In this document: one piece after another, positions 1 to 64,000 of the stretch | Layout of the letters: each line of letters starts with the position of its first letter | Numbering within the stretch: the first letter of the stretch is position 1 | DNA from: Eublepharis macularius | Lineage: Eukaryota; Chordata; Lepidosauria; Squamata; Eublepharidae | NCBI RefSeq assembly: GCF_028583425.1 | Contig: NC_072791.1 | Location: 11,117,868-11,181,867 of the forward strand | Length of the DNA: 64,000 nucleotides | Direction of reading: 5' to 3' | Program-made: the position numbers and the translations under genes | The notes under the pieces: generated by a model | Databases searched by the model: none | Seen by the model: only the letters and a program-made list of their open reading frames with translations | Told to the model about the DNA's origin: nothing

Positions 1-110
1 CTTGTTGGGTGACCTTGTGACAATCATACACTCTCTCAGCCTAAGCTATCTTGGTTGTTTTGAGGATAGAACAGAGAATGTAAGCCTCTTTGGGTCCTCA
101 TTGGGTAGAA
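1..110 (+). repeat. 3' tail of a tRNA-type SINE, cut by window edge
   Basis: The phrases 'gggtgaccttg', 'ctctctcagcctaa' and 'taagcctctttgggtcctc' are the shared tail of the squamate SINE found several times elsewhere in this window (for example near 41.3 kb and 19.6 kb). The head lies off the window edge. Confidence 0.55.
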
Positions 111-360
111 AACGAGCACAAGAGTGGAAGGAGTTCACCTCAGGGCTGTTTGAAAGAAGTGTGCATCCAAACAACTAAGTTCCAGAACAGAATGCTTTTA
201 CTACTAGGTAAAGTAGAGCTAGATCTAAATATACTCTAACTAGAAGTTGATATACACATAACAACTCCTGGAAGGGTTAGTTAATAAACATGAGCACTAC
301 CAGTCACTTTTTCAACTGGAATACACACCTATGCAAAGCCATCTAGTATCACTTTATCTG

Positions 361-1078
361 TAAGATTTGAGTCCAGCGCCACCTTAGAGACCAGCAAGAT
401 TATCACGGTTTCAAGAGCTTTCAAGAGTCATATAAAAAGTTTGCAGCTCTTCTGAGGGACCATGGAATAAAGTACAAATGGTTATTCCCGGAAGGAATAT
501 GGTTCAGATATAAAGATCAGGCCTATAAGATATTATCAGAAGATCAACTAAAGGATTTTGAGAATAAAAACCCAGAACTCTGCTGCACCGAGAACGAAGA
601 AAAGGAGGAGCCGGAGGGGGGGGAGGAGGAGGAGAGCACCGCAACAGCGGTTGCACAGAGAGAACTGCGTCCGGGACCTAGAAGGGGGAGGAAAGTTTAA
701 TCAGAATTTGAAATGTATATTCTCTGTATGATTAACCACTCCATCATTATTCTATGGAGCTATTTTTGTATTATGACAGTATGAAGGGAAACATTGAAGT
801 GTAGTGTTTAGTGTTTGTAGTTCATTCCCCCCCCTTTTCCCTTTTTCTTTTTCTCTTTTTCCACCCCCCTTTGTCCCTTCCCTCTCCCCTTTCCTTGTGA
901 TAGTCTTGTGTAGTGCTGTGTAGTGTTTTGTAGTTATGAAAAATAAAAAAAAATAATAAAAAAAGAGCTTTCAAGAGTCAAAACTCCCTTCTTCAGAGCT
1001 CTGACTCTCAAAAGCTTATATCCTGAACATCTTGCTAGTCTCTAAGATGCCACTGGACTCAAATCCTGCTGTTCTACT
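361..1078. mobile_element. Penelope-like terminal-repeat copy, split by an L1-type insertion
   Basis: A segment starting 'tttgagtccagcgccacc' and a segment ending 'ggactcaaatcctgctgttc' are inverted relatives of each other. They match the hairpin at 41006-41203, so both look like Penelope-type terminal repeats. The copy is interrupted at 430 by the L1-type fragment described next. It lies in a CEP78 intron. Confidence 0.5.
431..962 (+). mobile_element. 5'-truncated L1-type ORF1 fragment with A-rich tail and target duplication
   Basis: Codons from 431 to the stop at 698-700 read as the C-terminal domain of a LINE-1 ORF1 RNA-binding protein, including residues GIKYKWLFPEGIWF and an acidic Glu-rich tail. 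There is no ORF2: a C/T-rich 3' region leads directly to an A-rich tail at about 936-962. An 18-bp direct repeat (aagagctttcaagagtca) sits at 413-430 and 963-980. It is a clear target-site duplication from target-primed reverse transcription. The insertion is young enough that about 90 codons stay open. An ORF1-only 3' end resembles HAL1-type half-L1 elements of mammals; that comparison is inference. Confidence 0.75.
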
Positions 1079-1499
1079 TTTCCTCTTATTGCAGAAATCC
1101 ACTATTACTAATTTCAACACTTCCAGCTACAATTCCAAAGACAGCACCTGATTCACTGTCTGCAAAGTAAGTGGAAATCATGGAAAATGAAGTTCATTAA
1201 ATATAAGGGGTACAATGGAATAAACAACTTTCAAATATATGCAGATGGGTTTGAACTGGCTGAGAGACGAAGATCTTGGGGTTGTAGCAAACTGCTTGAT
1301 GACAATGTCAACTCAGTGTGCAGCAGGGATGAAAAAGGTAAACTCTGCCCAGGATTACTAACAAAGGAATTGAAAATAAAATGGCCAGTATCATAAGGAC
1401 TCTGTATAGATCAATGGTGTGGTCTGAGGACCAATTCTGATACTGCAAAAACGTTACACCAGAAGAAACTCAAGATATTAACAGAATATTGTCATTCTA

Positions 1500-1643
1500 T
1501 TTCAAACTTGGAAAATAACTATACCGTGTCAAAGGACATGTGTGTATACATACATACATACACACACACACGCTTTTATAAATATACACTTTTTAGCCTA
1601 GATATATTTCCTTTGACACAGTATAGTTATTTTTCAAGTTTGA
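1500..1643. repeat. Short hairpin (MITE-like) with dinucleotide core
   Basis: The left arm (ttggaaaataactatac then gtgtcaaagga) is repeated as its reverse complement at 1610-1643 (tcctttgacac then gtatagttatttttcaa). The core is a TACA/CA microsatellite at about 1545-1572. There is no coding potential. Family not identified. Confidence 0.6.
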
Positions 1644-1788
1644 TATATAGTTATTTTTTGATATACAGTTTTGATATATAGTTGTTTTTCAAGTTTTATA
1701 TATATATAAAAATAAAAGAACAGGAGCTGTACATAAGCACATTATTTCATAGTTCAGTCTATTTTTCTTAAGGAAATCCAAGACTTAC

Positions 1789-1861
1789 TTTCCAAGCCTC
1801 CGTCACCAACTGGCGAGTGTGCTAAAGACAGGCTTTCTAAAGATGACGTGTTCGCCAATCC
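1789..1861 (-). CDS. CEP78: CEP78 coding exon 3 (partial gene, continues off left edge)
   Basis: This 73-bp exon translates as GLANTSSLESLSLAHSPVGDGGLE plus one base. It corresponds to the CEP78 leucine-rich-repeat segment that in human reads close to GLNKSASLVHLSLANCPIG. It is bounded by an acceptor 'tattttgaag' and a textbook donor GTAAGT. CEP78 is a centrosomal and ciliary protein with N-terminal leucine-rich repeats and a C-terminal coiled coil. Later exons would lie left of base 1. The reading frame is intact within this exon. The match to human was made from memory of the family, not by a search. Confidence 0.85.
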
Positions 1862-1949
1862 CTTCAAAATAAAGAATGTATTTTTAACATTGATTCACAA
1901 CATCAGTATTGCCTGAAAACACACATTAATTGCATTTAAATAATCTTAC

Positions 1950-2124
1950 TTTTGCCAGTAATATTAAGTCTCTTTCCCTCAAAAGCAGCCCCTGAAGTTC
2001 AAATTTCTCAGGACATTTGATATCATCAGACAACCTTTGATCGATTTACATAATTGGCCAGACAAGTCTTTGGAGCGAATCACTGGAATTCTTCTTTTAG
2101 AATAAGTTCCCTGTCTTTCAGCAC
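1950..2124 (-). CDS. CEP78: CEP78 coding exon 2, with a one-base frame break
   Basis: The acceptor is 'gttgtctaatag' and the donor GTAAGA. From the split Gly of exon 1 the frame reads AERQGTYSKRRIPVIRSKDL, then GQLCKSIKGCLMISNVLRNL, matching the human CEP78 stretch around [20 protein letters not shown]. After NLNF the frame runs into a stop. The expected continuation LLLRERDLILLAK is present one base out of register. The switch falls in a run of four C on the plus strand (near 1989-1992), where five would keep the frame. The exon is therefore either a broken allele or a homopolymer error in the sequence. Protein-level conservation on both sides of the break favours a gene that was functional until very recently. 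Confidence 0.82.
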
Positions 2125-2703
2125 CTATTAGACAACATCAAACCAGACTACTTTCAACATTAAAAATAAAAATTATGCAATTTATGTATCACACAACACC
2201 AAATATTTCAGTAAACTGAAGCCAACGTTGTTAACATGGGATATTTATTTTGCCTACCACATATTCTTTTATTTTAAGTGAAATGATTTTTCATTTGTAC
2301 CAACTACACAATGGCAAAAGGCATCCCAAACAGTCCTAAGCAGAGATCAAAGCACATGCATATTCCCTCCCAATTGCATTCACTGTTAGACTTATTAATA
2401 TTAAAGAACAAGGAATTCTGAAAAACAGGAGAGGAAAAAACAGGAAAAAAATCAAAAATTCAAGAGAAAAGGAATTACTGCTCTTATTTACTTTTAGAAT
2501 TGTAGTTCCAAAAAAATGACATTTTATTTAACACAGATCTGAGATACTCAAATGTTGGCGTTTACCTAAGGTCCCAGTTTGACTACCTCCAAGCGACATA
2601 AATTCTGTACAGTGGTTATAAATACTTTTTAAAAAGATGCTACAAAGCGACAGCACGCTATAACAGCTAGCCTAAGTATAATTAAGAGCATAAGGGTTTC
2701 TAC
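2125..2703 (-). other. CEP78 intron between coding exons 1 and 2
   Basis: A+T-rich unique-looking sequence with no recognised repeat or gene. Bounded by the donor GTAGAA and the acceptor ending TAATAG. Confidence 0.6.
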
Positions 2704-2976
2704 CTGAGTCTCCATGCCCCTGATGGTGCAAGCTTCTTATGGCAATAGAAGTCAAAGTCTTGTTGTGTCTGATAGCATTCAGAAGGGGTGCCCAATCAGT
2801 AGCTTTGATACGATCTGCATTTATATCAAGAACACCATGAAGCTTTTTAGCCTTCACAGCTGATACAGGCACACACCCATGAAGTGCACAGAGATGCTCA
2901 TAATAAGAGTAAAAATCCAAACTGCACAGTCTCCTTATTTTCACCGAATCTATCATTTCTAGAGTAGGCATCCAAA
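2704..2976 (-). CDS. CEP78: CEP78 first coding exon
   Basis: The coding part runs from an ATG at 2971-2969 to a split Gly at 2704. Residues read MPTLE followed by MIDSVKIRRLCSLDFYSYYE, then LCALHGCVPVSAVKAKKLHG and VLDINADRIKATDWAPLLNA. This is the characteristic N-terminus of CEP78, where human starts MIDSVKLRR. The second Met (2956) aligns with the human start, so the five extra residues may be untranslated or lineage-specific. The exon begins just upstream of the ATG after a strong acceptor (long T/C tract, then 'ttcttctag') at 2977-2978, which implies an upstream non-coding exon. The donor is GTAGAA. CEP78 acts at centrioles and the ciliary base. Confidence 0.9.
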
Positions 2977-3266
2977 CTAGAAGAAAAACAAAAACAATTA
3001 AATGTCATGTTATCTTACAGTCAGCACACAACACTTTTCACATGCTATACTGATTCATGAGAACCAGAACCTTGATCAGGATTTCTTTCCAAGACAGAAC
3101 CCCGAGAGAAGCTTGGAGAAGGCTTCAGGCTGCTATTCTCCCTTCCCGTTTCTCTCTTAGGCAGAAGAACAAAGACACACTACATTTATCTGTGTGTGGA
3201 GCTTGGTTTTATCCCCAAAGGGTAAAAATCTTCAAATAGATGCAAAATTGCCTGGTTTTAGGTCTT

Positions 3267-3386
3267 AGGGCGAAGCTACAAGTGACAAATGACACTTGAA
3301 CGGCAAGTGTATTTCTCCCTGTTCACTTGCGCTCCACTCAATCCACTTGCTGTTCAAGTGTCATTCGTCACTTGTAGCTTGGCCCT
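3267..3386. mobile_element. Short palindromic MITE of the GGCCAAGCTACAAGTGAC family
   Basis: Near-perfect hairpin: 'aagctacaagtgac' plus 'atgacacttgaacggcaagt' at the left and their reverse complement at the right, ending 'cttgtagcttggccct'. The same family recurs at 21421-21537, 32440-32656 and 33702-33904. It lies in CEP78 intron 1. Confidence 0.8.
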
Positions 3387-3394
3387 CAGTCTAC

Positions 3395-4440
3395 TCTCTC
3401 CTCAAAATTCCATCAGAAATGAAATTATCTAGACATGGCTGTTATGCTTTAACTGCTGTACCTATACACAAAGAAGATTTCACAGTATTTTATTTATTGA
3501 CTTCATTTAGACCCTCTTTCTCCCCAATGGGGGCCCAAAGCAGCTTGCATTATTCTTCTTTTATCCATTTCTTCCTCACAACAGTTTTGTGAAGTAGGCT
3601 AGGCTGAGTGTGTGTGACTGGCACATGGTCACATGCTTCCACAGCAGAGCAGTGATCTGAACCTGCCTCCTAGATACTAGTCCAAGATTTTGACATCACA
3701 CCACCAGGTATGTTCCAGCTAGAAAGCAGCATTTATTTGAAGTATGTAGCTGCAATTGACCAAATTCCTCTCAGGGACAGAAAGTTAAATTTCAATGAAG
3801 GTCAGAGCATGAAAGCAATTAATTGTGATAGCTGTGAAAATATTACATTAAAATATTATTTCTAATTCTGAAAACAATGGAAAAGTTTTGAGGCCCTTTT
3901 ATACATACCAACTGATTATTCTTCAATTATAGGTTCAACATGCTATCTAAACATAAAAATGGTGGAGTTTTTTCTTCACTTAAGCTACAGCATTCAAATT
4001 TCACCATGAGCATATTTTGGTCTGGTTGGATCCTGTAGAACTTGCAGGTCATTAATTAAAAAATATTCTATACAAGGCAAATAAATAGAATTAATGCTCC
4101 TCAATTAGACTTAGTAAGAATGCCAAAATACTTTTGCACTAAATAAAAACACAGACACACTGGCTTACAAACTTATCTCAAAATAAATGCAGTAACAACA
4201 ATGTAATCTTGATCATAAAGCAATGCAAAAGCATTTCCATTATACAGAATGCCCAATTTTGAGCCTAGACACAAACAGGTACAGCCAGTCAGCCCAAGTG
4301 TAGCCAAAACCTATTCCCAGGCCATCCCCTTAAAAACAGCATATTGGTGTCAGCCACACATATGGGAATACTTCACCACCACCCACAACATGTGCTTAAA
4401 CAAGGCGCTCCCCAGAAGTCTGTATAAATCCTGTGCTTAA
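3395..4440. other. CEP78 5' intron sequence, mostly unassigned
   Basis: A+T-rich sequence with a weak SINE-like remnant at about 3560-3690 ('gaagtaggctaggctgagtg', 'tggcacatggtcac'). No exon is recognised. Confidence 0.4.
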
Positions 4441-5010
4441 ATCAAAAAGAGTCCAGTAGCACCTTTAAGACTAACCAATTTTATTGTAGCATAAGCTTTT
4501 GAGAATCAAGTTCTCTTCGTCAGATGCCTGGTCAAAACTGGGCAGATACAGAAGAGGAGGGGATAAGAGAGAGAGAAAGAAGGGGACATATATCATAAGG
4601 GGACAGAATGCAATTAGCGTGGAGGCAATCAAAACATTCCTTTGCTTGGAAATGTAAACATCTCCTTTTCGTGTGCAGTCAGTTTGCCGTATTAGTTTGT
4701 AGCAGTGAAAGTATCCAATTCCTATGTAGTATAAGCCTTCGATAACCACAGCTCTCCCTGCCAGCTGCATCTGACAAAGAGAACTGTGGTCCCCGAAAGC
4801 CCACACCAGGCGTCACTGGGCTCCCCCAGATCACGCCTCTGTAAAGAGAATCTGTTACCTGTGATAATGTGATAACCATTCATAGTCCCTATTCAGTCCC
4901 AGCGTGACAGAGTCAAATTTGCATATGAATTCCAATTCAGCAGCCTCCCGTTGGATTTTGTTTTTGAAAGGTTTCTGTTGAACCACAGCGACCTTTAAGT
5001 CTTTGGTGGA
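4441..5010 (-). mobile_element. 5'-truncated Penelope-like element (GIY-YIG family B)
   Basis: Reverse-strand copy of the 3' half of the element at 30087-31236. It shares the same terminal segment ('gtagcacctttaagactaac'), the same 3' untranslated region and the end of the endonuclease ORF (codons for QKPFKNKIQREAAELEF). It breaks off at about 5010, where homology stops abruptly. It sits in the first CEP78 intron, immediately downstream of the CpG-rich promoter. Confidence 0.85.
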
Positions 5011-5074
5011 AATGCAGGTCTCTCTGGGCAGAAAAGGACCTCTCTACAGACCCACGCTTAAGGGTACCACTTAC

Positions 5075-5480
5075 CCTACCTGGAATGCAGTTCCCCCTCC
5101 CCGCTACGCATTCACAGGAAAAAGCAACACGGTACAAAACAGCACCGAGTATGTCTAGAAAAATGCAGCACTCAGGCCGACCGGGCCCTTCCCCACCAAC
5201 CCACAAAAGGTTCCTGCAACCCCAGCCTAGGAAAGAACGGACCTGCAAAGAGGGGAAGACCAGCGGGTGCCAATCAGGGCGACCCTCGCGCACAAACGCC
5301 CCGCCTGCAGGAGCCGCGCGCGCCGCCGTTCCCTTGGTTTCCCGACCACTTCCCCGCGCACACCAACCGCTTCCCCCACGTGACCCACGAAGCGAGCTTT
5401 CTGATTGGTTCCCCTTACATAGCGGTTGGCTCCCGCGCCGCGTCCCTTCTTCGCCTTCCCCCGCCACAAACAAAATGGTT
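5075..5480 (-). promoter_or_regulatory. CpG-island promoter and probable non-coding exon 1 of CEP78
   Basis: A GC- and CpG-rich block inside an A+T-rich region. It contains CCAAT boxes in both orientations (ccaat at 5270-5274; attgg at 5404-5408), an E-box CACGTGAC at 5377-5384 and GC-rich boxes. On the minus strand a strong donor GTAAGTGG lies at 5074-5067, so an exon ending at 5075 could splice to the acceptor at 2977. The island is TATA-less, as expected for a broadly expressed centrosomal gene. A role as a bidirectional promoter cannot be excluded. Transcription start is inferred. Confidence 0.65.
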
Positions 5481-5499
5481 TTACCCGTTTCTCACAAGA

Positions 5500-5540
5500 G
5501 AGAGAGAGAGAGAGAGTGTGTGTGTGGGGGGGGGGGGGGG
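5500..5540 (+). repeat. Microsatellite (GA)n (GT)n followed by a G run
   Basis: Direct reading of 'gagagagagagagagagtgtgtgtgtgg' followed by a long G run. Confidence 0.95.
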
Positions 5541-5784
5541 ATCCCTCAGATGGCCGCAGTCAGTGCAAGGCAGCGAATGGGAAAGCTAAACGCACCGCCT
5601 TGCGAATCGTCTCGCGGGTGAAGCACGTTCACATTTTCACTGAAGCACAGTGAAAAGCTGTGGCTTTGGGCCACTGTGGGAGTTATTTGGCTCCTCGGTC
5701 AAATCTGAGTTCTTACTGCTCATTCCAAAATCCTACGCACTTCCTCCACCCCCCCCCCCCAATCACAAGTCTATTTCTAGCACA

Positions 5785-6215
5785 GGGTTGCCAACTCCCG
5801 GTTGGGAGATTTGGAGGCAGTGTTTGTTGAGGGGCGGGAACTGGGCAGGGATGCGATACCACGGAGAGCATCCTTCAAAAACGTCATCTTCCCCGGGGGA
5901 ACTGATCTTTGTAGTCCGGAGATCGATCCGCTGAAATTCTGTGGAAATGCCAGGCTCCACTTGAAGATGGCAACTCTACCCCCAGGTTTATGAGATTGCT
6001 GCAGTAGGGTTGCCTATCCCGGGTTGTGAAATTCCTGGAGATCTGGGGGTGGATCCTGAGGCAGGTGGGGTTTGAGGAGGGACCTCAGTGGGATATAATG
6101 CTATTGAGTTCAACTTCCAAAGCTGCCGTTTCCTCCAAGGGAACTGATTTCTATAGTCTGGAGACTGGGGAGCGGTTGTAATTCCAGGAGGTTTCCAGGC
6201 CCCATCTGGTAGTGA
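5785..6215. repeat. Two adjacent MITE-like repeats of the 'gggttgccaactcc' family
   Basis: One copy runs from about 5785 ('gggttgccaactcccggttg') to 5985 ('ggcaactctaccc'). A second runs from about 6006 ('gggttgcctatcccgggttg') to 6215. A further relative with arms far apart occurs at 59417-60470. These are interspersed repeats without coding capacity. Confidence 0.6.
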
Positions 6216-6239
6216 GGAAAAAAGCAAGGCAAAGCCACA

Positions 6240-7370
6240 CAGACTGTTGTACTGCAAAATATAATGTTTTTTACTTAATGTCGTTTCCCTTGTTCAGGCA
6301 CAATCACAAGAAACCGCAGTTGTAAATATGCTGGAACCAGTTAATCGGGTCAAGGAGCGCCCAACCGTTAGGGACTGCTCCCGACGGGAGAATGGCAACG
6401 GGTTTGCCAGGCTAGGTTCCCCGTTTCGCTGAACGCACGCTTCTTCAAAAGCCTTCATGAATTTGCCAGTAAATTTACAATAACCGCTGAACAGGAACGA
6501 ACCAAATCCTTTCTTTCATTCAATTAATGCATATGCTTCAATATCCTCGAATAAATTCTCTCTCTGGTAGTGACCTAGAGTTGCCAGGTCCCTCAGGCTC
6601 CAAACTGGAAGATGCGGGTGTCTTGGGGGTGCACTTGGCGGAGGGCACTCAACCAAGTGCGTGTGCATGCTCTGGACCCTGGCACAACAATGAAGGGTGC
6701 AGGAGCACACTCCAGAGATCCCTAGCCCATTCCCTGCACCTTCTCCCCCCCCCCACCAGCTAGATAAGAGGCAGTGGGGGGTAGCAGCCAGAGGACTGGG
6801 AACACTAGGGTGACCCTAGTCTGGGCCTATCAGCAGTGATCATGCAACTCACCTAGGATGGGCCAGCTCATCAGAGTGAACATCAGGGCCAGGTGATGTT
6901 TACCACACAAGTTGACCAAGCTGAACATAGTGGTAGCTGCTGCATGATTTGCTACTATGAGACTCACCTAGGTTGGACCAAGTCTGGCTTAGCAGCAGCA
7001 ACCACACAACTCACCTGGGCAGTGAGTTTCCTTCTGTTCCAGTGGTGGAGGAGGCTACCTTGCATGCCTCATCTAACCAACCCAGAGGCCACGCCATGGT
7101 TAAGCCAGGCACTGTAGCCTCCCACCTGTGCTCATTTTCATCTGGGCCAATCTCCTCCCCTCCCCCCCCCCCTGCTTCTTGAGGCCCAAGAGGCCATCCT
7201 AGACCATTTGGGACTTTCATCTCACTACAGACTACCATTGGTTTCATCAAGAAGAGAAGCAAGTATGAGATAACAATTTTGGAAATAAATGCACTAAAAG
7301 TGTCTTGCCATGTTTCACAATTGAAAAATAGATCTCGTTCCTGCTTGCTTAGTAAGTTCTTTTTTTTAAG
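6240..7370. other. Unassigned sequence with repeat fragments
   Basis: 'ctagagttgccaggtccc' at about 6577 looks like the edge of another short repeat of the 'gttgccag' class. The remainder shows no gene. Open frames here have no recognisable domains. Confidence 0.35.
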
Positions 7371-7379
7371 AATAAATTT

Positions 7380-9950
7380 TATTACGTAAATAAGGAAGAA
7401 AGTAAAACCAGGATCCACACGGATCCTCACGGATCCTATGGTTTTTTAAATAGGAAAAAAACAAATGAAACATCAAATCACATATCACAGCCAGGTCCAC
7501 AGACTGAAATATAAAAAACACAGATCCAAAAATATTTGGCCCTGCCACAGTGAAAAAACGTGAATCTGAGACACGGATCCTCATGAATTCATATGATTTT
7601 TACATTGAAACAAAACAAAAAGGCTGTCATATTTTAGATCATGTCCCAGGCTACAGAGAGCAACAAAACAATCACGCATTCACGAATTCGTGGTACTGCC
7701 ACGGCACAAAAACAAGCTAAAAAAGCACAGATCCTCAAGGATCCTCTTGATTTTTACATGGGGCCACCCAAAATACACCATACAATACTAGATCATGTCC
7801 AATGACACAAATGGGACCAGAAAAACCAGCCGTCCACTGCTTCGTGGCACCGCCACAGGGCAAAAACATGGCTCAAAAGGACAGATCCTCTCAGACAGTC
7901 TTGATTTTTACATGGGGCCACCCAAAATCCACCACACGATCCCAGATCATGTCCATTGCCACAAATGGGACCCAAAGATTAAGATGTCCACCCCTTCGTG
8001 GCATAGCCACAGGGCAAAAACTTGGTTCAAAAGCACGGATCCTCACGGATCCTCTTGATTTTTAAATGGGGCCATGCAAAATCCACCATACAATACTAGA
8101 TCAGGTCCATTGCCACAAATGGGACCCAAAAATTCAGCCATCCACCTCTTCGTGGCACCACCATGAAGCAAAAACGTGCTAAAAAGCCACGGATCCTCAT
8201 GGATCCTCTTGATTTTTACATGGGGTCATCCAAAGTACACCATACAATACTCAATCATGTCCATTGCCAAAAATGGGACGCAAAGATTAAGCTGTCCACC
8301 ACTTCGTGGCACCGCCACGGGGCAAAAACATGGCTCAAAAGCACGGATCCTCAAGGATCCTCTTGATTTTTACATGGGGCCACCCAAAATACACCATACA
8401 ATACTAGATCATGCCCAATGACACAAATGGGAACAGAAAAACCAGCCGTCCACCGCTTCGTGGCACTGCCTCTGGTCAAAAACATGGTTCAAAAGCACGG
8501 ATCCTCACGGATCCTCTTGATTTTTAAATGGGGCCATGCAAAATCCACCATACAATACAAGAACAGGTCCATTGCCACAAATGAGACCCAAAGATTCAGC
8601 CATCCACCTCTTCTTGGCACCACCACGGGGCAAAAACATGGCTCAAAAGCACGGATCCTCAAGGATCGTCTTGATTTTTAAATGGGGCCACACAAAATCC
8701 ACCATATAATACTAGATCAAGTCCATTGCCACGAATGGGACCCAAAAATTCAGCCATCCACCTCTTCGTGGCACCACCACAGGGCAAAAACATGGCTCAA
8801 AAGCACGGATCCTCAAGGGTTCACTTGATTTTTACATGGGGCCACCCAAAATCCACCATAGACTCCCAGATCATGTCCATTGCCACAAATGGGACCCAAA
8901 AGTTCAGCCATCCACCGCTTCGTGGCACCGCCACAAAGCAAAAACATGCTAAAAAGGCACGGATCCTCATGGAACCTCTTGATTTTTACACGGGGCCTCC
9001 CAAAATCCACCCTACAATCTCAGATCATGTCCATTGCCACAAATGGCAACCCAAAATTCAGCCTTTCAGTGCTTCGTGGCACTGCCATGGCACAAAAAGC
9101 ACAGATCCTCATGGATCCTCTTGATTTTTACATGGGGCCACCCAAAATCCACCACACGATCCCAGATCATGTCCATTGCCACAAATGGCACCCCAAAATT
9201 CTGCCATTCACTGCTTCGTGGCACTGCCATGACACATAAACATGCATAAAAAGTATGGATCCTCATGAATTTTACACGAGGACACACAAAATCCACCATA
9301 AAATTCCAAATCATGTCCATTGCCTCAAATAGTATGAAAAAAATCAGCAATCCACTGCTTCGTGGAACCACCACAGAGCAAAAACTTGTTTCAAAAACAT
9401 GAATCCTGATGCATCCCCTTGATTTTTACATGGGGCCACCCAAAATCCACCATACAGTCCAAGATCATGTCCACTGCCACAAATGGAACGCAAAAATTGA
9501 TCACTCCACTGCATTGTGGCATCACAGTGCAAAAAGTTGCTTCAAAATCATACGTCATCAAGGATCCGATTGATTTTTTCACAGGGCCACCCAAAATCCA
9601 CCATATAATCCCAGATCATGACCATTTCCATAAATGACACCAAAAAATTGAGCCACCAACCACTTCATGGCATGGCCATGGAGCAAAAACAAGCATAAAA
9701 AGCACGGATCCCCGTGGATCCTCCTGATTTTTACATGAGGCCAACCAAAATCCACCATACAATCCCAGATAATGTCGATTGCCACAACTGGCAGCAAAAA
9801 ATTAAGCCATTCACTGCTTTGTAGCACTGCCACAGCACGAAACATGATTCAAAAGGATGGATCCTCTTGAATTTTACATGAGACCACCCAAAATCCACCA
9901 TACAGTCCAAGATCATAATCATTGCCACAAAAAATCAAGCCATCTACTTC
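7380..9950 (+). repeat. ~154-bp tandem repeat array, forward orientation, part 1
   Basis: About 16 diverged units with a period close to 154 bp, measured from successive 'cttgatttttacatgggg' motifs (for example 8053, 8208, 8361, 8516, 8670, 8826, 8979). Each unit has a paired BamHI-like block (ggatcctcatggatcctc), 'gggccacccaaaatccacca', 'catgtccattgccacaaatg' and 'cttcgtggcaccgccac'. Leftmost units (7380-7700) are the most decayed. Long open frames here arise because many units keep frame; they are not genes. Confidence 0.93.
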
Positions 9951-9954
9951 TTTG

Positions 9955-10460
9955 TAGCATGGCTTGTGTTATTGCATGTTTTTCCAGCAACTGTGTTCTT
10001 TGAGAAAGAGTTTGGAAACGGATATAATGGTGATCTGGACCTTCCGTTAGAAGAATGATGTCACAGAATTATCAATGTACACCTAAAGAATACACGCAAA
10101 GGTCTACTTGTGATCTGTGAACTACACAGTTTATTGGAACCAAATCTTGGACTATACCCAACTCCAGTTGGAATATAAGGCGAGCTTGTATGAAATAATT
10201 AATGTGTACATGGTGCTAGGAAGCATTTGCACTTTAATACCTGTTGCAATATTAATAGAGCACTTGAAGCACTGGACACTTTATGTATGGACTTTGGAGC
10301 ATATATGACGCCTGCAAAATAATTTTTCCTAGAACTGGTTACATGTATAGTTCTGTTAAATTATGCAATTACTGTAAATAAAATAGGGAGACATTGTTAT
10401 TGCACGGGAAATTGTGTTTTGTTGCTGCCATACTTACCGTGTTGCTCCATATTTTGTGCT
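9955..10460 (+). mobile_element. Insertion of ~0.5 kb within the satellite array
   Basis: The repeat pattern stops inside a unit at 'atctacttctttgtagca' (9947-9960) and resumes at 'atctacttctttgtggca' (about 10462), so the flanks look like a duplicated target. The inserted sequence (ending 'gtgctaatc') is not satellite. Motifs such as 'ctttgagaaagagtttggaaacg' and 'gcacttgaagcactgg' recall a segment near 57.75-58.3 kb, suggesting an untranslated part of a retroelement. Family unproven. Confidence 0.6.
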
Positions 10461-11490
10461 AATCTACTTCTTTGTGGCACTGCCACGGTGCAAAAAGTTA
10501 ATTCAAAAGCACGGATCCTCATGGATCCTCTTGATTTTTACATGGGGCCACCCAAAATCCACCATACACTCCCAGATCACATCCATTGCCAGAAATGGAA
10601 TCCAAAAATTAAGCCATCCATTGCTTTGTGGCACCGCCACAGTGCAAAACATGATTCAATAGCACGGATCCTCATGGATCCTCCTGATTTTTCCATGGGG
10701 CCACCCAAAATCCACCATACACTCCCAGATCACGTCCATTGCCAGAAATGGAACTCAAAAATTTAGCCATCTATCCCTTTGTGGCACCGCCACGGCAGAA
10801 AAAGTTAATTCAAAAGCACGGATCTTCATGGATCCTCTTGATTTTTACATGGGGCCATCCAAAATGCACCATACACTCCCAGATCATGTCCATTGCCACA
10901 AATGGAACCAAAAATTTCAGCCATCCACTGCTTTGTGGCACTGCCACGGTGCAAAACATGAATCAAAAGCACAGATCCTCATGGATCCTCTTGATTTTTC
11001 CATGGGGCCTCCCAAAATCCACCATACAGTCCAAGATCATGTCCATTGCCACAAATGGAAGCAAAAAATCCAGCCATCCACAGCTTTCTGGTACCTCCAT
11101 GGGACAAAAACATGGTTCAAAAGCACAGATCCTCATGGATCTTCTTGATTTTTACATGGGGCCACCCAAAGTCCGCCATACAATCCGAGATCATGTCCAT
11201 TGCCAGAAATATTATAAAAAAAATCAGTCATACACCACTTCGTGGCATCGCCACGGAACAAAAACATGGTTCAAAAGCATGGATTCTCATGGATGCTCTT
11301 GATTTTTACATGGGGCGCCCCAAAATCCACCATACAATCCCATATAATGTCTCTTGCCACAAATGGAACCAAAAAAATCAGGCACCCACCACCACCACGG
11401 GTCAAAAACATGCTTAAAAACCACGGATCCTCATGGATCCTCTTGATTTTTACAGTGGGCCACCAAAAATCCACCATATAATCAATGTCA
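10461..11490 (+). repeat. ~154-bp tandem repeat array, forward orientation, part 2
   Basis: About seven further units identical in layout to part 1. The array ends near 11490, where the repeat gives way to a hAT-related segment. Confidence 0.93.
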
Positions 11491-12420
11491 TGTCAAACAA
11501 GATAGTGATGGTCAGACAGTCCTCTTGGCTGAACTGACTCTTCTCTATCCCTGTGTTGCTCTCCAAGAGCCATATACTGAGGGTGGCCTGCTACTCCACC
11601 AAACACTTGAGCATGGCATGGGTGAAGTTAAACATGTGCTAAGATCGTTGATCCGGTGATACTTCAGCATGCCTGCCAGGTCTGCTTTTGGAGCAGTTGG
11701 TGAGTAGCTTTCACACTACATGAGATGTATGATCTGCAGGCATCTCATGATGAGACACTGGAATTCACGAGTTGGAGAGTCTGGTCAAGGTTCCTCAGAA
11801 CAATCCAGACCCAGTGTGTCCTTCATTACAAGGTGACGTTTGTGGGCCACACAGTAAATATGCTTATAGCCCACTTGGTCTGCCACTGTCAGGATGATTT
11901 TGCCACCACTGGTCACCATGAATCCTGTGGTGACATTCTTACCCATTGAACTAATTGCCACCTTGATGGTGGCAGCAATGTTTTCTGCAATGTGCAATGC
12001 AGCATGGAGCAAAGCCTTGCAGTATCTGACCTAGTGCCCCTCCATCTCACCTTGCCTGATGCTGGTTAGGTGGGTAAGCACAGAAAAAAAATAGAGACAA
12101 TCCAGATCCAGAATTCAGGGATCCCAGAAAAATCAAATTCGCCAAATCTGGGAAACATTCTCTGATCCAGTTCAGACAGATCAGAGAAAATCTCAGTTAA
12201 TTTGGCAATTTTCCCCTATCTGGGGGGGCTATCCAAGGGGTGGGTGGGTGGCATTTCAAACAAACTTCACCAAATTTGCAGGGAACCTACTTCTGTCACC
12301 CAAGTTTAATACATTGGATTCATGTTTTATGGCTTTGGTGGTAACACAGAGTACTGGAGCCAGTATTTGTGGTGTGGTCTGCAGCCATGGGCCAGGGGCA
12401 TGATGAAGGATTTGATGGTG
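11491..12420 (-). pseudogene. Decayed hAT-type transposase fragment between inverted satellite arrays
   Basis: On the minus strand, 12012-11785 reads as ENIAATIKVAISSMGKNVTT, then GFMVTSGGKI and VGYKHIYCVAHKRHLVMKDT. The pattern 'VTDxGxNMxxAV...HIxCxAHxLHLVVKDxL' is typical of hAT (BED zinc-finger) transposases around the second catalytic region. The usual SDN or TDN acidic residue has become VTSGG here, and stops flank the fragment. The piece is a remnant, not an active gene. The rest of the interval is unassigned. Confidence 0.65.
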
Positions 12421-13570
12421 AGTTTTGGATGACCCCTGTAAAAATCTAGGGTATCCACGAGAATTCATGCCTAGGAACCAAGTTTGGAAGGGATCATATG
12501 GTGACTTTAAGGTGACCGTAAGTACAAATACACAAGATCCATGGGGATCCATGCTTTCCAACCAAGTTTTTGCACCATGGCGCTGTGGCAAAAAAGTGGG
12601 TCAGTGATTTTTGTGGTTCAACCTGTGGCTATAAACATAATATGTATTGAATGGTGAATTTTTGCTGACTCCATATAAATATCCACAAAATTCATGAGGC
12701 TCACTGCTTTCAAACCATGTTTTTGTGGCATGGTAGCGCCACAAAGTGGTGAATGGATGATGTTTGTGGTTTAGTCTGAGTCTACAGGCATGATATGGTA
12801 TTGTATGCTCAATTTTGGGTGATCCAGTGTAAAATTCAGAGGATCCATGGCTGGGAACCACCTTTTGCAGTGTGGTGGTGCCCTCAAATAGGGAGTGGGA
12901 GATTTTTGTGGTTCAGTTTGTGGGTATGGATATGGTATTAGATTGTATGGTGAGTTTGGGGGATCTCATGTAAAAATCCAGAGGCTCCATGAGGATCCAT
13001 CCTTTCCAACCACGTTTTTGCAATGTGGCACAGCCAAAAAGTAATGGGTGAGTACTTCTGGGGTTCAGTCTGTGGCTCTGAACATGTTATGTGATTGGGT
13101 GACCCCATATAAAAATCCACAATATCCACGAGGATACATGCATTCCGATGTGGGATTTGAGGCACAATGGTGCGATCAAGAGGTGGATGGATTATTTTTG
13201 AGGTTCAGTCTGCGGCTACGGACATGTTTTGGGATTGCATGCTGAGTTTTGGGTGAGCTCGTATAAAAAGGCATAGGATGCATAAGGATCTGTGCTTTTG
13301 GAACAGGTTTTTGCGCCATAGCGGTGCCACGAAGCAATGGGTGTCTGATTCTTTTGTGCCATTTGTGGCCATGGACATGATCTGGGATTGTATGGTGGAT
13401 TGTGGGTGGCCCCATGTAAAAATCAAGAAGATCCATGAGGATCCATAGGTTTTATGTTTTTGCACCGCGGCGGTGCTACAAAGCTGTGGGTGGCTGAATT
13501 TTGGTCCCATTTGGGCATTAGACATGATCTGGGATTGTATGGTAGATCTTGAATGACTCCATGTAAAAAC
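12421..13570 (-). repeat. ~154-bp tandem repeat array, inverted orientation
   Basis: The reverse complement of the forward unit recurs seven to eight times in diverged form: 'catgtaaaaatcaagaagatc', 'catgaggatccat', 'gtttttgcaccgcgg' and 'gtggccatggacatgatctggg'. Orientation flips relative to 7380-11490. The right end is near 13570. Confidence 0.88.
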
Positions 13571-13589
13571 CAAGGGAACTGTAAAAACT

Positions 13590-13900
13590 AGAGTTCATAT
13601 TGCAAATTACAACGGTGAACGGTGCACCAGAGAATTTCATACGGAAATCAGCTTATACTTTATAGATAATAGTGAAACTTTCAACTGTGTTACTCATGAA
13701 AAACTATGGATGGTGTTAAAAAGGAAAAGGGTATATGCAACCAGTACTCCACACAAGAGAGTACTGTTAGGACAGAACATGGTGAAACAGAATGACTTCC
13801 AATTGGGAAAGGGGTCAGACAAGGGTGTATATAAAATCTCCCTAATCTGTACAACCTATATGCAAAAGATACCATAAGAAAAACTGGATTATTACCAAAG
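13590..13900 (+). pseudogene. RTE-BovB reverse transcriptase fragment
   Basis: Interrupted translation contains TCVTHEKLWMVLKRKRVYAT, VRTEHGETE-like codons and FQLGKGSDKG. This matches the BovB pattern 'AFDCVDHEKLWMVLKxMGV...FQIGKGVRQGCILSP', with the frame broken. It is an old retrotransposon remnant. Confidence 0.7.
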
Positions 13901-14283
13901 GTTGAATTTTCTGTTTCAAAAGCTACTAATCCGTATAGACGAAAGATAGGGAATTTCTATGACCCCTATTCTAAAAGACCTATGTATGAGCATTTAATGG
14001 AATTGACCTTTCGCAAAGAAGAGGAAAGCTTTTTCTTGTAAGCAAATTCCTTCTAACACAGTTTCAAACACGGTAGTTAAGTAAAGTTAGAAAGCCCTAT
14101 TGCAAGGACAGTATCTCTCGTTTTGACTTTGTATTCAAGAATTTACCTTGGATAAGTGCTGTAATGATTTCAAATAAATGTGTGCATGTATCTTCAAATG
14201 CTTGGTGTGAGATAGGTGAAGAGTGGGGGTGAAAGAGAGGGATATGATTGATTGATGACTGAGCATGTTTGTGGAAGATCATT
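13901..14283. other. Unassigned A+T-rich sequence
   Basis: No gene and no firmly recognised repeat. Confidence 0.4.
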
Positions 14284-14540
14284 CAGTCAGGGAAAGAGAG
14301 GCTAGCTGCGTGCTGCCTGAGCAGGTTTAATATTTCTGTGAATAATAGTTAAAAGAAAGCATGTCTGTAAGAGAAATACTGAGCCAGAGAAAGAGGCTAA
14401 CTGTGTGCTGCCTGAGTAACTTTAACCACGTCTGTGAGAGAACTATTGAGTCAGAGAAAGAGGCTAACTGTGTGCTGCCTGAGTAGCTAAGCAAATCTGT
14501 GAGAGAAATATTGAGTCAGAGAAAGAGGCTGTGTGTGAAG
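14284..14540 (+). repeat. ~65-bp minisatellite, about four copies
   Basis: 'gagaaagaggctaactgtgtgctgcctgagtag' recurs with 'ctgtgagagaaatattgagtcag' between copies. Edges are degenerate. Confidence 0.85.
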
Positions 14541-14689
14541 CCTTAGAAGAGATCTGTGTGAATGAGTTTAAATGAAGTAACTTTAAGAACCAAGATCTAC
14601 TTTATGACACTGATACGCTTCTTGAAAAAATAAGAGTTTATTTTGTTTTTATTATATCCCAGAGTAGCTGTCATTGCTATATCCCATTC

Positions 14690-15145
14690 CTATCCTCAGG
14701 GCCCCATAGAACCACGAAGGAGCCTGACGCTTAGGCATGTTACCAAAGGGAAAATTTTAATAAAGAATCACCCTCTGCAGGCCCAATTTGGCCCGAAATG
14801 GGCCTGTTGTGGGGCACGGGGGTACGCCACACTGCCCAGGAGTGTGCCTGCATCGCCAGGGGGTGCCCCTGGGGGCGTTCCCACCCCCCACTAGCCAGGT
14901 AAGGGTGGAGCAGCGGATCCCCTGCCCCTGGCAGGGAAATGGCAAGCCTACTTTGGGGTCAGGAAGGAATTTTCCTCTGGACCAATTCGCTGGAGATCCT
15001 GGAGATTTTTTGCCTTCCTCTGGGCATAGAGTAGGAGTCACTGAGGGAGGTGAGCGGGGGGAGATAGCTGTGAATTAATTTCCTGTGTTGTGCAGAGGTT
15101 GGACTAGATGACCCTTGGGTTCCCTTCCAGCTCTGTGTTTCTAAC
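14690..15145 (+). mobile_element. CR1 LINE 3' untranslated end
   Basis: Contains 'gtcaggaaggaattttcctc', 'gcagaggttggactagatga' and 'cttccagctctgtgtttct', the conserved 3' end of chicken-repeat-1 type LINEs. The upstream part is a separate GC-rich short repeat. Confidence 0.8.
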
Positions 15146-15279
15146 CAAACCCAAACCTCATGCAAAGTTGAAGTCTGAAATTCCAAATAAAATCTTTTGA
15201 CTAAAGAACATAGAAATACCAGATATGCTGTGTAAAAAGAGAAACTAGCATGCCATGAAAATTCCTGGCTATTACAAAT

Positions 15280-15285
15280 TTTATT
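15280..15285 (-). terminator. Polyadenylation signal of the KCNK16-like gene
   Basis: AATAAA on the minus strand about 25 bases past the stop codon, which would give a very short 3' untranslated region. A longer alternative cannot be excluded. Confidence 0.5.
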
Positions 15286-15309
15286 TGAAATTACATATTA
15301 TTTAACATT

Positions 15310-15665
15310 TTAACCATCAACTTGGTCAGTTTTCAGGAAACCACCACAACGTCCCAAGGATGTTAGTTTTTTTAAAAAGACACAATCCTCTTGCTGCTGT
15401 AACTGATTTTCCTGTCCATCTTCACAGGGGTGTAATGATAAACCATCCTCAAGAGGAAACTGAGTAGGGGGGCATCTTTTTGACTTCCTATTTTTTCTTG
15501 TCTCTGTCTTGACTGGAATAAATTCTTCTATTGGCTTTGTATCTGAGTCTTCCAGTAAATTTGTCAGTAAATTAAACAGCAAAGCTATCCATGCAAGTCC
15601 AAAAATAATCCAGATAGCGACCAAAATTCGGTAATAGGGAAAATATCTCTTGTTATGCTGTCTCC
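15310..15665 (-). CDS. KCNK16: KCNK16-like exon 5 (TM4 and cytoplasmic tail, stop)
   Basis: The acceptor is 'tctgtgcttccag' and the stop TAA is at 15312-15310. The first two bases complete Gly214. Then come RQHNKRYFPYYRILVAIWII and FGLAWIALLFNLLTNLLE (fourth membrane segment, about residues 228-250), followed by a 70-residue polar tail with a basic patch (RKNRKSKR). Arg226 just before TM4 sits where TASK-2 and TALK-1 carry the arginine that senses external alkaline pH; TALK-2 has Lys there. Retention of Arg supports KCNK16 or KCNK5 rather than KCNK17. The tail is not recognisably conserved. Confidence 0.93.
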
Positions 15666-16412
15666 CTGGAAGCACAGAGAAAAGAAGCATTGTGTGATGG
15701 GAGGCAAGGGAATGGATTTGGAAAAAAGACAGTTCAGGTTACCTGAACGTCCCTGCATAATGGGGCAGAAGTGTGTGACCAGATGAGATAGCAAAAACAC
15801 ACAGCAGAATGGCTTTGTGCTATGAAGTCCCCCTTTTAAATGTAACTTTAGCAGGTGAAGTATAGTAGTTAGATCTGGGATCCCCAATATAGTATCCATG
15901 GGCACCATAGCACCCACTGACACCTTTCCTGGCACTCACTACGTTTTTTAAAGTGGGTGAGGATAGGTGGGACACGTGCCCAGTGGGGCTTCTGATTGAC
16001 TACTGGACATCTGATTGGCTGGGCAGATTAAAATAAAATTGTTTCAGTGGCAGCTGCCACTTGGTCCAGTGTGTTTTTAAAAATCACCTCCCCTTTCTCC
16101 TCTGCATTTGGTCTTATTCAGTGTGTGTCTCCATCTCCTGTGGCAGCCATTTTATGGTTGTGCCCTAGAGTTGCCAAGTCCCTATGCCCTCCGCTGGCGC
16201 GGGGGGTGGGGGAGCCCAGTAGGATCTTCTTTGTGTTGTGCATACAAAGTGCACCCTCCTGGTATCAGCACAAAGACATCCCTTCTGGTTGTGACATTTT
16301 GCCAGCAGTGGACATGCTCCTGTGCATTGTGTGGGGCAAGTTGAGCCAGTTTGGGTCCAGAATTGGTCCCTGTGAACGGCAGGCGTATGCCCACTGTCTG
16401 CCTGATGATGTC

Positions 16413-16917
16413 CAGGGCCGTATTAACCCATGGCCAGGCCCCTAGGCTTTCAGGTTTTTCGGCCCCCCTCCTGCACTTCAATCTTTCTCCCCAGTACAGC
16501 TGACAGCCTGACCCTGGTATGGTAGGTTATAGACTGCAGTATATAGCCCTGTATCCATTTTGAGGGTCTCCTGAAGAATTCTATTCACAATTTTAAAAAT
16601 ATTTTTTTGCACAAGTAGGACTCTTCAGGAAAGCATGTTTTGGGGGTAGAATTGTTCAATATTGCAATATTTTGAAGTGAATAATTTTTATTTTTTAAAA
16701 ATATATAATTTATGGATAATTGTTTTAATATAAGAAACAATTGGTTTAACTTCAATAAGGAAGCAGTTAATTATCTTATTAACAGAAATTGTATAAGAGA
16801 ATCAATTAATTGTAATTTATGTGGGAGTGTGCCTCAGGAAAAAAAATTGATGGGCCCCTCATCCCTATGGGGCCCCTAGGCTTTGGCCTAGTCAGCCTTA
16901 TGAATATTATGGCCCTG
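16413..16917. mobile_element. hAT-type MITE with CAGGGCC termini
   Basis: Ends are CAGGGCCGTATTAA and TTATGGCCCTG in inverted orientation. Flanks are ATGATGTC (16405-16412) and ATGACGTC (16918-16925), an 8-bp target duplication with one mismatch. 505 bp, with an A+T-rich interior and no transposase. It lies within another repeat inside intron 4. Confidence 0.8.
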
Positions 16918-17154
16918 ATGACGTCACTTGAGGAAGTGATGTTGTGCCCTGCTGGGTGCGCGCCCATTGTGCGTTTGCCCGAGTTGCCTGCCGGTGGTGA
17001 GCGATTGCAGGTCAGTTTGCCTGACGATTGTCAGGCAATGGGACAAACCCTCAAGAAATTGCCCACCACTAGCGGGCAACTGGGAACCCTATTGTTCCCA
17101 CCCTCGTGTCAGAATTTCAAACGTGGCCACAGGCTCAAAAAGTTTGGGGAGCCC

Positions 17155-17340
17155 TAGATTAGAGTGTTAGACTAGGACCTTGGGGACCCAAGCTTGAATC
17201 CACCCTTGTCATGAAGATTACTGGGTGGTTTAGGGTCAATCATTCTCTCTTTCAGCCTAACGTAACACATGGGATGGTTGTGAGGTTAACGTGGAGGGAG
17301 GGTGAACCATGTATGCCACCCTGAGCTCTGGAAACTACTT
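17155..17340 (+). repeat. Old tRNA-type SINE
   Basis: 'aagcttgaatccaccc', 'gggtcaatcattctctcttt' and 'gtatgccaccctgagctctgg' follow the layout of the Sauria-type SINE body. Diverged. Confidence 0.5.
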
Positions 17341-17658
17341 ATAACTTGGAAAATATCATTCGGGTGAACAGCATATATCTTCCCCTTCCACTAAAGAAGT
17401 CCAATAATCTTCTCTTTTATATGACAAAATAAGTTACAAGGATGCAATAGCTCCAAAAGTACATATTACTTTAAATCTACATTAGCATTTGGGGGATTTT
17501 GTAGCACAAAGTCTGTCTGAGCAAATAGAGGCCCTTTTCACACTACATACCTGCTTCCAGAACATTGCGAAATGCAGTGCAAAAAACGCAGAAGATGGCG
17601 TCTTCTCGTGCCAAAAATACATACAGTTCTGTTGGGAAACTGTTGCAGGAAGACTTAC

Positions 17659-17827
17659 CTATTATATAATCTCCAAAACCAATTGTGCTGAGGGTAATAA
17701 ATGCAAAATAAATTGCTTCACTGTAGGTCCAGTCCTCCATCACTTGGAAAATGAGTGACGGCACACAGAGGAAAACTAGAATTCCCATCACCAGGAAGAA
17801 CAGAAGAGTCAAAACTCTTGTCGTTTT
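17659..17827 (-). CDS. KCNK16: KCNK16-like exon 4 (TM3 and second pore)
   Basis: 169 bp, residues 158-213 plus one base of Gly214. The acceptor is 'tttttctttccag' and the donor GTAAGT. Residues TTRVLTLLFFLVMGILVFLC form the third membrane segment. EDWTYSEAIYFAFITLSTIG then leads into the second selectivity filter GFGD (207-210). In human TALK-1 the equivalent stretch is W-S-F-S-E-G-F-Y-F-A-F-I-T-L-S-T-I-G-F-G-D. This exon is the most conserved part of the gene, and its second-pore Phe (GFGD rather than GYGD) is standard for the family. Confidence 0.95.
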
Positions 17828-18469
17828 CTGGAAAGAAAAACAAATGGCAGATCTGGCACCTTTGAACTGCCCGAGTCATCCTTTCGGCCTTACCCATAGA
17901 CACCAGCCATATATGTTTCTAAAACGATCTGTACCCCTCTGTATTTGGGTACATTCTAGATATTGGGCTTTATACTCTAGTGCTGCAGAAATAGCAGAAT
18001 TTAGCATCTTGGGAATCTCTTGATTTCGTTCTACAGAAGGAGGTTTCTAGCTTTTGTTGTGGAAAATTGGATCATGAGGGCATTGTGTTGGAAAATTTTA
18101 GGAAAACAAGACAACATCATGGCATGTTGAGCCCCATTGTTCAGGAGACGACATTTCTCTCTTCCTTGGCTTGAATCTAGTTCTCTACCATGTGTCCCTT
18201 CTTATCCTTAATTCCATGCCTCATTCATAGCTATTAATACCAATGCTACGAGGCAACTTGGACACACTGTGGCTTCTATGCACTCTTTAGTGGCCCTCCA
18301 GGACAACTGGTTGTCCATAGTATAAGGCAGAAAGCTGGACTAAGTAGACTGCTAGTCTGATCCAACAGGGCTCTCCTTACGTTCTTTGCTCTCTATGGAC
18401 TGGTTCTAAACTCAGAGTGATTTGAAAATGTTGCAAGTAGAATATAAAAAGGAAAGGGTCTTTTTAGTG

Positions 18470-18780
18470 GTGGCACCTCACCTTTGGCATACCGCCCCCT
18501 CCACCGCCTTGAGGCCTTCCTTGTGCCTTTATTACTGGTCTTCACGCACCATTCCAAAACCTCACACTTTTAAGTGAGGGGTTCCATTATTTTTAGCTGT
18601 TTTATGGCCTGTTTTGAGTCTGAAGGCTGTTTTGGGGGTATCAGTTTGACACTGCTGAATGTTATGCTGTTCTTATGCCTTTGGTTTGTTTTTATTTGTT
18701 ATTTTAATATTGATAATTCAAGTTGCTGTTTTAATGATTTTATTGTATTGTTTTTACTTCTTAAGGTGAACCGAGGATGC
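18470..18780 (+). mobile_element. L2-type LINE 3' end
   Basis: 'accgccccctccaccgccttg' followed by T-rich 'gttttaatgattttattgta' has the composition and wording of the L2-like 3' ends at 57.2-57.7 kb and 63.4-64.0 kb. Moderate similarity only. Confidence 0.5.
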
Positions 18781-19499
18781 CTTATAATTTTGATGAATTG
18801 GCATGCTGTGCTATTGTGGGGAGCTATGGCAGTATTTGCTGGCCTGAACCAGGCTCACTTCAGAGGTATGTTTCAGACAAGGTATACATATTCCCATTTC
18901 AAATTAGGAATTTTTATTCCCTTCTTCGGAAAGCAGCCTTCCAAATTTCACTGATCCTTTGGAAGGATTTCTGGTTTTGTTCAGAGTGAAATGATACCCA
19001 CTCTGCTGACAAATTCATATGTAATTGTACTGATACACACACCTACCTGTCCATTCAAATTACAGTCTGATATAAAGCAACACAATCCAATAAAAAAAAT
19101 CCAATATAAAACAGCACATTTCATGAATTTGGAAGGATTCACAATTCATTTTCTTCCAAGATCATATGGGAAATGGCTCCCAGGTTGTTTTTTAAATGAA
19201 GTCAAATAATCAAGTTAGGATATTTCCTGCCCCCCTAAGAATCTTGGAATTTTTCTCCATTGATCTTTACTTTCTTTGTCTTCTTATCTTGTTTAGTGAT
19301 GGAGAAAGAATTTTAAGTTTTTAAAATAATTTTCCTCTTCTAGAAGCAGATACATATATATATATTAGTATTTCTTGATAAATTGGATCTTATTCAGATG
19401 TTGCTTCTGTTGTGGCTGACGGAATGAAACAAATCCAGCTGTTTACATTCACCCTCTAGGCTCCTCCATCCCACCATCTCTCTGTCCATATGTTTTGTG

Positions 19500-19690
19500 T
19501 GTAATAGTCCCCACTCTTCCATCGGGGCTGGCTGAGTGCCCTTGGGCTGAGTGACCTTGGGCCAGTCACATGCTCTCAACCTAATCAATATCACAGGGGT
19601 TTTGAGAGGATAAAATGGAGGCGAGTAGACCAGCGTAAGCCACTTTGGCTCCCCATCAGGGAAAGAGATGAGGTACAAATGAAGTAAATA
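19500..19690 (+). repeat. tRNA-type SINE, 3' half
   Basis: 'gagtgaccttgggccagtca', 'ctctcaacctaat' and 'gtaagccactttggctcccc' are the standard SINE body and tail. It ends in 'aaatgaagtaaataaataa'. Confidence 0.75.
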
Positions 19691-19798
19691 AATAAGTTAA
19701 CCAAACTGGGTCCAGTTGGGTATCGTGATTAAAAGTGGCAGTACTCTAATCTAGAGAAGTGATTAGTAGTAGTAGTAGTAGTAGTAAAATGACAAGAC

Positions 19799-20012
19799 TA
19801 AGGCTATCGTACTTTGGTCTCTGGAGAACTCAATAATGCTAGGAAAAGTGGAAGGCAGCAGGAAAAGAGGAAGACCTAAAACGAGATGGCTGGACTCAAT
19901 AAAAGAAACCACGTCCTCCAGTTTGCAGGATCTGAGCAAGTCTGTTAAAGACAGGACGTTTTGGAGGTCTTTCATTCATAGGGTCGCCATAGGTTGGAGA
20001 TGACTTGATGGC
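19799..20012 (+). mobile_element. RTE-BovB LINE 3' end
   Basis: Translation around GRPKTRWLDSIKETT and WRSFIHRVA matches the last residues of BovB ORF2 (the ruminant element has RxRMRWLDGI...WRAAVHGVAKS). The copy ends 'gagatgacttgatggcacat'. Several codons are damaged. Confidence 0.75.
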
Positions 20013-20043
20013 ACATAACACAGAATACAGTAGTAGTACATGA

Positions 20044-20190
20044 GGAGGGGCTATAGCTCAGTGAAAGGACCAGGCAGTAGGTGATGTGAAAGACCTACCT
20101 GAGTCTCTGGAGAGCTACAGCCAGTCGGAGTCCTCCTGACCTTCATGGACCAATGGTCTCATTCAGTTTAAGGCAGTTAGTTTCATGCGT
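20044..20190 (+). repeat. tRNA-derived SINE with intact-looking Pol III box A
   Basis: 'ggggctatagctcagtg' is a tRNA-like head. 'gaccttcatggaccaatgg' and 'attcagtttaaggcag' form the tail also seen at 37.70 kb, 56.4 kb and 61.7 kb. Confidence 0.75.
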
Positions 20191-20376
20191 GTTCACGGAA
20201 ATGTTGGTTCTGGGATGTTACGTAATATTTCGGGCAAGTCCACAAATGCAAAAAAGATAGGGGTGGTAAGGGAAGTCAGTTGTCTGTGGCTTCACTGAGT
20301 AGTGGCGCTAACCTTGCAGCTAGTAAAGAAACTTGCATTTAAAATAATTCCGGGGTAAATTAGCAAAGTGCCTTAC

Positions 20377-20543
20377 CTTCTTCACACCCTTTGTATACAG
20401 GCATTTAGCAAGCCTTTCACAAAGCAGCGAGAGAATCTTGCCGATGTGGTGCAAGAACACAATGTTCAAGGGGATTCCAAAGCCAGCAAAAACAACGCAA
20501 AAGAGCTGGCCACCTGCTGTTTTGGGAGAGAGGTTGCCGTAGC
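20377..20543 (-). CDS. KCNK16: KCNK16-like exon 3 (first filter, TM2)
   Basis: 167 bp; it starts with the last two bases of Gly102 and ends in phase 0. The acceptor is 'ttttccccccaacag' and the donor GTAAGG. The exon opens with GYGN, the end of the first selectivity filter, then LSPKTAGGQLFCVVFAGFG and IPLNIVFLHHIGKILSLLCE (second membrane segment) and a basic loop (KCLYTKGVKK). The IPLN[VI]xFLxH[LI]G wording is closer to human KCNK16 than to KCNK17 or KCNK5. Confidence 0.95.
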
Positions 20544-21366
20544 CTGTTGGGGGGAAAAACCACAAAGGGTTGGATAAAGCAACTTGGATTTATCGTTATT
20601 CTAAGGAAGCTGCAGAGTAGGGTGCTAAAATAAGAGAGGCCTGGTTTGGACGTTTAGTTGTCTGGAAGCTTCCTAATTCACTTTCCTCCTCCTTGGACTG
20701 GCCAAATCTTCTATCTCCTGGTTGTTAATCTAGTTAAATTTATGTGTGAAGGGCCACATTCTCACATTCATGCCATCAGGATTTTCTCATACTGGAGGGT
20801 TTCCCAGATGAAACAAATTCTCACACTTCCCACCCACCCGATAAGTGATACATTCCACATAGTTTAAAGGCTAGACTGTGTAGTTTTCGGCTTGAATTCA
20901 TGCAGACTTAGAAGGCACTGCAGAATAAAAATGTTATCTACTATTCCAAATGCACCAATGTACAGAGCCAAGAAAGATAGCCTGGGCTATGTCACATGCC
21001 AAATGGAACTGTTTCTCGCACATGAGAACAGGACAAGCCCTATTCTTGGGTATTATGCACTGTATGTTGTGGCACTTGTTCAAGATTGCTTTGTGCAGAT
21101 TAATGACTCCTTAATATATTTTAATCCACCTTTTATACTCGCTTATTAGAAAAATTCCACTGTAACAAAGAAGTGAATTTTTCTTTGTGGTCAGAGAAGA
21201 GATGTGGTCTGTGTAAGCAACTGTGGTTTTGTGTGTCGGTACTCTGGACCTGTATCACATATTGGTCAGTGTTGGATGTGGATGGGAGAAACCTGAGTTC
21301 AGAACCCGGTCTAGCCACAATATGCACTGGGTGAACATGAACTTGTTAGAATCCCACAGCCTAACT

Positions 21367-21685
21367 GGGTCGCGCTACACGTGACGGATGACACTTGCCT
21401 GGCAAGTGAACAGACTCAGGGCCAAGCTACAAGTGACGAATGACACTTGAACGGCAAGTGTATTTCTCCCTGTCCACTTGCGCTCCACTCAATCCACTTG
21501 CCGTTCAAGTGTCATTCGTCACTTGTAGCTTGGCCCACACGTGTATCCCTCCCTGTTCACTTGCCATTCACTTGCTCTCCGCTTGATCAAATGGAGCGCA
21601 AGTGAATGGCAAGTGAACAGGGAGGAATACACGTGAGTCTGTTCACTTGCCAGGCAAGTGTCATTCGTCACTTGTAGTGTGACCC
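21367..21685. mobile_element. Palindromic MITE containing a second MITE of the same family
   Basis: Outer ends are 'gggtcgcgctacacgtgacg' and the inverted 'gtcacttgtagtgtgaccc'. The inner copy (about 21421-21537) has ends 'gggccaagctacaagtgacg' and its inverse 'tcacttgtagcttggccc'. Each is a hairpin, and the inner one interrupts the outer arm at 'gaacagactca'. Confidence 0.85.
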
Positions 21686-21896
21686 TCACTTCAAAGAGTC
21701 TGTGTGATGATAAATAGGAAACTTCCATGTCTAGCTCTCTAAACTTTTTGGAGAAATTGTGAAATGTAAATGGAATTGCTAATATTAACACAACGCACCC
21801 TTAACCCACCCTGAAATCATTTTAATCTGAAGTCTAGGGAAGATAACAGTAAGAAACTGTAACAAACCAAAGGCAAATGCCAAGTGCAATAGATCA

Positions 21897-22322
21897 GCTA
21901 TCCCAACAACAGCGCTTGCTGCTATGAATAACACACAGTTACTGTAATACTTTCAAAAATCTTTAAAGTGCTCAGTGCCAAAGTGTACTTTACACAAAAG
22001 GACGACAACGTCCCTTAAAGGTAGTCCCTGGGAGCTTTCAAAGTCCTTCAATTAGCGTGTATTCTTGCTTGAAGAGCTCAAGACTTCCTTGAGGTTGATA
22101 AACAGTTAATCCCAAGTGCAGGTACCATTGAACAAGGGAACCCGACATGCATCGAGACTACCTTTAAGGGACGTTGTCGTCCTTGTTATTCATGCTTGAA
22201 TTTGGTTTTGGATTTCTTGTAAATTATTGTGTAAAGTACACTTTGGCAGTGAGCACTTTAAAGATTTTTGATAGTATTACAGTAACTGTGTGTTATTCAT
22301 AGCGGCAAGTGCTGTTGTCAGG
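21897..22322. repeat. Long imperfect palindrome (~430 bp)
   Basis: Left arm 'aacaacagcgcttgctgcta' through 'aaagtgtactttacacaa' and 'gacgacaacgtcccttaaag' recurs in reverse order and complement at 22160-22322. A roughly 120-bp loop separates the arms. There is no ORF. It may be a retroelement terminal-repeat hairpin like those at 39861 and 41006, but the sequence is different. Confidence 0.8.
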
Positions 22323-22950
22323 ATGAGAGTAAGAAACTGGCATTCTTGGTGGGAAGAAATCCTCCCAAATCCACTTTTAATATAGCAACACTTCTAAAAG
22401 GGCAAAGGCCTGATTTGGTTTTATTTTTAGAATCAGACTCCAGACAACTTCAGACACATTTTTAAAAAATATCGCATGCTGACATTTTGTTATAAAAGTG
22501 AAAAAGAACAGCCGCTTCCATGCTTCATATTTTTTCCTTCTTGCTTCTACCTTTTTGATAAGGCAAAATGCATTTTCTTCATGTGTAAAAGGAAATAGCA
22601 TAATTTCAATCATTTCCTGTGAGGGGAATATATTGCCTTCTTTAGCTCACCACCCCGCACCATCTTCCATTATCTTACAGCAGCCTTGGGAATAATTCAT
22701 AATATACTTGACTGGAGTGTTAGGGAATATGGGAGATCTTGTCTCTTATCAGTGTCGCCAACAAATGGCTCTTTCTACAGCGAGAGAAAGGAAGGTGAAA
22801 TGGGGGTGGTTGAAATGTCAAGGACAATGGGTGCGTTGCAAATGCAAGGAAAATCTTGAAGGTGAACTGTGGGCCGCTTCAGAGATCTTGGACAAGGGGT
22901 AAGTTGGGAAAACTGAATGTTCATTTAGAGGAGACACCTCGTTGATTTAC

Positions 22951-23059
22951 CGATTGTGGATAACGTAGAGCCCACAAAGAAGAAAGAATTGCTGAAATCC
23001 CAGTTGCTGTGCTCTTGTCCTGTCAGATCCATTCCCATCCGGACAGCTTCCATAAGTTT
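22951..23059 (-). CDS. KCNK16: KCNK16-like exon 2 (cap end and first pore helix)
   Basis: This short exon (109 bp) was found by looking for the missing pore segment. The acceptor 'tgccttcctttgcag' precedes AAACTTATG and the donor is GTAAAT. It reads KLMEAVRMGMDLTGQEHSNW, then DFSNSFFFVGSTLSTI plus the first base of Gly102, matching human TALK-1 around NWDFGSSFFFAGTVVTTI. Phase 0 in and phase 1 out fit exons 1 and 3 exactly, giving STIGYGN across the junction. The total coding length becomes 996 bases (331 aa plus stop), within the usual size range of KCNK16 and KCNK17. Confidence 0.93.
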
Positions 23060-24149
23060 CTGCAAAGGAAGGCAAACTTCCATTTGAACGCTGTAGCCCT
23101 AGAATGCAGTCAGCCACCAGTGATTTTGGGGCTGCATACCTCTTTGACTTTTCTTCCGAATCCTGGCCGCTTAACTCCCCCTTCAGATTTCAGTGCAGTG
23201 TTTCAAGAGTTCTCTTCCAAATTTTCTGTTTCTGTGCAGGCAGAAAATTTGGAGGAGAACCCGGGATTCGGAGGAAAACCCGTAATGGTGTAGGACCAAA
23301 AGTGGCAAAAATCACCCATGCAAAAAAGACCATAGGCCCCTGTGTTCTCTATCCTCCCATAGCTTCTGACAGGAAATGTTTTCAAAAGCCCCATTTCTGT
23401 GTGTCCAAGAGCTTAGAAAAATCCCACTGTTTTCCTGGGTCCCTACCCAGCAAGGAACCCCTTTCCCTTACTCCTAGATGTACCAAATTCTGTCCACAGG
23501 TCCCTTCCCTCCTATTTTTGTTCCTTCATACTTATTCCAAGCTGCTTCTTGAACTCATCTTTGGAGTTCACATCCTGGCCATTCATTTTGCTCAGGATAG
23601 CTGGAAGAATAAAGTCAGAAGGAAAGTTCTGATAACTTCTGGGCCAAACAGAAGCCTCTATTGGTGAACGTGCTGTTCATTTTTATTCTTCCACCCACAC
23701 CAAAATGGACTGAGGATTAGGGGTGTGCAAGCCAAAAATTTTCGGCTATAGCCGAAAGTAGAAAGCCGAAAGAAGATTCTCTATCGTTAAAGCTGAAAGC
23801 CGAAACAAGAATCTCTTTCGGCTTTCGGCTTTCGGGATTCTTTCGGCATTATTTCGGCATTCTTTCGGCTTTTTTCTATGGGAAAATGCCTCCGTCTTCC
23901 AGGACGCCTGGAGGAGGCATTTTCCCACCGAATAAGCCCAAAATTGGTGGGGACCTTCCTCTAACCCTTCTCTAACAACCACCCAAGTTTCAGACAGATT
24001 GAACTTTGGGGGGCCATGTTATGGCCCCCCAAAGCAGGTCCCCCCATCCTCCCATAAGAAAGCGAAGGAGCAGCATATTGTTAGCATGCTGCTGCTCATC
24101 TTTCTTCATTATTTCCTATGGGGAAAAAATGAAGAGGCAGGCTTCCTTT

Positions 24150-24650
24150 GCCAGGGGTGGCATTTTGCATGCAAAATGCCCCCTTACCCTCAGGGGCCCT
24201 TCTCCCACCCCCCCTCCCACCCCCCACCAAGGCTCAGCCTGCTCCCACTTGGGGGGGCCATTTCATGGCCTCCCCAAGTAGGTGCTCTAATCTCTACCAC
24301 TGACAGCTGGGGGAGGCTTGTGTTGCCAGGGGTGGCATTTTGCATGCAAAATGCCCCCCAACCCTCTGGGGCCCTTCTCCCACCCCTCCTCCCACCCCCC
24401 ACCAAGGCTCAGCCTGCTCCCACTTGGGGGGGGGCATTTCATGGCCTCCCCAAGTAGGTGCTCTGCTCTCATCTCTACCACTGACAGCTGGGGGAGGCTT
24501 GTCTTGCCAGGGGTGGCATTTTGCATGCAAAATGCCCCCCAGCCCTCTGGGGCCCTTCTCCCACCCTTCCTCCCACCCCCCACCAAGGCTCAGACTGCTC
24601 CCCCTTGGGGGGGCATTTCATGGCCTCCCCAAGTAGGTCCTCTCAGCCCC
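24150..24650. repeat. ~178-bp tandem units in the left palindrome arm
   Basis: Three copies, each with 'gccaggggtggcattttgca', the self-complementary ATTTTGCATGCAAAAT (about 24163, 24336, 24516), and a C-rich 'cccaccaaggctcag' block. Mirrored at about 26520-27000. Confidence 0.9.
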
Positions 24651-25148
24651 TAAAGTCCACCCCTTACAGCCCCACACAAACCCAATTCCCCCCCAGCTGC
24701 CACACACAGACCCAAATCCCCACATTAGCCCCTCACAGACCCAAATCCACCCCCACCTGCCCCACACCCATAACCCCAGGAACAGGCTGGCAAAGGCCAG
24801 CCCTCTCCCTTTGTTCCCTATGCTGGGAACTTCTAAACTCTCTTTCCCTGGGCAATTCTGCACAGCCCAGGGGTGCCACAATGGTGGGCACACTTCTGAG
24901 TGCCAGCTGGTCCCTGTGAAAGAGCACCTGAACCACAGACACCCTCCCTCAAATTCCCCCACCACCTACAGAGATGGCTGGCCAGCCAGCCCCATTGTTC
25001 CCTATGATGGGAACCAACTGCACAACAAAGAATAAAACAAGAACAACACAAAATAAAGTTTTAAATTTTTTTTCTCCCTTCCAAAGTACAAGTAGGCAAA
25101 GCATTATGACACATTACACCAGCAGTCCCCCACACAGAAAAATTAAAA

Positions 25149-25560
25149 CAAAACTCACTTAACATCAGAGAATCACAAAGCACAATTCCTGTCAAAAACA
25201 CTTTATTTCTTGAACAGCTTTAGGTTACACAGCAGGGGGGAACACCAAAGGGCATGGCAGCACTATCTTACACAAAAATAACACAACTCACTTAACATCA
25301 GAGAATCACAAAAGCACAATTCCTGTCAAAAACACTTTATTTCTTGAACAGCTTTAGGTTACACAGCAGGGGGGAACACCAAAGGGCATGGCAGCACTAT
25401 CTTACACAAAAATAACACAACTCACTTAACATTAAAGAATCACCCCAAAAATTGCTGTCAAAAGCACTTTATTTCTGTAACTGCTTTAGGTTACACAGTA
25501 GGAAGGCACCACAGAGCAGGAAAGCAGTGTACTACACAAAAATAACACAACTCACTTCAC
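25149..25560. repeat. ~135-bp tandem units near the palindrome centre (left)
   Basis: 'aacacaactcacttaacatc' and 'ctttaggttacacagcaggg' recur about every 135 bp. Each unit has an AATAAA on the minus strand (within 'cactttatttcttg'). The inverted set occupies 25600-26010. Confidence 0.9.
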
Positions 25561-26519
25561 ATCAGAGAATCACACAAACACAATTGCTGTCAAAAACAGT
25601 GAAGTGGGTTGTATTATTTTTTGTAGTACATTGCTATCATGCCCTGTTGTGCCCTCCTACTGTGTAACCTAAAGCTGTTCAAGAAATAAAGTGTTTTTGC
25701 CAGGAATTGTGTTTTTGTGATTCTCTGATGTTAAGTGAGTTGTGTTATTTTTGTGTAAGATAGTGCTGCCATGCCCTTTGGTGTTCCCCCCTGCTGTGTA
25801 ACCTAAAGCTGTTCAAGAAATAAAGTGTTTTTGACAGGAATTGTGCTTTTGTGATTCTCTGATGTTAAGTGAGTTGTGTTATTTTTGTGTAAGATAGTGC
25901 TGCCATGCCCTTTGGTGTTCCCCCCTGCTGTGTAACCTAAAGCTGTTCAAGAAATAAAGTGTTTTTGACAGGAATCGTGCTTTGTGATTCTCTGATGTTA
26001 AGTGAGTTGTGTTATTTTTCTGTGTGGGGGACTGCTGGTGTAATGTGTCATAATGCTTTGCCTACTTGTACTTCGGAAGGGAGAAAAAAAAATTAAAACT
26101 TTATTTTGTGTTGTTCTTGTTTTATTCTTTGTTGTGCAGTTGGTTCCCATCATAGGGAACAATGGGGCTGGCTGGCCAGCCATCTCTGTAGGTGGTGGGG
26201 GAATTTGAGGGAGGGTGTCTGTGGTTCAGGTGCTCTTTCACAGGGACCAGCTGGCACTCAGAAGTGTGCCCACCATTGTGGCACCCCTGGGCTGTGCAGA
26301 ATTGCCCAGGGAAAGAGAGTTTAGAAGTTCCCAGCATAGGGAACAAAGGGAGAGGGCTGGCCTTTGCCAGCCTGTTCCTGGGGTTATGGGTGTGGGGCAG
26401 GTGGGGGTGGATTTGGGTCTGTGAGGGGCTAATGTGGGGATTTGGGTCTGTGTGTGGCAGCTGGGGGGGAATTGGGTTTGTGTGGGGCTGTAAGGGGTGG
26501 ACTTTAGGGGCTGAGAGGA

Positions 26520-27000
26520 CCTACTTGGGGAGGCCATGAAATGCCCCCCCCCCAAGTGGGAGCAGTCTGAGCCTTGGTGGGGGGTGGGAGGAAGGGTGGG
26601 AGAAGGGCCCCAGAGGGCTGGGGGGCATTTTGCATGCAAAATGCCACCCCTGGCAAGACAAGCCTTCCCCAGCTGTCAGTGGTAGAGAAAAGAGCACCTA
26701 CTTGGGGAGGCCATGAAATGGCCCCCCCAAGTGGGAGCAGTCTGAGCCTGGGTGGGGGGTGGGGGGAAGGGTGGGAGAAGGGCCCCTGAGGGCTTGGGGG
26801 CATTTTGCATGCAAAATGCCACCCCTGGCAACACAAGCCTCCCCCAGCTGTCAGTGGTAGAGATGAGAGCACCTACTTGGGGAGGCCATGAAATGGCCCC
26901 CCCAAGTGGGAGCAGGCTGAGCCTTGGTGGGGGGTGGGAGGAGGGGTGGGAGAAGGGCCCCTGAGGGTAAGGGGGCATTTTGCATGCAAAATGCCACCCC
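26520..27000. repeat. ~178-bp tandem units in the right palindrome arm
   Basis: Inverted mirror of 24150-24650, with the three self-complementary ATTTTGCATGCAAAAT blocks retained. Confidence 0.9.
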
Positions 27001-27647
27001 TGGCAAAGGAAGCCTGCTTCTTCATTTTTTCCCCATAGGAAATAATGAAGAAGATGAGTAGCAGCATGCTAACAATATGCTGCTCCTTCGCTTTCTTATG
27101 GGAGGATGGGGGGACCTGCTTTGGGGGGCCATAACATGGCCCCCAAAGTCCAATCTGTCTGAAACTTGGGTGGTTGTTAGAGAAGGGTTAGAGGAAGGTC
27201 CCCACCAATTTTGGGCTTATTCGGTAGGAAAATGCCTCCCCCAGACGTCCGGGAAGACGGAGGCATTTTCCCATTGAAAAGCCGAAAGAAAGCCGAAAGA
27301 ATCCCGAAACGTTTCGGCTTTTTTCTTTCGGCTACCCGAAACGTTTCGGCATTCCCCGAAACGTTTCGGCATTCCCCGAAAGAAGCCGAAACACTTTTGT
27401 TTCGGCATTCTTTCGGCATTCTGAATGCCGAAACGCACATCCCTACTGAGGATAATGTAGGAAGGCAGGGACCCAGAAGATATCTGTATCACGTCCCAAG
27501 AAATGGCCTCAACTCAGGGCCGTGTTTGCAGTGACAGTGCCGCTCCAAAGGGTAATATTTGGGTCCATAGCACCATAAAGACCAGCCAGATTTCCAAGAT
27601 ATGAGTTTTTTGAGAGTCAGAGCTCCCTTTGTCTAATAAAGTCTGCA

Positions 27648-28690
27648 GTAGTAATATTTGATTTATATACTGCCCTTCAGGACAACTTAATGCCACACGC
27701 AGAACAGTTTACAAAGTGTGTTATTATTATCCTCACAACAGTCACCCTGTGACTCTAAAGAAGCAAATGCGATTTTGGGCTGTATCAACAAGTATAGTGT
27801 CCAGATCACGCAAAGTGATGGTATCACTGCTCTGGTTAGACCTCACCTAGAGTATTGTGTTCAGTTTTGGGCACCAAATTTTTTGAAGGGTATAGACAAG
27901 CTGGAAGGTGTCCAGCGGAGGACAACGGTGAAGGGTCTGGAGACAAAGTCCGATGAGGAAAGGTTAAAGGAGCTCGGTATGTTTCACCTGGAGAGGAGAC
28001 GACTGAGCGGTGATATGATAAACCTCTTCAAGTACTTGAAGGGCTGTCACATAGAAGGTGGCGCAGAGTTGTTTTCCGTTGCCCCAGAAAGTCGAACCAG
28101 AACCAGTGAGTTGAAACTGAATCAAAGGAGTTTTTGGCTAAACTTTAGGAAGAACTTCCTGACAGTTAGAATGGTCCCTCAGTGGAACAGGCTTCCTCAG
28201 GAAGTGGTGGGCTCTCTTTCTTTGGAGGTTTTTAAGCAGAGGCTAGATGGCCACCTGACAGCAATGTTTATTCTAGGCAGATCATGAGAGGGAGGGCAGC
28301 AAGTGCTACATGTGTTTAGTTCTTGTGGCCCCTTCTTACACGTCCAAGGTAATGCCAATTGGCACTTTGGGTCAGGTAGCAGTTTTCCCCAGGCCAGTTT
28401 GGCTAAGCAACCTGACGGAGTTTTGCATCTTCTGGGCATGCAGAAAGGATCACTGGCAGTGGAGGGGAATGTAGTTGTGAATTTCCTTCACTATGCAGGG
28501 GGTTGGACTAGATGTCCCTGGAGGTCCATTCTGATCCTGTGATTCTAGGTGGGTGGGGCTGACAGAGCTGTGAATGACCCAAGGTCGCCCAGCTGGCTTC
28601 AAGCTTAGGAGTGGGGGAGCAAACCCAGTTCTCCAGATTTAGAGTCTTGCCACTCTTAACCACGACACCAAACTGGCGCTGCAAAGTCTG
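27648..28690 (-). repeat. Sauria-type SINE interrupted by a CR1 insertion
   Basis: The SINE body 'ttgatttatatactgccctt...caccctgtga' (27652-27752) resumes at 'ggtgggtggggctgacagag' (about 28546) and ends at the tRNA-like head 'caccaaactggcgct' (about 28680). In an intact copy these two phrases are adjacent. Confidence 0.85.
27753..28545 (+). mobile_element. 5'-truncated CR1 LINE (RT C-terminus and 3' end)
   Basis: The open frame reads ALVRPHLEYCVQFWAPNFLK, KLEGVQRRTT, EERLKELGMFHLERRRLSGD and NRLPQEVVGSLSLEVFKQRL, the C-terminal part of CR1 reverse transcriptase. It ends with the CR1 3' signature 'ggttggactagatgtccctg' and 'gatcctgtgattcta'. It inserted into a SINE and is nearly open, so it is fairly young. 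Confidence 0.9.
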
Positions 28691-28786
28691 GCTCTTCAAA
28701 CTGTTCTGCAAAATATGCAACCAGATCTAACAAGCATTAAACTTGGCCGGATTTCTACTTGAGATCCCCAGTAACAGAATACGGAA

Positions 28787-29040
28787 TTTAATAATAATAT
28801 TTGATTTATATATCACCCTTCAGGACTACTTAATGCCCACTCAGAGCGGTTTACAATATATGCCATTATTATCCCCATAATAAACACCCTGTGAGGTGGG
28901 TGGGGCTGAGAGAGCTCTGAAAGAGCGGCCACTGACCCAAGGTCACCCAGCTGTCTTCAAGTGGAGGAGTGGAGAATCAAACCCGGCTTTCCATATTAGA
29001 GTCCCGTGCTCTTAACCACTACACCAAACTGGCTCTCCTA
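28787..29040 (-). repeat. Sauria-type SINE
   Basis: Inverted copy with tail 'ttgatttatatatcaccctt', body 'ccaaggtcacccagctg' and head 'ctacaccaaactggctct'. Confidence 0.85.
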
Positions 29041-29174
29041 CACCAAACTGGCTCTAATTCTGTGATTTATGATCACAGAATTAGAACAGGAAATTCTGCA
29101 GCCGCCCTACGAGTAATTTTCCAACCCAGACCTAGTTGATAACCAGCTCCAGCCTTGCTACATGGGTGGCCTAC

Positions 29175-29369
29175 CGTCACAAAGATTTCTACTTCCACAG
29201 GACTGAGAGATGTGAAATTCTTCAGAAAATCCTCCTTCATTCTTAACACGGAGGCTTGCTGTTTCCTCTCTGCATCCCTCTCCAGAACTTGAAATATCCA
29301 GGCTCCTACGAGGAGGTAAGTGAAGTAGCCAGCGATCAGCATGCAGATCTGCAATTTGCTGTGGATCAT
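29175..29369 (-). CDS. KCNK16: KCNK16-like exon 1 (start, TM1, extracellular cap)
   Basis: Start codon in a strong context (accaccATGA); donor GTAGGC in phase 0 after Thr65. Residues 6-26 (LQICMLIAGYFTYLLVGAWI) are the first membrane segment, followed by FQVLERDAERKQQ and LKNFTSLSPVEVEIFVT. K2P channels are dimers with two pore loops per subunit that carry background K+ current across the plasma membrane. TALK-type members are activated by external alkalinity, and TALK-1 is prominent in pancreatic islet cells in mammals. Asn51-Phe-Thr is a glycosylation site conserved in TALK channels. Residue 54 is Ser where TALK and TASK-2 channels have the cap cysteine. An AG at 29377-29376 six bases before the ATG looks like an acceptor, so a 5' non-coding exon may exist. 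Confidence 0.93.
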
Positions 29370-29907
29370 GGTGGTCTGTATGGGAATGAGAGCAAAAGAA
29401 GAAGCGGATACGAATCAGTAAACAAGTCCTTATTCGTATTTCCCCTGGATGTCAAACTCAGAAATGAAAGTCCTAGTTGGACCGCTGCCATTTCCTCTGG
29501 GATTTCATATAACCACCAACCTTCAAATACATTTATAAGAGAGATTAAATAATAATAACAGTGAAGGGATTTCCTAAGTAACAGCCTCTCAAGAAAATTG
29601 GTCAAAGTATCAGACGCACCAGGCCAAAATACACCAGTTTTGTGCGGTTTTGTTTCTTCCCAGGAAGAAAAAAAAATCCGACAGTAACTTTGGAGCACAA
29701 GTACATTTTATCTGAAGGCGTTGATCAGAATGTGTTTCCAAAATGGGGGGGGGGAGGTCCGATGTCATCACAGGTTCCTTAATCCCTACCCCTTCCAGTT
29801 CCTGCATTTTTTCACCAGTTGTTCCCCCAGTTGGAGAAAAGTTTATTTCAAGTCCAGGTTAAGTTTATTTCACGTCTTAAAGCCCAGCTGCAGCAGGCGG
29901 GAGTTAA

Positions 29908-31396
29908 ACATCCTGAATATATGTATTGTCGAAGGCTTTCACGGCCGGAGAACGATGGTTGTTGTGGGTTTTCCGGGCTGTATTGCCGTGGTCTTGGCAT
30001 TGTAGTTCCTGACGTTTCGCCAGCAGCTGTGGCTAGCATCTTCAGAGGTGTAGCCCCAAAAGACAGAGATCTCTCAGTGTCACACTAGCACCTTTAAGAC
30101 TAACCAATTTTATTTTATTGTAGCATAAGCTTTCGAGAATCAAGTTCTCTTCATCAGATGCCTGATCCGAACTGGTCAAATACAGAAGAGGAGGGGAGGG
30201 GAAAGAACGGGACATATATCACAAGGGTCCTGGGTGGAAGACCTTTCCTTGCATACAGACAGCCCCCCAACCTGAAACGACTTCTCACTTACAATCATGA
30301 ATCGGCTAGCAGAGTCACCAGCACAGGTACCAGGCCCTGCAACAGACCCAGATGCCAGCTCTGCCCCTATATCTACCCAGGGAATACAATTACAGGACCC
30401 AATGGCATCAACTACACTGTCTCTGGCTCTTACAGCTGCTCATCCTCCAATCTGATATATGCCCTCATGTGCCAACAATGTCCTTCTGCTCTGTACATTG
30501 GACAAACCAGCCAACCTCTACGCAAAAGAATAAATGGACACAAATCTGACATTAGAAATGGAAACGTCCAAAAACCAGTGGGAGAACACTTCAATCTACC
30601 AGGACATTCCACCAAAGACTTAAAAGTCGCTGTGGTTCAACAGAAACCCTTCAAAAACAAAATCCAACGGGAGGCTGCTGAATTGGAATTCATATGCAAA
30701 TTTGACTCTGTCAAGCTGGGACTGAATAGAGACTATGAATGGTTATCACATTATCACAGGTAACAGATTTCCTTTACAGAGGCATGGTCTGGGGGAGCCC
30801 AGAGACGCCTGGTGTGGGCTTTGTTTGTCAATTATCTCAGCCTGAGTGCGTGTGGGCTTTCGGGGACCACAGTTCTCTTTGTCAGATGCAGCTGGCAGGG
30901 AGAGCTGTGGTTATCGAGGGCTTATACTACATAGGAATTGTATACCTTCACTGCGGCAAACTGACTCCACACCAAAAGGAGATGTTTACATTTACAAGCA
31001 AAGGAATGTTTTGATTGCCTTCACACTAATTGCATTCTGTCCCCTTGTGATATATGTCCCGTTCTTTCCCCTCCCCTCCTCTTCTGTATTTGACCAGTTC
31101 GGATCAGGCATCTGATGAAGAGAACTTGATTCTCGAAAGCTTATGCTACAATAAAATAAAATTGGTTAGTCTTAAAGGTGCTACTGGACTCTTTTTGATT
31201 TTGCTACTATAGACTAACACGGCTAACTCCTCTAGATCAGTGTCACACTGACACTGGTGACACTGAGAGACCTCTGTCTTTTGGTGCTACACCTCTGAAG
31301 ATGCCAGCCACAGCTGCTGGCGAAACATCAGGAACTACAATGCCAAGACCACGGCAATACAGCCCGGAAAACCCACAACAACCATCCTGAATATAT
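29908..31396. mobile_element. Penelope terminal-repeat hairpin (family A) split by a family B element
   Basis: Left part 29923-30086 ('gtattgtcgaaggctttcac', 'ttccgggctgtattgccgtg') is inverted at 31250-31382. A 14-bp target duplication catcctgaatatat lies at 29909-29922 and 31383-31396. The same hairpin occurs uninterrupted at 39861-40137. Confidence 0.9.
30087..31236 (+). mobile_element. Penelope-like element (family B) with GIY-YIG endonuclease ORF
   Basis: Flanked by the duplication tcagtgtcacact (30074-30086 and 31237-31249). Terminal segments 'agcacctttaagactaacca' and 'ttggttagtcttaaaggtgc' are inverted to each other. They extend through 'atcaagttctcttcatcaga' and 'atatatcacaaggg'. 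An open frame at 30158-30763 encodes the endonuclease: LIYALMCQQCPSALYIGQTS (the GIY-YIG core as ALYIGQT), RKRINGHKSDIRN (Arg and His of the active site), GEHFNLPGHS and EAAELEFICKF. The reverse transcriptase is missing, so the element is 5'-truncated yet keeps both terminal repeats. The known family role is nicking target DNA for retrotransposition. Confidence 0.92.
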
Positions 31397-31660
31397 GTTT
31401 GCAAGGATGAATCGGTGGAGAGGGAAGGGTTAAGTATTCTGCGAGGCATCCAAGTATCCACCAAGTCACCTGCCAGTCATTTCCTACAAGTGACCAATTC
31501 CTCCCTGAAATTACCTGTCCTCATTTCCAAAAAGTTTGACGCCAAAGGTGTCAAAGGGAGGGGGGAAATGAAATATGCTGGGAAACTGAAAAGTATGCGA
31601 TACTTATTTTCTTATTAGCTCTAAACTTGCTTTTAGAAGATAATACACATTATGCACTTT
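31397..31660. other. Unassigned sequence
   Basis: Possibly single-copy sequence flanking the nested Penelope insertions. No exon recognised. Confidence 0.35.
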
Positions 31661-32325
31661 TGTTGTTATTTATAGTCTGCCTTTTTCACTGAGATCCAAG
31701 GCAGATTACATACTGCAAGTGAATACAATATAATGGCTAGCTAGGACATTCATGGAGCAAAAATACAACATGATCAGTAGTTAGGACAGTCAATGAAAAC
31801 AGATATAATAGGGCATGATAGCTGCAAATTTGAAAAACTAGCAGAAAGCCGAACACATCGTTGAAATCCTTCTGAATTTAAAGTGTAAGTAATTAACATG
31901 AATGTCTTTAGCAATTTCAGACTACCAGTAGGAGCAGATCTACATCAGCAGACAGTACCCAGTAGCATAGTCTATAGTCCCTGTCCCTTACTGAGGCATC
32001 TTTCTGAGCTGTTCCTTATGATCAGATGAACAAAGCTGCCTTGGCGGAACATAGGGAGAGAGGCGATTTCACAGATATGAGGGGCCAAGGCCCTGAAGAG
32101 GCCATGTGATAGTCATGACCTTGAGCTGAGCCCAGTAACTGATGAAGTGACTGCAAGATGAGAGTGATATGCATGCTCTGTCTAGCTCCTGAGAGAAAAT
32201 GAGCTGCAGCGTTTTGCACCGCCTGGAGTCTCCAAGTTGACTTTAAGGGGAGACTTACGTAGAGTGAATTATAGTAGTCTAGTCTCAATGTTGCCGTAGC
32301 ATGAATCCAAGTGTCTAGATCAGCT
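31661..32325 (-). mobile_element. L2-type LINE 3' region
   Basis: 'gttttgcaccgcctggagtc' and 'ttatagtagtctagtctcaa' on the plus strand are the inverse of a common squamate L2-like 3' region. The T-rich start ('tatagtctgcctttttcact') is its inverted end. Confidence 0.6.
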
Positions 32326-32330
32326 GTGAG

Positions 32331-32656
32331 CCAAGCTACAAGTGACGAATCACGCTTGCCTGGCAAGTGAACAGACTCACATGTATTCCTCCCTGTTCAC
32401 TTGCCATTCACTTGCGCGCCGCTTGATCAAGTGAATGATGGCCAAGCTACAAGTGACAAAAGGTTGGACACTTGTCAGCTTCCCTCAAGTTTTGATGGGA
32501 AATGTAGGCATCTTGCAGCTTGGCTCTCCAACTGCTGTCCAATGGACTTTTCAACTGTCACTTGTCCAACATTCCGCCAAGCTGCCTACGTTTCCCATTA
32601 AAACTTGAGGGAAGCTGACAAGTGTCCAGCCTGTGCCTTTTGTCACTTGTAGTTCC
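32331..32656. mobile_element. Two stacked palindromic MITEs
   Basis: A partial copy ('agccaagctacaagtgacga', 32331-32439) is followed by a complete hairpin 32440-32656 with ends 'ggccaagctacaagtgac' and 'tgtcacttgtagttcc'. The arms carry 'gcttccctcaagttttgatg'. Confidence 0.8.
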
Positions 32657-32669
32657 ACACTCAGTGAGT

Positions 32670-33245
32670 TGTGGTAGGAGGCACATCTTCCAGGCTAATC
32701 TAAGTTGGGAGAGGGCCTGTTTTGCCGCTGCGCTTACTTGCTTCTTTGGATTCTTCTATTTTTAATTTTTTAAAGAATTTATTTTACTAAAACAATATGT
32801 ACAAATATGCCCAGTGTTAGAGATGGTGCTGCAGTCTGCACCAGCAGTGTGGTCCTAAGTCAGACAAATCTATATCCGTTGAAGTCACTGGGCGTAGAAC
32901 AGCATAACCCTTCTCGAGATTGACCTGTAAGGGACCAAAGTATATTTTCACTTGTGCCAGTTGGGAAAATCTGCCCAGCGCATTTTTATCATATCCATAC
33001 ATTTTTTATCATGCCTGTTGATGTGAGAGAACAAAAGATACCCAACATGCACATAATCAGTAGAGACTCTGGGACCATTTGGTACCTGACCAGGCCTGGA
33101 GGACCTTAAAGGAAGCTCCCTTGTTACAAAGACATTAGAGAGTTATTTGGGGGGGGGGGGGTGAAATAACATTTTTTGATGCCAGCAAGATATGGAGAAG
33201 GGGAGCTAACAGCTGCTTCTGGGAGCAGGCAGAAGCACCTTGATG
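32670..33245. other. Unassigned sequence
   Basis: No clear gene. Contains a long G run near 33150. Confidence 0.35.
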
Positions 33246-33430
33246 TATAGAATATCTATTAGTTTATTTGTATTTATTTAATTAAAAATCTCCCAGGTGG
33301 CTTACAAATACAGTAAAATACAACAAAAATCAACAGGGCGTTAAACTAAAAATTCAAACTGTGAAATCAATAGACCACAATAAAAATCATACCCTAAAAA
33401 TCAATAAAATATAATATTTCAGTGTTCGGA
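33246..33430 (-). mobile_element. L2-type LINE 3' tip
   Basis: 'tttgtatttatttaattaaa' and 'tctcccaggtggcttacaaa' are the inverted end of a LINE 3' region, with A-rich tandem wording. Confidence 0.6.
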
Positions 33431-33701
33431 ATAGGAAAAGCCATAGAGTTTTGTCTCAGTCATAGAGCATCACTTTGATGGACATGTCAGTGATGTGATG
33501 TCACTTCCAGGTATTTGCTGGAAATGACACCCTGCCATTGGCACAAGGCCATTTTTTCCCCTTGCTTACCGAAGGTCAGTAGGCAACAGAGGAGGAAGTA
33601 GAAGACCTAGTCTCGTTAACTGGGAGCATCCACATTCAGAGATAGAAAACCTCAAAAAATAGAAACGTCCATGTTCAGGAGCAGAAAACCACTGAATATA
33701 A

Positions 33702-33904
33702 GAGCCAAACTTCAAGTGACGCCTGACACAGGTTAGACACTTGTTAGCTTCCCTCAAGTTTTGATGGGAAACGTAGGCATCTTGGTCTTGCAGCTGTAAT
33801 GGAGAGCCAAGCTGTAAAACCAGGACACCTACATTTCCCATCAAAACTTAAGGTAAGCTGGCATGTGTCCAACCTGTGTGAGGCGTCACTAGTAGCTTGG
33901 CTCT
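33702..33904. mobile_element. Palindromic MITE (agccaag...cttggct family)
   Basis: Left 'gagccaaacttcaagtgacg' and right 'gtcactagtagcttggctct' ends. Inner arms 'ttccctcaagttttgatggg' and the inverse 'cccatcaaaacttaaggtaa'. Confidence 0.8.
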
Positions 33905-34386
33905 CAGTTCTAGGTGGCAATGCTGGGGGAAGGCCTCAGCCTCTATGCCACTCCCCCACCACACCATTTCTTATTGTTCTAATTCAAAGATTAGTTAAAT
34001 AAACTCCAAGGGTGTTCCTGCCTCTGTATTCTACCTGTATATCGTGCTTTTTCTTCCAAGGGAACCAACCCAGGTAAGCAGTAGGCCCTGGAACTTGTCA
34101 CCCCTAAGAGAAGTGGGCTGAGCACAAGGTTGTCTACGTTTATCTTTTCCTGCTTCCAAGGAGCTCGGGGTCCCATACATTCCCATACTCCACCCCATTT
34201 TACTCTATGGACTGCAGGAAGGTTTCCTACAACTGGATCTGATGCTATAAGGTATGGGCCTACTGGCACACGGTAAGCAAACTGTCACATGGCAAATGAC
34301 TAGAACAGACACAGAAAATCGGCCCCTTGTGTTGGGCTTTTGCAGATCAGGAGTCATTTGAGCTAGAAAATTAGCCTTGTTTCATG

Positions 34387-34925
34387 TAATAACAACAACA
34401 ACATTCGATTTATATAACGCCCTTCAGGACAACTGAACACCCACCCAAAGTGGTTTACAAAATATGTTAAATCAGGGCTTTTTTTCAGCAGGAACGCGGT
34501 GGAACGAGTTCTGGCACCTCTTTAAAAAGGTTACATGGCCTGTGGCCCCGCCCCCTGATCTCCAGGCAGAGGGGAGTTTAGATCACCCTCTGAGCTGTGG
34601 AGGTGGAGATCAGGGGGCGGGGCCACTGGCCATGTGACCATTTTCGCCGAGGGCAATTTAAACTTTAAAAAACTCCCCCTTGTTCCAGCTGACCCAAAGT
34701 GACGTCATTGTGTGGTCCTGAGTTCCACCACCTCTTTTCCCAGAAAAAAAGCCCTGATGTTAATATTATCCCCACAATAATCACCCTGTGATGTGGGTGG
34801 GGCTGAGAGAGCTCTGAGGGAGCTGTGACTGACCCAAGATCACCCAGCAGGCTTCAAGCGGTGGAGTGGGGAATCAAACCAGATTAGAGTTTTGCAGCTC
34901 TTAACTACTACACCAAACTGGCTCT
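34387..34925 (-). repeat. Sauria-type SINE interrupted by a hAT MITE
   Basis: Tail 'cgatttatataacgcccttc' at 34407-34426, head 'ctacaccaaactggctct' near 34908-34925. The body is split at 34473. Confidence 0.88.
34473..34756. mobile_element. hAT-type MITE with CAGGGCTTTTTTTC termini
   Basis: Inverted ends CAGGGCTTTTTTTC and AAAAAAAGCCCTG. The target 'atgttaat' is duplicated on both sides with a one-base slip at the left. Same family as 55419-55744. Confidence 0.88.
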
Positions 34926-35034
34926 TAACCAGCCCATTCGCCATTTTACAACCTCTTTTCCTACCTCCAGTGGAACGAACTGTTCTTCCCCTGTAAGAAC
35001 AGAAAAGGAAAAGCTGCCCATAAATGATTCTTAC

Positions 35035-35140
35035 CTGCAACTCCCACCCTCCCTCACTTTGTTTCTGCATCAGGTGATGCCTAAACGCTTCCGATTTACC
35101 ACTGTCTTCAGCCTCCATTTTCTCTGGCAGTTTTGGCAAC
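35035..35140 (-). CDS. Possible KIF6 C-terminal exon
   Basis: The minus strand reads ELPKLPEKMEAEDSGKSEAF, then RHHLMQKQSEGGWELQ, and is followed immediately by a good donor GTAAGA at 35034. The ending KQSEGGWELQ resembles the human KIF6 tail around NKSSGGWEVQ, as I recall it. KIF6 lies beside KCNK16 on the same strand in human, upstream as here. The 5' edge of the exon is uncertain: 'ttgaaaggag' is a weak acceptor, and an in-frame stop lies 21 bases before the first Pro codon. KIF6 is a kinesin motor; this would be its non-motor tail. It could also be a chance open stretch. Confidence 0.35.
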
Positions 35141-35340
35141 TCCTTTCAACCATGTAACTATTAGGGAGGGACAGCCTATCAGCCCCAAGAGCCTCTGTGA
35201 AGTCATGGGTACATAACCCTCTTTTGTGAGTGTCCCCCCAGACCTCTGTGAGGTCACTCTGGACCGGTTGGGCTGCTTAAAAGCCTCTAGACCTAAGAAA
35301 GAGGGTCCCGTAAAAGGGCAGGAAGACACATGATAAAACA

Positions 35341-36266
35341 GCTTTGTTTAAGTTGAGGGACATGGGTCTCTTTGGCCCCTAAACAGGCGATCTTCTAGAA
35401 ACCCCAGAGGGAAGAAAACATAATGTAAGAAATAAACATCTTTCAAAGATTTTCCTAGGGATTTACCCAGGAATACTTATGCTTTTGTACAGTGGAAATA
35501 AACATCTCATAAGAAGAATCATGCTACTACCTTTCAAGTTCTATTTTATAATCTCTTTCAAAAGCTGAGGATATTATTCATGGTATCAGACTACTCGACA
35601 GTGTATTAGTTATATGGCCTTGGGCAAGTCAGGATCACTCAGGTTCTGTTTCCGTTCTCTAGGATGGAATAAAGGCCTGAACTTGATAGACGAGACAGAG
35701 TTAATAAATTGCCTGGCATAACAAAATACTATGTAAAAGAAAGCCACCGTTTCCAGAACCTATTGTCTGCTACTCGGTAATGCAGCAGACTCAAAAAAAA
35801 AAAAATTGCTTGTCCGGGCAAGAATTGAATTTCAAGGTATACTTGATAGCGTTCTAATGGATGAAATGAAATGAAGGAAGAAAAAAAACTGTGAAATGTA
35901 TGATTTACTTGGTATTTCTGTTTTCCTCACAGCTATATTCAAGATGTTGGGTTTTCTTTCTGTTAAGGATTATTTAAATCCAAACAATTACAAAGCTCTA
36001 ATTCATTGTCCCCATGGGCATAGTAGTGTCTGTGTTTCCTATTTCATAGCCTACTTGCTTAAACTGGGTCTTGAATAAATCAGGAAAAAATGGTCTTTCA
36101 GGTCATTTCCTCCAAGCTAACTGTGAGAGCTCTGAGTTCATCACAGCCAGGCGCCCTTGGCTTGACGTTCCAGACAAGACTTTCTTATGTCTCTGGGTAT
36201 GGCAGCCTCTCCTCCATTCTCTGACATCATGTAATCTTTCTGGGTCCACAGGTTTCTACTAGAGGT
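35341..36266. other. Unassigned sequence
   Basis: No recognised exon or repeat. 'cttcaagttctattttataa' and neighbours look single-copy. The segment after 'ttctgttttcctcacag' (35933) has an acceptor-like start but an unrecognised translation. Confidence 0.35.
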
Positions 36267-36267
36267 G

Positions 36268-36640
36268 GGCACGAATCCAATTACGACCCAAAAAGATGCA
36301 CGAACCAGGCCAGTTCATGGTTCGCGAACCATGGATCATGGAAGCTCCTTTCTACGAACTTTCACAAACTGGTTACTGGTTCGGGTTCGTTTGGGTCATA
36401 TTGGGAAAGGGACAGTTTAAATAGCCATTTCCCAGAGGAAATGGTCATTTAAACTTTTCCTGCAGCATGCAAGCGGCAGGTCCCTTTAAACTATCAATTG
36501 GCAGGTGGTGAGGGGGGATAGTTTAAAGAGACCTGCCGCTTGCAAGCAGCATGGCCCTTTAAACGGCCCACAAACCCCAGTGTGGGCTGGGGTTTGGGCA
36601 GTTTAAAGGGACCTGCCACCAGCCGTTTTTGGGCCGGACT
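36268..36640. mobile_element. Partial hAT-type element (tagaggtgggcacgaa terminus)
   Basis: The terminus resembles the complete hAT element at 52631 (tagacatgggcacgaac) and the interior has 'gtttaaagggacctgcc' repeats in both orientations. The other terminus was not found; it joins a BovB fragment. Confidence 0.55.
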
Positions 36641-36800
36641 TTTCCTGAGACTCTTTTCTTCTCATGATGTGACCAAGGTACGATAGCCTCAGTTTTGTCA
36701 TTTTAGCTTCTAGGGAGAATTCAGGCTTGATTTGATCTAGTATCCACTTAATTGCGTATTTGGCCTCCATGCTATCTGCAAAATTCTCCTCCAGCACCAC
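36640..36800 (-). pseudogene. RTE-BovB ORF2 fragment
   Basis: Residues WILDQIKPEFSLEAKMTKLR and LSYLGHIMRRKESQEK match the C-terminal part of BovB reverse transcriptase (SILKEI-PEYSLE...YFGHLMRRxDSLEK in ruminants). Confidence 0.8.
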
Positions 36801-37431
36801 ATTTCAAATGAATCAATTTTTTTCCTGTCAGCTTTCTTCACCATCTAACTTTCCCATCCATCGTGATAAAGAATAGATGTTATTTTTTCCCCTATGTTGT
36901 GTCATTATTTATTTAAAACTCTTTTTTAAAAAACTTTTGTTACCTCAGAGGCGGAGAGCTTCATTATCTGCATCCAGGGATTAATGTACTATTTAAACAT
37001 AGAACACTCAGGCAGGCCTCTAAAACAAATAAGAAGAAAAAAAGGGGGGTGAACATTCTTCCCTTTAAACTTAACTTGTTGTGTCTTAGGGTTTGATGCA
37101 AGTTTCAGGCTTTCAGCCTTCTTAGCATTTCCTGACAAAAAAGTAAAATCCCGTACCTAGGCTCCAATGCCCAAGCTGTGTTCCTTACCCAAATACTTCA
37201 TCAAAACAATATGACCAGGGTTGCTTAGCCACTTCTCGCTGGGATTACAGTTCCTTTACAGATGTCAGGCAAGACCTTCAAACCACAAATGGCTGATTGT
37301 CTTTTGAAGGTCTGAAGGTGGACTTCAAATGTTCTGCAGATGTATCTTTACACTACTTTCTCTACCTCTGTCATTCAGCCATCATCTTTGTTACATGTTT
37401 TTAAAAAAATAATTTTAAAGGGAAACATTTA

Positions 37432-37550
37432 AAGAGGCCCAGTATGGTATAGTGGTTAGAGTATCAGACTAGAATCTGGGAGATCCAGGTTCGAATCCCT
37501 GCTCTGCCGTGAAAGCTCGCTGGGTGACTTTGGGCCAGTCATACAGTTTT
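37432..37550 (+). repeat. tRNA-headed SINE, 5' part
   Basis: 'gtatagtggttagagtatca' and 'gatccaggttcgaatccct' are tRNA-like box A and box B. 'ttgggccagtcat' follows. Confidence 0.8.
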
Positions 37551-37599
37551 AAATATATTTAAAACATTTTGTAGTGGGAGGCCTAGCAACCTTAACAGA

Positions 37600-37755
37600 A
37601 GGTCACAGATTCAACCCACAACATCTCCAGTTAAGGAACAGCTCAGAGATGGTGTGAAGGACCTGTGCTGTGCTCCCGCCTGTCTGACTAAACATTATTG
37701 CCTTCAATGGACTAAAGGTCTGATTCAGGATAAGGCAGCTTCATGTGTGTACATT
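37600..37755 (+). repeat. tRNA-derived SINE, 3' half
   Basis: 'cacaacatctccagttaagg' and 'ggtctgattcaggataaggc' plus 'agcttcatgtgtg' match the tail of the SINE at 20044-20190. Confidence 0.7.
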
Positions 37756-38309
37756 TGTGGCTGGAGACCCAGCTTTGTCAGTTTGTGACACAGCCCAGGG
37801 AGGGGATAATTGAGGCAACAGGAAGGGGGAAAGAAGGAACCTTTTCACCTTCTTGCCTCAGAAATGTCTAGCGGCTTCATAAAAAGCATTTGTGATTTGC
37901 TCTTTGCTGAGTAGCAAGCTTTGTGCAATATTCAAAGGTGATGTGAAGCAGAGGTGGGGAGAGGCGGTTGTGAAAGGAAAGCTGAAGAATTAGAGGAAAG
38001 GGGTAAATTGGATGCAGGGGAAGTGTTGACCCACCTGTGGATCTTCAGTTGCAGGTCTTAGCAGCAACAGAGTAGAAGATGCTGCAGAATCTCTGGCAAG
38101 GAAAAGCTGCCCCACCTGGTGAAATCCTCCCACGCTAGGAGCCACCGCTAATGAATGTGTGAGGCAACGTTAATACAGAAATTCCAGGCAGGGAAGATCA
38201 CAAAACCTGAGGCAATCTTGGATTCAGGTTAGCTACCAGGTGGAGTTACTAATTGCAGGGCAGGAGGTGTTTCTTTTTAGCTCTCTCCCCCCACCCCTTC
38301 TTTTTGTGG

Positions 38310-39195
38310 ATGTTGACCTCACTGCCTCGCAGCAGGAAGTCCTAATACAGGAAGGGGACTATGACATAATAGGCATTACTGAAACTTAGTGGAATGACAC
38401 AATTGAAATACTAGGATTGAGGGATACAACTTGTTCAAAACAGATAGACGAGTAAGGAAAAGAGGACGAGTAGCATTATATGTAAAGGATATATATACTT
38501 GTGAGGAAATACATGTATCTGAGCATGGAAATTCAGTTGAGAGTCTCTGGGTAAAAATAAAAAAAATAAGAAATAATGGTGATATTATAGTGGGGGTCTG
38601 CTACAGACCCCCAATTCAAGCAGAGGACTTGCATGAGAAACTCCTAGAACAAATTACAAAGTTCACAAAGAGATAGGACACAGTGGGCATGGGAGATTTC
38701 AAATACCCGGATATCTGTTGGAAGTTTAACTCTGCAAAAAATGAAAAGTCAAATTCCTGATTTGTCTTGCTGACAACTTCATTTTTCAGAAAATAGAGAG
38801 GGAAACAAGGAGTTCTGCTATCTTGGACTTGATTCTCACCAACAGGGAAAAACTGGTTGACAAGGTGAAAGTAGTGGGCACCCTGGGTGGGCATGACCAT
38901 AAAATTTTGGAATTCACAGCCTTTGGGAAGGGAAAAGCTGTACGTAGTCAGACATAGAGGTTGGACTTCAGGAAAGCAAAATTTAACAAACTGAAGGCTA
39001 TGCTGGATAGACTGGCATGGTCAGAAATACTTAAGAAGAAGGGAGTTCAAGAGGGGTGGGAGTTTCTTAAAAGCGAAATATTGAAAGCACAATCACAAAC
39101 CATTCCTATTAGAAGGAAAAACAGGAGGAGCTTAAAGAAGCCGAGGTGGCTCCATAAACAGCTTTCTAATAAATTGAGAAATAAAAAAAGACTCA
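38310..39195 (+). mobile_element. CR1 LINE, endonuclease part
   Basis: Fragmented ORF2: YDIIGITET, LFKTDRRVRKRGRVALYVKD, SVESLWVKIKK, IIVGVCYRPP, VGMGDFKYPDICW and ILDLILTNREKLVDKVKVVG. This is the apurinic-type endonuclease of CR1. Frames shift several times. It continues after an interruption at 40350. Confidence 0.9.
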
Positions 39196-39199
39196 TTTA

Positions 39200-40345
39200 G
39201 GAAATGGAAGGAGGGCCTTATTGTTACTGGAATTGGTCTCCTTGTGAGTAGAGGGAATTAGTGGCAAGGAGGAAGGCCATGTGAGAGGGGTAACAACAGG
39301 ATACTCCACCAATTTTTACGGGGTCCCCTCCCCAAGGCAACAGATGAGACTGGTGATCTTAAATAAAAGAGTATTTTTATTTAAAGGAGAAAATGCACAC
39401 ACACAAAAAGTAATAAATGGTTTGCACAAGCACACAGAGTCCTAGGAAATTAGCCAGAGGTTGGAATAGAGTGAGTGATTCAGGGTATAATTACCTATCC
39501 AGGAAGTGGGGCTGGTCCACAGAGGAAGAGAGCTTCAAACGTCTTGCATCTTCAGCCAGGGAGGAGGGTTCAGAGAAAGAGAGACTCTGAGGGCACTACG
39601 CTGGGTAAGTGTGTACAATTTGAATGGGGCAACAGCCCTGGTTCTGGCAAAACATGTTCTGAGGCTGGGGAGCCCCCTTTCTCAACCATTGGGACAAAGA
39701 CCTTAAAGGTCATCTCCTGGGAATGACAAAGATTGGATTACGTTTGATTGCTGCTACCGGGGTGGAACAAAAGAGTAAGATAGGATTATCCTGGGGCTAG
39801 ACTAAGAAGCGGTTGCTAATTAACGTCCCTGGAGCCAGGCTGATGAATTTAGATCTCGATGTATTGTCGAAGGCTTTCACGGCCGGAGAACGATGGTTGT
39901 TGGGGGTTTTCCGGGCTGTATTGCCGTGGTCTTGGCATTGTAGTTCCTGACGTTTCGCCAGCAGCTGTGGCTGGCATCTTCAGAGGTGTAGCACCAAAAG
40001 ACAGAGATCTCTCAGTGTCCTGTCTCTCTGTCTTTTGGTGCTACACCTCTGAAGATGCCAGCCACAGCTGCTGGCGAAACGTCAGGAACTACAATGCCAA
40101 GACCACGGCAATACAGCCCGGAAAACCCCCAACAACCAATTTAGATCTCGATTACATGTTTTCAGGAAGAAACTACAAACTTATCAGTGCTGATTGATGG
40201 CCCATCGATTGTAGGATAGGAATCAATCATGGAGGAGGGGAGATTGGAATGCTGCATTAATTCAGGGCCCTGTGATTTTTATATTACTCACAGGCCTGTA
40301 TCAAACAGAGGCCGGGGCTGACTGCTTACATTATAACCAATGATG
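39200..40345. mobile_element. ~1.1-kb insertion within CR1, unidentified family
   Basis: The CR1 reading is interrupted between 'agactcatttaggaaatgga' and 'gtagggacagtgttagaaaa'. The inserted DNA ('ttttacggggtcccctcccc', 'aataaaagagtatttttatt') is not CR1 and has no ORF; it could be an LTR-like element. It was itself hit by the hairpin at 39861. Confidence 0.5.
39861..40137. mobile_element. Solo Penelope terminal-repeat hairpin (family A)
   Basis: 277-bp palindrome: 'gtattgccgtggtcttggca', 'gacgtttcgccagcagctgt' and 'ggtgtagcaccaaaagacag' recur inverted. A 15-bp duplication aatttagatctcgat lies at 39846-39860 and 40138-40152. No internal sequence. Confidence 0.93.
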
Positions 40346-40349
40346 AATA

Positions 40350-40870
40350 TAAACTAATAACCAATGCTTGTAGGGACAGTGTTAGAAAAGCTAACACTTA
40401 TGAGCTTAGGTTAGCAAGAGATGCTAAAAACAACAAAAAATTTGCTTATGTTCAAAGTAACAAAAAGAGTAAGGACATGGTAGGCCCATTGCAGGGACGG
40501 GGAAGTGAAATTGTAACCGGCGATGAAGAGAGGGCAGAACTACTCAATTTCTACTTTTCCTCAGTCTTCTCCTGCGAGGGAGATGGTGCTCAACATGGCA
40601 ATAACAGAACACACGATGGGGGAAGGGAGTTACAGCCTAGGATCAGCATAGAGGTAGTACGTAAACACCTAGTTTCTTTAAATGGAACTATGTCCTCAGG
40701 GCCTGATGAATTGCACCAAAGGGTACTAAAAGAACTTGCAGGTGTAATTTCTGAGCCTCTGTCCATTTTTGAGAATTCTTGGAGATCAAGCGAGATGCCA
40801 GAAGATTGGAGGCGGGCAAATGTTGTCCCCATCTTCAAGAAGGGGAAAAAGGAGGATCCAGGTCAGGTTC
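40350..40870 (+). mobile_element. CR1 LINE, continuation (linker and RT start)
   Basis: GNEIVTGDEERAELLNFYFS-like codons, SGPDELHQRVLKELAGVISE, PLSIFENSWRSSEMPEDWRR and ANVVPIFKKGKKEDPG are CR1 reverse transcriptase. Homology stops at about 40866. Confidence 0.9.
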
Positions 40871-41005
40871 AAACTCCGACATCTCCAGCTAAAAGAATGA
40901 TTTGACTTCATGTATCATTACCATCCATCTTCTGACTTTCTTCTACCTGGATTTCAGGAAGTAGATTCTTCAATGTGAAATCTCATGTTACGCTATGCCA
41001 CAGGC

Positions 41006-41203
41006 AGAACAACAGAATTGGAGTCCAGTGGCACCTTGGAGACCAACAAGTTGTTCAGACATAAGCTTCTGAGAGTCAGAGCTCCCTTCTTGATACCAAA
41101 AGGGATATCTGGTATTTGAAAATAGGAGCTGACTCTCAAAAGTTTATACCTGAACATGTTGCTGCTCTCTAAGGTGTCATTGGACTCAAATTCTGCTGTT
41201 CTA
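41006..41203. mobile_element. Penelope-like terminal-repeat hairpin (family C)
   Basis: 'gaattggagtccagtggcac' and 'cataagcttctgagagtcag' recur inverted at the right ('gactctcaaaagtttatacc', 'tcattggactcaaattctgc'). Same family as the split copy at 361-1078. Confidence 0.85.
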
Positions 41204-41259
41204 CTGCAAGTCAACATGGTTACCCACCTAAAATTATGCCACAGGAAGTCTTTAAGTGG

Positions 41260-41475
41260 TTACCAAATTCTTACTGTAACAGATAGGAATGACTTTCCCA
41301 CCTTCGTTCAAATCTCCACTCAGAAGTTCACTGGTAACTTTGGGCCAGTCATTCACTCTCAGGCTAACTTACCTCACAGGATAGTTGTGAGAATAAAACG
41401 GGGAAGAAGAGAACAACATAAGCTACTTTGGGTCACCGCTGGGGAGAAAGGCAGGATCTAAATGAAGTAAATTAT
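41260..41475 (+). repeat. tRNA-type SINE, 3' half
   Basis: 'aactttgggccagtcattca', 'cctcacaggatagttgtgag' and 'aggcaggatctaaatgaagt'. Confidence 0.7.
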
Positions 41476-42440
41476 ATAGCTGAAAAGGAGGGGCAGATAA
41501 AAGATAGGTTGGTTGTGGGTGGGAAGAAGGAAACAAGGGAAGGTGAGAATATGGGGGCTACCAAGAACAAGGAAAGAAAAAATTGTGTGTGTTGGGGGGG
41601 AATACAAGGGAAAGTGACGTGCCCTTTGCAAGTCTTTGTATGCTCCCCATCATGCAACTGGGCATGGCTGGCACTGTGCAACTGAGCCCAGCCTGATTCT
41701 GCAACTGGCACTGTGTAACTCACCCATAGTTTTCTGGGGAGAGGCTGCCAGAGGAGGGAACAAGGGAAAGCTGGATGGGGAGATAAAGATAGGTTGGCTG
41801 GTGGTTGGGAAGGAGAGAAGGAAGCTGGAAAAGAAGAAGAGAGGCTACGGAGTTGCCAGTGAAGGGAAAGAGGAAATACTGGGAGAAGGGAAAGTGAGAT
41901 ACCCCCTGCAAGTTTTTGCATGTCCCCTACTTGTATTACCTCTGATACTCAGTGCTTTGTTTCAGATTGTTGTAATCCTAGTCTGATGACATTGCTTATG
42001 AGAGATCTCATCCTGTTGATGGCATTGACACACTAGGTAATCTACCTTTAATCTCAGTGAGAAAGGCAGGTTATAAATAATGCAAATACATTTCTCAGTT
42101 GGGCGCACAGAATTCCTCCATCGTATGCTGAAAACATGTAGCACCTGCATTCAACAGCAGGTGGCAGCATTTAACCAGAAAGATGGCCAGGGTTTTGTGT
42201 TGGACACCAGATTTTCCAAATGCATTTCATTCATTAATTTAATTGCAATGAATAAAGCATGTATTTTATTTGCTGCAGTATAGTGAGTGAAAGAGTCTAT
42301 ATGGCCATGGCTATAACATGTTAGGGATGCAACATTATCAAATTCAGTTGATTAAAATAATCTTGATCAATTAAAATCTCGTACTGTCTTTGTCAGCCGC
42401 TGAGCCAACCCGTCAAATTTGTATGCCCTACTAATTCTCT
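41476..42440. other. Purine-rich and unassigned sequence
   Basis: Two imperfect direct repeats of about 230 bp (41476-41720 and 41725-41960) share 'gataggttggttgtgggtgg' / 'gataggttggctggtggttg' and 'ccctttgcaagtctttgtat' / 'ccccctgcaagtttttgcat'. No gene. Confidence 0.5.
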
Positions 42441-42446
42441 TCGGAG

Positions 42447-42868
42447 CAGGGATCATTTCGTAGAAAAAGAGCTGGAGGAACTCATTAGCATATGCCACGC
42501 CCCTTGCCATCACCGGAAGTGTGTCATTAGCATAACTGATTTGCATATGCCACACCCCCAGACATCACCTATACTGGCTGTTTTGGACCCAATCCTGGCC
42601 ATTCAGTGCCAAAATTGGGCCCAAAATGGCAAAAAGGGACTGAAAATGGCCGAAAAGGAGCCCAAAATGGTCAGGATTGGGCCGCTTCTGAGTGGGAGAG
42701 TGATCCACCACCCGTCAGAGGCCCAATCTGGGCCATTTCGGCGCCAATCCAGGATGAAATGGGCCCAAAATGGCCGAGAGTCAGGTGGGCAGGGCCACCT
42801 GACATGTGACCTCTTTGGGGAACTGCCAGAACTGCGTTCCAGCGCATTCCCCCTCGAAATGAGCCCTG
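42447..42868. mobile_element. hAT-type MITE (CAGGGATCATTTCG termini)
   Basis: Inverted ends CAGGGATCATTTCG and CGAAATGAGCCCTG. Flanks CTTCGGAG and CTTTGGAG form an 8-bp duplication with one mismatch. The interior has repeated 'caaaatgg' words. Confidence 0.85.
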
Positions 42869-42879
42869 CTTTGGAGACT

Positions 42880-43785
42880 TCTTTTATTTGGCCCAGTTAG
42901 ATGAACGATGTGGGCCTAGATGATTCATTTCCTTCTTGGGTGGTTAGTAGTGAAAGCGAGGTTCTCATCTGGTTGACTTCTCTGGGCTTAGACTGGTGTA
43001 ACTTAGTTTTGGGTTGCACTGTAAAGCACTCTGGTTCAGCCTGGAGGCCTGTATAGAGCTTTGGAGTTTGCCTAGGCCCCAGGGACAAAATGGTGGGTCA
43101 GAGTTTCATGGAAGAGAAAGGACTCCCTACTCCTGTCAACAAATATCGGAGATTCAGGAATAACAACACTATAAATCCCATTCTTTCATGCCTCAATCTG
43201 GAAACTCGCATAAATCCCAACAGAAAGTGGTTTTGCATATCTGATGGAAATGGCAGTTAACGACACATCAAAATGCTATTTTACTGGTTTATCTGTTGGT
43301 AAATTTAAGGTTCTCTTCTATCCATGTTTCTTAAAAACAAGTAGAGCTATCACTCTGCCTCTTAAATTGTATCTAAAGGCAATTCTTCTGTGTTTCTCTG
43401 ATGTGTACAGAAGACGTTAAACGTGCTTGTGTCTGCATAGATAAACACATCTAAATAAAGCTATATTTAGATTCTCATCTTTATATGGTGTGTTTCATTT
43501 CCCCCTTTTTATGGTGGAGGCCCAAGGTTTAAAAACTTGGGATTTCTCAGGCTTTGCCCACAACAAGTGCCAAGAGACCTTGGCAATCCCCTTCCTTTCT
43601 AACTTCTCTATAATTACTTTTCTGACCCAGAATTTAAACACATAATGCTCTTTCTGGAAAATATTTTTCCCCTCCAAAGCTAAGATAAGAATGGCATTTC
43701 AACAGGACATGGTTCTCTTTCCTTAACAGAGTACAGTTTTCCATATTCCAAACTGGGCACTCCAATAGAATGAGGGAAAGTCATA
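42880..43785. other. Unassigned sequence
   Basis: No recognised gene. The minus strand of 43677-43495 keeps an open frame (FWVRKVIIEKLERKGIAKVS) that I cannot place. Confidence 0.35.
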
Positions 43786-44440
43786 GCAAAAGACAGTGTG
43801 GAATAGTGGCTTGACTGTTGGGCTAAGGCCTGGGAGAATTAATTTCTCTACTATTGAAGTTTGTGGGATGACCTTGGGCCCGTCATACTGTCTCAGCCTA
43901 CTCTTCCTCTCAGGATTTATTTATTTAAAACATTTTAAAGCCACTTTTTCACCCAACTTAGGTTCTCCAAGGTGGTGAACAATAAAAACATTAAAATTTC
44001 ATAGAAATACATAAAAACAGGACACAACCAAATACAAGACACGACCAAATATGCATACGAGGGGTCAGTGAGCATTCGTGAGGTACCCCCAGACAAAAGA
44101 AAGACTTCACCTGCTAGCAAAAGACAGTTGATAGAAGGGGATGGAGGAATCTCCCTGGGGAAGGCATTCCATAATTTTGGTGCCACATCCAAGAAGGCTC
44201 TTCCCCAGGTTGCCACCCATTTAGCATCACATGGGGGGAGCACCCGAAGCAAGGCAGCCAAAGATTACCGCAGTGGTTTGGTACTCCTGTGAGATTAGGT
44301 GGTCCTTAAGGTATGTTGATCCCAACCCATATAGGGCTTTAAATACCAACACTAGCACTTTGAATGGGGCCTGGAAGGTAATTGGGAGCCAGTGTAGGTG
44401 AAACAAGACAAGTGCTATGGTCATAATGACCCACCTCCAG
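43786..44440. mobile_element. SINE piece followed by inverted L2-type LINE 3' region
   Basis: 43786-43920 is a tRNA-type SINE ('tgaccttgggcccgtcatac'). From 43921 the text ('ctccaaggtggtgaacaata', 'gaaggcattccataattttg', 'agggctttaaataccaacac') is the inverse of an L2-like 3' region. Confidence 0.65.
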
Positions 44441-44774
44441 CCAGAATTCTGGTCCCTTCATTCTAGGTGGTTTTGAGGATAGAATGGATGTGATAGGCTG
44501 CTTAGGGTACCCACTGAAGAGAAAAGTGTGGTATAAATTTAAAAATTATAATAAATGCAAATAAGAAAGGCAGATTCATGTTTCCTCTGCAAAATCTTGC
44601 TCTGCTTGGCAGGGGAGTTTCAAAACTGTTGGAAGAGGAGGATTCAGCAGAGGGGGCTGAATCCATACACGGATCAATAGAAAATGAAGATCCTTGGATA
44701 GTGTGTACAGGAACCCACACATATGCAGATATAAGCGTGTGGAAAGCATTACACAAATAGTATGCCACTATGGT

Positions 44775-45110
44775 ATGGGTGTCAAACTAGGCCAGGGATG
44801 GCACCTTTGAAATTCTGACACAGCATGGTGGGGCAGCTACAAAATGGCTGTCACAAAATGGCTGCTGCAGGATGTGAAGCCAGCCACAAAATGGCTGCCA
44901 CGGAGTACCATCACTCACAGTGAAGATCCTTGTGCAGTGCTGGGATCTACTGCCAAACAACATCTTTAAAAATCTGCACAATCAAATCGCCAATAGCCAA
45001 TTGGAAGCCTTGCTGGGCAAAAGCCCCACCTGGCCCTGCCCACTTTCTAAAAAAACTTGCTGGGCACCTTGGCACCCACGGGCACTATGCTGGGGAACCC
45101 TAGACTCGGT
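44775..45110 (+). repeat. MITE-like repeat with 'acaaaatggctg' words
   Basis: 'ggatggcacctttgaaattc', 'tacaaaatggctgtcac' and the far end 'ggcactatgctggggaaccc'. Relatives lie inverted at 47010-47360 and split at 15880/17150. Confidence 0.65.
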
Positions 45111-45214
45111 GATTGAGGAGGATTACTTGTGTTGGCCTGTTTTAGCAAAATAAAACAAAAGTCCAGTGCTACCTTAATGACTAACAACATTTATTTTCAT
45201 AAGAGCTCTTGTAA

Positions 45215-45710
45215 GTGGGGATGCCAGACCCCTGGTGGGGGTGGGGATCCCCCACCCATGCTCCCCATACCCCGCCCCCACTTACATAACCAGCGGGGGA
45301 GGCGCACCTTCCATGTGCGTTCCCCCATGGTGCTCTCGTGCACAGCAGCTGCTGGGATCAGGCCCGTTTTGGCCCGGATCGGGGCTGCTGCAGAGCACGG
45401 GAGCGCTCCTGCATTCTGCAGCACTTCAAAACGGACCCATTTCGGCCAGAATCGGGCTTGTTTCAGGCTAATTTTGCTGTAGATCGGGTCCGTTTTGGGC
45501 ACTGCGGAGTGCAGGAGCACTCCTGCATTCCACAGCTCCTCAAAACGGACCTGTTTTGGAACAGATCGGGCCCGTTTTGAACCCCTGCGAAGCATGGGTG
45601 CACTTGTAGGGGCATGCGCTTTGCGTGTGCACACACCCCTGTCCCCCAAGGTAAGTGCCAGGCCCCTATCCCCCCGCTGGGAGGTTGAGGGGGCCTGTCA
45701 ACCCTACTTG
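45215..45710 (+). repeat. GC-rich interspersed repeat
   Basis: 'gggatgccagacccctggtg' at the left and 'gcctgtcaaccctac' at the right, with internal short repeats ('cgttttggcccggatcgggg', 'cgttttggaacagatcgggc'). Open frames arise from low complexity. Confidence 0.55.
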
Positions 45711-45859
45711 TGAATCACCACTCATTTTTTCAGCTGTGATTGGAAATCAAGCTGAGAACCTTTATAATGAGGTAGATTACAGGGAAGAAGTTAAGGCAGA
45801 GAGTTAATTTCATCACGAGTCTTTCAGGTGTAGAATAACTATATGGGAAAAAGGTAGAA

Positions 45860-45995
45860 AGACAGAAATCTGGGCGGCTGAGGTTCAAATACACAGATAT
45901 GAAGCAAATTGGGTAACTATAGACCAGTCAGTCACTTTCTCACACACTCACCTAATTCACAGGATTGCTGTGGGGCAAAACAATGAATATTGCAT
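45860..45995 (+). repeat. Old tRNA-type SINE
   Basis: 'ctgaggttcaaatacac' and 'gaccagtcagtcactttctc' with 'ttcacaggattgctgtgggg'. Confidence 0.5.
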
Positions 45996-45999
45996 TAAA

Positions 46000-47005
46000 C
46001 CTGAATGTTTAATCCAGCAGAATAAATTTAGCTTGTTACTTACGAGTAATGGACTTCAACTGATTTTTAACTGATTCTCATTAAAATTAATGGGAATGCC
46101 TAAATAGATAGAGCTCCATGTTGGATGGGGCTCCTAAGCCAACGGAATACACGCGGCTCCTGCATGTGGTGATTGCTCATTCATTTTATTTTATTCTTTT
46201 TATTTATTTAACTTACACCCTGCCTTTCTGCTCTCCTTGGGGCCACCAAGGTTACATTTACCTGTAATGTAGGGAGAAGCACGGCAGGTATGTGGTCTTC
46301 CAAACCCAGCCTTCTATTTTCCCAGAGTTTGGGAGGAGGCAGATTTTGGCTGGGAGATATGATGGCAGAAGGCAAGGCAGAGAAAGTAATGAGTGGCATA
46401 TGCCGATGGGAAGCTTAGAACAGAAACTTGTCATTGTTGCTGTTTTACCTCCCTTCTTAAATCCGAATTCTGACCAATCAAATAAGATCCCTTCTAAATA
46501 TAAGGCCCTGTGCCTGTAATCAAATACATCTAAGCCTATATACCTAAGGCATGTAGTGAAGTTTATTCTGGCATGCAGATGGATATGTTTTTTTGCAATG
46601 GAAATTGTTTTTTTAAACAGATGGTCTACCGTAATAAGAAACTAGGTTGGCTTTTAAAAATAAATAGATGAGGGGGGAAAGAAGGTAGAGATAAATGAGA
46701 AAATGAACATTTCTGTCTTTCTCTGTCATCCTCTCTTTAAATTTAACCTTTGCTACTTCCTCCCTCGCTTCCTTCCTGTCTTTCTTCTTTGTCATTTTAC
46801 TTTCCTTCCTTTCTGCTAGCAGGTTTTCTGGGGTGTGTACACTTTTGGACTGAGGCGAGGAATTGCCAGAGCCAGTTGAAGCAGAGCTGGATTTATGCAT
46901 GAGCCCTGAATGTGAGGTCCCTGAATACATTTTTTTAAGAGTAAAAATATCTAAATTAACTCGTTTGGTAACACTGTGGGTTCTCTTGGGCATAGCTTAG
47001 GCACC
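46000..47005. other. Unassigned sequence
   Basis: A fragment of an inverted LINE 3' end at about 46185-46330 ('tttatttaacttacaccctg'). The remainder has no recognised gene. The minus-strand frame at 46993-46613 is rich in Lys, Glu and Ser from a purine-rich tract. Confidence 0.4.
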
Positions 47006-47009
47006 TGCT

Positions 47010-47360
47010 AATATCTTTCTTAGCACCACCCAGGTGTTTTTAGAAACTGGGTGGGGATGTTGCCCAGCAGGGCTTCTGATTGGCCACTGGACATCCAATT
47101 GGCTGTGCTAATTAAAACAATGTTTTCAGAGGCAGCTGCTATCACACTGTTGGTTTTATTTTTCATTCCTCTTTTAAACTACCCCTCTTCTGCCCTGAAC
47201 TTGGGCTTTCTCTGTGTGTACAGCTCTGCCTTCTGTGGCAGCCATTTTGTGGTTGGCTCCACCTCCTGTGGTAGCCATTTTGTAGTTGCACTCGCCACCC
47301 TGTGTCAGAATTCCAGAAGTGTCCACAGGCTCAAAAAGGTTGGGGTCCTCCAGCTTAGGG
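47010..47360 (-). repeat. MITE-like repeat, inverted
   Basis: Starts 'ctttcttagcaccacccagg', includes 'gcagccattttgtggttg' and ends 'ccacaggctcaaaaaggttg'. Inverted relative of 44775-45110. Confidence 0.65.
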
Positions 47361-48712
47361 GCTCAGTATGTCTTAATCCTACACAAAGTTCAAGATGTCT
47401 TATCATCCTAAGCTAGGTACAGCCTGCCTCCACGATCCTTAGACCATGCCATTCCCCTCCCATACTACTAGACTTGCCAGCCATTGTCTGGCAACCAGCA
47501 AGAGTCTGGGGGGCAGAGTCATGAGATGGTGCTGTCAGCGTAGTGACATTACTTTGCTTCTGGGAACAATCTGGAAGTGACATCACACCCCTCTAGGAAT
47601 CTCTGGAAAATCTTTGGTAAAACTGTAGTAAAACCAAAGAGTTTCTAGCAATTCCCAGGGTGGTGTGATGTCACTTGCAGGTTTTCCTCAGAAGTGATGT
47701 AATGTTGAACTGAATGCGATTTTTTCATTATATTTCTCCTGCCAGCTGCCAGAGTGGCAATGGGCAGTGGGAACTGGGGGATGAATATCTCCCATTCCCA
47801 GTGGGTAAATGGTAAGCCTACAATGCCACTGATGGTGTTACCCATCAGTGTTACCCGTTTGTCTGCTCCTTGACTATTGGAGCAGCCTCCTTCTTAACAC
47901 GTGAAGCACAGACACATGTCACTGGGCAAATTATGGGATCCTGCCTATGTATACCAAGGTATCATATCTGGGCAGTGCCTCATATCGGAGTGGGGAGATG
48001 CCCAGAAACAAGCAGGCAGAAGACAGAATAAAATTAAAATCTTTATTGAGAAACCAATAGATCAGGGGAATAGCGAGAGGCACACAAGAATCCACAAACG
48101 CCTGAAAGCACACGCACAAACAGTAAAAATGCTAAAATTAACACCTAACACCTTAACAATAAACAAAGGGGGGGCAAATTAAAGCCTATGACCTGTCCTG
48201 TAGATTGTGGAAATCCTAATGTGGAGAGCAGAAGAGAGGAGGGTAGAGATGGAGACCAGCTTGTGTCTCCAAGTGGCCTGTGCTACGTCACACCAGAAAT
48301 CAGGTAAAACCGCTGCCATGTATTGGGTGTTTGGGGGGCTATAATTATACTGTAAAAATGCTGGAGGCGCGAAGATCAGTTTGCTCCTTGCTCGGGATTG
48401 GGTTGGAGCCAAAAAGTTTGAATTCTCTTGGGTGATTTAAAGTTAACTATCGGGCGGGTGAATGTTCAGGACGGGCCCATCAACTAGTACAGAGGTTCAT
48501 GATGATCTGGAATGTGCTGGTCATAAGGTGGAGCAGTGATAAGCGGACAAAAGACCAGGGGTGACAGGTGGCTGTCTCTGGGAGGGTGATGGGTCTGTGA
48601 TAAGGCAGCTCACCTTCTAGAGCCTGCCCTGCATGAAAGCTATCTGAAAACCTAATTCTGGAGAATCAGCCAAATTTCGAGTGGGGAGAAGGTTGATACG
48701 AGAGCCTCTAGG
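47361..48712. other. Unassigned sequence
   Basis: No gene recognised; a 'gacttgccagccattgtctg' repeat edge lies at about 47470. Confidence 0.35.
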
Positions 48713-48713
48713 T

Positions 48714-48976
48714 ATAATAACATTCATAATAATAGTAAGATTCTATTTATGTACTACGCTTCAAGACAACTTAATGCCCAATAAGAGCAGTTTACAAAGT
48801 GTGTTATTATTATTTTCACTACAATTACCCTATGAGGTGGGTAGGGCTGAGAGAGCTCTGAGAGAGCCGTGACTGACTGATCCAAGGTCTCCCAGCTGGC
48901 TTCAAGCGAAGAAGTGGGGAATCAAACCTGGCTCTCCAGATTAGAGTCCTGCCGCTTTTAACCTACACCAAACTGG
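48714..48976 (-). repeat. Sauria-type SINE
   Basis: 'tatttatgtactacgcttca' tail, 'gagagagccgtgactgactg' body, 'acctacaccaaactgg' head. Confidence 0.85.
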
Positions 48977-49367
48977 ATAGATCCAATTAAGCTTGGCTGC
49001 TTCCCTCTGTTGTCTGCTTGGAAGTGCCTGAGGGCAGTTAAGAGAGTTACTGGAACCATGCCCCTTTACTCCTACTCTGCACAGTTGCTGCTGATTTCAG
49101 GCAATACACAAAGTCTAGGTTGTGCGTATAACTGGAGCGTTGGGGGGGGGGGAGTTCTCTGGATGGGTACCCGTCTGCGCAGCGATATCTGGGATGGACT
49201 CTGCAGAGCTTTGGTACCCTCTTTGTAGTGCCACCCCACTGTTTGAGTGGTTTGGCTGGAGAACCAGCCTGGGTGTAGCTGCATTGTGCAGTGGGGGGAA
49301 CATAGCTTGGAATAAATGCTGACCTGGGGGAATGTGGATGCATTTGGGATGATTGCCTGTCAGGTCA

Positions 49368-49611
49368 GAGAGCCAGTTTGGTGTAGTGGTTAAGAGCGAC
49401 GGGACTCTAATCTGGAGAGCCGGGTTTGATTCCCCACTCCTCCACTAGAAGCCAGCTGGGTGACCTTTGGTCAGTCACAGCTCTCTCAACCCCACCCAAC
49501 TCACAGGGTGATCGTTGTGAGGATAATAATAACACTGACTTTGTAAACTGCTCTGAGTGGGCATTATGTTGTCCTGAAGGGCGGTATATAAATCAAATAT
49601 TATTATTATAA
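49368..49611 (+). repeat. Complete Sauria-type SINE
   Basis: Head 'agagccagtttggtgtagtg', box-B-like 'gggtttgattccccact', body 'ccagctgggtgacctttggt', tail 'gcggtatataaatcaaatat' then (ATT)n. This is the best-preserved copy in the window. Confidence 0.92.
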
Positions 49612-50006
49612 GAAAGTTCAGAATAGGGCAATCGCTTGTGGGGAAGGATTGCTTTAATTTCATAGGGAATAATCTGTTCTGAGTTGCTTACTAGACCTAT
49701 AGGGTTAGATTCAGGGGTCTTTCTCCTTCTTTACTACAGCCCCCCTCCTCAAGGCTTTGTCCATACAGATTCCATGATTCTCAGAATAGTTTTGTTGGAT
49801 GGCCAAAGGGGATTCCATCTTCCCTTATTTGCCGTGGAAAAACTGATTGGATCCAGCCCCAGATAGCCTTTTTTTTCAATTAAAATATATATATATATAT
49901 ATTAGGATTGTTTAGGCCAGTGGCTGGAAATCTGAAAGAATTTATTAAACTGCTGCTACAAAAATCTCTTTGTGTCAGCTTTAGTTCCTTCTTCCTGCTC
50001 TCACAG
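49612..50006. other. Unassigned sequence with (TA)n
   Basis: An AT dinucleotide run lies at about 49886-49902. Otherwise nothing is recognised. Confidence 0.4.
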
Positions 50007-50149
50007 GGTTCCCGACAATCCTGGACAGTTGAATGAAAACGATTCCTGTGTTGTTTTGCTAGCTAGAAGTCTCTTGCTGAAAGCTGTGGAGAGAGCAAAG
50101 CAGACATCCCAAAATAGGCCAGCCGTTCAATGGAGAAAGCCATCTGTAG
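50007..50149 (+). CDS. Exon-like segment of unknown gene
   Basis: A strong acceptor (cttcttcctgctctcacag) precedes 143 bp that stay open: VPDNPGQLNENDSCVVLLAR, then SLLLKAVERAKQTSQNRPAV and QWRKPSVG. It is followed by a possible donor GTACCA. Composition is protein-like (amphipathic LLLKAVERAKQ) and no repeat family is recognised. I do not recognise the gene. It could be an internal exon of an unrecognised plus-strand gene, or an accidental open stretch. Confidence 0.3.
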
Positions 50150-50476
50150 GTACCACAAACAAATCAATCATTCAACGTACTGTTTTCCCATTCTGCATTA
50201 AAATGTCAGGCACACATACAAGAAAACCCTGATAAGGAGTCATGGAAACTCTATTCTTCCGCCACATAAAGAATAAAGAGCATGTGACAGTGAACAGAGA
50301 GTGCCTCCCCACTGTCGGGTGCGTGTATTGTTGCCTTCTCTCTCGTTTTGCCATGATTTCCGTATTATTATTTAACGTATTTAGAACTTACCTCAGCAGC
50401 TCTGCAAAGCAGCTTTATTGATACGTTTGTATGTATGGTTTCTTGCTTTATTTATTCTGTTGCTTTATAACTTTGA

Positions 50477-50602
50477 CCATTTCCACAAGGCTTACCTTGT
50501 TCCGGAAAACAGCAAAATCTCGCACGATAACAGCGTCTTCTCGCGTGATTTCGTGCGAGATTTCGCTGTTTCCGGAACGAGATAAGCCGTGTGGAAACGG
50601 CC
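50477..50602. mobile_element. 126-bp palindromic MITE
   Basis: 'tttccacaaggctta', 'gttccggaaaacagc' and 'aaaatctcgcacga' are mirrored as 'tcgtgcgagatttcgctgtt' and 'taagccgtgtggaaacgg'. CpG-rich arms. Confidence 0.85.
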
Positions 50603-50721
50603 TTTATGTAGACAAAGCAGACCTGGAGTGGGTGGAAAGAAAGCCTTGGTCAAGGCCCTAGTTAGGTTTGAGTCAAAAGGAGAAAAGGGGAAGTCTGATC
50701 GCAGGGCAGGCCTTAATGAAT

Positions 50722-50935
50722 CTGGAGTGGTGGTGGAGAGTGCCTTCAAGTCATAGCTGACTTATGGCGACCCCTGCTGGGGTTTTCAAGGCAAGAGACT
50801 AACAGAGGTGGATTGCCATTGCCTGCCTCTGCAACCGTGGTCTTCACTGGAGGTCTCCCATCCAATTCCTAACTAAGGCTGACCCTGCTTAGCTTCTGAG
50901 ATCTGAGGAGATCAGGCTTGCCCAGGGCAAAAGTC
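50722..50935 (-). repeat. 5S rRNA-headed SINE
   Basis: Read on the minus strand, the head 'gatctcagaagctaagcagg' and 'attggatgggagacc' is 5S rRNA-like. The body 'ctctgttagtctcttgcctt' and 'ccataagtcagctatgactt' follows. Confidence 0.9.
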
Positions 50936-50984
50936 AAAGGTGAGGCAGGGCCCTAGAATCACTGGATATGGCGGGTGGTGCAGG

Positions 50985-52225
50985 GCTAGGGCTGCCATGC
51001 CACCAGCGGAGATGAAAATCCCTGCTCTGAGCTCCCATTGCCTGCAGCAAGTCCCAGGTTCGATTCCTCCCCCCTCCACTTGCAATTTTGGAAAATGGCT
51101 TGAGGGGGGAGCCAGGAGCTCTTCCTCCTCCCATGGTGGCATTCCAAGGCCATTTGGGCTCTTCTTTATTTTAGCTGAGCGGCTGCAGGAACCTGAGTTG
51201 GGTCTGGGGAGCCCAAACCCAACTCTTTAAAAACCTGCATGTCTAGTTTGACCCTAAGACCGCCCGCAGGTTATCAGGCTAGCAAGATGTTGCACAGAGA
51301 ATGCACAGGTCCTTGAGCCAGCAAAGAGAGAAACGGAGGCCTTGGAACGTGGGGTGATTTCAAACTTCCCATCTCTGCTACTCTCAACCTGTTTGTTTCC
51401 ATTTCACCTTCACCTTCCCGGTTTGAATTGAATCTGCAGATCTTTCGTGACATTTTCTGATTCTTCGCACTGATGCTTCCCATTAACTGCACACATTTTT
51501 CGATGTTATCTGGCACCAATAAATCCATATTATAACAAGACAAGTTAGGGACCCTCGAGGGCTTGCAGAGGAGGAAAAATCCTGATACTCACCCTGGTTG
51601 CCATTCCTCCCTACATTGGCTTTGCTTCTCCCACCACCTGCCTGGACCTCACACTTGCTGGCCTCTGATTTCCCCACCCTGTCTTCTGTTCTGCTTTTCC
51701 CTCCAGCTGCCCTGTCTTTGGCTGTACTTCCTTCCCTCTCTTCTTATGAGTTGCCATATCCTCTCCTGTTGCGGGTTCTTTTCCCGGCCAAGCCTAAACA
51801 TTTTCTTCTTTCCTCCTTCTCTCTCCTTGACTCCTAGTCCCCCCCCCTTCCAGCGCACCAAACACTGGGTGCCTCTTTGGGGTGGTTATAGCAACCCAAA
51901 ATAGCATCTGAAGTTCAACTTACTGCTTTGTTACTTGTTAAATGGTTCATTAGCTGTCAAGTTGCACCTTTTATAAACTCTGCTTGATACAGCTCTTCAG
52001 ATGTACTGCCAGGAAACAGCTGTTCACAGCGTGAGTATCCCTCCAACATACTTGTGGTGAAGCTTGGAATGGTTTCCAGTATCCTAGCCCCATGTGTACA
52101 CCCTTTCCAAAATTCAGGTCCCATCACACATCCTATGATGACTGCTAGCAGGGACCATAGAATGGCATTTTCTATATTTCTGTCAGCTTGGAAGCAGGAA
52201 TGTAGCATCTTGGGTCTAATGGAGA
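50985..52225. other. Unassigned sequence
   Basis: Edge of a 'gggctgccatgccaccagcg' short repeat at 50987. A C/T-rich tract at 51650-51850. A minus-strand frame at 51543-51330 (LVPDNIEKCVQLMGSISAKN) that I cannot place. Confidence 0.35.
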
Positions 52226-52228
52226 CTC

Positions 52229-52603
52229 AGAGCTAAACTACAAGAGGCGAATTACGTGAGGACACGCACGTGAAGGAAGTCGAAATGTTAGCTGGGAAGC
52301 TAAGTTATAAAGATAGATTGAAAGGCTTTGTTAATTTCCCCTCTCTACAGAGCCAGCAAAGATGGCTTCTCAAAGGGTTTGTTAATTTCCTCTTTGCCTC
52401 CAGAAGGCTCTGTCAGTTTCACCTCCCCTTCTAGAAGGCAAAGAGGAAATAAACCCTCTGAGGAAGGATCTTTGCTGGCTCTGTAGAGAGGGGAAATTGA
52501 CAGAGCCTTCCGATCAGTCTTTTAAAACTCAGCTTCCTGGCAAACATTGCAACTCCCTTCGCACAAGCGTCCTCATGTAATTCGCCTCTTGTAGTTTAGC
52601 TCT
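52229..52603. mobile_element. MITE with AGAGCTAAACTACAAGAGGC ends
   Basis: Inverted ends of about 30 bp ('agagctaaactacaagaggc' with 'gaattac'). Internal inverted 'gttaatttcc' segments; 375 bp. No clean target duplication seen. Confidence 0.85.
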
Positions 52604-52630
52604 CAGAGGAAACCTTTGTTGTCTTGGGAC

Positions 52631-53514
52631 TAGACATGGGCACGAACAGAAAAAAAAACCCAACACCCTGTTCGTCGTTCATTGCCATCCACGAACAACA
52701 AACCTGGATAAACATGAACTGTTCCCGAACATGTTCATTGTTTGAGGGGGCCAGCACCAACCCCAACCCCCCCACTTAGCCTTCCTCCCCTCAAATCCAC
52801 TTACCTGGCCCTTTAAAGATCCCTTTAAACTATCAGCTGGCAGGCGGCAGGGGGGGATTCCCGCCTATCAGCTGATAGTTTAAAGGGCCCTGTCCTGGCA
52901 AAAACAGCAGTGTCTGCTGGCAGCTAGTTACAAACTGATCTTCCCAATGTCCAATACCCACCAAATTTGCAGGGGACATAGTCCTCACTGTCCTCTGAAG
53001 ACCCCCCCCCCAAGTTTCAGAGAGATTGCACCCTGGGAAAGGTATGATCCACAGGTCTCCCCCTTGGCTGTCATTTTCTCTTCATAGTGGCAAAAACAGC
53101 AGTGTCTGCTGGCAGCTACTTTGTGGGGTTACCAACTGGCCTTCCCAATGTCCAATACCCACCAAATTTGCAGGGGACATAGTCCTCACTGTCCTCTGAA
53201 GACCCCCCAAGTATCAGAGAGATTGCACCCTGGGAAAGGCATGATCCATGGGTCTCCCCGTTGGCTGTCATTTTCTCTTCACCGTGGCAAAAACGGGACT
53301 CTCTGCTGGAAGTACTTTGAGGGGTTAAAGCCAGAAGGAGTTCAGAAAGAGTTCAGTCCCTCCCTGCCTCCGGTTGCCAAGGGGATTGATTGCAGGTGCC
53401 AGACTGTCTGGCTTGACGAACAGCTGCCGAAGGCACGAACAGCTTGTTCGTGAACAGCAGATTGGGCTGTTCGTGGTTTTTCTCTGTTCGTAATGCTGTT
53501 CGTGCCCATGTCTA
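52631..53514. mobile_element. 884-bp non-autonomous hAT element
   Basis: Ends TAGACATGGGCACGAAC and its exact inverse (gttcgtgcccatgtcta). Perfect 8-bp duplication CTTGGGAC at 52623-52630 and 53515-53522. The interior has two direct copies of a ~200-bp unit ('ggcaaaaacagcagtgtctg', 'cttcccaatgtccaataccc'). No transposase. Confidence 0.95.
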
Positions 53515-53777
53515 CTTGGGACTAATGAAATCTTAATGTCACCTTCCACTGAATGGAAGTTTGAGTGGAAAGGGAAAGGTGGGTGAAATAGTATTTGACA
53601 TGATGAGCTTATTCCAAACTCGGCCTGACCTTCCAAGGATCCTGGGCCTGGGAGATTCCAAAATCAGGGAGTTCATTTTGAACTCTCCCCCCCGTGCTGA
53701 ACTTCTCTACCATCACTAGTTGGAGAGGAGCTGGCACCAATTCACAGGTTGAGTAGTAATTTGGTAAACATACATCA

Positions 53778-54502
53778 TGTCATGGACTGGGCCAGCCCAA
53801 GCAGGGTGGTTCAAGTCCAAACCTTAAGGCCAAAGTCAAAGGGGAGTTCCAAGAGCAAAAGCCAAGTCAAACCGGTGGTCAGAGCACGAGATAAAGCCAG
53901 GAGTGAGTCCAGAGTCCAAGAGCGAGGTCAGGCACAGTCCAAGGTCAGTCACCGATAGTGTCAGGTCCAAAAGCAGGCACAGGCAAGGTTCATGAAACAC
54001 AGAGCAGTTGCAGGCAGTAGACATGTTGCTTCCGCGCCCAGCAGTTCCTCCAGACTGGCTCTTATAGCCAGGTGTGATTTTCAGCCAGCTGCTGGGGCTC
54101 TATCCTGCTGGGGCTCTATCATCATCACTCTCCAGCAGCTGGTGTTGGCTCAAGAGGCGAGCACTGCGCCGTCTCTCCTGCAGTTCCAGTCTCTGGCGCT
54201 GCCTGCGGCGTTCCTTGGGCGTGGGTGAACCTGGGGGGGGGGTGGAGGCTCTTGGCTGCGCTGCAGCTGTAGAAGTCCCTGGCTGAGCTTCCTCTGTAGT
54301 ATTGGAGCTAGAGGGTGCTGGTGCCTCAGCTGCTGGCTGCAAGCTCTGATCAGCCAGCAGCTGTTGCTCCTGATTGCTGGGTTCTGTTGAATCAGGGCTA
54401 GGGCTGGCTACACAGGGCTCCTCTTCTCCTGAGGAGTCCTGGCTGGCTACACGAGGCTCCTCTCCTCCAGAGGAGACCTCACTCTCAGACTGGGCCATGA
54501 CA
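53778..54502 (-). mobile_element. LTR-like element with internal open frame
   Basis: Ends TGTCATGG and CCATGACA, with TG...CA boundaries. On the minus strand an ATG four bases inside the end opens 132 codons (54498-54100) rich in Ser, Glu, Pro and Gln (MAQSESEVSSGG, then RRRQRQRLELQERRRSARLL). Flanking 5-bp duplications do not match, so a solo LTR is likely but unproven. The frame has no recognised domain. Confidence 0.5.
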
Positions 54503-54507
54503 CCTCG

Positions 54508-54720
54508 GTGGTGAGTGCCCTCAAGTCATAGTTGACTTATGGTGACCCCCTAGTGGAGTTTTCATGGCAAGAGACTAACAGAGGTGGTTTGCCATTGCCT
54601 GGCTCTGCAACATCGGTCTTTGTTGGAGGTCTCCCATACAATTACTAAGCAAGGTCGACTCTGCTTAGCTTCTAAGATCTGACGAAATCAGGCTCACCTG
54701 GGCTATCCAGGTCAGGGTAA
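54508..54720 (-). repeat. 5S rRNA-headed SINE
   Basis: Same layout as 50722-50935. Read on the minus strand, the head is 'gatcttagaagctaagcaga' and 'gtatgggagacctcc'. It directly abuts the LTR-like element. Confidence 0.9.
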
Positions 54721-55410
54721 ACATACATTACCTACTGTGAAACATTGTCTGCTTATTTTTAAATGTCACCGAATTTACTAAATTTGTTTTTGTCTTAGCG
54801 GCAGGCACTTAGGGAGCAGATGGCCCTTACTTCTTTCCCTGAGTTGAGGGTGGTAGTAAAGTACCATGAAGGCACATTGTTTTTTGACACCTGACAAACT
54901 GCACTATGTCTATTAGCAGGATTTCATTCTGATTCTGAAAACTGATATGAATGACATAACTGCCCCCCTTCTCTCTTGCAAACAAAGTCCTTGGAGCTAT
55001 CGGCATGGCCATAAATCACGAAGAACATAGCACGGCCCACAGCTTGCCCTGCGTTGTAACTCATCGCTAACCCATAAAGCACCCGCGGTAATGCATAGGA
55101 CAAGAACGCAAACTGGCCAGATGATGTTGTTATTCTTATTCTCCTGTTCTTCATGGAAATTACCACTTCTTTTTGTAAGGAGGAGGAGGAGGCCAGAGAC
55201 AGGGTGGACAGCAGGAGTTTGCTTGAGAGAAATGGGAAAGCATCCTGCATGGATTTAGTATTCTCTGGCAATGCAGGAACTGAGTGGAAGAACGCAGCAG
55301 AAGGGGAAAGAGACATACAGGGCGCATAAGCTCTACCACTGAACGCTGGGGTCAGGAGCCACCAAGGAACAGAACTGGGTGTCTCGGAGCTGGGATACCC
55401 TTTTGTGATG
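54721..55410. other. Unassigned sequence
   Basis: No repeat recognised. A 130-codon minus-strand frame (55316-54924) has no recognised domain and no convincing splice sites. Confidence 0.35.
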
Positions 55411-55418
55411 CCCCAGTT

Positions 55419-55744
55419 CAGGGCTTTTTTCTGGGAAAAGAGGTGGTGGAACTCAGTGGTGGAACTCAGGACCGCACATTGAGGTCACTTTGGGTCAGTT
55501 GGAACAAGGGGGGAGTTTTTAAAAGTTTAAATCGCCCTCGGGGAAAATGGTCACATGGCCGGTACCTCCGCCCCCAGATCTCCAGACGGAGGGGAGTTTA
55601 GATTGCCCTCCGCACCACTGGTGTGGAGGCCAATCTAAACTCCCCTCTGTCTGGAGATCAGGGGGTGGGGCCACTGGCCATGTGACCATTTTCAAGAAGT
55701 GCTGGAACTCCATTCCACCGTGTTCCTGCTGGAAAAAAGCCCTG
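55419..55744. mobile_element. hAT-type MITE with CAGGGCTTTTTTC termini
   Basis: Inverted ends CAGGGCTTTTTTC and GAAAAAAGCCCTG approximately. Perfect 8-bp duplication CCCCAGTT at 55411-55418 and 55745-55752. An internal inverted repeat is centred near 55622. Same family as 34473-34756. Confidence 0.95.
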
Positions 55745-55754
55745 CCCCAGTTGA

Positions 55755-55955
55755 ACATACAAAGGTACCTTCTCCTGAGAGCTCTGCGGTCCATCTTGCT
55801 CAATACTGTCTACTCAGCCTATTAGAGGCTCTCTGGCAGGTCTCTGGCACAAAACACACACGCACGAAGATCTTTTAAATGGAGAATCTGGGGATTGAAC
55901 CTGGGACTTGTTGCATGCAAAGCAAATGTGCTGTACCCACTGAGCCACAACCTCT
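55755..55955 (-). repeat. tRNA-derived SINE
   Basis: Read on the minus strand, 'gtgctcagtgggtacagcac'-type head and 'gcaacaagtcccaggttcaa' box B are tRNA-like. The tail is on the left. Confidence 0.65.
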
Positions 55956-56334
55956 CCCTCCTTCCTTCCCAGGACAATTGTGCTGTAACTTCTCCCAGGC
56001 TCTGGGGTAACTCCAGAGGACCAATTCCTTTCCCAAAGCTTCTAGTTCAGGCTTGGTTTTTCCCACCTGAGCCCATCGCTCCCAGGTTGAAAAGCATCTG
56101 TGGGAAGAAGTTCCCGTATTGTTGCCATTACCTTCTGTGAATGGCAAGAACAGAGGTGCCATTTAATTTACAGGGAAGTTTCCTGGGAGGCCACTGGCCA
56201 AAAGCAAACCGGGTTGAGCCCTGGCAGCTCTGTCAGTACCTCAAGAGCCACTAAGCTTATTCCTTTCAGAGGGAGTGATGATCTGTGTTAATTCGTCAGT
56301 CGTCTCCTGCACTGATGCCAGTTTGCAAAAAGTG

Positions 56335-56515
56335 GTAAATGTTGATGGTCTGTTAAGGTCTGTGCTGTCTACTCTGACAGCCAGTAGCTCTCCCGGTTCT
56401 TATGCAAAGGTGCTTCGCATCACCTATGACAACTGGAGATGCCAAGGATGGATCCTCATGCCTTCTACATACAAAGCGATGCCCTGCCGCAGAACCACAG
56501 ATAAGGATGCCAGCC
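56335..56515 (-). repeat. tRNA-derived SINE
   Basis: Inverse of the 20044 family: 'tctactctgacagccagtag', 'ggttcttatgcaaaggtgct', 'aaagcgatgccctgccgcag'. Confidence 0.7.
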
Positions 56516-57214
56516 CTTGGTGTTGGGGGTGGGGGGAGAGAATTCTTGGATATCACTTCCTGTTTCCAGATCCAGAGGAGTTAGCTGTGTTAGTCTGTAG
56601 TAGCAAAATTTACTATTTTATTTCCTGATTCTGTGTTTTTACCACAGAAATTTTGAAATTCCTAGAGTGTCATGACATCACTTCCTGTTTTAAAACAGGA
56701 AGTGTCTTCTTTTTTCCCTTCCCACTTTCCTCCTGCTGCTCCACTGAGTGAGGGTGGGAGATAGGGAACATCAGAGGTTCTCCATTGTTACCGGGTAAGT
56801 AAGGCAGCTGCAGCCCTCCCCTGCAATGCTGCTTCATAGCCTCTTAGGTGCCGTTCAGCTTGGCTTGCTCTTGGGCTGTTTTTACTTTCAGGTCTGCCCC
56901 TGGTGAACTGCCCAAGTAGACAGCATTTGCATCTATGCAGCACCCCCTTGTTACTTTAACAGTGTAATCTAAGAACACTTTCTTGGGAGTAAGCCTGGTT
57001 GAATAGACCCAAGTTGGATTCTTAATAGCCTAGTTTAGGATTGCCCTCTGTATGACCTTCTGGTCTCCTCTAATCTTTTGATCCCGTGCTTTGGTGCCAA
57101 TGGAACTTTATCTCACACATAAAATGGTGACTTTTTAAGAGCCATGTTTAAATGTCCTCAAATATTAGGTGAGATTCTGTGATGGCTTCTGCCAGTTACA
57201 GCGTTTTCCCCCCA

Positions 57215-57660
57215 GCACAATTTGTTTGTTTGTTTCCATTTCTGTTCCACCCTCCCCACACCGGCAGGCTCTCGGTGGATTACATTGATACACATTAAAA
57301 TTTTGCATTCCACAATTTAAAATCACAATAAATACAATATAAATACTTAAAATACAAATACAAAGCAGCACAAATAATTCATTTTAGTCTATTTTCAGCC
57401 GTCACTTGGACGTGGATGTTCTGATAGGGAGGGCCCCGTTCTACCTTATTCGGCCAGCGGGGGCCCTGCCCAGCAGCAACCATACGCTTGGCAAAACAGC
57501 TCCAGAAAAGTCGGAAAGATACCAGATCCTGCTGGGCCCTGGTCTCATTAGACCAGGATCCACCAGGTTGGAGCCAGGACCGAAAAGGCCCTGGCTCTGG
57601 TTGATGCTAGGCGGGCCTCCCTGGGGCCAGGGACCATTAATAGCTGTTTGTTGCCAGATC
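57215..57660 (-). mobile_element. L2-type LINE 3' end
   Basis: Inverse text matches 63470-63960 closely ('tcaaccagagccagggcctt', 'ttttcggtcctggctccaac', 'gtggggagggtggaac'). It ends in GTTT/AAAC repeats. Confidence 0.8.
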
Positions 57661-57719
57661 GAAATGTCCTCTGGGGCACATATGGGGAGAGGCAATGGTC
57701 CGCCGGCTCTTTCATCTTC

Positions 57720-58480
57720 CAGGAAATGAGTGTGGTGGTGTTGGAGTGATTTGTATGTTGATTTGAGCCTTTGAAAAAGACATTGTCGAAACGGGAAAGC
57801 AGGCTGGTGACACATTTTTGGATGGGCTCAGCTTTAACCACTGGGCAGTGTTGTTGTGTGAAGATATTCCATACGGATATGAACAGTTCTGAAACTTCAA
57901 ACAAATATCAACAGCTTTGAAACAGAACAAAGAACAAGATCATACAGGTTTTCATAGCCCAATCTTGGAGATTTTCAGATGTAACTACTAGGAAATGCTG
58001 TCATCTGAGGATACTCCACACAGATATTTATAGTTTTCAAGCTCCACACAGATATTAACAGCTTTGAAATAGAACAAGAACTAAGAATATATAGTTTACA
58101 ACTCTGGCATTTGGAATCCAAAGTGGACTGGAAGGACTGGACGCTTGATGAATATTCATGATTATTTATGAAGGTTTATTAGCTGTATATTTGTTGTAGT
58201 ATATTTATTGTAGAATATTTATCACATTTGAGCACTTGCACTTTTGTAAGAATCAAAAATATAAAAATTTACAAAATATATTTAATATATAACCTTCGAG
58301 GTTTGTAATTTGTTTTGGATCAAATTTATAATATGATGTAATATGTTTATTGCTTTTCCGGCCGAAGCCATAAGCCATACAAACACCAACAAAATATGAA
58401 CTGTACACTTGAACATACCCAATTTACATAGACATAACTCGTCATTATTACTTTAAACTATCTAAACTCATGAAAATCTT
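57720..58480. other. Unassigned A+T-rich retroelement-like segment
   Basis: 'gcctttgaaaaagacattgtcg' and 'gagcacttgcacttttgtaa' loosely recall the insertion at 9955-10460. Identity not settled. Confidence 0.35.
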
Positions 58481-58489
58481 GTTGGATCA

Positions 58490-58870
58490 AATTCAAGGGA
58501 AGCCCTGTGTAGAGCGTGTCACAGTAGTCTAACCTAGAGGTGACCGTTGCCTGTAGTTAAGTCGCGGGTCGAGAGAAAGGGGGCCAGCTGCCTGGTCTGT
58601 CGAAGACGGAAAAAAGAAGACCTGGCAACCACAGCGACCTGAACCTCCATATTCAAGGGGACATCCAGGATCACTCCCAGGCTCCCGACTCTCGGGGCTG
58701 GTATAAGTACCGCCCCGTCGAGAGTAGGAAGCCGGGATCCCGAATCCACGCACCCGCAACTCAAGTACAAGAGCCTTTCGCTGACGTATTGCCGTTAGTG
58801 AAACATATTTGCCGAAGCCATCCCATCGGGTCTGCGATATAAGGGCTGGTTTAAATAAGGGGAACATCTC
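58490..58870 (-). mobile_element. L2-type LINE 3' region
   Basis: 'cacagtagtctaacctagag', 'caggatcactcccaggctcc' and 'gtcgcgggtcgagagaaagg' on the plus strand are the inverse of a common L2-like 3' region. Confidence 0.65.
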
Positions 58871-59416
58871 CCCTTCAATCATTTCTCCTCTTGTTTTGTC
58901 AACAGGCATTTTAAAAAAATTGATTGAAACTTGCTTAGAGATTAACATCCTCCAGCTGCTGCTTTGACGATTAATATAAGAATATTCTCAACCTGCTCCA
59001 GTTCCTAGTTTACCGCCCCCACCCCGCAGCCTCACCATGTGTTTTTCTCTACCGGGACCTAACAAATTAGGGGTGGCTTTGCACACACACAGCTTCAGAA
59101 TATTTTAAGCTTCTTATCTAAATTCTGCAAATATTTCTAGGTCAGAACTGCTGCACTTCAGCCTGAAACCAGACAGACGAGGTATTTGAACTGAAGAGGT
59201 GATTAAACCAGGTCACAGAGAGAGATTTATTATAAGGGTCAGTTCGGCATATTTTGCTCAGTTCCAAGAAGTACGATTAACCTGGGTTGGTTATGGTCGT
59301 GTTTTATTGTTGCAAAGATAAAAATCTTTGCACTGAAAACATTTTTTAAAGATCTGGAGTTTTCCTCTGCATCTTGGAGGGCTTATAGCTTGATGTCCCT
59401 TCCAGGTGGCTTAATG

Positions 59417-60470
59417 TAGAGTTGCCAATTCTGGGTTGGGAGATTCCTGGAGATTTTGGGGGTGGGGCTTGGAAGAGTACAGGATTTGGAGAAGAAAGGA
59501 ACTTCAGCATAGCATAATGCCGCTGCAAGTCAGCCCCATTGGCGCAGCAGGCAGCTGGGATGGCAGCCGGGTGGCCTCCAGCCCTCCCGCTCAGTTGTCC
59601 CGCGCCGCCCCGGCTGCCTGCTGCACCTGACCCCCAGCTGTGTGCAGGAGGTGGCGGCGGCAGCATGGGGCAACTGGGGGGTCCCAGGAAACTGCCCACT
59701 GAAGACTGCCCTGCACTGCTGCCGCCAGCACACGCTCCCACCTGGGCACAGCAGCTGCGGGCCAGGCGCGGCAGGCAGCAAGGGTGGTGCGTGGGCGGCT
59801 TCCCAGCTCTACATCATGTGCCCCTGCCCTGGCGCTCCCTCTGGCGCCTCAGCGCTCAAGATGGCTGCCGGACCTGCCTCCATGGATGCACTGGCCCTGG
59901 CTCCAGCCTTGAAACAAACTGGCTCATCCACTTCTAAGGAAGCCTACTCAGGAGATCTCAACAACTATCGACCAGTCTCAAATGTTCTATTCCTGAGCAA
60001 GGTGATTGAATGGGTGGCAGCTGGACAACTTCAGGCTTTCCTGGATGAGGCAGATTGTTTTGATTCTTTCCAATCTGTTTTCAGGCCTGGATATTGGACA
60101 GAAACAGCCTTGGTCGCCCTCGTGGATGACGGACAGAGGGAGGGCAACTACCTCTCTGTGGCTTTTGATACCATTGATCATGGTATTCTTCTGGACCGTC
60201 TTTTTGGATTGGATTGGGAGGCACCGTACTGTGGTGGTTCCAGTACTACCTGAAAGGTAGGTGCTGGGGGTGGTGCTGGGGGGCTGCTGCTCAGCCCCTT
60301 AGCCTTTGGCCTGTGGGGTCCCAACATTTCCGACTTTTCCCATATGCTCTTTTAAGATCTAAATGAAGCCACTGGGTGTGGTCCTCAGGAGATCTGGGCT
60401 GGGTTGTCTAGAGATCAGTTGGAATTCTGGGAGATCTTCAGGCCCCACCCGAAGGTTGGTAACCCTAGGT
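59417..60470. mobile_element. Short-repeat arms with an L2-type RT fragment inside
   Basis: Outer parts 'gagttgccaattctgggttg' (left) and 'ccccacccgaaggttggtaa' (right) are the two ends of the 'gttgccaact' repeat. Inside, plus-strand 59930-60250 encodes NYRPVSNVLFLSKVIEWVAA, FDSFQSVFRPGYWTETALVA and LSVAFDTIDHGILLDRL, the reverse transcriptase of an L2-type LINE with a small deletion. 59540-59930 is GC-rich and unassigned. Confidence 0.7.
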
Positions 60471-60754
60471 TACTGCAGGGGCCTTGTCATGGTAAGTGGG
60501 GGCATCAATCAAAACAGGGCAGGGCTCTCAGCCCGCTCCCAGACACAGTGCCAGCCCTATGCAGAATTTAAGGTCGTTGGTTTCAGTGTCCATAGCTGTG
60601 CATAGAATTGTTTTGATAAAAAGACAAGAGAAAGCTCATGATGGAGAACTGAACCTCCCACATGCAACCTCTATCTGCTGCACCATACTCTTGAAGGAGG
60701 GCCTTCTCTGTGTGCCCAGTTCAAAGTGTATCAGACAAAGGAAGTTATGGCCTA

Positions 60755-61210
60755 CACATAAGAAGAACCCTGTGGGATCAGACCAGTGGTCCATCTAGTC
60801 CAGCATCCTGTCACACACTGGCCAACCAGTTACTCTGGAGGGCCAACAACAGTGCATAGAACCTGAGGCCCAGTGTTGCCTCTTGGCAGTGGGATTCAGA
60901 GATTGGCTGCTTCTGTTTGTGGAGGCTCTCTTCAGGCACCATGGCTAGTAGCCCTTGATGGATCTCTTCTTCATGAATCTAACCCCCTTTGAAAGCCAGC
61001 CACGCTCCTGAGCAATCACTATGTCCTCTGGAAATGAATTCCACAGTCGCCAGTTGAGTAAAGTTTTTCCTTTGGGCTGCCCTGACTTAGTTCCCAACTA
61101 TTTCATCAGGTGCCCCCCGGTTCTAGTGTGATGGGAGAGAGAGAGAGAGAAAGCTCCCTCTGTCTGATTTCTTCACCCCATTCATAATTTTATAAACCCC
61201 TCTCATGTCC
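60755..61210 (+). repeat. Squamate interspersed repeat
   Basis: 'gtgggatcagaccagtggtc', 'catctagtccagcatcctgt', 'ctggccaaccagttactctg' and 'aggcaccatggctagtagcc' form a well-preserved repeat. It ends at a GAGA run and 'aaacccctctcatgtccctc'. Family not certain (CR1- or L2-related). Confidence 0.6.
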
Positions 61211-61659
61211 CTCCCCTTGGCCTTCCTACCCATGCTGTTGTCAGATCAAGAACGGAAGAAAAGCCCTGCCGGGTTACAGCAAAGGCTCTTTTTGCCCAGG
61301 GTTCTGTTTCTGACAACGGACACAAAATGCTTCTGGGAAGTATGACATGGATGTAGAAGCTGTCCCAGGTAGCTAGCAAGGGGCAGTTCTAAACTGAGTG
61401 CGGAAGAGCTCCCCAGAGTCCTTTTGCAGCTGCAGATGGGGTAAGGGGGAAAAAACCAAGAACAGAATCTACTTCCTAAAGACAAGCGAGTGGGAGTCTG
61501 CACGTATAGCGACTGAGGTTCACTACCTTCTTGGCCTTGGGTCATCTTCACCGGACTCTGCTCTTTCTAGAGTTTAATGTTTAACAAACGTGTATCTCAC
61601 AGCCAGGCACAGTGATCATACTGTGCGAGGATTTGGCCTTTTGGTCCCCTTAAATGCTT

Positions 61660-61880
61660 GAACACAAATAAAGCTGTCTTATCCTGAATCAGAACATCGG
61701 CCGACCAAGGTCAGCATCGTCTACTCTGACCGGCAGCAGCTCTCCGGCGTCCCTGGTCAAGGGTCTTTCACATCACCTACTGTTGAATCCTTTAATTGAA
61801 GATGCTGGGAATTGGGCCTGGGAATTCCTGAACGCCGAACAGATGCTCTGCCGCAGCTCCTCGCAATGCCCACCCAAAGG
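61660..61880 (-). repeat. tRNA-derived SINE
   Basis: Tail 'aaagctgtcttatcctgaat' then 'gaccaaggtcagcatcgtct'. Head inverse 'gatgctctgccgcagctcc'. Confidence 0.75.
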
Positions 61881-62276
61881 GTTTCATCACACAAAGAACT
61901 TATATGCGAATGATATCACAACAACGAGGGACATAATAGAATCTGTTCCACAGGCTTGGCCAAGTTCTCCAGTGTTGTCATGTTGATTAAAAAGGGGGAT
62001 TAAATGAGAAGCATTATCAGTGCAGGGGATAAAGAATCCACATTGCGTTGCTACAATGGAACCACACGGTATCTACGAATGCTGCTAGCGCAGAGCTTTG
62101 AATGCCGATCGCAAGCAGGGAAGAGTTCAATTAGCTCCCTGCAGGCAATCTTTATTTGTTCTTGGCTTGAGATGCCTCCTTTCTACAGAAGGTTGGATAA
62201 GGTATGACGGAGGCATCGTTGCCCATTGTTGAGAATTAGCAAATGTTCTTCGTTCAGTCATGAAAGTGTTAAACTG
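61881..62276. other. Unassigned sequence
   Basis: No gene or repeat recognised. Confidence 0.35.
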
Positions 62277-62287
62277 TTATTGTGATA

Positions 62288-63326
62288 GTTGTTGTGGGTT
62301 TTCCGGGCTGTATTGCCGTGGTCTTGGCATTGTAGTTCCTGACGTTTCGCCAGCAGCTGTGGCTGGCATCTTCAGAGGTGTAGCACCAAAAGACAGAGAT
62401 CTCTCAGTGTCTTAAGCACCAAAAGACAGAGATCTCTCAGTGTCACAGTGTGGAAAAGATGTAGGTCATTTGTATCTACTCAGGAGGGGTGGGGTTGAGC
62501 TGAGTCATCCTGTAAGAGTTTCCCAGGGTGTGGAATGCTAATGGCGGGAGGCTTCACTGTATCCTGAGGAGGTTCTTTTGCATATGGATTGGTACTTGAT
62601 GTGCTAATCTTCTCTGCAGGGCTATTGTCAGGGATAGAATGTTTTGTTAGCCTGGTGTTTTTCAGAACTGGAAACCATGCTCTGTTCATTCTTAAGGTTT
62701 CTTCTTTCCTGTTGAAGTTTTGCTTATGCTTGTGAATTTCAATGGCTTCCCTGTGCAGTCTGACAAAGTAGTTGGAAGTGTTGTCCAGTATTTTGGTGTC
62801 CTGGAATAAGATACTGTGCCCTGTTTGCGTTAGGCTATGTTCAGCCACTACTGATTTTTCAGGTTGTCCAAGTCTGCAGTGTCTTTCATGTTCTTTTATT
62901 CTTGTCTGGATGCTATGCTTTGTGGTCCCGATGTAAACTTGTCCACAGCTGCAGGGTATACGGTATACTCCTGCAGAGGTGAGGGGGTCTCTACTGTCTT
63001 TTGCTGATCGTAGCATCTGTTGTATTTTTCGGGTGGGTCTGAATACTGCTTGAAGGTTATGCTTTTTCATAAGCTTTCCCATCTGATCAGTAATTCCTTT
63101 GATATATGGCAAAAACACTTTTCCTGTAGGAGACTGTTTTTCCTTGGTTGTTTGATTCATCCCGGGTTTGATTGCTCTTCGGATTTCATTTCTGGAGTAG
63201 CCATTTTCCTGAAGTGCGTGGTTTAGATGATTAATTTCCTCATTGAGAAAGTGCGGCTCACATATCCGTCTTGCACGATCCACTAATGTTTTCATTATGC
63301 CTCTTTTCTGTCGGGGGTGGTGATAC
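62288..63326 (-). mobile_element. 5'-truncated Penelope-like element (family A)
   Basis: On the minus strand an open frame at 63295-62480 (271 codons) covers the end of the reverse transcriptase (HFLNEEINHLNHALQENGYS) and a GIY-YIG endonuclease (GVYRIPCSCGQVYIGTTKHS, then TRIKEHERHCRLGQ, VAEHSLTQTGHSI and REAIEIHKHKQNFN with the catalytic Glu). The 3' side is the family A terminal repeat (62288-62450), including a small duplicated 'accaaaagacagagatctct' block. An 11-bp duplication ttattgtgata sits at 62277-62287 and 63327-63337. The GIY-YIG residues look complete, so decay is slight. Confidence 0.93.
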
Positions 63327-63349
63327 TTATTGTGATACTTTGATAGTAT

Positions 63350-63978
63350 TGTGATACTTCGATAGTATTCAAGGTTTTAGTATTAACTTATAAAGCCCTA
63401 TGCGGACTGGGACTGGCGTGTCTGTGGGACTGCCCCTCCCCATATGAACGCCAGAGGACTCTCTGTTCTAGTGAGAAACATCTGTAAAAGGTCCCTGACC
63501 CCAGGGCCCCCGCCTGGCATCAACCAGGGCCAGGGCCTTTTTGGTCCTGGCCCCAGCCTGGTGGAATGCTCTGTCTGAAGAGACTAAGGCCCGACAAGAT
63601 TTGTTATCCTTTCGCCGGGCCTGCAAGACAGAGCTATTCCACCAGGCATATGGGCAGTGCTGGGCAGGGGCCCCCTGGCCAGTTGATGAGGGATTAGGCC
63701 CTCCCCACCACCAATACCCCCATTTTTTTAAAAAAAACTCTTGAATACAGAGGTGGTCTGAAGTTGTTTTAAATTTGATCAGTGGAATTCTGTGCCACTA
63801 TGTTGATATATATAATTGTATTTTAACTGTAATTTGGATGTTTTTAGAATTGTTAATTATAACAACTGTTTTATATATTTTAACCTTTATGTATTTTGTA
63901 ATCCGCCCTGAGCCTGCTGGAAATGTGGGGAGGGTGGAATAAAAATCGAGAATAAATAAATAAATAAATAAATAATAA
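63350..63978 (+). mobile_element. L2-type LINE 3' end with (AAAT)n tail
   Basis: Codons for PAWWNALSEETKARQDLLSF and RRACKTELFHQAYG are the C-terminal end of an L2-like ORF2. The 3' region then ends in AAAT repeats (63951-63977). Confidence 0.85.
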
Positions 63979-64000
63979 AATACTATTCGATAGTATAGTA

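Follow-up and report, generated by a model that had tools for sequence, protein, structure and literature searches.

A candidate hAT foldback transposon with a long palindromic body in a putative potassium-channel intron of Eublepharis macularius

A long inverted duplication lies among frames that match a potassium channel in a stretch of 64,000 nucleotides of the Eublepharis macularius genome (contig NC_072791.1; hereafter the window). What kind of sequence is this, and how did its two arms come to resemble each other? A previous sequence-only reading proposed a palindromic element with hAT-like termini and a perfect target duplication. We observed that the inserted element spans positions 23718-27445 of the window (3728 bp) and that both features are present: the duplication CTGAGGAT is identical on the two sides (8/8 bp) and the inverted termini, of the form TAGGG[G/A]TGTGC (TAGGGGTGTGC on the left and TAGGGATGTGC on the right), match at 10 of 11 bp. 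As a chance control, 8-bp repeats flanking 12-bp inverted ends with at most two mismatches were searched in 10 mononucleotide shuffles of the window, which yielded 0 or 1 match per shuffled window (n = 10). The frames matching a K2P channel correspond to successive parts of the channel and follow the channel order along the minus strand; the element is found between the first and the second of them. This agrees with the proposed location in a K+ channel intron: as judged from these frames, the element is inserted as a unit in the putative first intron (intron 1) of a K2P potassium-channel gene. The features of the element, and of a second element in the window, are as follows.

23710..23717, no strand: left target-site duplication CTGAGGAT, identical to 27446-27453; fits nTnnnnAn
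23718..23728, plus strand: left terminal inverted repeat TAGGGGTGTGC, matching the right end at 10/11
23718..23872, plus strand: left end, subterminal cluster of 10 TTTCGG/CCGAAA motifs, CpG o/e 1.57
23873..24147, plus strand: left arm, outer unique part, 8/273 mismatches relative to the right arm
24148..24643, plus strand: left arm, array A, about 2.8 copies of a 175/181-bp unit, every unit holding the perfect 22-bp palindrome GGCATTTTGCATGCAAAATGCC
24604..25146, plus strand: left arm, middle part, 2/540 mismatches relative to the right arm, no CpG; it shares the final 40 bases of array A and holds the minor 29/30-bp array at 24669-24767
25147..25598, plus strand: left arm, array B, about 3.4 units of 134 bp, running into the spacer
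25561..25598, no strand: central spacer of the palindrome, 38 bases flanked by CACTTCAC and GTGAAGTG, read by eye
25599..26023, minus strand: right arm, array B (inverted)
26024..26513, minus strand: right arm, middle part (inverted)
26514..27006, minus strand: right arm, array A (inverted), 175-bp units
27007..27277, minus strand: right arm, outer unique part (inverted)
27278..27445, minus strand: right end, subterminal cluster of 14 TTTCGG/CCGAAA motifs, CpG o/e 1.98
27435..27445, minus strand: right terminal inverted repeat GCACATCCCTA, matching the left end at 10/11
27446..27453, no strand: right target-site duplication CTGAGGAT, copy of 23710..23717
52631..53514, no strand: second hAT-like element, 884 bp, no recognised coding, duplication CTTGGGAC, perfect 19-bp termini TAGACATGGGCACGAACAG

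The region 23841-27309 aligns with its own inverse at 95.6% over 3492 columns and constitutes the top-scoring inverted match in the self-comparison of the window, which gives an inverted duplication of 3.4 kb. Each arm presents the two tandem arrays that had been described, with units of 175/181 bp and 134 bp, in addition to the minor 29/30-bp array, and six perfect 22-bp palindromes were also identified. In the left array B, units 1-2 are homogenised with the right arm and unit 3 is diverged. The expected loop of about 40 bp corresponds to the 38-base spacer. Long inverted repeats make up most of the element and contain internal tandem repeats, within a mobile unit that possesses terminal repeats and a target-site duplication, as in foldback transposons. 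Fifteen matches of the 8-bp-repeat and 12-bp-inverted-end search in the real window are located inside the palindrome.

The sequence-only reading treated the whole element as one palindrome, which holds for the body only. Within the ends, the 122 bases that follow the 11-bp terminus on the left (23729-23850) and the 135 on the right lack palindromic register (152 of 500 block shuffles score as well or better). A single seamless palindrome was rejected, since the ends align no better than the block-shuffled controls. These ends are instead rich in one hexamer: 24 of the 36 TTTCGG/CCGAAA copies in the window fall within their 323 bp and none in the arms, and mononucleotide-shuffled ends contained at most three in 2000 trials. 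The end sequence is thus asymmetric in motif number (10 vs 14) as well as in register, and the asymmetry seems, from the alignment, to be confined to tips of ~150-170 bp. The end motifs nearest the body do, however, still align between the two sides, so it is possible that the ends were once palindromic and then diverged; the asymmetry of the tips may have arisen by repeat slippage in an originally palindromic end. According to passages of PMC10368747, the hAT element Hermes depends on asymmetry of its ends, two left ends giving little activity and two right ends none. Because of this requirement, persistently unlike ends may matter for mobility.

These properties suggest that the sequence is a non-autonomous foldback-type DNA transposon, in all likelihood inserted as a unit in intron 1 of the K2P gene. 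Its most likely superfamily is hAT (Ac/Hermes-like), a call that is based on the duplication and end features only. Indeed, the 8-bp duplication fits nTnnnnAn, the target-duplication preference of Hermes in passages of PMC10368747, the short termini are of the C/TAGGG type, and clusters of a repeated subterminal motif are found at both ends; the proposal of a hAT foldback is supported on these three points. Subterminal repeats are described as bound in Ac, Herves and Hermes in passages of PMC3260210, PMC3143072 and PMC10368747, respectively. We infer that a transposase encoded elsewhere would recognise the TAGGG termini and the clustered TTTCGG/CCGAAA sites and would have moved the element by cut and paste. 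None of the 16 stop-to-stop ORFs of at least 100 aa overlapping the element presented a meaningful Pfam match (best CHD5, E 0.38), and no hAT transposase with a dimerisation domain was found among these 16 ORFs. The rest of the 64-kb window contains no second full copy, and the element had no Rfam match at gathering thresholds. Ordinary MITEs are a few hundred bp long with many homogeneous copies, and by its length of 3728 bp the element is not of this kind.

We further analyzed the divergence between the arms, whose near-identity was taken in the sequence-only reading to imply recent birth or arm-to-arm conversion. They are 97.5% identical over 1673 aligned columns, with 42 mismatches and 10 gap events that are unevenly spread. 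Near-perfect identity is limited to the mid-arm: positions 24604-25430 present 4/824 mismatches and the remainder of 23873-25562 presents 38/849 (Fisher P = 4.5e-8, for a block picked after inspecting the divergence profile). Mismatches amount to ~3% of the outer arms, 0.5% of the middle and 12.7% (16/126) of the centre; the difference persists when only the unique parts are compared (2/540 vs 8/273; P = 0.003). The longest mismatch-free run reaches 461 columns when one 3-base gap is disregarded, whereas 20000 permutations gave 167 on average (P = 0.0001). In array A, the unit pairs LA1-RA1 (98.9%) and LA3-RA3 (99.3%) are more similar than same-arm neighbours; LA2-RA2 (93.7%) departs from this positional pattern, with LA2 closer to RA3, RA1, LA1 and LA3. 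In array B, R3 is nearer to L1/L2 (89-90%) than to L3 (85.3%). Diagnostic changes common to L3 and R3 were noted by eye.

Of the two origins that had been offered, this uneven profile favours conversion, acting locally between the arms of a duplication that is older. The body would then be an inverted duplication of some age, its mid-arm parts homogenised by arm-to-arm gene conversion, a process that the centre and both end clusters would have escaped. The divergence at the centre could alternatively stem from non-equivalent 134-bp units having shifted against each other rather than from age, as the greater similarity of R3 to L1/L2 would allow, and the uneven profile could be a mosaic from recombination between family copies. 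CpG o/e is 0.04 and 0.07 in the arms and well above 1 in the ends, and arms nearly free of CpG next to ends that keep it suggest that the body had long been resident before this insertion. The low CpG of the arms could also come from a source sequence that was itself poor in CpG.

It is in principle conceivable that the inverted duplication is young, having arisen at this insertion or not long before it, the differences representing a few mutations and repeat slippage, as the perfect target duplication, the overall arm identity and the 461-column run would allow. The divergence is nevertheless far from even on both tests (P = 4.5e-8 and P = 0.0001) and peaks at the centre, and the CpG contrast suggests that the body is older than the insertion. 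We rejected simple recent birth on the uneven arm divergence and consider recent birth in general unlikely. Library and assembly errors are a known source of long palindromes, and a chimeric read or a mis-assembly could have mirrored one arm. This explanation is highly improbable: the arms differ by mismatches and gaps, the ends differ, the 1-kb flanks have only a 17-base match in common (E 0.34), and the perfect 8-bp duplication brackets the terminal repeats exactly. An assembly mirror was thus rejected on the arm differences, unlike ends and unrelated flanks. We also give little credence to a foldback from one of the other superfamilies whose target duplications measure 8 to 10 bp, namely Mutator (as proposed for Tetris), P (as shown for Galileo) or Merlin. 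Long inverted repeats of Galileo, in the P superfamily, can hold tandem repeats according to passages of PMC3573991, but the nTnnnnAn duplication in both elements of the window argues for hAT, and the TAGGG terminus and hexamer clusters resemble Ac/Ds as described in passages of PMC3260210.

The closest architectures were found among foldback elements and among hAT elements. The TU foldback elements of the sea urchin, likened by description only, possess 8-bp duplications and tandem outer repeats. As in the gecko element, their inverted repeats are long, a feature named in the title of a 1983 paper. Tetris is a foldback transposon of Drosophila virilis and a proposed Mutator member; passages of PMC4079207 describe it as lacking conserved ORFs, with inverted repeats of up to 1,735 bp that hold ~220-bp tandem repeats, 8-9 bp duplications in three complete copies and three possible arm domains. 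It differs in its host, proposed superfamily and middle domain of variable size, whereas the gecko element presents the 8-bp nTnnnnAn duplication, the TAGGG terminus, a spacer of 38 bases, and motif clusters in end sequence that the inverted-repeat alignment does not reach. In passages of PMC3573991 and PMC3688188, Galileo similarly combines long inverted repeats, with tandem arrays in some groups, with two-TIR non-autonomous copies, length change via array expansion and recruited internal sequence, and extra transposase sites inside the repeats. However, it uses a P-type transposase, its inverted repeats reach 1,264 bp in D. mojavensis, and its THAP sites also occur within tandem repeats, whereas the gecko hexamer is absent from the arms.

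Among hAT elements, maize Ac/Ds shares an 8-bp duplication, 11-bp termini with TAGGGATG, hexamer clusters less than 200 bp from each end and non-autonomous derivatives with unrelated filler (passages of PMC3260210). The right terminus TAGGGATGTGC has TAGGGATG in common with the Ac/Ds end C/TAGGGATGAAA, but the Ac/Ds hexamer is AAACGG and these passages describe no giant palindrome. We rejected the Ac/Ds family proper, since the element contains no AAACGG/CCGTTT and its termini are TAGGG[G/A]TGTGC, not C/TAGGGATGAAA. Herves, an Anopheles hAT, has a CG-containing subterminal motif at both ends and 11-bp imperfect termini; it differs in encoding a transposase, in having arrays described for the left end, and in not being described as palindromic in passages of PMC3143072. 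No closer relative appeared in the passages of PMC10990002 and PMC11008031. No vertebrate hAT foldback was found among the matches listed in open-licence literature (titles and abstract starts), an absence that is weak given that Repbase and Dfam are outside this scope.

The second element of the window (52631-53514) repeats the contrast between motif-rich, CpG-bearing ends and a CpG-poor interior, and its 8-bp duplication also fits nTnnnnAn. Its end motifs are GTTCGT/ACGAAC, its body is not palindromic, and part of its interior is ~73% like the outer arm of the element at 23718-27445. The one overlapping ORF that was scanned (53088-53453) had no Pfam match. Exact inner-arm patterns were found in 0 stretches of viral_contigs and 0 of genome_contigs; these collections cover viruses and prokaryotes and one pattern was used per scan, so this absence says little about the host. 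Two viral_contigs stretches matched an end motif, with a longest match to the element of at most 23 columns, and three matched the tip of the second element, over 18 bases in two and by the 17-base pattern only in the third; all were judged to be chance.

Transcription of the intron would yield a ~1.7-kb hairpin, from which putative small RNAs or editing could follow. A construct of 400+400 mid-arm bases with an 8-base linker has a predicted fold of -936 kcal/mol, computed without a shuffled control, and passages of PMC3259105 propose that MITE foldback RNAs feed endo-siRNAs in Aedes. Any inverted repeat folds likewise, such that folding is not evidence of function, and the Rfam result lends this no support. 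A regulatory source is improbable; cruciform extrusion and small RNAs from the element are physically plausible.

Finally, we tentatively propose, as a possibility open to considerable doubt, that different stretches of the DNA have different tasks in a lineage of vertebrate hAT foldbacks, the tips serving as address tags and switch and the body as a self-repairing palindrome. If this is true, the unlike, CpG-bearing tip clusters would be held by selection as left and right tags and would double as a methylation-sensitive switch for the transposase, while the body would be free to become a giant palindrome, repaired by conversion and losing its CpGs through methylation decay; families would exchange tips and bodies as modules, as the partly related interior and different tip motif of the second element suggest. 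With CpG-bearing ends and CpG-poor arms side by side in a single element, it becomes possible to test whether methylation controls hAT mobility, and the tension between the asymmetric ends needed by Hermes (passages of PMC10368747) and a symmetric foldback body invites a direct test. If a vertebrate-like genome indeed harbours a hAT foldback, the foldback architecture would extend to one more superfamily, and kilobase palindromes in introns bear on genome stability and double-stranded RNA.

The element at 23718-27445 (3728 bp) is a real, well-bounded foldback transposon with hAT-like ends, and it gave the top-scoring inverted match in a self-comparison of the 64-kb window (95.6% over 3492 columns). 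The perfect target duplication, hAT-like termini, two tandem arrays per arm and ~40-bp loop described by the sequence-only reading were all recovered. Outside in, each arm starts with its motif-rich end and continues through outer unique sequence, array A, a middle part and array B; every 175/181-bp unit carries one copy of the 22-bp palindrome GGCATTTTGCATGCAAAATGCC, six in all.

Anatomy of the foldback element
23710-23717 and 27446-27453, target-site duplication CTGAGGAT, perfect 8-bp flanking repeat
Termini, left TAGGGGTGTGC and right GCACATCCCTA, inverted repeats alike at 10/11 positions
Array A, per arm, ~2.8 copies of 175/181-bp units
Middle part, each arm, includes a minor 29/30-bp array
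Array B, per arm, 3.2-3.4 copies of 134-bp units
25561-25598, palindrome spacer, 38 bases, read by eye

Searching the window for 8-bp repeats flanking 12-bp inverted ends yielded 19 rows; no more than one row came from any of ten mononucleotide shuffles. Fifteen rows lie inside the palindrome and follow from it, and the other four are the element itself, a second hAT-like element (52631-53514), 21969-22255 and 55419-55744. The 287-bp stretch at 21969-22255, flanked by CTTTAAAG, has TGCTCAGTGCCA as its inverted ends (a single mismatch) and belongs to a longer inverted pair (21906-21997/22227-22318). No meaningful Pfam match was found among 16 stop-to-stop ORFs of at least 100 aa overlapping the foldback element, and an Rfam scan of it gave no match.

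The location proposed earlier, an intron of a K+ channel gene, is borne out by minus-strand open frames that match consecutive K2P channel parts in order. Because these frames flank the element in order, we place it in the intron between the first and second K2P coding blocks, upstream of the latter by ~0.65 kb.

K2P-matching open frames (larger than exons, so that coordinates are not exon borders; residues from comparison with solved TASK2)
29073-29414, minus, frame 1, best E 1.7e-4; TASK2 residues 8-62, there E 0.67 only
22928-23098, minus, frame 2, E 1.4e-6; TASK2 residues 61-101
20323-20589, minus, frame 3, E 1.8e-9; TASK2 residues 98-154
17543-17875, minus, frame 4, E 3.7e-18; TASK2 residues 154-219
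15310-15738, minus, frame 5, weak, E 0.016; TASK2 residues 211-248

These coding blocks are flanked by an inverted pair (4439-5011/30607-31201; ~0.2-0.4-kb blocks, 88-96% alike, ~26 kb apart), a possible inversion substrate.

We compared the two arms (23873-25562) and counted 42 mismatches and 10 gap events over 1673 aligned columns (97.5% identity without gaps).

Mismatches between arms, by part
Outer unique part, 8/273
Array A, 14/450
Middle part, 2/540
Array B units 1-2, 2/284
Array B inner part, 16/126

The arms had been called near-perfect, which is true only of their middle (the middle part and array B units 1-2). The block 24604-25430 carries 4/824 mismatches against 38/849 in the rest of the arm (Fisher P = 4.5e-8, an optimistic value because the borders were picked after the profile was seen). 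Limiting the comparison to the unique parts, middle versus outer, gave P = 0.003. The longest stretch free of mismatches spans 461 columns with gaps omitted (P = 0.0001, 20000 permutations), and this test is independent of block borders. In array A, units 1 and 3 resemble their positional partners on the other arm (98.9% and 99.3%) more than their same-arm neighbours; the second units (93.7% across arms) do not. The first two array B units in either arm are mutually 98.5-100% alike. The third left and right units (L3 and R3) are only 85.3% alike, though diagnostic changes are common to both by eye, and R3 is nearer to units 1-2 (89-90%) than to L3. Between recent birth and arm-to-arm conversion, this uneven divergence favors conversion acting on an old duplication: we read the arms as an old inverted duplication whose middle was probably homogenised later, with a conversion boundary perhaps inside R3. 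The main caveats are that such a profile could also come from a shift between unequal repeat units or from family copies combined into a mosaic.

The ends differ from the arms. TTTCGG/CCGAAA occurs 10 times in the 155 left terminal bases and 14 times in the 168 right ones, that is, 24/36 of the window's copies, with 0 in the arms; mononucleotide-shuffled ends reached at most 3 copies (2000 trials). Within the global alignment, the end part shows 21 mismatches over 125 columns and 12 gap events. In palindromic register, 122 left and 135 right bases score -26, no better than shuffled 11-base blocks (mean -35.8, sd 18.4; 152/500 attain -26), and in direct orientation they score -10. A single seamless palindrome is therefore ruled out: the earlier description of the whole element as one palindrome stands for the arms but not for the ends. 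Since the innermost motifs, adjoining the arms, can still be aligned between sides, the unlike ends are possibly slippage products of a formerly common end. According to one study (PMC10368747), Hermes with symmetrised ends shows little or no movement, restoring asymmetry within the first 50 bp alone gives no rescue, and end asymmetry is termed an important requirement. The unlike tips are for this reason the palindrome's most telling detail.

Ends and arms also differ in CpG content: with local expectation in 50-base blocks, the observed/expected ratio is 1.57 at the left end and 1.98 at the right, against 0.04 and 0.07 for the two arms. The left middle part has 0 CpG against 30.7 expected, and 569 windows of 1.7 kb elsewhere in the stretch have a minimum of 0.12 and a median of 0.32. 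TpG plus CpA is elevated in the arms (290 versus 222 and 285 versus 219), as expected of methylation decay, although a similar rise is seen in the rest of the window. The 24 motif copies account for most of the 29 CpGs in the ends, and the finding is the contrast of ends with arms rather than the level in the ends. Because Tol2 excision in medaka increases with reduced CpG methylation and methylation of Ac transposase sites inhibits binding (PMC3878927), a methylation-sensitive tip is a plausible hypothesis.

The second hAT-like element (52631-53514, 884 bp) has the duplication CTTGGGAC, compatible with the hAT consensus nTnnnnAn, and 19-bp perfect termini TAGACATGGGCACGAACAG. It contains nine GTTCGT/ACGAAC motifs (another five lie elsewhere in the window), and part of its interior consists of two copies of a 197-bp repeat. 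When compared against the rest of the window, this part matched the outer arm of the foldback element (73% over 75 columns; E 1.8e-6). Its CpG ratio is ~1.04 at each 110-base end, dropping to 0.14 in the interior. Self-comparison found no palindromic body; beyond the termini there is one 67-base internal inverted stretch (78%), others being at most 27 bases. The two elements are alike in part of their interior sequence and in how their ends contrast with the interior, and they differ in tip motif and body form.

Other repeats were also observed. Related ~0.3-kb elements at 55419-55744 and 34473-34757 both have CAGGGCTTTTTT termini; the former is partly palindromic inside, with an 8-bp duplication CCCCAGTT that does not fit nTnnnnAn, and the latter's duplication is imperfect, judged by eye. 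Two fragments that we take to be Penelope-like lie at 30104-30763 (GIY-YIG domain, E 1.7e-5) and 62480-63376 (T5orf172, sub-threshold only). Near-identical ~130-bp stretches occur as an inverted pair at 29954-30083 and 31257-31386, again at 62284-62411, and form a short palindrome at 39894-40138. Satellite-like arrays of a ~154-bp unit occupy 7687-9931 and 10470-11478, with related 147-bp units in opposite orientation at 13307-13574.

The foldback architecture is that of Tetris (PMC4079207), which is of similar size (its inverted repeats reach 1,735 bp), and of Galileo (PMC3573991, PMC3688188), and the duplication pattern or end design is common with Ac/Ds (PMC3260210), Herves (PMC3143072) and Hermes (PMC10368747). 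The element is not categorically new; it is a useful variant, joining a foldback body to hAT-like ends with unlike tips, a conversion-like profile and a CpG contrast.
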